Position numbers and translations under genes: made by a program
Virus record (IMG/VR): IMGVR_UViG_3300042261_001553
Span: 1-37,471 of that record
Source: a virus
DNA: 37,471 nt
Reading direction: 5' to 3' (one strand)
Shown here: positions 1-37,471 of the stretch, in pieces
How positions within the stretch are numbered: position 1 is the stretch's first letter
Layout of the letters: every line of letters starts with the position of its first letter
Notes under the pieces: generated by a model
The model's database searches: none
What the model was told of the DNA's origin: nothing
The model's input: the letters and a program-made list of their open reading frames with translations, nothing else

Positions 1-1
1 T

Positions 2-208
2 CAGGCTTACGGTCGCGCCAAGGACAAGGAAGCCGCCAAGGCTCACATCAAGAAGCGTGCCAAGGCACTAAGTAAGGAAGATTTGATTCCTGAAGAATGG
101 TCTTCTTCTGAGAAAACCTTGAGTGACTACGAGGCTAAGAAGTTCATCGGCGATTTGATGGAGTTCGAGATGTTGACAGTGGAACAAGATGGAGATATTC
201 AGCAATGA
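2..208 (+). CDS. C-terminal end of a phage protein (partial, 5' end outside window)
   Basis: The reading frame is open from the left edge and gives 68 residues ending in a TGA that overlaps the next ATG (ATGA). The visible part is basic and helical: a run like AYGRAKDKEAAKAHIKKRAKAL, then LIPEEW, then an acidic tail. The pattern of alternating Ala/Lys followed by 'xLIPxxW' is one I associate with the C-terminal ends of actinophage prohead protease or scaffold-type proteins. That memory-based link fits its place at the head of a cluster leading to the capsid gene. No catalytic residues lie in the visible part, so the function of the whole protein cannot be read. Confidence 0.7.
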   Translation, partial: QAYGRAKDKEAAKAHIKKRAKALSKEDLIPEEWSSSEKTLSDYEAKKFIGDLMEFEMLTVEQDGDIQQ

Positions 209-402
209 GAAAACCCGGCGCAGAAAACGCTGGTTCTTGGGCTGGCGCTTTTAAGCAAAACGACACAACAGCGGTTGTTTCGTCAGACAAAACAGAGGAA
301 ACTACGGCATCAGAGGAAAACAAAAATGAATCTGTTGCACAAGAATCCCCCAAGCCAAAGAAAAGAAAAAAGGTCGCCGAAGAACAATCAGAATCTGATT
401 GA
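205..402 (+). CDS. small Ser/Glu/Lys-rich hypothetical protein
   Basis: 65 aa. The ATG at 205 overlaps the stop of the preceding gene by four bases, and a GGAG lies about 10 bases upstream at 191-194, so the start is reasonable. The protein is low-complexity and probably disordered: a Thr/Ser/Glu-rich middle, then a strongly basic KPKKRKK stretch near residue 50, then an acidic end. No family is recognised. It is the first of several small ORFs interleaved with the very large modular genes of this arm, which suggests a partner or adaptor role, but nothing in the sequence shows it. Confidence 0.6.
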   Translation: MRKPGAENAGSWAGAFKQNDTTAVVSSDKTEETTASEENKNESVAQESPKPKKRKKVAEEQSESD

Positions 403-414
403 TTGGTGGAGACG

Positions 415-3400
415 ATGAGTTCGTCTCTCGCGTTTGATGCGAATCTGAGAGTAGAGAACTACCGTAAATCTGTCGCGTTCGTTGACGAGAACGTGTTGAT
501 GTTCAAGGGATTTCTCGGACCTTCGCTGAAAGAAAAACCCGAAGTCGCTTCGGTGGGCGCTAGAGCCGCCCGCGCTGCTGGTGTGATAGTTGACAGTCTT
601 GGCAAACTTCGTTGCCCGCCAGGGACACCGAACGCCAATCAGTTCACTGACCTACAGATGTCCAACTGCATGGTTCCCGGTATGGGAACTGCGAAAAAAA
701 TGAAAGACAGACTCGCTAATTCGGTTGGAACATTGTTGAAATTCGCAGACAAAGCAATGGACAAAAAAGGCGTCAAGGGAGCCGCTCGTGTTGCGACCAT
801 GGCTGCCCTCGTTGGTTTGGACGTTCTTGACTACAACCACAACGACGGCAGTGGCGCAATGTCGGCAACGATTCTGGCTATGAACGACATAGTTCGTTCG
901 GCTGGACGGGAAATAGCGGAAAGAGCGTTGGACAGATTACAACGCAACGGAAAAATTACTCAAGAACAGCGCGAGCAACTTGACAAAGTTGTTGACAAAC
1001 TTGCGCCAATCGCCGCTGAAAGGCTTGTTCTGGGTGGCATTCAGTCGGTCAACGCTTGGAGACGAGGCAGACAACTACGAAGAAAGACTCCACAACTTGA
1101 AACGAACCCGCATGCTGCGTTTGATGTGCCCTCGGCGAAGAGGGGTGATGTCGTGATGGCTTCAACCGTGGAGGAAGGATTGCAGGCGATTCTAGAAGGT
1201 CGAATAGTGGAGATGCCCGATGTTGCTGGTGCGCATACTCTCGTAGAAGAATTAGGGAAAATGGCTCTTGACGCTGAAGCAAGGGGCGAAAAACTGACAT
1301 ACGACCTTTGCAAAGTCACTGTAGCAAATACCAACGTGTTCTGCGCAGGGAATCTTGGTATAGAAAGAGACTTGATGCCCCAAGCGAAAGGTGATGCGGT
1401 TCCCGGCTCTAGGGCTGAACAGGTTCTGAAAGAACAAAACGCTGCTCGTGTTGCTGCTGGAAAACCAGAAACGAAAGAAGTAGATGGGACAGAAGATTTC
1501 CTGAAAAGGATTAATGAAAAGGGAATTGCCGTTTCTGAGCCAACAAGAGTGCCAGCAAGCAAACTCAAGGCTACTCAACGGAATATGAAAGGTGAGACTG
1601 TCGGCGGAATGATGAAAAATGAGTCGTATGACCCATCCAAGGAACCAATATTTGTTTCTCGCGATGGATATGTGGTTGACGGACATCACCGCTGGGCGGC
1701 AACGCTCGGCAGGGATATGAGAGATGGGGTACTTGGGGACGACACAATGAATGTCATCATCATTGATGCTCCGATTTCGGAAATTTTGCAGATTGCAAAT
1801 GAGTGGACTGATGATTTTGGCATCAAGAGAAAAGGCGTTCCAGGAACAAGCCCGAAACCACAAACGGTAGAAACGCCAAAACCAGCACAACCAACGCTGA
1901 AAACACCGAGACATCTTGCTGAACCGAACGCGATGAATTCAGTTGATTTGTCTCAAGTATTACCTAGCGCACCAGAAAAATCTATGCGCACCGAGAACAA
2001 TATGCCCATCACTGTTGATGCGGAAAGATTCAACGCGGAACTCGCACAAAAAGTATCGTCCCTGTTGGAAAAACACGGAATAGACAAATCCCTGCCGCCA
2101 AGTCAGCAGTTGGATGCACTAGCCAGAAAGATGGGAGTTTCGCTTCGTCGCCCGATGCCAGAACAATTGGACGATTCAATCGAATACCTGCTCGGCGAAG
2201 GCAAGACGGTCGCAGAGGGTTTTGTTCAAGGGATAAACAATCCAGACCCATTGGCTGTGCAAGTGCTCAGGGTCAAAGGGCAAAGCATCCTTGATGCAAT
2301 CAAGTTGGCGGAGTCAGGTCCTGAAGGAAGAGCACAAGTGAGGGAAGCAATCGCTCAGGGCTACTTGGAGGCGATAACCGGCGTGGAAATGATGTTCACG
2401 GATAATCCCGCCATGAGGGGTGCGCTCATACTTGATTTGCACGGAGGTGAATACGCCAAGAAATTCCCAGCAATGAAAGAGGCGGCTGGATATGCGTACC
2501 AAACCTACACTCCGAATGGGATGATGACTCAGGTCAATTTCCTGCCTCATTCACTGATGTTTGACCAAGATGCAATCCAAGGAATTGTTCCAAAAGGTCA
2601 AGGGCTGAATCACAGCGTAAGATTTTCTGGTGCAGACGACCATCAAATAGGTTTGGGTATACACGAAGCGGCGCACGCGGAGCACTTCTACCATCAATAC
2701 GCAGCGTTGGGCATAAAAATCGGGCAAAACTCAGGAACGATAGAACAACAGGTAAGAGCAAAAGGACCGCGACTTGAAGATTCGTATATCGGGGTTATGT
2801 TCGCCCACAGATACGAATTCTCGCCAGAAATGACATGGGACAAAGTGGTGGAACAGTTGGATAAGGCGGGTAGCAATGAGTCGCTTGATTCGTTGATGGC
2901 TGTTGTCGCCCAAGATGCGACGAGAACCAACATGAAGACTGGCACTCCTGCGGATGATGTGAGAACGGGATACCTGCACACTTTGTTCGGAGGTAAAGAA
3001 GGCAAAGAATCTGGCAAGCGAAGCGTTGATGTGATTGAGGCAGTTGAGAATTACCAAAGAGCACAAATGTTCCCGAACATTGTTCCGCATCTACCCAAGG
3101 ATGAACAAGGAAACCAAATCCCTCTCCAACGTTTGACTCAGGCGCAACAAGACGAGGTGTACAGAAAAGCGAAGGAAGCCGTGAAACTTGAGTTGCCTGA
3201 AGGTATCGAACTTGTTGACCCGAATACGGGTGAGGTGCTTTCGGATGAAGATGCCGCGAAAGTGGTGAAAGATGCCATGGGTGGACAGTACATTTCAGGG
3301 CTTTCCCAAGAATATAATGGGGTCAGAAACGACTATCTTGGCATCAAAGAATCCACAATTTCTACGAACGGAGTTCCAAACGAAGAAGTGATGGCTGCGC

Positions 3401-3681
3401 TTGGCAACTCTTCTGACTACGGAAAAACGAACATCATGGAAGCAACAGCAGAAGGTAGGGTTGTTGATGTCTACGGACGTAATTTTACGAGTTTCAATAT
3501 GCCTGACGAACAGGTAACGAAAGTACGAGAAATGCTAGGGCGTCTTTTCCCCGAGAATTATGAGGGTAGACCGTCTGGTAAACCACAGTCAGCGGCTGTT
3601 TTGCAGGAAAAAATACAAAAAATTATCTCCCAAATGCCGACCATCAGAAGAAAAGAAGGAAGCGTAGATTCCGTCGTATGA
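415..3681 (+). CDS. large modular virion-associated protein with ParB-like and HEAAH zinc-peptidase motifs
   Basis: 1088 aa from ATG 415, which has GGTGGAG just upstream; a TTG at 403 is in frame but has no ribosome site. Order of parts: a CX17C motif (C67-C85, CPPG...FTD...C) shared with three other large proteins here; a helical region; around residues 415-430 the sequence VVDGHHRWAA, typical of the ParB/sulfiredoxin-like nuclease fold; a Pro-rich linker near 480-510; and a C-terminal half with HEAAH at 750-754 followed by EHFYH. A further NIMEATAEG motif near residue 1010 could supply a third zinc ligand. The HExAHxEHxY pattern recurs in the minus-strand gene at 31921. I infer a packaged or injected protein with peptidase and ParB-like activities. 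The family as a whole is not recognised, and only the motifs are firm. The stop overlaps the next ATG. Confidence 0.85.
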   Translation: MSSSLAFDANLRVENYRKSVAFVDENVLMFKGFLGPSLKEKPEVASVGARAARAAGVIVDSLGKLRCPPGTPNANQFTDLQMSNCMVPGMGTAKKMKDRLANSVGTLLKFADKAMDKKGVKGAARVATMAALVGLDVLDYNHNDGSGAMSATILAMNDIVRSAGREIAERALDRLQRNGKITQEQREQLDKVVDKLAPIAAERLVLGGIQSVNAWRRGRQLRRKTPQLETNPHAAFDVPSAKRGDVVMASTVEEGLQAILEGRIVEMPDVAGAHTLVEELGKMALDAEARGEKLTYDLCKVTVANTNVFCAGNLGIERDLMPQAKGDAVPGSRAEQVLKEQNAARVAAGKPETKEVDGTEDFLKRINEKGIAVSEPTRVPASKLKATQRNMKGETVGGMMKNESYDPSKEPIFVSRDGYVVDGHHRWAATLGRDMRDGVLGDDTMNVIIIDAPISEILQIANEWTDDFGIKRKGVPGTSPKPQTVETPKPAQPTLKTPRHLAEPNAMNSVDLSQVLPSAPEKSMRTENNMPITVDAERFNAELAQKVSSLLEKHGIDKSLPPSQQLDALARKMGVSLRRPMPEQLDDSIEYLLGEGKTVAEGFVQGINNPDPLAVQVLRVKGQSILDAIKLAESGPEGRAQVREAIAQGYLEAITGVEMMFTDNPAMRGALILDLHGGEYAKKFPAMKEAAGYAYQTYTPNGMMTQVNFLPHSLMFDQDAIQGIVPKGQGLNHSVRFSGADDHQIGLGIHEAAHAEHFYHQYAALGIKIGQNSGTIEQQVRAKGPRLEDSYIGVMFAHRYEFSPEMTWDKVVEQLDKAGSNESLDSLMAVVAQDATRTNMKTGTPADDVRTGYLHTLFGGKEGKESGKRSVDVIEAVENYQRAQMFPNIVPHLPKDEQGNQIPLQRLTQAQQDEVYRKAKEAVKLELPEGIELVDPNTGEVLSDEDAAKVVKDAMGGQYISGLSQEYNGVRNDYLGIKESTISTNGVPNEEVMAALGNSSDYGKTNIMEATAEGRVVDVYGRNFTSFNMPDEQVTKVREMLGRLFPENYEGRPSGKPQSAAVLQEKIQKIISQMPTIRRKEGSVDSVV

Positions 3682-3920
3682 AAAAAAATACGAAACAAGA
3701 CGAGATAGTAAGCGTTGAACAGGTTCATTGGATTGGTTACGGCTGGCTTGTCGTATCCCCAAACGGGAAAGAAGAGTGGTATCGGATATATCTGAAGGAC
3801 GAAAAACTAACCGCCGAAGAATGGGATTTTGTGCAAACGGTGAGACCCAAGGTGATGCTTCCCCCGAAGGTCATTAATGACGAAAATATCCAAGAATGGC
3901 GAAAAACAATTAAACAGTAG
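3678..3920 (+). CDS. small hypothetical protein
   Basis: 80 aa, starting in an ATGA overlap with the 1088-aa gene, so translation is probably coupled. The sequence is Trp-rich (five Trp) with a beta-like first half (GYGWLVVSPNGKEEWYRIYL) and a helical second half. I do not recognise a family. It sits between two large Cys-module proteins. Confidence 0.65.
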   Translation: MKKNTKQDEIVSVEQVHWIGYGWLVVSPNGKEEWYRIYLKDEKLTAEEWDFVQTVRPKVMLPPKVINDENIQEWRKTIKQ

Positions 3921-3958
3921 ACATAATCAGGCTCATTTAACGTGACCTGTAAATAAGG

Positions 3959-3964
3959 TACAAT
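3959..3964 (+). promoter_or_regulatory. possible -10 element (TACAAT) before the 447-aa gene
   Basis: TACAAT lies in the 85-bp gap between two genes, with only a poor -35 match (TTTAAC) 17 bases upstream. The gap is one of few in this otherwise overlapping gene run, so an internal promoter is plausible but weakly supported. Confidence 0.25.
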
Positions 3965-4005
3965 CAAATAGCCAGCCAGTGTGGCTTATCACGGCGAGGG
4001 TACGG

Positions 4006-5349
4006 ATGCAAAACGGTTTAAACTCATCAATTGCGCAACTTCTAAGAAAAAAGGTTCGCCTTTCACGTGGTCACGCAAATATGCGACGAACCGTTCTCCC
4101 CATAGACAGGCAATACCAAATCAATTTTTCAGAAGAAGAGCAAACAAATTCGTTCGACGAATCAAGTCTCTACAACGCACCTCTCAACGGGGATAACAAC
4201 ACCATCAATTTCAAGACGATGATGTACCTCAGAAAATTGGAGTCTCGCCTTTCTTCTCCGATTGACTTTTTAGCATACGACGAAAAAGTTGGTCTAGTCG
4301 GCTCTAGAACGAGATTCGGCAGAGGTTTGCAGGCTGTCGGCTCGGTAATAACACCCGGCAACCTGAGCACTGTCCGAAGTCCAGTGCGTTCCGCTATTTG
4401 GCGGGCACTCACACCAGGCGGAGGCGGTGGGCGAGGGAGGAAACTTCCCGGTGAACGCGGATACAGATGCCCTGCTGGTTTTGAATATGGCGGACGGTTC
4501 ACGGACAGCGCTTTCTCAACCTGTGGCGCACAATTGTTTGAGATACCAGGTCCGCTTGCTTTGGCTGCGCGCGCAATCCGTGGGGCGATGAACCCACCTT
4601 CTGCGCGTTTGGAAAGCCTTTCTGAGGTGATTGAAGGCAACGCGTCTCCTGACCGAGCCGTACAGATTCAGAGAATGGCGCAGATTCCTCGCGAAAATCT
4701 TCCGAATAAACCGCGATTCAATCAGGCGGTGCAGACGGCGGTCACGACATTGAAGGGCGCACCATCTGGTGAGGCAAGAATGATTCGTCGCGACGGCACC
4801 GTTTTCAGACCGATTGTTCCTTCATCGGTATTGCGTCAGTTCAGTGGAAACAAAGACATGATGGACGGAGCGTTCATTCGCGCCGTACAAGTTCCGAAAG
4901 ATATTGCGTCAGATGACGTGGCTCTGCTTGCTGGTGCTTCAATGCAACGTATTTCATTTGTTGCGCCCAATGGTGTTGTAATCTCCATAGAGCGTCCTCG
5001 CCCACTTACTGTTGGAGAACGTCGCAAGTTCGGGCGCCAACTCAACAAAGTAATCGGCGAAACAGACCAATACGAAGTTGGAAAAAACATCAAGGATTTT
5101 GCGGAGCGGAGCAATGGGGCATTCAAGTACACAGAAACCTACGGTTCCGTGAAGAACCCAAATTCACTCGTCACTGTCGTTGGCGATGACGGCGTTGAGA
5201 GACAGGTACGCAGATGGATTTACGAAACCTTCATTCGTGACGGAAGCGAAGCAAAAACACCAAAGCAACAGCAGGCTCAACGTAGACAGATTGCGCAGGA
5301 AGGAAGAGAAGCCGCTGAGCGTCTCGCGCAAAGCACGGTGAAAAGATGA
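4006..5349 (+). CDS. modular phage protein with CX17C motif
   Basis: 447 aa. The ATG at 4006 is preceded by GAGGG at 3996-4000 with a 5-base spacer, which decides this start over the in-frame GTG at 3979. Residues 1-80 are ordinary in composition; a Gly/Arg-rich stretch precedes the CX17C motif (C155-C173, CPAGF..GG.FTD...C) that is shared with the genes at 415, 5346 and 11247. The C-terminal half, about 240-400, looks globular with mixed strands and helices (e.g. RRDGTVFRPIVPSSVLRQF) and matches no family I know. The end is Gln/Arg/Glu-rich and helical. The stop overlaps the next ATG, so it is probably cotranscribed and co-assembled with the giant protein that follows. Confidence 0.8.
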   Translation: MQNGLNSSIAQLLRKKVRLSRGHANMRRTVLPIDRQYQINFSEEEQTNSFDESSLYNAPLNGDNNTINFKTMMYLRKLESRLSSPIDFLAYDEKVGLVGSRTRFGRGLQAVGSVITPGNLSTVRSPVRSAIWRALTPGGGGGRGRKLPGERGYRCPAGFEYGGRFTDSAFSTCGAQLFEIPGPLALAARAIRGAMNPPSARLESLSEVIEGNASPDRAVQIQRMAQIPRENLPNKPRFNQAVQTAVTTLKGAPSGEARMIRRDGTVFRPIVPSSVLRQFSGNKDMMDGAFIRAVQVPKDIASDDVALLAGASMQRISFVAPNGVVISIERPRPLTVGERRKFGRQLNKVIGETDQYEVGKNIKDFAERSNGAFKYTETYGSVKNPNSLVTVVGDDGVERQVRRWIYETFIRDGSEAKTPKQQQAQRRQIAQEGREAAERLAQSTVKR

Positions 5350-8300
5350 AAAAAGTTTTCTTCGTTCGTTTTGAAGGCGGTCGCCCGTACATGCTTGTCA
5401 CTGTCAAGCCGGGCGCGACGACTTTCCAACCGCTTTCAGATGACGCCGATGATGTGTGTGATGTTCTTGAAAGCGTATTTGTGAACAAACCGATAACGAA
5501 AAACCAATTGGATGCTGCGCTTGACGAAGATTTTTCCATTGAAGGTCCGACGGTCGTAACTCGTGAAACCAACAAAATAATCAAAGAGTTCATGTCTGCA
5601 TCTGAGGCGCCGAGAGGGAAACAGATTGACATTTCTGCAATCAAAATCAAAGATTTAGGTGAGTCAAACTCGCAAAACCTTCTAAACATGAAGGCTCGTG
5701 CGTTCATCTATGAACAAACAAAAACCACTTTCAACTATGAGGTTAAGCGTGTCCGCGCAATCTGGGACCCGAGTCTTTCCATTCCTGGTGGACGCCGAGG
5801 CGGTTGGAGATGTCCAACTGGTACTCGTTACGGCGGTCAAATCACCGACAGATTCGGACGCAACTGCGGTTGGGGTGTTGCAAGAAGAATTGCGAACGCC
5901 ATCACCAATATCGGTGAACGGCTTGAAAGTCTTGATGACCGACGACGCGGAAGACGAGTTGATAGGCGCAATCAGCGCGTTGAGAGACGCCTACGCAGAG
6001 ATGCTCGCGGTGGCGCAGCCGAAAGAGGACTGCGAGGCATTGCCGAAGCCCTAGACCCAGGTGCATCCACACCGACCGCCCCAACACCGCGCGCACCAGA
6101 GGCACCTCGCGCACCAAAAAAACCGCGCGGTCGCAGACGAGTATTTGACAGCGATGCACGCGACAGAGGTTTGCGTGATTCAGAGCGACGAAGAGTGCGC
6201 AGGGAATTGGACGAACCGGATGCTGCGCGAACTGGCGAAATTGACCTTGATGACACGGTTGAACTTCCTGCAGGTGAGAGCGCTCCCGACAGTCGCTCGT
6301 TTAGGAACGTCAACAATAGATTCCCCAAGAACGGTCTCCCCGAGGAGGCGTATTGGCGTAGGGACAGTTATACGGGTGACGACAAGGCTGAACTTGAACG
6401 CCGTTTCGGTAGGTACTACGACGACAAAAACAAGATTAATCAGCGAGGAAAGTTCGTCAATGAGCGTCTCGATGATTTCCGTAAGCGTCAAGCGGCTCCA
6501 AGGAAGAAGCCTGAGCCTCGCAAGAAGCCTCGCGGTAAGCGTAAGCCGAGCGAACGCCCGAAGGGTGTCGTGGAAGGTCCGCTGGATGGCGAGTCGTTCA
6601 ACGATTATGCGGACAGAAAGTATGACGAGTACAGGAAGCGTGTTGAGCAGATTCGGCGTGATGGCGGGAATGCTGGATTGTTGACGAAAAAAGAATGGTT
6701 TGAAATCAATCAGGGTAATCTTCGTGAGGCGTGGGATAAAAAGAACCCTGAGAAGAAGAAGCCTGCGCCACGAAAGAAGCCAGTACCCCGTGTCAAGCCG
6801 CCTGTTGCAGACAAAGAACCGACACCAAACAGGCGTGAAGACAAACCTCTAACCATAAATCCAGGAGAAAAAGAAGCAAAAGACCTGTATCCAGAGGGCT
6901 GGTTCAAAGACATAGCGGATGAAAATGAACGAGAGCGCCTTAAAAAAGATTTTGTTGAAGCCTTCATCAACGAAGGTCAGAACATTACAGAAGTCCTTGG
7001 CGACGGACACAGATATGGGGAAGGTACGCCTGGACGAGAACTGCTCGCGGATTGGCAAGCCGACCCAGATGGAGAGATAGCAGGAAGAGCCAAGTACATC
7101 CAAGGTCAAATTGATGCTTTGTCTAAAGAAGAGAAAAAACTTTTGGAACAAGTCGCACAACTTAGACGCAAGGATGTCGATTCACTCGGCGATATCGGTC
7201 GAAGAGCGCTTGCACGCAAAGCAGGAAGACACGCGAGACTCATGCACGAGCGACAAAGACTGCAAGACATATTAGACCTTGGAGTTGATGCCGACCTCCG
7301 TAACCGTAAAGGAAGAGGCGCAGAAAAACCTGCAAGCAAGAAGCCTCGCAGAATCAGCAAGAAAGACGTTTTTGACAACAGCATACAAGCGGTGTCGTAT
7401 GACGGCGCAGCACAACGAATTGACGAACTTCCAGATGATTGGGCGGGTGCTGGTAATGCAGAAGAACTTAGAGACAACCTGCGCAAAGTCGCAGCACGTC
7501 TCGCCAAATACGACAAAGATGACCGCGTTGAACTAGAAGACGGAAATGAAATTCGTGTAGAGGATTTGGCGAAGAATGTGCTTGACGCCGCTGATGCGTG
7601 GGATAGATTCGCAAAGCGCGAAAGAGAGTTTGACGAAGATGAGAGGGCGCGACGCGAAGAAATAGCCGACATTTTGGAAAATGACCGCGCCGTAAACAGA
7701 CCAGGAAAACCCGAAGATAACGAAAACACAGTTGAAGAACTAATTCGTCAAGAAGACGAGATTGAGCGAAGGCTTTTGCGTGATGGTCTTGCTGAATTTG
7801 GTGCCGACGCCAAAGATTGGACAGAGGCACATGACGGCATGATGAAACAACTCGGTTTGCTAAACGATGAAGTCGAGCAAATTGATGACGAGAGATTCAG
7901 AGACATGTGGGAAGCCGAAGATGCGGAGTTAAGGGACTTGTTTGAAAAAGAGATGGCGCAGTTGGAAATGGGCAACATGGACGAAGCGGAACTTGAAGAG
8001 CGAATAAACCTCCGAGATGAACAAATTAAAGCCGCGCTTGAACAACTAGAAAAAGATTTGGCACGAGTTAAAGAGTTGCGAAAGCCCAAAAATCAAGAAG
8101 AACAACTTGAACGAAGGAGAGCGTTCGGGCGCATCGCAGCGGGCGAACGAATAGTGAATCTCAACCGTCAGTTCAACAGAGAAAACAGAGAAATTCTCAA
8201 CAATTTGCGCGGCGGAGACAATGCGCGCGCAGGCGCGACACCTTCCTTTGGTAGTGGAAGCGCACCAGACGACAGGTCATTCAGAAATGTCAACAACTTC

Positions 8301-10898
8301 TTCCCGAAGGGTCTACCAGACAGACCGTTCTGGCGAGATGAAAAGTATGACAAACCGAACAAGGCGAGCCTAGAAAAACGATTTGGTCGTTACTACGACG
8401 AAGAAAACAATTTGACACAAAGAGGGAAGTACGTCAACGACAAGTTGAAGAAGATGCGTGAAGAAGGCAAAATTCCACCAGTTAATCGCCGACGCGCAAA
8501 ACGACCGCCGAACTCTGATATCAAACGAGTAGTCAAGTTTGAGGAAATCGATAAAAACGAAGGCATCAGTGTCGGTGACGCAATAGCCCACATCGGATTT
8601 AGAGACGATGACAACAGGGTTCTTGACGAACTTGCTGCCCATTTTGAAATTGGTGCAAGAGACACCGACCTGCAAAGAATTGAAGGTCTACCTCGACTCA
8701 ATATGGCTGATGTTGGAGAAGCCGTTCGTGAGCGGATTGAGCGAAACAAGAAAGAACGATGGAACCCGCAAGAAAGGGCAAACCTAGAACGCGAACTAGC
8801 CAACCTGCCAGATGAACTCATGGACGCTAAACGAGTGGATGCAGAAAACGCCGTCAAACAAGCAGAAGATAAAGTTCGGACAGCCCTAGAGGATTTAGCG
8901 CAAATTAGGAGACGCATAAAAGAACGCAAGGGTTCGCTCAAGAGACTCAAAAAAGACGATAAACAAGACTTGCGTAGGGAGGCTGACCGTCTCATAGTTT
9001 GGAACGCAATTCTTCTTGAAAAGCGTGCCCGTTTGAAGATGATACAAGATGATTATGAAAAACGTGTAGGAAATGCGCGTGGTGGAGGGAGCGACCGCCG
9101 AGATTTTGACGCCGTTCTTGATGACATCAAGAAAATGGTTCCCGCCAATCAACCGAACCGACCTCTCCCCAAAGAACTTGTAGACAGATTGTTCGACGAT
9201 TTTCAGAAGCAGCGCAATAGAGAAGGTGGCGACAGACTAAGAAAATTGCTAGACGACGGAATTTGGGATGACGACAAATTAAAACAACAACTTGAAGCGA
9301 GGGAAACCGTTCTTGACGGACTTCAACGCGGCAGAAATGCAATCCGACAACAATTGGACGATTACGTTAACAGGCTTGGCGCCGATGAACGCGACAACGA
9401 CTTCGTTGATTTGGTGAGAAAAGCAGTTGAAAACGAAGCACTAATAAAAGGGATGGAGAGTGAAATAAGCCTAATTAAGGCGCGACAAAATGAACTCAAC
9501 AACAGAGTGGGAGCAAGGTATCAAAAGTTTGTGGATGAAGGAGTGTTGCTTGATTTTGACGGCACCGATGAACCAGGCATGGAAATGATTTTAGACCAAG
9601 TTAGAAAAAAAATAATTGATGCAAAGTTGAATAATTTTGAAGATTTTGATGGGGGTTCCGTATACCTATTGCCAACAGGTCAGGTTGTTTTCCTTGACCC
9701 CACTCAGAGAGTGGCGTTGAGAGACATGGAAAGACAAAATGTCATAACGAACAAGGCAAGGAAGTTGGCAATCATACCGGCGGAAAAAGCGCCCGAAAGA
9801 CCAAGAACAGGTGGACCAAAACCGGAGAAAGCGTTGCCGACAGAAGCGCGAGGACCAGTCGGGCACGCCTTCCCGCGCAGAAAAAACCAAATGGGAGAGT
9901 TCGGCATTAATTTCCAAGAAAAAGGAATAGGCGAATACAAACCAGTGGTCAATAGAGAAATAAAAAACCTTGAAGATGCCATTAATTGGGTTCGTGACGG
10001 AAAACCGCTAGACCAAGTTCCTCACCAATATTGGAGGGAAGCAGTTTCAGCGAACGCCAGCAAAAGCAAGAGAGACAAAAATAAGCGTTTTAAGTCAGTC
10101 GCAAAGAACGGCGGCAATATCGGCGACACGGAGATATATGTTTTGCGAGACTCCGACGGATTCGCAACCAATCACGGATTGGTATTCAAGTCGTCTAGAG
10201 CAGGAGACAATATCGGTGAGATAGTTGGCTGGAACTATTTAGACAGGTTGGGAATCATTGAAGGTGGAGCGGTTTACGACGGACCCGGAAATGACGGCGC
10301 GTATGTGATGTTCCACTTCGCTTTCAAGGACATTCCAGAAGGCAACGCAATAGGTAAAGCCGACGGGGGCGACAACTTTGTCTACGCTCAACGCAAGGCA
10401 GACGAACTACAAGGATTCCCAGGTCGCGTTCACAACTGGCTAGCGAACTATATTCTCGGAGTCTCGGATAGACACGACGGCAACGGGATGATGAGAGAAG
10501 TTGCCAATGAAGGCGGCAAAAAAGTTGTTGTTATCCCGCTTGACCTTGGATGGGCTGGACGGGGGGTAGAGAATGACCCATTCCAATACCTCAGATTCTT
10601 TGGCATGGACGGAGGGTTGATGACCGACATGGCTACCGCATATCAACGCGCTACTCCAGAGGGGAAACGAAGAATTTTGTACGATTTGGAAAGAGCGTTA
10701 GACAATATCATTACAAAAACTGAAAACATGTTGGATGTCAACAAAGTAGACTTCGTAAAACAGGCAATAAAGAACGTTCCAGACGGCGAAAAAGCCACCG
10801 CCGAGAAAAAAGCGGAAAAATTGTACGACCAAATGAAGAAACAACTACAAAACCTGAAAGATTCAAAACAAGCAATTATTAACAGGGTCAGGAGTTAG
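5346..10898 (+). CDS. giant modular virion-associated protein with C-terminal atypical kinase-like domain
   Basis: 1850 aa; the ATG overlaps the preceding stop. Visible order: an N-terminal module (3-68) shared with the gene at 15758; a block 115-237 nearly identical to residues 9-131 of the gene at 11247, including CX17C (C156-C174); a SERRRVRRE block (about 266-298); a SFRNVNN block (about 313-383); a Lys/Pro/Arg linker; long charged helices (about 520-960) expected to be coiled coil; a second SFRNVNN block (about 973-1041); more helix; and a globular C-terminal domain (about 1510-1790). The last has K1615, E1625, D1708-R-H-D-G-N1713 and D1733-L-G, the pattern of the PI3K/HipA-like atypical kinase fold. 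The position upstream of the capsid gene and the rod-like middle suggest a structural or injected protein. Kinase activity is inferred from motifs only. Confidence 0.85.
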   Translation: MKKVFFVRFEGGRPYMLVTVKPGATTFQPLSDDADDVCDVLESVFVNKPITKNQLDAALDEDFSIEGPTVVTRETNKIIKEFMSASEAPRGKQIDISAIKIKDLGESNSQNLLNMKARAFIYEQTKTTFNYEVKRVRAIWDPSLSIPGGRRGGWRCPTGTRYGGQITDRFGRNCGWGVARRIANAITNIGERLESLDDRRRGRRVDRRNQRVERRLRRDARGGAAERGLRGIAEALDPGASTPTAPTPRAPEAPRAPKKPRGRRRVFDSDARDRGLRDSERRRVRRELDEPDAARTGEIDLDDTVELPAGESAPDSRSFRNVNNRFPKNGLPEEAYWRRDSYTGDDKAELERRFGRYYDDKNKINQRGKFVNERLDDFRKRQAAPRKKPEPRKKPRGKRKPSERPKGVVEGPLDGESFNDYADRKYDEYRKRVEQIRRDGGNAGLLTKKEWFEINQGNLREAWDKKNPEKKKPAPRKKPVPRVKPPVADKEPTPNRREDKPLTINPGEKEAKDLYPEGWFKDIADENERERLKKDFVEAFINEGQNITEVLGDGHRYGEGTPGRELLADWQADPDGEIAGRAKYIQGQIDALSKEEKKLLEQVAQLRRKDVDSLGDIGRRALARKAGRHARLMHERQRLQDILDLGVDADLRNRKGRGAEKPASKKPRRISKKDVFDNSIQAVSYDGAAQRIDELPDDWAGAGNAEELRDNLRKVAARLAKYDKDDRVELEDGNEIRVEDLAKNVLDAADAWDRFAKREREFDEDERARREEIADILENDRAVNRPGKPEDNENTVEELIRQEDEIERRLLRDGLAEFGADAKDWTEAHDGMMKQLGLLNDEVEQIDDERFRDMWEAEDAELRDLFEKEMAQLEMGNMDEAELEERINLRDEQIKAALEQLEKDLARVKELRKPKNQEEQLERRRAFGRIAAGERIVNLNRQFNRENREILNNLRGGDNARAGATPSFGSGSAPDDRSFRNVNNFFPKGLPDRPFWRDEKYDKPNKASLEKRFGRYYDEENNLTQRGKYVNDKLKKMREEGKIPPVNRRRAKRPPNSDIKRVVKFEEIDKNEGISVGDAIAHIGFRDDDNRVLDELAAHFEIGARDTDLQRIEGLPRLNMADVGEAVRERIERNKKERWNPQERANLERELANLPDELMDAKRVDAENAVKQAEDKVRTALEDLAQIRRRIKERKGSLKRLKKDDKQDLRREADRLIVWNAILLEKRARLKMIQDDYEKRVGNARGGGSDRRDFDAVLDDIKKMVPANQPNRPLPKELVDRLFDDFQKQRNREGGDRLRKLLDDGIWDDDKLKQQLEARETVLDGLQRGRNAIRQQLDDYVNRLGADERDNDFVDLVRKAVENEALIKGMESEISLIKARQNELNNRVGARYQKFVDEGVLLDFDGTDEPGMEMILDQVRKKIIDAKLNNFEDFDGGSVYLLPTGQVVFLDPTQRVALRDMERQNVITNKARKLAIIPAEKAPERPRTGGPKPEKALPTEARGPVGHAFPRRKNQMGEFGINFQEKGIGEYKPVVNREIKNLEDAINWVRDGKPLDQVPHQYWREAVSANASKSKRDKNKRFKSVAKNGGNIGDTEIYVLRDSDGFATNHGLVFKSSRAGDNIGEIVGWNYLDRLGIIEGGAVYDGPGNDGAYVMFHFAFKDIPEGNAIGKADGGDNFVYAQRKADELQGFPGRVHNWLANYILGVSDRHDGNGMMREVANEGGKKVVVIPLDLGWAGRGVENDPFQYLRFFGMDGGLMTDMATAYQRATPEGKRRILYDLERALDNIITKTENMLDVNKVDFVKQAIKNVPDGEKATAEKKAEKLYDQMKKQLQNLKDSKQAIINRVRS
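5691..6056 (+). repeat. shared Cys-module block, copy in the 1850-aa gene
   Basis: About 120 codons that are nearly identical in protein to 11271-11641. Landmarks are KRVRA.WDP.LSIPG, the CX17C motif and GVARRIANAITNIGERLES, followed by an Arg-rich tail. DNA identity is also high but third positions differ, so this is an old duplication under protein-level constraint. Confidence 0.9.
6141..6239 (+). repeat. SERRRVRRE block, copy 1
   Basis: Encodes FDSDARDRGLRDSERRRVRR and then an acidic EP..ART segment. A close copy lies at 12771-12866 in the 1392-aa gene. Confidence 0.85.
6282..6494 (+). repeat. SFRNVNN block, copy 1
   Basis: A block of about 70 codons: APDSRSFRNVNNRFP, a WR...Y..D segment, L(E/R)RRFGRYYD, then RGKFVNERLD. 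It recurs at 8262-8469 in the same gene and at 13095-13305 in the 1392-aa gene. Confidence 0.9.
8262..8469 (+). repeat. SFRNVNN block, copy 2
   Basis: Second copy in the same gene: APDDRSFRNVNNFFPK, FWR, LEKRFGRYYDEE, RGKYVNDKL. It follows the long charged helical region. Confidence 0.9.
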
Positions 10899-10903
10899 CG
10901 GCA

Positions 10904-11257
10904 ATGGTTGACTTTGCAAGAATTGTTCTTGACAACGAGTTTTTTTACGAGCCTAAACAAACTCCCGACATGTGCATCGCCAAAAATGATGGAGGGCAAA
11001 TAGTTTTGCACGGCAACACACAGGAAGTTGTTGATTTTGTTTACAAGGTTTTGTCTAACTCTGCAGCCCGTGCAACATATTCCGACCCCAAATATGGTCT
11101 AGAATATGTTCTGTCCAAATTGATAGGTCCTTCAATTGACTACAGTTCCAATCTTTCTTTCATTGAAGAAGACTATGACGAACTGGTTAAAGGGCTAAAA
11201 AATACAAAATCCTTCAAGGTCATAACAACCAAGAAATTTGACGTAGATGACGAATAA
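10904..11257 (+). CDS. hypothetical protein, possible free-standing version of an N-terminal module
   Basis: 117 aa. AGGAG lies 9-10 bases before ATG 10904, and the gene overlaps the next by 11 bases. No known family. In the neighbouring paralogue at 5346, the equivalent Cys-module block is preceded in the same polypeptide by an ~85-residue N-terminal module. Here the 117-aa product stands in that position as a separate gene. Similarity between the two is weak by eye (a helix, a 'GP' turn, another helix), so the equivalence rests mainly on gene order. Confidence 0.7.
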   Translation: MVDFARIVLDNEFFYEPKQTPDMCIAKNDGGQIVLHGNTQEVVDFVYKVLSNSAARATYSDPKYGLEYVLSKLIGPSIDYSSNLSFIEEDYDELVKGLKNTKSFKVITTKKFDVDDE

Positions 11258-14200
11258 AAACCTGTTCAACTACAAGGCGCAACGCTTTCAGAGCGAACTG
11301 AACAAGACGACGTTCGCATACGAAGTTAAGCGTGTCCGCGCTTTGTGGGACCCGACATTGTCAATCCCCGGCACGAACCGTCGTGGCGGTTGGCGTTGTC
11401 CTGTCGGCACCCGTTACGGTGGTCAGATTACTGACCGTTTCGGCAGAAACTGTGGTTGGGGTGTCGCTCGGCGTATCGCCAATGCAATCACGAACATTGG
11501 TGAACGACTTGAGAGCGTTGATGATAGACGAAGGGGCAGGCGTGTAGACAGGCGCAACCGCAGAATGATGGGCAGGTTGCAACGAAATGCCGATGCGGGT
11601 CGTGCAGAAAGAGGTTTGCGTGGTATCGCAGACGTTTTGGACGGCGGAGAAGGGTCATCCAATGTTCCACGGACACCTCGCGGGCGGGATGTAATCCTTG
11701 ATGATGTTGATGTTCCTGAGCGCTCGCCAGAGGTTTTGGACGATGTTGACGCCCCCGAACCATCACCAGTGGTGTTGGATGATGGAGGCAGACCACTAGA
11801 CGGACGAGCCGCAAGGAGAGCGGAAAGAAAACGACGCCGTCAAGAGCGACGTGAGCGACGGGAACGCGAAGCACGGGAGCGCGAAGCGCGCGGTGAACCA
11901 CCTCCCGGACAACTCGGTAGAGGTTGGCGAGGTTTGCTTGACCCCGACGACCCGAGATACAACGAACAGGGTAATCGTCCTTGGTTTGGACCGCCGCAAA
12001 ATGCTCCCCGTGCAGACGCCGATGAAGTCGACGCACCAGGCGGTCGTAGACCAGGTGGCAGACGTAGACCCGATGCACCAGAAGCCGATACCCGCCCGAG
12101 AACGCCGACTGATGAAGATGGTGGGGATGCGCCAGGAATGCCTCCTAGACCTGCACGACCGCGGCGACCAAAACCAGAAGATGGTGGTGCAGGCGATGAT
12201 GATGGTACGCCAGACGCAACGCCAGCCACACCACCTAGGCGACCGCGGCGACCGAGACCACCGCGCGACGAAGAGGCGAGACCGCGACCCGGTGAACGAA
12301 AACCTCCGCGCGTTCCTGCTGCTGAAGGAGGAGCGTTAGACGATTTTATTACACCTGATGGGGCACCAAATAGAGACGGCAACGAACCGAATGAGATTGT
12401 TATCGGTAGAGACGGGAAACCATACAAATGGGTACCGAATCCAGATGCAAACGCTATTGGTAGAGGAAGACAAGAAAAAGGTTCTTGGGTTCCCGCATCC
12501 AACGTTGACTTAGAGAATGACCGCCTATCCAAAAAGCGTCGAAGAGTGCGGGGCGACGATTTTCGCAACCCGAAATCGCCCAAAGGTGCACCCGACCCAG
12601 AGGGCAAGACCCGTATTTGGACGGACGATGAGGGCGACCAATGGGAGTACGACCCGAATCGCAGAGAGTGGGATTTGAGAGGAAACCCAGATAAACGTCG
12701 TGAGGCTGAAGAAAAAGACAGGAAAGAGCGAGGTGGCGCTGCGGGTGCACCACAGCCACCGAACAGACCGCCTTTTGACTCGGATGAACGCGACGCGGGT
12801 TTGCGCGAATCTGAGCGTCGTCGTGTTCGTCGAGAAATAGAGGAACCGGGTGCGCCGAGAACCGAGACAGGAGAGCAACCAGAAGCAGAAGCACCAAAAC
12901 CGAAGCGTCCGCGACGCAAACAAAACCGCAGGCGCGCTGCTTCGGATGAAGTTGCGACAGAGTCGGCAACGAGGCGACCGCCCGCACCAGGAGACAAGCC
13001 TGCTGGCGGTCAAAAGAAACCAAGCGACCGAGTTAATACCGAACAAGAAGTGCTTGAGTTGGAAGACATCATACAGATGCTTGAGGGTGGGAGTGAACCC
13101 GATAGTCGTTCTTTCAGGAACGTCAATAATCGTTTCCCGAAGAGCGGTTTGCCGAAGAGCGCATTTTGGCGAAAACCCGATTATGACGGTGATGATGCCG
13201 AACAGTTAGAAAGACGGTTTAGCCGCTACTACGACGCGGATGGAAACATTAACGCCCGTGGTCGGGTTGTCAACAGGGAAATCGCGCGACGAAAGCGCGA
13301 AGGCGGTCTGACTCCCAAGGGTCGTAAACCGCGCAAACCGAAAGCAGAGAAGAAACCGAAAGGTCCTGTTTCCAACACTCCCGCAGACCAAGCAGACATC
13401 CCGTCGCCCCCACCAATGGCAGCAACAGAAGACATACCCGAATATCAGAGACTCCCAGAGGAATATAAGCAGCAGGCGCGCAAGGTTTATGAAGACGCCC
13501 TCAAGGATGGTGACAGACGAAGAAAAGTACAGGACGACGAAGTGGACAAATTGATTGCCAAACCAGAAGGAACACAGAAACGACTGAAACTAGAACAGGC
13601 ACGCGACGATGCAGAGATGCTGGAAAAGGTGTATAGACAAAGCCGCGAAGAAGCCGAGCAAAACATGCGAAACATGGAGAACGTTCCGTTCAACGAAATG
13701 AGTGAGGGAATGAAACGGACTTACATTGATTATGTTGCCGGAGCGATGCGTTCACGCAAGGAAGAAGAATATGCGCGTCGCCGCCGCATGAGAATAGTGA
13801 ACGCACTCGGAGAGGACGCCCGAAATCAACCACCAGATAGACCGGCTCCGAAACCTCGCGATGTCAGACCACCAAATCGGGCGCCATCGCAACCCTCATC
13901 GTCAACCGCAACGGAAGAGAACAATCCAAAATTCAAAGAACTCCCAGAAGAAGCAAAACAAAAAGCACGTGAATTGTTCCAAACAATCGTGAAGGCTCGC
14001 AATGATAGAAATGACCGCGAAGACATCTTTGTGGATAACGCAATTGGGCGTCCAGCCGGTGCTGAAGCGAATCAAATTCTCAAAGATGTGCTCCGTAGAG
14101 AAAAAGAAGACCTTGACAGAGTATTGGACGAAAAGTACGACGCACGCGACAACATCGCAAAGTTAGAGCGCGACCACGGGTCATACAGCGAAATGTCACC

Positions 14201-15425
14201 GACCCAACAACAAAACTACATAGACAGTGTTGCCGTAATAATGCGCGCAGAAAAAGACGCAGACAGAAGAAAGAAACGAATCTCAAAATTGAAGAGCGCA
14301 ATAAACGAACGGGAGGCAGCGCCAGCGCCCCGTCCAGCAGGTAGACCCGTACCAGAAAATAGGTCAGATGTCCGACCGAGACAACAACCAAACATCGGAC
14401 CTCAAAAAGTGAAAGCAGATAACGATAACAAGTTGGGTCAATATGAAGGTGGTCTGCCCGCAGGGAAAGCGGTTCCGATTGGCAACAAGGGAATCAACAC
14501 CAAAGAAGATGCTGCAACGTTCCTGCGTAACGGTGGCGAAGTAAGAGACGTTCCAGACGATTTTATATTGTTTGCAATGATGAGAAACACAGAAGGTCCG
14601 AATCCGCGATATCGGTTAAGCAGCGTAGGCGGCGGAGGCAATGTAAACGGTGCACTCAGAATGTTTGTGGATGAAGAAAGAGAAAAAATGTTTATCATCA
14701 AATACGCAGATGGTAGAAGTTATGCACAAAATGAGGACATCTACGAGATTCTTGGAAATAATATTGCAGGACGAATGGGTCTGCCAGTATCCGAATTTAG
14801 ATTTGCAGGACCGGTTGTACCAAATAACAAACCGGGCGTCTCTGGTCATATCAGACCAGTTCTATTTGAACATTCAGGCAATCTAGTAGAAGGAACCCTC
14901 CAGGCAGCAAGAATAAACCATGTAGAAAAGATTGAACCAGAAGATGTGATAGCCGCTACCTTGCTTGATTATGCCGTGCTGAACACGGATAGACATGGAG
15001 GAAACTATTTCCTCGTAACACAAAACGGAAAGATGCATTTTGTGCAAATAGACATGTCCCTAGGTTTTCACGCTAGGGAATTTGACCCGGGTGACGACTT
15101 TTCCGGTGACGGTGGTTTTCTGACTTGGCTAAAATCTGGAGCGGGCGGAAGACGAAACGACATGGCGCAAATGCTTCCAGAGAGAGTTAGACAGGGTCGG
15201 GTTACAAGAGCCGAAGTGGTACGCGCAATAATCAAGATTCAAGAAAATTTGCGCGCTGCCGAACAAGCAAAACGATATACGGAATTCGGTCAAGATGTAT
15301 ATAATGCAAGGGGCGAAGTCGCCAAGATTGACCAAGGCGTCAAATACGTAGATGCGCGTCTGAAATATTTGATGGAAGTTGACCCTAACCGTCTTGCCGA
15401 TATAATTCTTGAACGAGCGATTTAG
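11247..15425 (+). CDS. large modular virion-associated protein with C-terminal atypical kinase-like domain
   Basis: 1392 aa, a paralogue of the 1850-aa protein. Residues 9-131 match that protein closely, including CX17C (C51-C69). Then follow an Asp/Pro/Arg-rich, probably disordered region (about 130-500), a SERRRVRRE block (509-540), a SFRNVNN block (617-686), two tandem helical repeats (about 728-853 and 891-1021), and a C-terminal domain (about 1065-1390). The last shows FIIK1152, E1167, NTD1248-R-H-G-G-N1253 and QID1269 followed by LGF, that is Lys, Glu, catalytic Asp, Asn and metal-binding Asp in the order of PI3K/HipA-type kinases. Its Lys and catalytic loop are better preserved than in the paralogue. 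Substrate and activity are unknown; location in the particle is inferred. Confidence 0.85.
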   Translation: MTNKNLFNYKAQRFQSELNKTTFAYEVKRVRALWDPTLSIPGTNRRGGWRCPVGTRYGGQITDRFGRNCGWGVARRIANAITNIGERLESVDDRRRGRRVDRRNRRMMGRLQRNADAGRAERGLRGIADVLDGGEGSSNVPRTPRGRDVILDDVDVPERSPEVLDDVDAPEPSPVVLDDGGRPLDGRAARRAERKRRRQERRERREREAREREARGEPPPGQLGRGWRGLLDPDDPRYNEQGNRPWFGPPQNAPRADADEVDAPGGRRPGGRRRPDAPEADTRPRTPTDEDGGDAPGMPPRPARPRRPKPEDGGAGDDDGTPDATPATPPRRPRRPRPPRDEEARPRPGERKPPRVPAAEGGALDDFITPDGAPNRDGNEPNEIVIGRDGKPYKWVPNPDANAIGRGRQEKGSWVPASNVDLENDRLSKKRRRVRGDDFRNPKSPKGAPDPEGKTRIWTDDEGDQWEYDPNRREWDLRGNPDKRREAEEKDRKERGGAAGAPQPPNRPPFDSDERDAGLRESERRRVRREIEEPGAPRTETGEQPEAEAPKPKRPRRKQNRRRAASDEVATESATRRPPAPGDKPAGGQKKPSDRVNTEQEVLELEDIIQMLEGGSEPDSRSFRNVNNRFPKSGLPKSAFWRKPDYDGDDAEQLERRFSRYYDADGNINARGRVVNREIARRKREGGLTPKGRKPRKPKAEKKPKGPVSNTPADQADIPSPPPMAATEDIPEYQRLPEEYKQQARKVYEDALKDGDRRRKVQDDEVDKLIAKPEGTQKRLKLEQARDDAEMLEKVYRQSREEAEQNMRNMENVPFNEMSEGMKRTYIDYVAGAMRSRKEEEYARRRRMRIVNALGEDARNQPPDRPAPKPRDVRPPNRAPSQPSSSTATEENNPKFKELPEEAKQKARELFQTIVKARNDRNDREDIFVDNAIGRPAGAEANQILKDVLRREKEDLDRVLDEKYDARDNIAKLERDHGSYSEMSPTQQQNYIDSVAVIMRAEKDADRRKKRISKLKSAINEREAAPAPRPAGRPVPENRSDVRPRQQPNIGPQKVKADNDNKLGQYEGGLPAGKAVPIGNKGINTKEDAATFLRNGGEVRDVPDDFILFAMMRNTEGPNPRYRLSSVGGGGNVNGALRMFVDEEREKMFIIKYADGRSYAQNEDIYEILGNNIAGRMGLPVSEFRFAGPVVPNNKPGVSGHIRPVLFEHSGNLVEGTLQAARINHVEKIEPEDVIAATLLDYAVLNTDRHGGNYFLVTQNGKMHFVQIDMSLGFHAREFDPGDDFSGDGGFLTWLKSGAGGRRNDMAQMLPERVRQGRVTRAEVVRAIIKIQENLRAAEQAKRYTEFGQDVYNARGEVAKIDQGVKYVDARLKYLMEVDPNRLADIILERAI
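11271..11641 (+). repeat. shared Cys-module block, copy in the 1392-aa gene
   Basis: Counterpart of 5691-6056; almost residue-for-residue from KTTF.YEVKRVRA to AERGLRGIA. The cysteines are at codons starting 11397 and 11451, the same 18-residue step as in the other three genes. Confidence 0.9.
12771..12866 (+). repeat. SERRRVRRE block, copy 2
   Basis: Encodes FDSDERDAGLRESERRRVRR then an EEPGAPRTE segment; partner of 6141-6239. Confidence 0.85.
13095..13305 (+). repeat. SFRNVNN block, copy 3
   Basis: EPDSRSFRNVNNRFPK, FWRK, LERRFSRYYDADG, RGRVVNREI: the third copy, in the 1392-aa gene. Confidence 0.9.
13428..14310 (+). repeat. tandem helical repeat (two ~125-aa units)
   Basis: Unit 1 is about 13428-13806 and unit 2 about 13917-14310, separated by a Pro-rich linker. 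Shared landmarks are LPEE.KQ.AR, a central charged helix, F.EMS/Y.EMS, the YIDyVA...MR motif and a closing basic helix. The units have diverged but align end to end. Confidence 0.75.
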
Positions 15426-15437
15426 GTAGGTGAACAA

Positions 15438-15749
15438 ATGAAATTCAAAAAGTATTGCATATCAAACCTAAGAAGCATGACCGACCCCAACAAAATTAGC
15501 GAAGATTCACAACCCTCTGTTCATTTGGAATTAGAGGATGGGTCATTCAAAATGTTTGTTGCGGACAAAAACGTTTCTGAATATGAAAACAACATTGTGG
15601 CTGAACTGCAAAAGAGCAGACAATACACATTTGAAGAGTTTAGTTCTTCCAACCCTGCATATTTTGTTGAAGATAGGGGCGTGTATTCCGAAGGAAAAGA
15701 ACAAGAAATAAATAAAATTTTGTCGGATTACGGTTACCCGACCAAGTAG
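15438..15749 (+). CDS. small hypothetical protein
   Basis: 103 aa; AGGTGAAC lies just upstream of ATG 15438, 12 bases after the stop of the 1392-aa gene. Acidic, with a beta-like first half and a C-terminal helix (EQEINKILSDYG). Its general layout resembles the N-terminal module of the 5346 and 15758 products, but identity is low and I do not claim homology. It precedes a large Cys-motif gene in the same way as the 117-aa gene does. Confidence 0.65.
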   Translation: MKFKKYCISNLRSMTDPNKISEDSQPSVHLELEDGSFKMFVADKNVSEYENNIVAELQKSRQYTFEEFSSSNPAYFVEDRGVYSEGKEQEINKILSDYGYPTK

Positions 15750-15757
15750 GGAATAAT

Positions 15758-17095
15758 GTGGCTAGTTCTTTTGTCGTCAGAAAACGCGACGGGTTGCCTT
15801 ATTTCGTAGCAACAGTCAGCAATGGAAAGACATCTTTCCGCGCAGTGTCTTCCGATGCCAAAGAACTGTTGGATGCTTTTAAAGACGAATACTCTGATTC
15901 GGAAATAACGAAACGAGAACTTGAAGTTTCGTTGGACCGTGGAATGACAGTGGACGGTCCGATGCCGGAATCCGCAGTTGCAAACGCATTGAAACGTGAG
16001 ACGAAACCGAGCGAGAAGGCTGACCGCACCGTCAGCAGGGAACAGGCTCTTTCTGTCGCGCGTCTTCTTGGCTGTCGTGGGGCACATCAACATGACAACG
16101 GGTCTTGGATGCCGTGCAAAACGCACGAAGAATTTGAGGCTCTCAAAAAAGGAAAAAACGAGTACTACGAGGTTTCGTCAAAGAGTCGCATGAACGGTTT
16201 TACGGAGATTGAACACCGTGCACAATTGGCTTTGACTAAATCGGGAGAATACTACGAGAGCAGACAAATGGCTGAGGAAGCATCCCGAAAACGGGGATGC
16301 AAGGGTGTTAGAACTATCAACATTGGTGGCATGAAGTACTATGCGCCGTGTGTTGCCACCGAACGATTCGAGAAATTGCGGGAAAGACCGGTAGGGGGCA
16401 TAGAAACTTTGCCTGACGGCGGTTTGGTGTCCGCTAAAACGGAAACCAAAGGGTTTGTTCCGATGGTCAGCAGGTCTACTGACCCTGATACTTTTCCGAA
16501 TCCGGATTCTGCTCGTGTGCGTGCAAGGAACCTCGGTTGCATCGGTATTCGTCGTTATGTCGCAAGGGACGGGAAGACGGTGTGGATGCCGTGTTCCAAC
16601 GGCTCCGACTACAACAGGGTGATGAAATTGAGAAATGACGGAAGCCCGAAGAGGAATCCTCGCGGACGTAAATCGTTGGTTGATTCTTCCTTCTTGCAAC
16701 AGAAAGTCGCACGAAAGCCTCGGCGTAAGGCTCCGCAGATAGACAGCGAAACCGTCAACAGGCTCGCAATGATGGTCAGAAGACACAATGCGGACGTATC
16801 CAAAGAGATACATCGGACGAACCTCAGGGATGTCAAAATCGTTTATTTGCGTGGTTTGGCTTCTGGTGGGGAAACATCAGCCAAGAAACGTTTGTCGGAT
16901 TTCTTGAAGGCTATGAAGTCCGACGAGCCTCTCAAGAGGGGTAGTCGGCGGGATTTTGACTTGGTGCCCGACACACACCCCTCCAAGGATTCTCAGTTCG
17001 CGAAAAAGAACGATGATTTTGATGACGGGGTAATGGGTGTAAAGCATTCAGGTGGATGCTGTCCGAGTGTTGTTAAACGATATCACCGTTTGTAA
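15758..17095 (+). CDS. modular phage protein with three Cys-pair repeats
   Basis: 445 aa from GTG 15758, with TAGGGA upstream. Residues 2-66 align with residues 3-68 of the 1850-aa protein (FVVRKRDGLPYFVATV against FFVRFEGGRPYMLVTV, both reaching a ..DGP/EGP.. turn). Three repeats follow, each CxG....W/Y(M/A)PC and then a helix ending in F/Y..L/M: at 16066-16150, 16291-16383 and 16529-16630. The last quarter is basic and ends in a CCPS motif. Paired cysteines could bind metal or form disulphides. It lies directly upstream of the capsid gene and is likely a virion or assembly protein; its function is unknown. Confidence 0.75.
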   Translation: MASSFVVRKRDGLPYFVATVSNGKTSFRAVSSDAKELLDAFKDEYSDSEITKRELEVSLDRGMTVDGPMPESAVANALKRETKPSEKADRTVSREQALSVARLLGCRGAHQHDNGSWMPCKTHEEFEALKKGKNEYYEVSSKSRMNGFTEIEHRAQLALTKSGEYYESRQMAEEASRKRGCKGVRTINIGGMKYYAPCVATERFEKLRERPVGGIETLPDGGLVSAKTETKGFVPMVSRSTDPDTFPNPDSARVRARNLGCIGIRRYVARDGKTVWMPCSNGSDYNRVMKLRNDGSPKRNPRGRKSLVDSSFLQQKVARKPRRKAPQIDSETVNRLAMMVRRHNADVSKEIHRTNLRDVKIVYLRGLASGGETSAKKRLSDFLKAMKSDEPLKRGSRRDFDLVPDTHPSKDSQFAKKNDDFDDGVMGVKHSGGCCPSVVKRYHRL

Positions 17096-17164
17096 AACAT
17101 TTTTATTTGAAATGGTTGATATTGAATAGTTGCATTACTGGCTACTACAAACGTGTTATTCTCG

Positions 17165-17170
17165 TACTAT
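17165..17170 (+). promoter_or_regulatory. candidate -10 (TACTAT) in the leader before the capsid gene
   Basis: The 166-bp gap 17096-17261 is AT-rich and is the largest break in the left arm. TACTAT fits a -10 element, but no clear -35 is at 16-18 bases. TTGATA (17116-17121) is present but too far away. A capsid promoter in this gap is expected; the exact site is uncertain. Confidence 0.25.
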
Positions 17171-17261
17171 CGGTTAACGTAACAGTTGATTGAGGGCTGG
17201 GTGCTCACCTAAGTCAAGAAGTATCAGTACCCAAACAAGCATTTCCGTAGGAGGAAATCTC

Positions 17262-18584
17262 ATGTCAGATGACATTCGTCTTCGCGAGTTGCAGAATGCG
17301 CTCCGCGAAAAAATGGCGAGCAACAAGACCATCGCCGACTCGTTCAAAGTCGAAGATGGCACCGTAGTTGTCTCAGCCGAACAAAAGTCGGCGTTCGACC
17401 GCAACATGTCGGACATCCGTGAAATCAAGAGCCTGATTGAAGGCATTGAGAACATGCGCGATGCAGAGAAGTGGGCTTCGGCTCCTGCCTCTGAGTCGGT
17501 CGCACAGTCCTCAGCCGCCAAGCCCGTGCATGAGTCGCGCGAAATAAACTTCAAGACCGTTGGTGAGGCTTTCCTCTCCTCGGATGAGTTCAAGGCGCTC
17601 GCCTCAGGTCGTAACGGCGCGAACATGGTTGCCCCGTATGTGTACAACGTGAAGGATGTCTTCACGGGTATGCCGACTGGTCCTGCTTCGCCGCTTTCGT
17701 CGGTTGAACAGTTCGGTCAGTTCCAGCGCGACCCGATGGTCGTCGCCCCGACCCGTACCCGTCGCGTCCGCGACCTCTTCCCGAAGCGCACCACGAACGC
17801 TGCGGTGATTGAGTACTTCCGTCAAATCGGCTACACCTCGCCGGCCGGAATGACTCCGCCTGCCAACAACGCGGCACCTGTCGCAGAGCGCTCGGGTTCG
17901 CCCGCAGTGTTCACCACCAAGCCGCAGTCTGGTTTGAAGTTCACTGGTCATCAGGCACCGGTTCGCACGCTTGCCCACTGGGAAGCAGCGCACCGCAATG
18001 TGCTTGCCGACGAGCCGCAACTTCGCAGCATCATCGACAACGAGTTGATGTACGGTCTGCGTCTTCTTGAGGACACGCAAATCCTCAACGGTGACGGCAC
18101 CGGCGAAAACTTGCAGGGTGTTCTGCAGACCTCGGACATTCAGACCTACAGTTGGTCGTCGGGTGCGGTTGGTGACCTCAAGGCGGACGCGATTCGCCGT
18201 GCGGCAACCCTCTCGTTCCTCGCGTACTACGAGCCGACTGGCGTCGTGATGCACCCAAATGACTGGGAAGATGTCGAACTGTCGAAGGACGACAACGGGC
18301 AGTACTTGGTTGCTGTCTCGGTCGCACTCGGTGGTCAGCCGCGTCTGTGGCGCATCCCGGTTGTGGACACGCCGGCAATCGCAGAAGGCACCGCTCTTGT
18401 CGGTGCGTTCGGCACTGCCGCGCAAATCTACGACCGCGAGCAGGCGAGCATCCGAATCAGCGAGCAGCACGCGGACTTCTTCGTGCGCAACGCGATTGTG
18501 ATTCTCGCCGAGCAGCGTCTTGCTCTCGCGGTTAAGCGCCCCGAGGCATTCGTCAAGGTGACATTCAACAGCGCACCTGCCTGA
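17262..18584 (+). CDS. HK97-fold major capsid protein
   Basis: 440 aa. ATG 17262 is preceded by a strong AGGAGG (17249-17254) at 7 bases, which decides this start over an upstream in-frame codon at 17190. Residues 1-75 are a charged helical segment resembling the HK97 delta/scaffold region. The rest has the features of the Phage_capsid family: VRDLFP near 165, an E-loop-like Pro/Thr-rich region, the LLEDTQILNGDGTGENLQGVL signature near residue 270, PTGVVMHPNDWEDVE near 330, and the C-terminal P-domain strands ending FVKVTF. Codon use is far more GC-rich than in neighbouring genes (sampled 60-base stretches about 68% against 35% GC), as expected for a highly expressed product. It is followed by a terminator. 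Confidence 0.96.
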   Translation: MSDDIRLRELQNALREKMASNKTIADSFKVEDGTVVVSAEQKSAFDRNMSDIREIKSLIEGIENMRDAEKWASAPASESVAQSSAAKPVHESREINFKTVGEAFLSSDEFKALASGRNGANMVAPYVYNVKDVFTGMPTGPASPLSSVEQFGQFQRDPMVVAPTRTRRVRDLFPKRTTNAAVIEYFRQIGYTSPAGMTPPANNAAPVAERSGSPAVFTTKPQSGLKFTGHQAPVRTLAHWEAAHRNVLADEPQLRSIIDNELMYGLRLLEDTQILNGDGTGENLQGVLQTSDIQTYSWSSGAVGDLKADAIRRAATLSFLAYYEPTGVVMHPNDWEDVELSKDDNGQYLVAVSVALGGQPRLWRIPVVDTPAIAEGTALVGAFGTAAQIYDREQASIRISEQHADFFVRNAIVILAEQRLALAVKRPEAFVKVTFNSAPA

Positions 18585-18604
18585 TAACGGCTGACGCAAG
18601 CGTC

Positions 18605-18654
18605 GCCCCCGCCGTAACCCCGAAACATGGGGTGAAAGCGGGGGCTTCGCTTTT
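18605..18654 (+). terminator. rho-independent terminator after the capsid gene
   Basis: Outer stem GCCCCCGC (18605-18612) with GCGGGGGC (18638-18645), inner stem ACCCC/GGGGT (18617-18621 with 18629-18633), then TTCGCTTTT. It lies 20 bases after the capsid stop. Confidence 0.85.
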
Positions 18655-18676
18655 ATACGAGAAGTTTTGTTTGTGG

Positions 18677-18688
18677 GATAATTGAAAC
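18677..18688 (+). promoter_or_regulatory. extended -10 promoter, predicted leaderless start
   Basis: TG-G-GATAAT (hexamer 18677-18682) lies exactly six bases before ATG 18689, just after the capsid terminator. Transcription would start at or within a base of the ATG. No ribosome site is present, which supports a leaderless mRNA. Confidence 0.5.
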
Positions 18689-19516
18689 ATGCCGAGTGAT
18701 GTTTTGAAAGTAAAGGTCATCGGATTGCCGATAAGTGTTGCTAACGCATCGGAAATACCGAGAGACGGTGATGGTGACGGTTTTTTCACACCGCAAGGCT
18801 CGGACAAGGACAACATGCCTTTCCACAAGACCGTAGGTGTTGTCGTGAACATTTTGCGAAGGATGAAACCTTCTTACCGAAAGGATTTGTCGGCAAGACG
18901 AAAAAAAGCAGACGAAATCATCAGAGAAGCAAAGGGCGGCGGTTTCACACGAGACCCGAATCTCAAAGGCGACATAAAAACAGGGATATCCATAGGTTTG
19001 AATCGTCATGGTTTGAGCAAGAAGGTTTCTGAAATTTTTGACGAAAACGGAAACCCCACGGAAGAAGCAATAGCGACAGTTCTTGCGTGGATGAACTATC
19101 ACGGCAGTGAGGTTTTTGGCAATCCGTTGGAGGGTGCACGAGAAAGGGGTGTCGGCGGTTGGGTTGAAGATGTTGACGGTGTGCCAACTTTTTTTCTTGA
19201 TGTTGTTGACATATACCCGACAAACGAAGAGAATTTGAGGAAGGCTGCATCGCTTGGTAAGGCGCAAAACCAAAAATCTGTTGCGATACTTGACAAAATA
19301 TGGGAAGCAAAGGAAGCAGAGTTGCGTAAAGAACCGCCGGATTGGGGTGCTGCGTATATAGGCAGTGGCGGTGACGGTGCCGATGTCATTCCTTGGGAGT
19401 TTTTCAAAACATCGCTAAAGGTATTCGCCGAACCGAAACAGATATCCAGAATATTCAGGTTCGGTAAAGACGGTCAACCAAACGACATATCCATCAAAAT
19501 TTTCGTTGCGGAATAG
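18689..19516 (+). CDS. phage structural/accessory protein with DGDGDGF loop
   Basis: 275 aa. Residues 10-44 are a divergent version of the LGTPIGGV..DGDGDGF..GGKDN tag found in the minus-strand genes at 31921 and 34649; here it reads VIGLPI then DGDGDGFFTP then DKDNMP. The DxDxDG core resembles a calcium-binding loop. The rest includes GGW..DVDGVPTFFLDVVD near 150 and a helix with A..LG..QNQKSVAILD, a pattern I recall from a widespread phage protein domain of unknown function. It is transcribed separately from the capsid gene and heads a small operon with two tiny genes and a nuclease. The shared tag ties it to the right-arm virion proteins. Confidence 0.8.
   Translation: MPSDVLKVKVIGLPISVANASEIPRDGDGDGFFTPQGSDKDNMPFHKTVGVVVNILRRMKPSYRKDLSARRKKADEIIREAKGGGFTRDPNLKGDIKTGISIGLNRHGLSKKVSEIFDENGNPTEEAIATVLAWMNYHGSEVFGNPLEGARERGVGGWVEDVDGVPTFFLDVVDIYPTNEENLRKAASLGKAQNQKSVAILDKIWEAKEAELRKEPPDWGAAYIGSGGDGADVIPWEFFKTSLKVFAEPKQISRIFRFGKDGQPNDISIKIFVAE
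18716..18820 (+). repeat. DGDGDGF tag, divergent copy
   Basis: Encodes the VIGLPI...DGDGDGFFTP...DKDNMP segment. It is N-terminal in its protein and five residues longer than the 30-residue copies at 34456-34545 and 36029-36118. Confidence 0.75.
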
Positions 19517-19526
19517 AGGGGGAGCC

Positions 19527-19682
19527 ATGGCTGAGAAGAAGAATCAAGAAATGCGGTACCGCAATATTTCTGTGCCAAAAAATTTTTGGTCTATGCCAGT
19601 GGAGAAACAACGGGAGTTCGCAAAGAATCTTTTGATGAGATTCAGCCCGAATGATGACATACGAAAACAGTCGGGGAAATAG
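19527..19682 (+). CDS. very small hypothetical protein (51 aa)
   Basis: An ORF of 51 codons with a strong ribosome site (GAGGGGGAG at 19516-19524) before ATG 19527. The product begins MAEKKNQEMRYRNISVPKNF, then FWSMPVEKQREFAKNLLMRF; basic, with one likely helix. It fits exactly between the stop of the 275-aa gene and the next small ORF, which supports it being real. No family recognised. Confidence 0.6.
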   Translation: MAEKKNQEMRYRNISVPKNFWSMPVEKQREFAKNLLMRFSPNDDIRKQSGK

Positions 19683-19684
19683 GA

Positions 19685-19816
19685 ATGTTTTCATTCATCG
19701 GGTCAATGGTCAAAAGTTGGTTTTATTCACTGGTAATCAGGTTTTACGACTGGCGACTTTCGGCGTCTAGTCGCGCAGAATATGTAGAAAGTTTGGAGGA
19801 GTCGGAAGATGAGTGA
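19685..19816 (+). CDS. very small hypothetical protein, possibly membrane-associated (43 aa)
   Basis: 43 codons, starting two bases after the preceding stop (TAGGAATG) and overlapping the nuclease start by eight bases. Residues 2-22 (FSFIGSMVKSWFYSLVIRFY) are hydrophobic with two positive charges, so a short membrane or amphipathic helix is possible; the rest is acidic. The tight fit between two genes is the main support. Confidence 0.45.
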   Translation: MFSFIGSMVKSWFYSLVIRFYDWRLSASSRAEYVESLEESEDE

Positions 19817-20213
19817 ACGATTTTGGTACGGCGCGACCGTGTTGAAGGTGATAGATGGGGACACGATTGATTTGATGATTGATTTGGGTTTCAACATTCA
19901 CCACAAGATTCGGGTTCGTTTGTATGGTGTCAATACGCCTGAGTCTCGTACGAAAGATTTGGCGGAAAAAGAAATGGGGTTGAAAGCAAAATCGTTTACC
20001 GAAGATTGGCTGACTCGCCACAAGTGGGTGTACATAAACACGATTCCAGATAAAAACGACAAATACGGTCGCATTCTTGCGCGCGTCTATTCCTCCGACG
20101 ATGTTAACGCTCCAACGACGGCATGTCTGAACAAAGACATTATCGGTTCTGGATATGCTCGCGAATACTACGGCATTGGCGATAAAACTTGGGCGGAGTT
20201 CAAGAACGGTTGA
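19809..20213 (+). CDS. thermonuclease-like (SNase/TNase family) nuclease
   Basis: 134 aa, a full-length SNase domain with no signal peptide. Visible motifs: VLKVIDGDTIDL (metal-binding Asp pair), RVRLYGVNTPE (catalytic Arg and Glu region), and DKYGRILARVY (second Arg). GGAGGAGT lies upstream of ATG 19809. The family cleaves phosphodiester bonds in DNA or RNA in a calcium-dependent way. Lack of a leader suggests action inside the host cell, for instance on host nucleic acid. Its end abuts the stop of the leftward operon. Confidence 0.88.
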   Translation: MSERFWYGATVLKVIDGDTIDLMIDLGFNIHHKIRVRLYGVNTPESRTKDLAEKEMGLKAKSFTEDWLTRHKWVYINTIPDKNDKYGRILARVYSSDDVNAPTTACLNKDIIGSGYAREYYGIGDKTWAEFKNG

Positions 20214-20477
20214 TTACCCGTTTGAGGGAACAGTCCATCCCCTGTTTGACGCACGCCAAACCGATGGTGCATGTTCTTTTTCAACTTCTGCCTTCATCTC
20301 TGAATCTTCGTACAGTCTGACGATATGCATGCACGGGTCGTCGTCGCCGTCAAGAAGGAACGCTTCGCCCTCGGACGTTGGTAGACCGTCGTGCATCACG
20401 CATACGGGCGGTCCGCAAAAGCCGTGTTTGTATCCGTACTCCAACCATTGTTCTGCGTTCATTTGTGATTCAGACAT
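20214..20477 (-). CDS. conserved small phage protein (WLEYGY/GPPVC type)
   Basis: 87 aa; last gene of the leftward phosphatase operon, starting four bases after the stop of the coiled-coil gene with AAAGAA upstream. Motifs: QWLEYGYKHGFCGPPVC, HDGLPTSEGE, DDDPCMHIVRLYED and PSVWR. I recall proteins of this shape from many actinophages and cyanophages, always of unknown function. Three Cys and two His residues could bind metal. Confidence 0.75.
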   Translation of the reverse strand: MSESQMNAEQWLEYGYKHGFCGPPVCVMHDGLPTSEGEAFLLDGDDDPCMHIVRLYEDSEMKAEVEKEHAPSVWRASNRGWTVPSNG

Positions 20478-20480
20478 CGG

Positions 20481-20744
20481 TCAATTCTTTCTTTTTGGTG
20501 AAAAAGGTTTTCCGAGGTCTGACAATTTTCTCGTTATGTCACCGAGGGTGCCGGATGTTTTTTCCCATACAACCATGGTATTGTGCGCGCTTTTGTTTGC
20601 TTGATGCTCAATGAGTTTGATGTGCTTTTTCATTTCATCAAACTGTTTTGAGATTTTTTCTAGTTCTTGACGCAACTCATCAACAAGTTCCGTGAACTCT
20701 TGACGAAGTTGCTCAAACTTTTGGTCGTCGTTTTTCTTAGCCAT
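20481..20744 (-). CDS. small coiled-coil protein
   Basis: 87 aa; AGGAAC lies seven bases before its ATG. Residues 8-55 form a heptad-like charged helix (FEQLRQEFTELVDELRQELE and onward), then a short Ser/Thr/Gly region and a basic tail. A coiled-coil oligomer is expected. No family recognised. Second-to-last gene of the leftward operon. Confidence 0.7.
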   Translation of the reverse strand: MAKKNDDQKFEQLRQEFTELVDELRQELEKISKQFDEMKKHIKLIEHQANKSAHNTMVVWEKTSGTLGDITRKLSDLGKPFSPKRKN

Positions 20745-20753
20745 TGTGTGTTC

Positions 20754-21029
20754 CTACAGTTCTATGTACTTGCTTTTGTCCACTTGGTTTTCTGCTTTGT
20801 TGGCAATATTTTGCCAAATATCAGGTCTGTTCTTCCTGACCCAACGCGCCGCAAGTTGTGCCCGCTTTGCGTTGAGAACAGCATAGTACCTTGCGGATGC
20901 GGAACCGTGTTCTGTTTTGCGGTACTTTTTCATGTACGCGCTAGCAGCGTTCCTACACGCCTCACATCTGCATTTTCTGTTGGTGTAAGAGTTGTATGTT
21001 CCGTGAGTTATCGGGGTTTTTGTCACCAC
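20754..21029 (-). CDS. HGT...CRCxxC small phage protein
   Basis: 91 aa, beginning at GTG 21029 immediately after the TAA of the phosphatase gene, with AGGA about nine bases upstream. The N-terminal part, THGTYNSYTNRKCRCEACRN then AYMKKYR, matches a small cysteine motif common in actinophage genomes and in restriction-associated small proteins. Three closely spaced Cys plus His suggest a zinc site. The C-terminal half is basic and helical. Likely a nucleic-acid-binding protein of unknown role. Confidence 0.75.
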   Translation of the reverse strand: MVTKTPITHGTYNSYTNRKCRCEACRNAASAYMKKYRKTEHGSASARYYAVLNAKRAQLAARWVRKNRPDIWQNIANKAENQVDKSKYIEL

Positions 21030-21566
21030 TTAAATCGTCCTTGCTGGAATCCACGGGTTTGTCCTATGGTTTTTTTCCATGATGAACACGAGTTCGCCCT
21101 CATTGAAATGAAACAATTTCTCAAGATGCGTCACGATTAGTTCGTTCGGATAAAACGACCTACTGTACAAGGTGCGCTGGAACGAACTTTTCGGGTGATT
21201 GTTTCGCAACATCACATACGCCTCTTCGGGGTCAAAACCGTTGGAAATCGCCACGCCCCACGCCGTTGATGTAGAACGACTGATTCCTGCGTGGCAGTGA
21301 ACGAGGAGGTTTTCCCGTCCGTGTGCCCACGAAATCATCTTCTTGACATCTTCGTATGTCGGAGCGGAATACTCCTGCCAAGTTGGGTCGGTCACATCGT
21401 CAAATGTGACAACCAAATGGTCGGGGTGATTGAACCTGACTTCGCTTTCGTCAGGTCCTGCCGTTAAAACAGACGCATACTCGTGAGCATGCTTCCGTGC
21501 CTCCTCCAAGTTTCGTACCGTCGGGAGGAGAGCCAACGACGGTTGTGTGTTGTGTGTATTACTCAT
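21030..21566 (-). CDS. tyrosine / dual-specificity protein phosphatase
   Basis: 178 aa. The catalytic P-loop reads VHCHAGISRSTS (HCX5RS), with the Cys nucleophile and Arg in place. An upstream DDVTDP near residue 57 may supply the general acid. Overall length fits the DUSP-like fold. It heads a four-gene leftward operon. The promoter TTGACA-17-TACACT ends six bases before the ATG and no ribosome site is present, so translation is probably leaderless. It may dephosphorylate host or phage proteins, or a nucleotide or RNA 5' end as some relatives do. The same phage encodes two kinase-like domains. Confidence 0.88.
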   Translation of the reverse strand: MSNTHNTQPSLALLPTVRNLEEARKHAHEYASVLTAGPDESEVRFNHPDHLVVTFDDVTDPTWQEYSAPTYEDVKKMISWAHGRENLLVHCHAGISRSTSTAWGVAISNGFDPEEAYVMLRNNHPKSSFQRTLYSRSFYPNELIVTHLEKLFHFNEGELVFIMEKNHRTNPWIPARTI

Positions 21567-21572
21567 AGGAAT

Positions 21573-21601
21573 AGTGTATGTCTCGGTTGGCGGTTTGTCA
21601 A
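21573..21601 (-). promoter_or_regulatory. promoter of the phosphatase operon
   Basis: On the minus strand, TTGACA (21596-21601) and TACACT (21573-21578) are 17 bases apart, and the -10 ends six bases before the ATG. This is the best sigma-70-type promoter in the window. Confidence 0.75.
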
Positions 21602-21644
21602 CCCCTCTTTTTGATAGGGATTACATGCCTGTAATTAGGGGTTG
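21599..21644. promoter_or_regulatory. inverted repeats between divergent promoters (candidate operator)
   Basis: CAACCCCT (21599-21606) is a perfect inverted copy of AGGGGTTG (21637-21644), so both divergent -35 elements sit in the same AGGGGTTG context. Between them lies a second dyad, ATTACA-TGCC-TGTAAT (21620-21635). The position between two -35 boxes is that of an operator controlling both promoters. Confidence 0.55.
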
Positions 21645-21670
21645 CAAATCAAAACGTACCTAGTTAAGAT
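21642..21670 (+). promoter_or_regulatory. promoter of the 84-aa basic protein gene
   Basis: TTGCAA (21642-21647) and TAAGAT (21665-21670), spacer 17 bases, giving a leader of roughly 43 bases before ATG 21720. Confidence 0.6.
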
Positions 21671-21719
21671 TATGTAATCAATCGGTGGATAATCACCGCT
21701 AGTTACGGAGAAAACACAC

Positions 21720-21974
21720 ATGGCTACAACTACATACCAAAAAATGCGAAGCAAGGTCGGCAGTCGCAGGGGGCGCAAACCTCTTCCCGACAAGGTTCGC
21801 AAAGAGCGTCTTGAACAGCGCAAGGCAGAAAACCGTCAGCGGATGGAAGCCAAGCGTCGTGCATGGTTCGTTCTTGAGAACAAGTACAACGACGAGTTCA
21901 GGAAAGTGTTTGAAGAGGAACTTGCAACCCTGAAACGCATCAAGTACACCGTCAAAACAAAGACCACCAAGTAA
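21720..21974 (+). CDS. small basic protein with AT-hook-like motif
   Basis: 84 aa, very rich in Arg and Lys. Residues 16-22 read RRGRKPL, close to an AT-hook core, followed by a long charged helix (PDKVRKERLEQRKAENRQRM and onward). GGAG lies about eleven bases before the ATG. The gene stands alone with its own promoter and a 13-bp-stem terminator, an arrangement suited to strong independent expression. Nucleic-acid binding is likely; the identity is not known. Confidence 0.75.
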   Translation: MATTTYQKMRSKVGSRRGRKPLPDKVRKERLEQRKAENRQRMEAKRRAWFVLENKYNDEFRKVFEEELATLKRIKYTVKTKTTK

Positions 21975-22010
21975 ACAGTTCGCCGTTTTTCGGTTCGGCG
22001 ACCTCGTTTC

Positions 22011-22056
22011 ACCCCACTCTCTGTCCTTCCCATTTCCGCAGAGAGTGGGGTTTTTC
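22011..22056 (+). terminator. strong rho-independent terminator
   Basis: A perfect 13-bp stem, ACCCCACTCTCTG (22011-22023) with CAGAGAGTGGGGT (22039-22051), 15-base loop, then TTTTTCTTT. It ends the one-gene unit of the 84-aa protein. Confidence 0.92.
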
Positions 22057-22060
22057 TTTG

Positions 22061-22075
22061 TGATACCATCTATTG
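22061..22075 (+). promoter_or_regulatory. extended -10 promoter, predicted leaderless start
   Basis: TG-A-TACCAT (hexamer 22064-22069) ends six bases before ATG 22076, directly after the terminator. No ribosome site is seen. Confidence 0.45.
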
Positions 22076-22381
22076 ATGAGCAGTAATCCCGAATATCTTT
22101 ATGGGCAGTATCAGATTTTGCGAGCCGACAGGCAACCGTGCCCTGTTTGCGGTCACCCGACAGGGGATTGCTCGTCCACAAAAGATGAAAACGACAAACA
22201 CATCAACATGGTTGGAGTCGGACTTTTTGAAAGCCTGGACGCTCAACACAAAGTCACTGTTGAGGAAGACGTCTACGAAGAGAGAGTTTTGTTCGGCAGT
22301 CAAACAATAAAAGTTTTGAAGTTCAGAAAAGGGCAACAAATACCAATCAATATTGCTCGTGACAACGGACTCATTGAATAG
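22076..22381 (+). CDS. small zinc-ribbon-like phage protein
   Basis: 101 aa from ATG 22076; the TTG three bases earlier is less likely given the leaderless promoter. CPVCGHPTGDC near residues 22-32 gives three cysteines and a His, a likely zinc site. The middle has DVYEERVLFGSQTIKVLKFRKGQQIP, a small beta region. Proteins with the CPVCGHPTGDC motif are common in actinophages with no known function. The gene lies just before the ribonucleotide reductase but has a separate promoter. Confidence 0.75.
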   Translation: MSSNPEYLYGQYQILRADRQPCPVCGHPTGDCSSTKDENDKHINMVGVGLFESLDAQHKVTVEEDVYEERVLFGSQTIKVLKFRKGQQIPINIARDNGLIE

Positions 22382-22393
22382 CACTACAGGCGA

Positions 22394-22422
22394 TTTACTG
22401 AAATCCCCTCTTGGGGTAAAAT
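22394..22422 (+). promoter_or_regulatory. promoter before the ribonucleotide reductase gene
   Basis: TTTACT (22394-22399) and TAAAAT (22417-22422), spacer exactly 17 bases. The spacer contains the palindrome CCCC-TCTT-GGGG (22405-22416), a possible operator. Confidence 0.5.
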
Positions 22423-22451
22423 AGATTCTTCCCCAAACCAGCGAAAAGAAA

Positions 22452-24398
22452 GTGCGTTTATCATTTATGGAGAAAGTCGGATTGACCCCACAGTTCTTGG
22501 AACAGTACCGCAATGTGACGCCGCCATGGGGTTTCAGTGGTCTCGGCGAAATCGTCTATCTGCGCACCTACTCGCGTCCGATTGAGGGAGTTGACCGAAA
22601 CGAAACATGGATTGAAACCGTGTCGCGCTGTGTTAACGGAGCCGTTGAAATCGGTGTGCCGTGGACGCAGAAGGATTTGGAAGCAATCTTTGACCATGTG
22701 TACAACCTGCGTTGCTCTTTCTCTGGTCGCGCACTGTGGCAATTGGGAACTCCACTAATCAAGAAGTTCAATGCGTCGTCACTGAACAATTGCTATTTCA
22801 CGAACATTGAAAAAGTTGAAGACTTTGAACTGCTTTTTGATTATCTGATGCTCGGCGGAGGTGTGGGTTTCTCGGTTGAACGCTCCAAAATCCATGACCT
22901 GCCCAAAGTCAAATCTGGTGTAAAAATCGTCCACGAACGAACCAACGACGCCGACATCATCGTCCCCGACAGCCGTCAAGGGTGGAGGCGCCTCCTGCAC
23001 AGCGTCCTAAAATCGTTCTTTGACACTGGCAAGTCATTCACATACTCAACGATTCTCATCCGCGAATTCGGTGCACCATTAAAGACTTTCGGCGGAACCG
23101 CAAGCGGACCTGGCGCACTAGTTGAAGGTATTGAGGACATTTGCAAAGTGATGCGCGGGCGAGAAGGCAAGAAACTGCGCTCCGTTGATGTCCTTGACAT
23201 TTGTAACATCATTGGTCGTATCGTCGTATCAGGCTCGTCTCGCAGGTCTGCGCAAATCGCTATCGGCGACCCAGACGATGTACTTTTCCTGAGGGCTAAG
23301 AATTGGGCTGGCGGTGACATCCCTGCTTGGAGAGCCAATAGCAACAACAGCATCTATGCCGACTACTACGACCACATCATGCCCGAACTCTGGAAGGGCT
23401 ACACAGGCAACGGCGAACCGTACGGTCTTGTCAACAGGAGGCTCGCACGAAAGCATGGGCGTTTGGGTGATGTGCGCCCCGACAACACGATTGAGGGTTT
23501 TAACCCGTGCGCAGAAATCGGTTTGGGTGACGGAGAGTCGTGCAACCTCGCAACGATTTTCCTTCCGAATGTGGAGTCGTTGAAACAGTTGAAAGAAATC
23601 TCACGGCTTCTGTACATGCTTCAAAAGCAGATTACTCGCCTGTCTTACCCATACGAGAAGACCACACAAATCGTTAACAAAAACGCCCGTCTTGGTCAGA
23701 GTGTTACGGGAATCCTACAATGCACTGAAGAACAGATTTCTTGGCTTTCGGAAGCATATGAGGCTTTGGACAAACTTGACAAGGAATACTCAGAGAAGCA
23801 CGGCTTTCCTCGTTCAGTGCGTCTAACCACGGTTCAGCCATCAGGGACACTCTCTCTTCTTCCGGGAGTCACTCCGGGCATCCACCCTGCATTTGCGCCG
23901 TTCTATATTCGTCGCGTCCGCTTCGGCGCGGCTGACCCGCTGGTTGACAGTTTGCGTAAGCGCGGACACAAGGTGGTTTGGGACATCGGTTTGGACGGCA
24001 GGGAAGACCACACTAAATACGTGGTTGAGTTCCCGTGCAAGTCGCCTGAAGGCGCTGTCCTAGCGGAAAACATGACCGCAATAGAGCAGTTGGAGTGGGT
24101 CAAGAAGATGCAGACAATGTGGGCTGACAACGCCGTATCGGTAACCGTTTATTACCGCAAAGAAGAACTTGAACAAATCAAGGAGTGGCTGTCCAAAAAC
24201 TATGACGACGGTATCAAATCGGTATCATTCCTGCTTCACAGCGACCACAACTTCCCGCTGCCCCCATACGAACAATGCACCGAAGAGCAATACAACGCCA
24301 TGTCTGCCAAGATTGACATGAGCGTTGCTCTCACACCAATCTCAGGTGACGAGTTGGACATTGACGCTTGCGCTTCGGGGGCTTGCCCAATCAGGTAG
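22452..24398 (+). CDS. nrdJ: adenosylcobalamin-dependent (class II) ribonucleotide reductase, monomeric RTPR type
   Basis: 648 aa from GTG 22452; an ATG at 22467 is an alternative start. It reduces ribonucleotides to deoxyribonucleotides for phage DNA synthesis using coenzyme B12. Motifs: LNNC114YF (first redox cysteine), GGGVGFSVE, FNPC353AE355IGLGDGESCNLATI (thiyl-radical Cys, Glu and second redox Cys), QPSGTLSLLPGVTPGIHP, and the C-terminal CASGACPI (C640, C645) that passes electrons to the active site. The N-terminal order and TPPWG..GE..Y.RTYSR resemble the Lactobacillus-type monomeric RTPR. The protein is roughly 90 residues shorter than that enzyme, so part of the usual allosteric region may be reduced. 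It has its own promoter, and no thioredoxin gene is adjacent. Confidence 0.95.
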   Translation: MRLSFMEKVGLTPQFLEQYRNVTPPWGFSGLGEIVYLRTYSRPIEGVDRNETWIETVSRCVNGAVEIGVPWTQKDLEAIFDHVYNLRCSFSGRALWQLGTPLIKKFNASSLNNCYFTNIEKVEDFELLFDYLMLGGGVGFSVERSKIHDLPKVKSGVKIVHERTNDADIIVPDSRQGWRRLLHSVLKSFFDTGKSFTYSTILIREFGAPLKTFGGTASGPGALVEGIEDICKVMRGREGKKLRSVDVLDICNIIGRIVVSGSSRRSAQIAIGDPDDVLFLRAKNWAGGDIPAWRANSNNSIYADYYDHIMPELWKGYTGNGEPYGLVNRRLARKHGRLGDVRPDNTIEGFNPCAEIGLGDGESCNLATIFLPNVESLKQLKEISRLLYMLQKQITRLSYPYEKTTQIVNKNARLGQSVTGILQCTEEQISWLSEAYEALDKLDKEYSEKHGFPRSVRLTTVQPSGTLSLLPGVTPGIHPAFAPFYIRRVRFGAADPLVDSLRKRGHKVVWDIGLDGREDHTKYVVEFPCKSPEGAVLAENMTAIEQLEWVKKMQTMWADNAVSVTVYYRKEELEQIKEWLSKNYDDGIKSVSFLLHSDHNFPLPPYEQCTEEQYNAMSAKIDMSVALTPISGDELDIDACASGACPIR

Positions 24399-24400
24399 TC

Positions 24401-24799
24401 ATGCTGTACTGCCTGAAGGACGCAAAAGTCCACGAGATTTATCGCAAAGCGGCGAAAATCGTGCAAGAGCACGGCTTGACGCATGCTCTCACATACGACC
24501 CGTACACAAAATCCGTTGATTTGTATGGTGCTTTACTTCTTGCCTGTGGCGCATCAGAAAAACTGCTGGCTACAGGTTTGGAAGAACCAGAAGAACTTGA
24601 TGTTCCGCCAGTCAATTTGGGAAAAATAAAAGTTGCATACGAATACGTTGAAGCGATTCTCGGCAAAGACCCATCGTTTTGGGCGGAGACACACGACGCG
24701 GAACAGGCATCAAAGATGTTGCTTCGTCTTGCCGACAGGATTGAAATTTCAATTAAGTTACCGCAAACTACTTCTGTGCAACCTCGTCAAACAAACTGA
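24401..24799 (+). CDS. small phage protein, possibly DUF6197-like
   Basis: 132 aa from ATG 24401, two bases after the reductase stop, with AGGTAG overlapping that stop; an ATG at 24368 would overlap the reductase. Residues 10-45 (IYRKAAKIVQEHGLTHALTY then DLYGALLLACG) follow the outline of the DUF6197 phage family, in which a helix and a 'CLLGAL' segment are typical. This is from memory and tentative. It probably shares the reductase transcript. Its 3' end overlaps the 3' end of the methyltransferase gene by 32 bases on opposite strands. Confidence 0.65.
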   Translation: MLYCLKDAKVHEIYRKAAKIVQEHGLTHALTYDPYTKSVDLYGALLLACGASEKLLATGLEEPEELDVPPVNLGKIKVAYEYVEAILGKDPSFWAETHDAEQASKMLLRLADRIEISIKLPQTTSVQPRQTN

Positions 24800-26153
24800 G
24801 TTGCTCGGTCGCTTTCTTCATCGCAATATCTTCCGCTTCTTTCGCAAGCCTTCGCGTCGCGATACCAGCGTATTCAGGGTTGAGTTCACAACCGCGATAG
24901 TCGCGCCCCAAACGCATTGCCACAACACCAGTTGTACCTGAACCAAAGAACGGGTCAAGCACAGTACAGGGGATGATTTCTTCAGTTTTGCAATCACAAG
25001 TTTTTTGCCACCCTTTTGTTTCAGTGTGAGTGTAACCAGCGTCGCCTTTTCCGTTGATGTCTTCGTATGCACCTTCGTATGTGTTGGGGCGGTAACGAGG
25101 GTCATCTTCGGGTAGTTCATTTCTCGCTATGCGAGTTCGTTCCACTACTCGCTCGTACGGCGAAAGACAGGAAGGACAGCAACCATGTTCTGATGTCCCT
25201 GCTTTGATGCATGGTTCAACCAAGTCTGTTGGGAAAGTCGCAAAGTGTGCTTCCTTGAAGGGTTTTGTCGTTACCGACCACACCGAACGCTTGTTTCTGG
25301 TTGCGCCAGTGGAGCCGTGCATCGCATTGCTGATAACTCCACGACGCTTATCGGCTCTCGCTCCCCTGTCGTCAAATGCGTAGACCGCAGGTTCTTTTAT
25401 TGACTCAGAATCAAAGAAATAGTGGGGCTTCTTGGTCAGAAGAAAAATGTATTCGTGCGCTTTGGTGCATCTGTCTTGAACGGACTCTGGCATGGGGTTT
25501 GGTTTGTGCCAAATGATGTCTTGGCGTAAATACCAGCCTGCTTGCTGTAACGCCAACGCGACCCGCCATGGGATGCCGACGAGGTCTTTGGGTTTTAGGT
25601 AACCGTCGTCGCGCCCTATCTTGCCGCGGAAATCCTCATTTTCTCCACCTGCGTTAGAAGCGTTAGTTGACGCAATGGTTTGCTTGTATCCGTTACCGTT
25701 ACTACCTGCGTATGAATCCCCAAGGTTCAACCACAGTGTTCCATCGTCACGCAGGACACGATGAATTTCATTGAAAACATTAACCATGTCTTGGACATAG
25801 CCGTCAAATGTCGGTTCAAGACCGAGTTGGCTATCTTCGCGAATCGCACCACACCTAGGACATTGCGTTTTGTATATACCGTCCCCGATGGCGCCCTCTA
25901 GGTTGCGCTGACCCGTAGAGCAACTTTCGCTGAACTTGCTGTCACGCTTGTGCGAGCAGGACGGGTCTCCGCCTATCCATTTAGCCGTACCGTAGTCACG
26001 CAAACCCCAATAAGGAGGGGACGTGATTACGCAATGGATGCTCCTATCAGGAAGCAGTTTCAAGGTTTCCCGGACATCTCCGAGAAGTATTTTTGGGTTG
26101 AGTTCAGAGTCCCCTGTCACGGGGAAAGAGTCTAACGACTTCTCTTGAACCAA
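24768..26153 (-). CDS. class beta DNA methyltransferase (N4-cytosine or N6-adenine)
   Basis: 461 aa from TTG 26153, overlapping the upstream gene by 22 bases; GTG at 26120 is an alternative start. Motif IV, TSPPYWGLRDYG, comes near residue 44, and the SAM-binding motif I, DPFFGSGTTGVVA, near residue 403, so the order is that of class beta amino-methyltransferases. Cys clusters (CPRC near 97; CCPSC near 305; CDCK near 387) suggest a zinc-binding insertion. No restriction enzyme lies nearby, so the likely role is to protect phage DNA or to alter its regulation. Target base and site cannot be read from the sequence. Confidence 0.92.
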   Translation of the reverse strand: MVQEKSLDSFPVTGDSELNPKILLGDVRETLKLLPDRSIHCVITSPPYWGLRDYGTAKWIGGDPSCSHKRDSKFSESCSTGQRNLEGAIGDGIYKTQCPRCGAIREDSQLGLEPTFDGYVQDMVNVFNEIHRVLRDDGTLWLNLGDSYAGSNGNGYKQTIASTNASNAGGENEDFRGKIGRDDGYLKPKDLVGIPWRVALALQQAGWYLRQDIIWHKPNPMPESVQDRCTKAHEYIFLLTKKPHYFFDSESIKEPAVYAFDDRGARADKRRGVISNAMHGSTGATRNKRSVWSVTTKPFKEAHFATFPTDLVEPCIKAGTSEHGCCPSCLSPYERVVERTRIARNELPEDDPRYRPNTYEGAYEDINGKGDAGYTHTETKGWQKTCDCKTEEIIPCTVLDPFFGSGTTGVVAMRLGRDYRGCELNPEYAGIATRRLAKEAEDIAMKKATEQLSLFDEVAQK

Positions 26154-26422
26154 GCAAGGACCCGTTGTCTAAGCGAATGAGACTTAATGTCGTTCGCATA
26201 AACGATGACGGAATCCAATGCTTTTCCAACCGCTGCAGTTGCCTCGGAAAATGCAGGACTAGCCTCGGAAACCGCAGCGAAGACCGCCTCGGCGGCTTTC
26301 TCAACGTCCTTTTTGGTTTCAGCGGCAGACTTCTTGTTTGAAGACTTTTGTGAAGTCGTCTTCTTTTTAGAAGTTGCTTTTTTGGTAGTTTTCTTTTGGG
26401 TGGATTTCTTGTTTTTTGCCAT
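26132..26422 (-). CDS. Lys-rich histone-like protein
   Basis: 96 aa from ATG 26422, chosen over an in-frame codon at 26515 because the extra 31 residues would cross the divergent gene's start and are unlike the rest. Residues 2-45 are almost only Lys, Ser, Thr and Gln with KKTTKKATSKKKT repeats, like the tails of bacterial histone H1-like proteins. Residues 46-80 form an Ala-rich helix, and the end (RQRVLAWFKRSR) is basic. Nonspecific DNA binding is likely. Cotranscribed with the DNA methyltransferase. Confidence 0.75.
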   Translation of the reverse strand: MAKNKKSTQKKTTKKATSKKKTTSQKSSNKKSAAETKKDVEKAAEAVFAAVSEASPAFSEATAAVGKALDSVIVYANDIKSHSLRQRVLAWFKRSR

Positions 26423-26485
26423 ACCCGAAACACTAGTAGAAAGGCGTACCCACCAAATGCAACTATTCTGAGAGACCAAATCTAC

Positions 26486-26497
26486 TACTTTGGAGGT
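26486..26497 (+). promoter_or_regulatory. possible leaderless promoter (TACTTT-N6-ATG)
   Basis: TACTTT (26486-26491) lies six bases before ATG 26498. A GGAGG is present at 26492-26496 but only one base from the ATG, too close to act as a normal ribosome site. No -35 match. Confidence 0.3.
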
Positions 26498-27130
26498 ATG
26501 GACACAGGCTTTCACGAGACAGACCTAGATAAGGTCGCCTTGGCTGTGGAAGCCATGAAAATCGCAAAACAGGCGACAGTCAATGATGGTGGTATCGGCG
26601 AGGACATGAACATAAATTTGTTTTGTTGGAGGGGTTCTGAATTGGTTTCTATTCTCCAATTGTCCAATACGCACAGAATGGAAAGGGACGAAAGGCTTGA
26701 GCGTCTGACGCGTGCAGCCTGCATCAAAAGACAGGGTTGGGGAGTTGACTCGTTCACTTTTGTTGCTGAGGGATACTGTTCACTCAAGCCATCACAAACA
26801 AAAAATCAGGATTTGGCTTTTCTTTTTGCTCAACCAAATTCTCCGGTTACTGAATGCCTTTCCTTCACGCAACTAGGCTCAGACAACCCCATATTTATAT
26901 CTCTGCCATACAAAATAAATGTAGGGAGAAAAGTAACGTTTGGTGAAGCCCTATGGTATTCTGCTTTGGATGTTATGCGCGACCTGACATACGCAGCAAC
27001 ATTAAATGCCTCGCTAAAACTTGAGGATAAAAGCGAGGAGCCGTTTGAGGCGCGAGAAACATATTTTAAAACACTTGCAGACGAAATACAAAAAATTGGA
27101 TTTGAAGTTTTCTATAGAGATGACTTGTGA
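26498..27130 (+). CDS. hypothetical phage protein
   Basis: 210 aa from ATG 26498; the frame continues upstream to 26396 but that part overlaps the divergent gene. The fold looks alpha/beta: an N-terminal helix (LDKVALAVEAMKIAKQATV), strands around NLFCWRGSELVSILQL, a region with VDSFTFVAEGYCS, and a long C-terminal helix. No family recognised. The stop overlaps the next start (GTGA), so it probably forms an operon with the MazG-like gene and the oxygenase. Confidence 0.7.
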   Translation: MDTGFHETDLDKVALAVEAMKIAKQATVNDGGIGEDMNINLFCWRGSELVSILQLSNTHRMERDERLERLTRAACIKRQGWGVDSFTFVAEGYCSLKPSQTKNQDLAFLFAQPNSPVTECLSFTQLGSDNPIFISLPYKINVGRKVTFGEALWYSALDVMRDLTYAATLNASLKLEDKSEEPFEARETYFKTLADEIQKIGFEVFYRDDL

Positions 27131-27483
27131 GACACGAAATAGTAGGAACAGAGAGTATGGATTTTGGTAATTATCAGTGGCGAACGGGTCATACTGCGGT
27201 ATACCCGACCGATAAGGCTTTGGAATATCTGTCGCTTGGGCTTGTTTCTGAGGCTGGAGAAGTTGCCGGAAAAGTAAAAAAAATCATTCGCGACCACAAT
27301 TCAGAACTCACACCAGAACTCATTGAGGCTCTAGAACTAGAACTTGGTGATGTGCTTTGGTATGTCGCGCAAATGTGTTCAGTTTTGAAAACGAATATGG
27401 GCGTAGTGGCGAACAAAAATATTGAAAAATTGGCGTTGCGTAAGCAGGCAAATACAATTAAAGGAAGTGGGGATAACAGGTAA
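27127..27483 (+). CDS. MazG-like nucleotide pyrophosphohydrolase
   Basis: 118 aa from GTG 27127, which overlaps the preceding TGA; ATG 27157 gives the more typical family start (MDFGNYQ). Motifs: LGLVSEAGEVAGKVKK (ExxE metal-binding pair) and LELELGDVLWYVAQMC (ExxD pair), the all-alpha NTP pyrophosphohydrolase signature. Length fits the small single-domain phage type. It would hydrolyse dNTPs or (p)ppGpp-like nucleotides to monophosphates, cleaning the nucleotide pool or blunting starvation signals; which of these cannot be told here. Confidence 0.88.
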   Translation: MRHEIVGTESMDFGNYQWRTGHTAVYPTDKALEYLSLGLVSEAGEVAGKVKKIIRDHNSELTPELIEALELELGDVLWYVAQMCSVLKTNMGVVANKNIEKLALRKQANTIKGSGDNR

Positions 27484-27695
27484 TGGGAAGCAAAAGCAGA
27501 AAAGTTTCGCGTGGAGCGCAACAACGTGTCAGGTTCAATTATTTGACTGGCGAAAATGAAACAGTGCCGGGCACGAAAGCAGGCAAGAAGCGTACGAGAC
27601 TTCCGTTTGGTCACCCTTTGAGAACCCACGATTTGCCAAGAGTTCGCAAAAATAACGAGGAAAAAGGTCGTGGAAAAACAGATAGCGATTCTTGA
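27483..27695 (+). CDS. small basic hypothetical protein
   Basis: 70 aa, starting in a TAATG overlap with the MazG-like gene and overlapping the next gene by 26 bases. Rich in Arg, Lys and Gly, without Cys; contains VRFNYLTGENETVPG and LPFGHPLRTHDLPRVRK. It looks mostly extended and could bind nucleic acid. No family recognised. Confidence 0.6.
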   Translation: MGSKSRKVSRGAQQRVRFNYLTGENETVPGTKAGKKRTRLPFGHPLRTHDLPRVRKNNEEKGRGKTDSDS

Positions 27696-28479
27696 TGGTT
27701 TTGATGAGAAGCCATCATATGTCTTAATCAAAGACGCAGAAATTGGAGAAATTCCTCCTACTCCGTTGGTTGCCTCGAATGACGATGCGGTTGATATCGC
27801 CTCTAATCTGCTCTTGAAATACGGTTCTCATTATGGGCACGCCGTCGGCTATAAACAGGAACAAAACGGAAGACTGATACAACACATACTTCCGAATCCC
27901 AAAACAGAGTACTCGCAGATTTCTTCTTCTTCAAAAACGGTTCTGAAACTGCATACGGAAACAGCATTTCATCCATATAAACCCGATTGGATTATTCTGA
28001 TGTGTCTGAGAGGGGACAAAGGCGCGTTCACCACTTATGCCGATATTCACGATATTTTGAGGGATTTGGATGAAGGGACAATTGAAGAACTTCGCAAAAA
28101 TCAATTTGCCACGAAGACAGATGAGAGTTTTAGAACCGTCGCGGGAAACGATAAGGAAATACGTTTGCCAATCCTGACGGGGGAAACAGATTTTTGTTAC
28201 GACGACGACCTAATGACTGGATTAAACGGGAGTGCTGAGCGTGCACTAGGTGAATTGAGGGGCGCCGTTGAAGCAAATACTCACGAAATTTCGCTTGAAT
28301 CGGGAGACGTGTTCATAATCAACAACAGGAAACTTGTTCACGGGCGCAAGCCGTTTCAGCCTCGTTACGATGGAACCGACAGGTGGATGCTGAGATTGTT
28401 GATTGTGGAGAATCTTCCACCAGAATCAGATTTACGAAATTCGCCTCATCCTTGCATCACAACCGATTTTTCGGTCTAG
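27670..28479 (+). CDS. Fe(II)/2-oxoglutarate oxygenase, clavaminate-synthase-like (AsnO/VioC type)
   Basis: 269 aa from GTG 27670. Iron ligands H95-T-E97 in LHTETAFHPYKPDW and H224 in KLVHGRKPFQPRYDG; R238 or R242 in DRWMLRL is placed to bind 2-oxoglutarate. The HxE in place of HxD and the text around both ligands match the clavaminate synthase-like group, whose members hydroxylate free or carrier-bound amino acids such as arginine or asparagine. Length is a little under the usual 320-360, mainly at the N-terminus. Substrate is unknown. It ends the rightward operon and its stop meets the stop of the leftward genes. Confidence 0.88.
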   Translation: MEKQIAILDGFDEKPSYVLIKDAEIGEIPPTPLVASNDDAVDIASNLLLKYGSHYGHAVGYKQEQNGRLIQHILPNPKTEYSQISSSSKTVLKLHTETAFHPYKPDWIILMCLRGDKGAFTTYADIHDILRDLDEGTIEELRKNQFATKTDESFRTVAGNDKEIRLPILTGETDFCYDDDLMTGLNGSAERALGELRGAVEANTHEISLESGDVFIINNRKLVHGRKPFQPRYDGTDRWMLRLLIVENLPPESDLRNSPHPCITTDFSV

Positions 28480-28643
28480 AACCAAAGATGTTGAGTGATG
28501 TGATGCTTATCTACTGATTTCGGACGCTTCTCGTATTTGCGCATGCCGTAGCCTTCGTAGCCGTCTACAGCCCTGCGGAAAACGCCGAAATGGAAAAGAA
28601 GACCCGCCGATATAAGAAAAATTAGAATTAGTGCTAAATGCAT
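28476..28643 (-). CDS. very small membrane protein (55 aa)
   Basis: 55 aa from ATG 28643. Residues 2-18 (HLALILIFLISAGLLFH) form one transmembrane helix; the rest is positively charged and should stay in the cytoplasm (positive-inside rule). The ATG is placed six bases after a TACAAT -10 element, which favours this start over an upstream in-frame codon at 28721. Could be a holin-like or host-envelope protein, but nothing lysis-related is adjacent. Confidence 0.55.
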   Translation of the reverse strand: MHLALILIFLISAGLLFHFGVFRRAVDGYEGYGMRKYEKRPKSVDKHHITQHLWF

Positions 28644-28649
28644 GCAGAT

Positions 28650-28655
28650 ATTGTA
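28650..28655 (-). promoter_or_regulatory. -10 element (TACAAT), predicted leaderless start
   Basis: TACAAT on the minus strand, six bases before ATG 28643, with no good -35 and no ribosome site. Confidence 0.45.
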
Positions 28656-28680
28656 CGCAAAGTGGTTGTGCTGATTTGCA

Positions 28681-29304
28681 CTAATTGTTGTGAATTTCCT
28701 CACCCTCAGAATTCTCTTCATTGCCCTCAGTTAAAGCGGGCATATTTCCGATAAGCCCGTTTAATGTTCCCTCAGAAATAACACCTGCGTCCCTCATTAC
28801 AGCCAACAATTTCTTCGCCTCCGTCTCGGGGACAAACTTGGCGGTTTCCTTCACACCTGGAGCACCAGCCAAAACAGCCCTAAGATTCTGTTCTCCACCT
28901 GACCCAATATTCTGCATATTCACATTAAGGTTGGACTGCTCCATACCAAGCAAACGCGCACGACGGTCAATAATCGCCAAAACGGTTGACACGGCTTTTA
29001 TGTCAGGCTCCATAGCCACTTCGGTTCCATCGTCCATCTTCACTTTTCGGTGTTGTGTGAGCGGCCAGATTGCGCTCTGAAGGGCGTCCAGACGCTCCAG
29101 TTCCATCTGTAAGACCTCAGGGTAGGCGAGGAGGGCTTCCTGACTCAACTTGCCCAACTGACGCCTTATAGAGCCGTGTACGGCGCCGTTCGTCATTCCG
29201 AAACGACGAGAAATCTCGGCAATCGGAACACCCGCCTGACGCATCTTGAAAATGCGCACATCTCGCTCTGCGAGAAACTCACGAGTCAAACCTTTTTCTG
29301 TCAT
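28681..29304 (-). CDS. HTH DNA-binding protein, probable terminase small subunit
   Basis: 207 aa. N-terminal helix-turn-helix near residues 13-55 (VRIFKMRQAGVPIAEISRRF then MTNGAVHGSIRRQLGKL). A charged middle helix follows, then KAVSTVLAIIDRRARLLGM near 105-123, a pattern typical of small terminase subunits before their oligomerisation domain. The C-terminal part has LAGAPGVKETAKFVPETEAK and an acidic end. The family recognises the packaging site on phage DNA. The start overlaps the primase-helicase stop by four bases. No large subunit is visible, so a regulator remains possible. Confidence 0.6.
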   Translation of the reverse strand: MTEKGLTREFLAERDVRIFKMRQAGVPIAEISRRFGMTNGAVHGSIRRQLGKLSQEALLAYPEVLQMELERLDALQSAIWPLTQHRKVKMDDGTEVAMEPDIKAVSTVLAIIDRRARLLGMEQSNLNVNMQNIGSGGEQNLRAVLAGAPGVKETAKFVPETEAKKLLAVMRDAGVISEGTLNGLIGNMPALTEGNEENSEGEEIHNN

Positions 29305-31055
29305 ATTTGCTCTCTCAAATCAACAAGTTCAAACGGGAAAACCTTTCCCCTTCTAAGTTTAGTCGGGAACGGTCTCTCATCGCGTGCACCACGGAAATGG
29401 CGAACATCATACAAATACTCGCCCACCGCCGTCGCATCAGGGTGGAGAGCCAAACCGAACTCCGGCCAGCGTGACCATACGGCTGAACCAAATGGACGCA
29501 GGTCTCGGGTACTCATAGATGTTCCAAGTGGCGCATGATGCTCCAACCACATGGCGACGTTGTAGTAGTCGCGAATCATGTCAAAGTACCTTGCAACCTC
29601 AACGGCGACAGCCTCAGACGTCCTGCCGCCTGGGTCTATGAATGACTTGTAGATAGGTCCGATAAACAGCATGTCTGGCTTTATTGTTTCCACAGCCTCT
29701 TCCACTATCAGCCTGTCCTGCGCGGTCAAAAGATTCAAACCAGCAGGCTTGATGAGAAGATGCGCGTCAACCGACGACACATGTCCAAGGCGCAACGACG
29801 CACCCATGATGTTTGCCGAAGTTCGCCTAATGATTCGCTCGGGATTTTCCAAGTCAATAGTGAGAGTCCGTATCGGCTTTATGCGCGAAAAATTGAAGGG
29901 ATGCAAACCAGCGGCTGTGCAAATAGCAACCTGTCTGGCAAGCATGGTTTTCCCGACACCCTCAGCAGCCACAACCATGATTCGCTCACCGCGCTCAACA
30001 AGTTGAGGAATGACCCAATCATAATTTTCATCAGCGGACTCACCGAGAAAATCTTGCCAGTTCACGAGGCGACCTTTGTCGTGGTCGTTTTCCGTGTTTA
30101 TTTGGTCGAGCAACATTGACGCTCGGGCGATGCGCGTATTTTCCGACAAATCGTCGCGCAACAACACCTTTGTTACTTGTTCGGCAACAGACCTAAGCGA
30201 ATTCGTTGCGTGCTCCACCGCCGTCTCGTCATCTTCCTCGGATTCGTCATCTGAAATTTCCGAAGATTGAAGCGGTTCCGCATCTTTCGCCTCAAGCAAA
30301 TCATTGAGTGACCCACCGTCAGAAATCAGGTCGGAAACATCTTTGTACTTTGCTGGTGGAACCCACTGAACGACGGCGCACCCTGCATTACGAAGAACTT
30401 TTGCGACATTCTCGGAATGCTCTCTGCCAACCGCGTCATTGTCTGCGACTATGTACACGCTCGCACCGGCAAGTGTTTCTGTGAAATTGTCCTGCCACTT
30501 GCCAGCGCCGTTCGGTGGGGTGGTTGCGCACCAACCGAGTTTTGCGAGATTGTCGGCGTCTTTCTCGCCTTCAACTAGCCAGATTGTTTCACCGTTTGCT
30601 TTCGCCTGCAAAACCTGTGGAAGACGATACAAAACTTTGGTGATTCCATTGAGAGAATAAATATGTTTTTTAGGATTGTTTGGGTCTGGTCGTCGTTGTT
30701 TGAAAGTCTTCTTGTTCCACTGGTCTACGAAACGCTGCTTCTGATATAAGAGTGAACCCTTTTCGTCGCGATAGTCATAGGTGGCAACGAGAGCAAGTTT
30801 CCTTTCTTCTTTTCGCGGAGGGTAAAGGTCGGTGACTTTCATGCTCAACGACTTGCAAATTTCCGTGATGTCACAACCACCACCACGATGACATGTGACC
30901 AGTACGCGACCATCGTTGCCTTGCCCTACCGAAAGAGATGGGTTGTCGTCATCGTTGCGACACGGGCACCTCGCCTGCCAACCTCCTCCCGTCGGACGTA
31001 CGCCGTTCAACTTGTCCAAGAAAGACTGAACGGTTGGTGATGCGATTGCGGTCAT
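29301..31055 (-). CDS. DNA primase-helicase
   Basis: 584 aa. The N-terminal zinc finger, CPC...CHRGGGC at residues 29-60, is of the primase CHC2 type. A TOPRIM domain follows with WLVEGEKDADNLAKLG and YIVADNDAVGREH near residues 155-210. An acidic linker (about 270-290) leads to a RecA-like ATPase with Walker A VVAAEGVGKTMLARQ near 365 and a Walker-B-like IKPDMLFIGPIY near 460. The ATPase resembles the RepA/hexameric helicase group used with TOPRIM primases in phages. It primes and unwinds at the phage fork. Translation is coupled to whiB upstream and terS-like downstream through four-base overlaps. Confidence 0.93.
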   Translation of the reverse strand: MTAIASPTVQSFLDKLNGVRPTGGGWQARCPCRNDDDNPSLSVGQGNDGRVLVTCHRGGGCDITEICKSLSMKVTDLYPPRKEERKLALVATYDYRDEKGSLLYQKQRFVDQWNKKTFKQRRPDPNNPKKHIYSLNGITKVLYRLPQVLQAKANGETIWLVEGEKDADNLAKLGWCATTPPNGAGKWQDNFTETLAGASVYIVADNDAVGREHSENVAKVLRNAGCAVVQWVPPAKYKDVSDLISDGGSLNDLLEAKDAEPLQSSEISDDESEEDDETAVEHATNSLRSVAEQVTKVLLRDDLSENTRIARASMLLDQINTENDHDKGRLVNWQDFLGESADENYDWVIPQLVERGERIMVVAAEGVGKTMLARQVAICTAAGLHPFNFSRIKPIRTLTIDLENPERIIRRTSANIMGASLRLGHVSSVDAHLLIKPAGLNLLTAQDRLIVEEAVETIKPDMLFIGPIYKSFIDPGGRTSEAVAVEVARYFDMIRDYYNVAMWLEHHAPLGTSMSTRDLRPFGSAVWSRWPEFGLALHPDATAVGEYLYDVRHFRGARDERPFPTKLRRGKVFPFELVDLREQI

Positions 31056-31441
31056 TTGATTTCGTTTGCACCCTCTGTTTGTTCACGTTCGCGACGCTTC
31101 CGTTTCAAGTGATGCCTCCTCGCGCGAGAAGTTAGGTCTGTCCGTTCGCCAAGCGGCAGAATTATTCCCAACTCTACGCGACGATGTTCTCGCTCGGTTT
31201 CGGTAAGCCCGCCCCAAATTCCATTTGCTTCATTACGGATACCATAGTCTCTGCACTGTTCAAGAACAGCACAGCCGTTGCAGACCGCGATTGCCCTAAT
31301 CGTCGCGGGTAATTTTTTGTGATTGGTTCCAGATGAAGCGGTGGGGAAAAATGGAGCGACGTCCATCCCCCTACACGCCGCTAAGGAAATATCAAATGGC
31401 AGATGAACCTTGCGAGATACTGGTGTTGGGCTGTGGTACAT
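31052..31441 (-). CDS. WhiB-family Fe-S transcription regulator
   Basis: 129 aa. Four cysteines of the [4Fe-4S] site: AAC-RGMD, then CNGC and C in VCNGCAVLEQCRDYG; followed by the GIWGG turn and a basic tail (RRHHLKRKRRERE) that would contact DNA. WhiB proteins occur only in actinobacteria and their phages, so this fixes the host group. They act with the host sigma factor or block host WhiB. It heads the replication operon and has its own TTGACA promoter, so timed or self-regulated expression is likely. Confidence 0.95.
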   Translation of the reverse strand: MYHSPTPVSRKVHLPFDISLAACRGMDVAPFFPTASSGTNHKKLPATIRAIAVCNGCAVLEQCRDYGIRNEANGIWGGLTETEREHRRVELGIILPLGERTDLTSRARRHHLKRKRREREQTEGANEIK

Positions 31442-31449
31442 GGTGCAAC

Positions 31450-31479
31450 ATCGTATTGCCCCAAAACATCAAATGTCAA
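31450..31479 (-). promoter_or_regulatory. promoter of the whiB-primase-terS operon
   Basis: On the minus strand, TTGACA (31474-31479) and TACGAT (31450-31455) with an 18-base spacer. The -10 ends eight bases before the whiB ATG, so the leader is absent or one or two bases. The -35 lies inside the end of the upstream gene. Confidence 0.65.
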
Positions 31480-31912
31480 CAGTATTCCGTTGCGACAAAA
31501 CAATTTTTTTTATCTGCTCATAATCCAACAACACAGTCGCATAATTTACGGAGAGCCGACCGTCATCATCAATGGACGACACGATTTCCACACTTTCGTT
31601 AGGGCACCCGAAAGCGCTAGCCAACGCCGACTGCATGCGGGCAATACTGACCTCATCAACGATATCTTGGTCATAGAAATCCCACAATTCTTCCATTACC
31701 GGCGGAGGAACCACAGTCAGCGTCCGCAACTGCCTACCAGTTTCGACCGCTACGACGCACCAAGTGCACGCTATCTGCTCGGTTTTGGCAGGACGTTTTC
31801 TTATCTCCACATGACCGCACTCAAGCGTATGGTGGTACTCAACCCCACCCCAATTCCCGACCCGCGATATGTCTTTTACCGTTTTTTGAGGCGCAGATTT
31901 TTTATTTACCAT
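31469..31912 (-). CDS. Cys-motif hypothetical phage protein
   Basis: 147 aa; GAGGG lies five bases before the ATG. HHTLECGHVEIRKRP and then IACTWC give three Cys and neighbouring His residues for a likely zinc site. The rest is mixed alpha/beta with VVPPPVMEELWDFYDQDIVDEVSIARMQSALASAFG. Similar small zinc proteins with an 'ECGH...CxxC' layout are frequent in actinophages; function unknown. The start is just after the stop of the metallopeptidase gene. Confidence 0.75.
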   Translation of the reverse strand: MVNKKSAPQKTVKDISRVGNWGGVEYHHTLECGHVEIRKRPAKTEQIACTWCVVAVETGRQLRTLTVVPPPVMEELWDFYDQDIVDEVSIARMQSALASAFGCPNESVEIVSSIDDDGRLSVNYATVLLDYEQIKKIVLSQRNTVDI

Positions 31913-31920
31913 TTAAACCC

Positions 31921-34638
31921 TCAAGGGTTGACGTACATTCGTTCCTGCTGTTCATGCAGAGCCTGAGCATACTTCCCTGCGTCCCTGTCGTTGCTGAATT
32001 TTCCAAGGTGCTCACCAGTCTTCCTGTAGTGATTCCACGCTTCCCTATCGCTAACGACTTTACCCGTTCCATCAGGGTTTCTAATTACGGTCGGAACAAG
32101 CACCGTAATTCCATTTTCTTCAAAGGATACTGACCTGACAGTACTGATGGAACCATCCGCATTACGAACTTTTGGTCTGTTTTTAAGATTTATATTTCCT
32201 TTTTCGATTTGTCCGGATGCCATACGGGGTTTTGTTTTTTGTGGAGCCTGAGTTTCCTGTGGTGTTCCATCGTAGATTTTCCCATCGCCGTCATGGTCTT
32301 TGGGTGCATTTTGACCACTATTAGCGGTTCCCGAAGTACTGATAGTAGGTCCAAGCGATTTTGCTCGCGGGCGGTTTCGGTAACTCGCAGCCCTCCGCTC
32401 AGCAATCGTAGTGTTCGCCACAAACTGGCGCCCTCTCTTGTCGCCCTCAATCTTTTTGCGGTTCGTCGCCGCTCTCTGCGCGGGAGTCAAACGACCCCAC
32501 ACCTTGTCCGGAAGATATCGGCGCATTTTTCCGTTACGCAAAGCAGGTTTACCGTCAGAAGTACGCCACTTCTCGCGCGTCCACTTCTTCAACGAGCGCT
32601 GTTTCTTATTCGGTGACTTACCCTTCTTGTACCCGCCACCAGCCTTACGGTATCTGACCGCTACCAACTGCGCTTTACGAGCAGACCACTGCCCAGGTCT
32701 GCCACCTTCGCTACCAGCCATAACCCGTGCCTTGATTCGTTCACGCAACGCATTGTTCGTATACGGAGACTCACCCTTTACATCAACAGCATTGGATTGA
32801 ACGAGATAAAACTCAGCAACCCTATCGTTGTACACAGACATATTTTCTCCCGTCTTACCCTTCAATTTTTTGGCGATTCGTTTCCCTCTTCTGTACGCAC
32901 GCCTCACCAAACTTCCTATCGCTTCCAGCATCACTTTTGATTGCGCGGTTTCTTCAGAGAAATATTCTTGATTTTTGTTCTCTTTTCGCGGTGTCGCATT
33001 AGCCAAACCAGAGCACAACGAAATTTCAATTGCACCCGTTTTACTGAACGACAAATCAGAATGCTCATGCACATTGTTCATGTTTGCTTCTTTCTTCGCC
33101 AGCCACCTAGAAATTTTGCTCCAAGGCGCTGAAAGTTCTTGGTGGGGAGCATTCAAACCAATCCTGTCTGCTGAACGCTGTTCGGCGACCCATTCGGCGA
33201 AATTAACTCCAGCATATGCAGAGGTTTGCACCATTCTCCTGCCTCCATCCCCATAAATTAACGCCATCATGCCCCTGTTCATGTGGTCAAACCAGAACGA
33301 CCATGCGTAATTATTAGGGTTCCTCATCGCATCCAAGATGCTTCCGCGACCACCGCGCCCGTCAACAAAATAATTTCCGTTTGCATCATTGGATACATAA
33401 TGCGTAATCAATCTGTTCGCTGCCATAATCCACAAAATGTCTTCGGGGATATTTGCCCGCCCATACTTATCCAACAACTCACCGTGCAGAACCTCCCGTA
33501 TACCCGGCGCGTTTAACGCCGGCATCGGGTCATCAGGCAACTTTTCTATAGCGTCTTTGACGACGGCTATACCCTGCGTAATGAAGTCCTCCATATCTTT
33601 GACATGTTTATCTGTTATCTTAAAATTCGGATTTTTCACGCCGACTGTTGCCTGTTTTTGGAGGTTCCTCAAAATCACAAGATTGCGTGCAACGTCAGCC
33701 CTAGTTTTCGGTTCAATAATAAATTTTTCGGAAGTAAGCCAAGAATAATAGTGTTCCACATGCGCAAATTCGTGGTCAGCGACATACGCCCCATACAGAT
33801 AATCAAGTTGGTCTTCTGACATCCCCAATTGGTCTAATGGCAACAAAAATGGTCTCTCCAACCCCCACAATCGTTTATTGATGTTGGTGATGTCTGCTGT
33901 TTCTACTGAAAGGTCTGGTGCGAAATCAACATATGAATACATCATCGGTCGCTGCTGGTCGTCTTTGATGCCTTTGATTCCATCAGAGACAATTCCCGCT
34001 ACGCCGTCGTAGTCAACCGCAGCATTTCTGTCACCTCTGCGACTAATGTCGCGAATCAACTTTGCAACATCAGGGCGTTCTTCACCTTTTTGAAGTAACG
34101 ACAACAATAAACCCATTTCTGCTGGCGTTGGAGGTTCGTTATTGAACACTCTTGCAATTTCTCCATGTTCCAATGCACGCTCAGAGTCACCAAGATTTGG
34201 GTAAACCGATTTAAGTGCTTTTACTGCATTCTCATTTTTTGTCAAATCACCAAATTGTTTGGTGTAGCGCTCGTAAATTGAGGCATGCGCTTTAAGCATT
34301 TTCTGCGCTGCTTTAAGCGAACGCTCCTGTTCGTCACTGCTTGGTTTCCGCGCTTGAATTGGGTTAACTGTCGCCGATTTATCGGAACGAAGGTTTCTGA
34401 CTTTGTTGAAAACTTTTTGAAACAATGACGCCAATTCGTCAACAGGTGGGGTGTACGGGATATTGTCCTTGCCACCAGGACCGGTTCTGAACCCATCATC
34501 ATCGCCGTCAAACTCGGCGACGCCACCAATCGGCGTACCAAGAACCTTTGCCGACACCAGATTTGGGGTTTTTGAAGGTTTACGAGACGAAGTCTTTAGC
34601 CAATCTGCATTCGCATTTGAGTTATCAATAACAATCAT
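31921..34638 (-). CDS. virion-associated metallopeptidase-like protein with DUF5872-like and ejection-protein domains
   Basis: 905 aa from ATG 34638, chosen because AGGAAA lies six bases upstream; ATG 34662 is in frame. Order: the 30-residue tag LGTPIGGV..DGDDDGF..GGKDN at residues 32-61; helices; HEFAH (33760-33774) within DHEFAHVEHYYSW, then NFAEWVAEQRSADRIG, matching the HEAAH protein at 415; a region like DUF5872 (32413-32750: RPGQWSARKAQL, KKWTREKW, RYLPDKVW, TNRKK, GRQFVANT); a second loop DHDGDGKIYDGTPQE; and a C-terminal ITVLVPTVI..DREAWNHYRKTGEHLGKF. I associate that last segment with phage internal or ejected proteins. The combination points to a packaged, injected protein with protease activity. 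Confidence 0.85.
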   Translation of the reverse strand: MIVIDNSNANADWLKTSSRKPSKTPNLVSAKVLGTPIGGVAEFDGDDDGFRTGPGGKDNIPYTPPVDELASLFQKVFNKVRNLRSDKSATVNPIQARKPSSDEQERSLKAAQKMLKAHASIYERYTKQFGDLTKNENAVKALKSVYPNLGDSERALEHGEIARVFNNEPPTPAEMGLLLSLLQKGEERPDVAKLIRDISRRGDRNAAVDYDGVAGIVSDGIKGIKDDQQRPMMYSYVDFAPDLSVETADITNINKRLWGLERPFLLPLDQLGMSEDQLDYLYGAYVADHEFAHVEHYYSWLTSEKFIIEPKTRADVARNLVILRNLQKQATVGVKNPNFKITDKHVKDMEDFITQGIAVVKDAIEKLPDDPMPALNAPGIREVLHGELLDKYGRANIPEDILWIMAANRLITHYVSNDANGNYFVDGRGGRGSILDAMRNPNNYAWSFWFDHMNRGMMALIYGDGGRRMVQTSAYAGVNFAEWVAEQRSADRIGLNAPHQELSAPWSKISRWLAKKEANMNNVHEHSDLSFSKTGAIEISLCSGLANATPRKENKNQEYFSEETAQSKVMLEAIGSLVRRAYRRGKRIAKKLKGKTGENMSVYNDRVAEFYLVQSNAVDVKGESPYTNNALRERIKARVMAGSEGGRPGQWSARKAQLVAVRYRKAGGGYKKGKSPNKKQRSLKKWTREKWRTSDGKPALRNGKMRRYLPDKVWGRLTPAQRAATNRKKIEGDKRGRQFVANTTIAERRAASYRNRPRAKSLGPTISTSGTANSGQNAPKDHDGDGKIYDGTPQETQAPQKTKPRMASGQIEKGNINLKNRPKVRNADGSISTVRSVSFEENGITVLVPTVIRNPDGTGKVVSDREAWNHYRKTGEHLGKFSNDRDAGKYAQALHEQQERMYVNP
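34456..34545 (-). repeat. 30-residue DGDGDGF tag, copy in the metallopeptidase gene
   Basis: Encodes VLGTPIGGV, DGDDDGF, TGPGGKDNIP. 24 of 30 residues match the copy at 36029-36118, and the DNA is also clearly similar. Confidence 0.9.
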
Positions 34639-34648
34639 AAACGCTTTC

Positions 34649-37471
34649 CTATTCGTCTTCACCAGGTTTGGGGAATTCTAGACCTTCCATCTTGAACCTC
34701 AATGCCGTCGCAGAGTACAAGCGACCCAAAACAACTTTCATTGTCGGAGAAGCAACAATAAATTCAGCCTCAAATAGAGCACCAGGTCCTGTCAGCGCAG
34801 TGCTATAGACCCTAGACCTAGGAACTTTTGCCCCCATCAACACTCCCTGCGGTACATTCTCCATGAAATCGATGGCACGCGACAAATCTACAGCCCATGA
34901 CGACAGTGGTCTCATGCGTGCCTCATCCTCAACTATAGCCGTTTTTTCTGCGTATTCAATCCATGCAGAATCGTTATCAAATTTTTCTTGCATCAGTTTA
35001 CTTTCTTGATTTTGTAATTCTTTAAATCTTTGCTTGTTGGCACCAATTGCTTCTAGGCGCGTGTTCTTGCCGGCTCTAATTGCATAGTCAGATTGCAAAT
35101 CAGCGAACTCTTCGTCTGACATATTCTCAAGTTGTTGAAGATAACTTCTAACATATTTTAAGTCTCTTTCTATTGTGTAATATTGTTGAACATCTTTCAG
35201 AAGCCCTTCAACTTTGTCGTAGCCCTGCTTGCTGACCCCCCTATACAAATCAACCTCATCTATTCCGGAGTCCTTCAACATTTGTTGTGTTCGTGCATAA
35301 GTCGCATCAAACTGAGCGTCAAGAACTTTCCGCATCGCAGGCTCAGACATCAGTTTATCCAATATGTTTCGCGCTAAACCTGTCTCCCCTTGATATTCGA
35401 TTTCTACGTCTTCAAAAATTTGTGCACCCACAAAATCCTGTGTGTCACCAGTAATGTCGCGAACTCTCTTTTCTGCGTTGCGCTGAACAAGCAACGAAGC
35501 CAAATTATTTCCATTTGCGCTTATCGCCCAAGAAGTAACAAGCCTCCCAGCGATTTCAAGCACGGGGTCGTCGCTATTTGACTTAAAACTCAGTAGTGAC
35601 ATAACTTTTCGGGCGTCTTCGTCGGTAACGCCCAAAGCACGCATATCCGCAGCGGTCTGTACAGCAATACGAGCCTTCATATATTTTCGGGCAGACTCAT
35701 GCTGAATCTGCTTTATGTCACCCCACCCGACAGTAGAACGAACATCTTTAACAACCGCACTCCATTTTTCTTTATCTTGTATTTCTTCCGCCAAATTTGG
35801 GTCAAGAATTTTTAGCGCATCAATAACCGCAGTGTCATTCGGGGCGTTTTCTATAACAGACAAACCGTATCCGTTGACCGCATAAGTCATCTTTTGCGAC
35901 TTGTTTTCCATGTAGCGAAGTTTTGGTGCGTTGAGGTCAATCTTGCCTTCAGGTTCCGAAACAACCTTCTTGCCAAGTTTTTGGATTACTGCATCTAAAT
36001 CAAATTTTTTGATAGAAGCAACAACAACAGGGACATTATCTTTTCCACCAGGACCGGTCACGAACCCGTCACCATCACCATCAACATCAGAAACGCCACC
36101 AATAGGCGTACCAAGAACCTTCACCATTAAATGCTTCATATTGTCTTCTTCTGAATCGACCAAATCCCAGTAACCGAACTTCAACACGGCTGAAACGCTC
36201 GGAACGTCCATTCTCTCATCCCGAACAAGCAAGTATCCAGAGTCGTTCTCAACTTCAAATAGTCGCTTTGTGCCAGAAACAGCAACAAGCACACCCGAAT
36301 TCTGTTTATCGGCTTTACCTTGCAGGTCTCCCGGTTCCGCAAATTTACCCTCTTTCGGCAAAACCTGAACAGATATACCCAAATCAGCCAACTTTTTCTG
36401 CAAATCCGCGTTAGCAAATTTATAGCCATCAGGCACGGCAACATAAGCGATGTCATCAACACTTACGCCACCCAGTATTTGCGCCTCGTGATAGTGATTC
36501 CCCCACATCGCATAATCGGGTGTTTTGTCATTGACGCTCCCATTCCACCCGCCCTGAACACCAATCCCCTTGGGGTCGTTTAGAGGTGAAACACCGAGAA
36601 ACTGACCAGCAAGAGAATCGCCGGCAGTCATCGTTGCGCGCTTTTCAACATCGCGTTTCATCACAATCTTCAATGAACCATAAACTTTGTCTAATTCCCC
36701 AATATTCTCTACACCTTTTTCAAAGAAAAATCCGTATACAGGACGAGCAGATTTTTTTCTCCCCGCAAGCGGGATTCCAAACAACATTTGCTCGGCGAGC
36801 GCGCGTTGCTCCATCTGCATTCGCAATTTATCTTTTTCTTGCGAATCCCTGCGCTCAAGAAGCCATTTATCTACAAACGCGTTTTCACCATTATTCTCAA
36901 AAAGGTTTTTGTATTTACCGTCAGACAAAACTTTGTCAAGAACATCTTCCGCCAATGCAATGCCGATTCTACGGTTTGTGTCTCCGACAAGTTTCTTGGC
37001 GACTTCATTTGCGTCAGGAACCGCACCTTCACGCTTTATGTCAGCCATGAACTGAACGATTTTCCCGTGCTTTTCCGTCCCCATGAGCCTGTAACTAAGC
37101 CATCTACCAAACGGATTTGGATAGTGGGCAGGAGAGTTTTCGTACTTTTTATAGTCCAACATTTTTTTATAAAACGGATGCGTTTCTTTTACGCCGTCTT
37201 TTTTGAGCGCCTCAATCACATGATTCACATAATCGTCACTCCACTTTTTAACCGTTCTGTGGCGAACCATGACAGGAACTCCGTTATCTCTAACAAACTT
37301 CAACAAATCTTGCGCTTCTTTTGATTTTGTTTCATCACCAAGGGCGTTAAACATGTCTTCAAAGATGCTTAGTTCTTTGTCTTTGTCGTTGGCGTCGAAG
37401 GCAATATATGCCCCATCCATCATTGAGTTCACCAGCCAATGAACATCATCTCTGTTTCTATATTTCTCAAG
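34649..37471 (-). CDS. large ADP-ribosyltransferase-type virion protein (partial, 5' end outside window)
   Basis: The frame stays open to the right edge, with 940 residues visible. A GTG at 37432 exists, but the frame continues upstream without a stop, so the true start is probably outside. The first half includes MWGNHYHEAQILGGVSVDDIAYVAVPDG, which recalls the DUF3626-type domain. The 30-residue DGDGDGF tag is internal (36029-36118). The C-terminal third has the R-S-ExE pattern of ADP-ribosyltransferases: DLYRGVS (Arg at 35240-35242), SSWAVDLSRAIDF (about 34880-34909) and FEAEFIV (ExE at 34763-34771). It would transfer ADP-ribose from NAD to a host target. Long helices lie between. A TAGGAAAG links its stop to the next gene's ribosome site. 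Confidence 0.85.
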   Translation of the reverse strand, partial: LEKYRNRDDVHWLVNSMMDGAYIAFDANDKDKELSIFEDMFNALGDETKSKEAQDLLKFVRDNGVPVMVRHRTVKKWSDDYVNHVIEALKKDGVKETHPFYKKMLDYKKYENSPAHYPNPFGRWLSYRLMGTEKHGKIVQFMADIKREGAVPDANEVAKKLVGDTNRRIGIALAEDVLDKVLSDGKYKNLFENNGENAFVDKWLLERRDSQEKDKLRMQMEQRALAEQMLFGIPLAGRKKSARPVYGFFFEKGVENIGELDKVYGSLKIVMKRDVEKRATMTAGDSLAGQFLGVSPLNDPKGIGVQGGWNGSVNDKTPDYAMWGNHYHEAQILGGVSVDDIAYVAVPDGYKFANADLQKKLADLGISVQVLPKEGKFAEPGDLQGKADKQNSGVLVAVSGTKRLFEVENDSGYLLVRDERMDVPSVSAVLKFGYWDLVDSEEDNMKHLMVKVLGTPIGGVSDVDGDGDGFVTGPGGKDNVPVVVASIKKFDLDAVIQKLGKKVVSEPEGKIDLNAPKLRYMENKSQKMTYAVNGYGLSVIENAPNDTAVIDALKILDPNLAEEIQDKEKWSAVVKDVRSTVGWGDIKQIQHESARKYMKARIAVQTAADMRALGVTDEDARKVMSLLSFKSNSDDPVLEIAGRLVTSWAISANGNNLASLLVQRNAEKRVRDITGDTQDFVGAQIFEDVEIEYQGETGLARNILDKLMSEPAMRKVLDAQFDATYARTQQMLKDSGIDEVDLYRGVSKQGYDKVEGLLKDVQQYYTIERDLKYVRSYLQQLENMSDEEFADLQSDYAIRAGKNTRLEAIGANKQRFKELQNQESKLMQEKFDNDSAWIEYAEKTAIVEDEARMRPLSSWAVDLSRAIDFMENVPQGVLMGAKVPRSRVYSTALTGPGALFEAEFIVASPTMKVVLGRLYSATALRFKMEGLEFPKPGEDE
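36029..36118 (-). repeat. 30-residue DGDGDGF tag, copy in the ADP-ribosyltransferase gene
   Basis: Encodes VLGTPIGGV, VDGDGDGF, TGPGGKDNVP. Unlike the other two copies it is in the middle of the protein, just before the region that leads to the ADP-ribosyltransferase domain. Confidence 0.9.

What the first reader, a model, noticed from the sequence alone, without database searches (positions are those of the whole stretch)
5346..15425. Two giant, modular, capsid-adjacent proteins end in atypical kinase-like domains
Seen: the 1850-aa and 1392-aa products share three module types and each end in a domain with Lys, Glu, DRH(D/G)GN and a second Asp (K1615/E1625/D1708/N1713/D1733 and K1152/E1167/D1248/N1253/D1269). 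Known: this order is that of PI3K/PI4K and HipA-like kinases. Inference: the long helical and basic parts package the protein in or on the virion, and the kinase acts in the host at infection. I know of no described phage system of paired, module-shuffled virion kinases.
Basis: partly seen in the sequence, partly recalled or inferred. Interest (0 to 1): 0.88.

Follow-up and report, generated by a model that had tools for sequence, protein, structure and literature searches.

The report
Swappable kinase effectors beside phage capsid
Next to its capsid gene, an uncultured phage that probably infects actinobacteria carries two giant proteins ending in enzyme domains that look like working kinases; related phages have replaced these enzyme ends as units, each together with its own small neighbouring gene, much like interchangeable toxin-and-antidote cassettes.

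Summary
The 1850-aa (K1) and 1392-aa (K2) proteins share three modules and end in homologous kinase domains. The named residues are the invariant ones in 42 domains from related uncultured phages (K/D/N/D 42 of 42, E 40 of 42). The K1 model (pLDDT 88) has the CotH/PI4K-II/CtkA/HipA/PI3K fold. (1) The proteins lie in the head operon, between the prohead protease and major capsid genes (portal and protease seen in a close relative). Relatives carry one to three kinases, and some carry a GNAT-like acetyltransferase on the same N-terminal module. (2) In two phage pairs the C-terminal enzyme plus a small downstream gene was replaced as a unit, with homology resuming at the next gene. (3) Every active giant has its own small gene, whose family follows the enzyme; the conserved head protein ending in a pseudokinase has none. 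This is the anatomy of a polymorphic effector-immunity system, like MuF toxins and polyvalent proteins but with a different N-terminus and kinase family. Packaging, injection, substrate and immunity function are inferred. New variant of a known kind.

The parts
403..3681 (+). Gene A: head-operon protein with cpg module (aa 61-120), ParB-like domain (aa 361-502) and HExxH motif at aa 754; the A slot is polymorphic (cpg+kinase in some relatives)
   Evidence: phrog_2859 6.6e-20 and ParB-like 2.7e-4; module map; a close relative lacks the ParB part while the flanks are 85% identical
3678..3920 (+). Small partner gene b (80 aa) of A
   Evidence: homologous family S2 follows A-slot proteins
3979..5349 (+). 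Gene C: conserved head-operon protein with cpg module (aa 155-219); most relatives add a C-terminal pseudokinase that is missing here; stop overlaps the K1 start by 4 nt
   Evidence: 28 loci; hhalign of the C-terminal domain to the kinase, prob 98.7, E 4.7e-16, lacking the Asn and last Asp; gap data
5346..10898 (+). K1, 1850 aa, 212 kDa: N-terminal domain, mod1/cpg, two mod2 copies, charged middle, C-terminal kinase
5346..5615 (+). K1 N-terminal domain (aa 1-90), shared with gene F
   Evidence: blastp 31%, E 8e-10; HMM
5667..6095 (+). K1 mod1 (aa 108-250) with core cpg motif RCPxGxxxGGQITDRFGRNCG
   Evidence: 74% identical to K2 2-146; 62 ORFs in 45 loci carry the core
6240..6548 (+). K1 mod2 copy 1 (aa 299-401)
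8256..8492 (+). K1 mod2 copy 2 (aa 971-1049)
9885..10874 (+). K1 kinase domain (aa 1514-1843)
   Evidence: AF2 pLDDT 88.3, pTM 0.88; CotH kinase Z 12.9, PI4K-II Z 12.3, CtkA Z 11.3, HipA Z 10.9
10188..10190 (+). K1 Lys1615 codon (invariant)
   Evidence: 42/42
10467..10484 (+). K1 catalytic loop DRHDGN, Asp1708 to Asn1713
   Evidence: D 42/42, N 42/42
10542..10544 (+). K1 Asp1733 codon (putative metal ligand)
   Evidence: 42/42
10904..11257 (+). Gene D, 117 aa, pI 4.7: small partner of K1 (family S3)
   Evidence: homologues follow the K1-clade kinases
11247..15425 (+). K2, 1392 aa, 157 kDa: mod1/cpg, mod2, charged middle, C-terminal kinase
11250..11684 (+). K2 mod1 (aa 2-146)
13053..13358 (+). 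K2 mod2 (aa 603-704)
13339..15755 (+). Exchanged cassette: K2 C-terminal part plus gene E, replaced in the close relative L005
   Evidence: blastn homology ends at 13338 and resumes at 15755, just before gene F, with only two matches under 90 nt between
14427..15404 (+). K2 kinase domain (aa 1061-1386); K1152 at 14700, D1248 at 14988, N1253 at 15003, D1269 at 15051
   Evidence: HipA_2 E 1.3e-4, below cut-off; same family as K1
15438..15749 (+). Gene E, 103 aa, pI 4.9: small partner of K2 (distantly related to family S1)
   Evidence: position; hhalign to S1 E 2.5e-4, prob 43
15758..17095 (+). Gene F: three DUF3721 repeats and the K1-type N-terminal domain, directly before the MCP
   Evidence: PF12518 1.4e-21; map
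17190..18584 (+). Major capsid protein (HK97 fold)
   Evidence: PF05065 7.5e-43; Brevibacterium phage Cantare MCP 48%

Best explanation
K1 and K2 are members of an array of polymorphic effectors in the head operon. Shown: a reusable N-terminal module (cpg, with optional ntd and mod2) is joined by a long charged linker to an interchangeable C-terminal enzyme, here a kinase of the PI3K/HipA/CotH class with an intact catalytic site; elsewhere it is a GNAT-like domain. Each enzyme end travels with its own small gene. Inferred: the N-terminal modules place the protein in or on the procapsid, the protein enters the host with the DNA, and the kinase phosphorylates host protein (or possibly lipid) targets to favour infection. 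The small partner (D for K1, E for K2) binds and silences its enzyme in the producing cell until packaging. [quoted passage not shown]
For: Kinase fold and intact catalytic residues. Head-operon position: portal-MuF, S78 protease and a 518-aa gene in relative G001, then A, C, K1, K2, F and MCP. The cpg module is shared by K1, K2, A and the conserved protein C. C-termini vary: kinase, GNAT-like, ParB/HExxH, with Zeta-toxin domains fused to giants at or next to this slot in other relatives. Two cassette exchanges take enzyme plus small gene together: L077 vs L088 is 83% identical in DNA to nt 2494, then has no co-linear match until the next start codon at 4267; W vs L005 breaks at 13338 and resumes at 15755. 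39/39 kinase and 12/12 GNAT giants leave 145-801 nt before the next large gene and have a small ORF there; 31 of 34 C genes abut the next gene. Small-gene families are enzyme-specific: S0 is 12/12 GNAT. The small partner of the nearest kinase is the best match in 21/37 and in the top three in 29/37; partial Mantel given cpg similarity 0.24, p 3e-4.
Against: No proteomic or biochemical evidence; no cultured relative in the phage collection. Part of the enzyme/partner co-variation is shared ancestry: cpg similarity also predicts the small gene (partial 0.19, p 0.002). Small partners could be folding or packaging chaperones. The pseudokinase in C suggests that the fold also has a structural role in the head. 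No integrase was found in 15 records, so the usual lysogen reason for an immunity gene is not evident.
Confidence: 0.55

Rival explanations
1. Assembly kinases: K1 and K2 are internal head or scaffold-like proteins whose kinases modify capsid or scaffold proteins during head maturation, and D/E are assembly chaperones. The pseudokinase in protein C is the ancestral structural form.
For: Location between protease and MCP, where scaffolds often lie; C carries a homologous pseudokinase in most relatives; the charged middle regions resemble scaffold-type sequence.
Against: Active kinases are absent from many relatives with closely related MCPs, and the same slot can hold a GNAT-like domain or other effectors; enzyme ends are swapped between close relatives whose MCPs are 90% identical. 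An essential assembly enzyme would not be expected to behave so.
Confidence: 0.2
2. Late-acting host or competitor control: the enzymes stay in the producing cell and block superinfection or defence, as proposed for the HipA-family kinase between portal and MCP in Gratiaviridae.
For: Precedent in PMC8008677; late-operon position; co-encoded small genes could tune the activity in the producing cell.
Against: Does not explain the very large proteins, nor the fusion to a module shared with other head-operon proteins.
Confidence: 0.13
3. The domains have kinase fold but another chemistry, such as AMP transfer, or small-molecule or phosphoinositide phosphorylation.
For: The superfamily includes lipid kinases; PF00454 is the most frequent weak Pfam hit (19/28) and top structural matches include PI4K-II.
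Against: Kinases of proteins (CtkA, HipA, CotH) match with Z-scores in the same range, so the fold does not favour lipid substrates.
Confidence: 0.1

Closest known systems
MuF polymorphic toxins of temperate phages (PMC5576092)
   Same: Head-associated N-terminus, variable C-terminal toxin, and a small downstream ORF present mainly when the toxin domain is present (89.4% of MuF toxin genes there; 39/39 and 12/12 giants here)
   Different: No MuF domain in K1/K2; in relatives the MuF domain sits apart, in a portal-MuF fusion. Several effectors per genome. No integrase found. C-termini are PI3K/HipA-type kinases and GNAT-like domains; the word kinase does not occur in the main text of the MuF paper.
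Polyvalent proteins of phages and conjugative elements (PMC5512222)
   Same: Giant multidomain proteins by virion genes, with kinase, GNAT, ParB, peptidase and Zeta-toxin domains; proposed to be injected with DNA
   Different: Their kinases are Ser/Thr/Tyr-type that lost the C-terminal subdomain; here the kinase is of the PI3K/HipA/CotH class with a C-terminal helical part. The phrase 'immunity protein' does not occur in that paper.
HipA-family kinase between portal and MCP in Gratiaviridae (PMC8008677)
   Same: HipA-like kinase gene in the same genomic position
   Different: Reported with an AAA ATPase and glycosyltransferase next to it, in human gut phages; no shared modules, arrays or small partners are described in the passages read.
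T7 gp0.7 protein kinase
   Same: Phage kinase that modifies host proteins
   Different: Made early after infection, ordinary protein-kinase family (as summarised in PMC8008677 and PMC5512222)
Annotated PI3/4-kinase-like proteins of uncultured Caudovirales (A0A6J5MJB0, A0A6J5L1V5)
   Same: Same fold; A0A6J5MJB0 is the best viral structural match, E 8e-9, TM 0.60
   Different: Database annotation only; no study of them was found in the papers searched

Membership tests
PI3K/PI4K-HipA-CotH atypical kinase fold | Kinase fold with Lys, D..N catalytic loop and metal-binding Asp | tested here: met
   AF2 pLDDT 88, Z 10-13 to CotH, PI4K-II, CtkA, HipA, Vps34; K/D/N/D in 42/42. Only K1 was modelled; K2 is assigned by sequence.
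Pfam PF00454 PI3_PI4_kinase | Score above the curated cut-off (27.1 bits) | tested here: not met
   K1 14.2 bits, K2 13.3 bits; other members reach E 2.8e-7
Pfam PF20613 HipA_2 | Score above the curated cut-off (27 bits) | tested here: not met
   K2 21.7 bits, E 1.3e-4; no K1 hit
MuF polymorphic toxins | MuF (PF04233) domain in the effector protein | tested here: not met
   No PF04233 hit in K1/K2 at E 1 and none in the window record; in relative G001 it is in the portal gene
Polymorphic toxin-immunity systems (works like) | Conserved N-terminus, exchangeable C-terminal effector | tested here: met
Polymorphic toxin-immunity systems (works like) | Small downstream gene specific to the C-terminal effector | tested here: met
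Polymorphic toxin-immunity systems (works like) | Effector is toxic and neutralised by the small protein | not testable with these tools
   needs expression experiments
Polyvalent proteins | Several catalytic domains of different activity in one polypeptide | tested here: inconclusive
   K1 and K2 show one recognised catalytic domain each; relatives such as L037 and L079 combine GNAT-like and kinase domains
Polyvalent proteins | Encoded among virion genes | tested here: met
Virion-packaged, injected proteins | Presence in particles and entry with DNA | not testable with these tools
   no virion proteomics

The most novel reading that the evidence does not exclude
Virulent actinobacterial phages load each head with several different enzyme effectors (kinases, acetyltransferases) built on one docking module, with co-encoded specific inhibitors holding each enzyme off during assembly. 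A conserved pseudokinase head protein would be the structural relative of the active kinases. This would be a toxin-immunity economy used for injection by virulent phages rather than for competition between lysogens.
Probability: 0.4. Interest if true: 0.86.

Novelty: new variant of a known kind. Interest (0 to 1): 0.75.

Why it matters
It points to a large, unstudied kinase family in phages that probably infect aquatic actinobacteria. It offers effector and partner pairs whose specificity can be tested at once by co-expression. It also suggests that phages without detectable integrase may keep polymorphic effector-immunity cassettes, which in phages have been described for temperate MuF phages. 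The pseudokinase in a conserved head protein makes the origin of the effector kinases a testable question.

Tried and rejected
tblastn of K1, K2, C, F and two other kinases in 50,697 phage records: no match. Direct scan of IMG/VR with each kinase domain: no confirmed relatives; the MCP was used instead and gave 80 loci. The kinase alignment was too divergent for a genome scan, and the K2 N-terminal module found nothing in the species genomes. Chance motif rejected: the five residues are the family's invariant columns. Pseudokinase reading of K1/K2 rejected (catalytic residues intact) but adopted for the C-family tail. MuF-toxin membership rejected (no MuF domain). Pfam CdiI hit of gene E (E 0.089) discarded as noise. 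A profile search of the PDB with the GNAT-like domain gave nothing meaningful; its fold was assigned from structure (Foldseek best E 1.5e-3, VIA Z 8-9.3, acetyltransferases at the top), so GNAT is moderately supported. One search failed on a file name and was rerun. The queries with gene T used a wrong frame and were not used.
Full report
1. Observation. The two ORFs are at the stated coordinates. BLAST within the window shows mod1 (74% identity, E 4e-49), mod2 (about 50%; twice in K1, once in K2) and a homologous C-terminal domain (25%, E 1e-7). The N-terminal 90 residues of K1 are shared with gene F, which lies directly before the major capsid gene.

2. Whose genome. The window is a 37.5-kb virus record. 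The MCP (PF05065, 7.5e-43) is closest among isolates to those of Brevibacterium and Gordonia phages. Gene 31052-31441 (-) is a WhiB factor (PF02467, 6.3e-14), and an MCP 73% identical sits in an Actinomycetota MAG. An actinobacterial host is therefore likely. No isolate carries K1, K2, C or F relatives.

3. Kinase family. Eighty loci with related MCPs were fetched. Iterated HMM searches from K1 and from K2 converge on the same set in 30 loci. With further loci this is 42/42 and 40/42. The AlphaFold model of the K1 domain is confident (pLDDT 88.3, pTM 0.88). VIA alignment gives CotH kinase Z 12.9 (rmsd 4.2, 247 aligned), PI4K-II 12.3, CtkA 11.3, HipA 10.9, Vps34 10.2; rows within 1 Z unit are tied, so no single subfamily is chosen. 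Foldseek gives CtkA 3e-4 and a viral PI3/4-kinase-annotated protein at 8e-9. Pfam PF00454 hits 19/28 members (best 2.8e-7) and HipA_2 7/28; neither curated cut-off is reached by K1 or K2. K2 was not modelled; it is placed by sequence.

4. Place in the head operon. In G001, whose MCP is 90% identical over 440 residues, the order is: portal fused to a MuF domain (734 aa), an 840-aa protein with a prohead protease S78 domain, a 518-aa gene, A, C, K1, K2, F, MCP, with small genes after A, K1 and K2. A shared core motif, RCPxGxxxGG(Q/R)(I/F)TD...C ('cpg'), occurs in K1, K2, A and C and in 62 ORFs of 45 loci. C is found in 28 loci. In most relatives its C-terminus is a homologue of the kinase domain (hhalign prob 98.7, E 4.7e-16, 266 columns) that lacks the catalytic-loop Asn and the last Asp, so it is a pseudokinase; that part is missing from the window's C.

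5. Exchangeable ends. Across the loci the cpg module is joined to a kinase, to a GNAT-like domain, to ParB/HExxH parts, or to the C tail with pseudokinase. The GNAT-like fold rests on a model of pLDDT 79 with acetyltransferases at the top of both structural lists (Z 8-9.3). Other relatives have Zeta-toxin domains within giants or within F-type proteins just before the MCP, as well as NUDIX and DnaJ domains. Kinases number one to three per record that has them, and the kinase tree mixes slots. Two close pairs show exchange at DNA level. L077 versus L088: 83% identity to position 2494, then no co-linear match until 4267, the start codon of the next giant. W versus L005: co-linear to 13338, then only two matches under 90 nt, resuming at 15755 next to the start of F. 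At protein level K2 of W and L005 falls from 64-96% in the blocks of the N-terminal 700 residues to 26-39% in the last 500, while MCP, C and F are 83-90% identical.

6. Small partner genes. All 39 kinase giants and all 12 GNAT-like giants leave 145-801 nt before the next large gene, with a small ORF there. Of 34 C genes, 31 abut the next gene within -35 to +29 nt. Small-gene families are enzyme-specific: S0 follows 12/12 GNAT-like ends; S1 and S3-S11 follow kinases only; S2 follows A-slot proteins, including one (L089) whose kinase is internal. In the W/L005 exchange the small gene changes with the kinase: E in W is distantly related to S1 (hhalign E 2.5e-4, prob 43), while L005 has S8, shared with its nearest kinase L097. 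The small protein of the nearest kinase is the best match in 21/37 cases and within the top three in 29/37. Controlling for cpg similarity the enzyme still predicts the small gene (partial rank correlation 0.24, p 3e-4), but cpg similarity also has its own effect (0.19, p 0.002), so shared ancestry explains part.

7. Interpretation. Conserved front, exchangeable enzyme and cognate small gene, the latter missing where the fold is catalytically dead, is the logic used for MuF toxins (PMC5576092). The giants differ from MuF toxins in lacking MuF and in lying in phages where no tyrosine integrase or large serine recombinase domain was found in 15 records, eight of them over 100 kb (records may be incomplete). 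They resemble polyvalent proteins (PMC5512222), but with a different kinase class and with partner genes. Packaging and injection are inferred from position and shared modules only; this step is not shown.

8. Caveats. Relatives were gathered by MCP similarity, so frequencies are not those of all phages. Contigs are metagenomic, but L005 and L006 from different metagenomes agree, and the exchanged regions keep open frames. The small ORFs were picked as the longest open frame in the gap; their reality rests on the conservation of the families between genomes, and eight clusters are single sequences. HMM iteration could in principle draw in unrelated sequence, but the invariant residues, the direct BLAST match of K1 to K2 and the model argue against that.

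Noticed in passing
window 31052-31441 (-): WhiB transcription factor (PF02467, 6.3e-14), which points to an actinobacterial host.
   Followed up: yes
window 18689-19516 (+), 31921-34662 (-), 34649-37471 (-): A short tag of the form LGTPIGGVxxxDGDxDGFxTGPGGKDN (EF-hand-like Asp/Gly loop) recurs in three proteins on both strands, and in F-type proteins of relatives; it may be another shared docking or metal-binding module.
   Followed up: partly
window 15758-17095 (+): Gene F holds three DUF3721 Cys repeats; in relatives (L049, L060, L078) Zeta-toxin matches fall within such DUF3721 proteins directly before the MCP.
   Followed up: partly
window 34649-37471 (-): Large protein with a weak DUF3626 match (7e-5, below cut-off) and phrog_8314 match (6e-7); its C-terminus reads like an ADP-ribosyltransferase by eye.
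   Followed up: no
window 31921-34662 (-): 913-aa protein with an HExxH motif (HEFAH) and a DUF5872 match (1.7e-4); possible metallopeptidase effector outside the head operon.
   Followed up: no
L056:6522-8570 and the other long C-family proteins: A conserved head-operon protein ends in a pseudokinase homologous to the active kinases.
   Followed up: yes
L009 367-3057 vs L017 4627-7317: The N-terminal 500 residues are nearly identical while the kinase part has diverged (78-92% id; dN 0.14 against dS 0.18 in one 100-residue block), hinting at fast evolution of the enzyme end.
   Followed up: partly
window 22452-28479: Metabolic and DNA genes: ribonucleotide reductase, N6/N4 methylase (-), MazG, TauD-type dioxygenase.
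   Followed up: partly
window 403-3681 vs L090:1065-3560: A ParB-like region of about 230 residues is present in one and missing in the other with flanks 85% identical, a clean domain gain or loss.
   Followed up: partly
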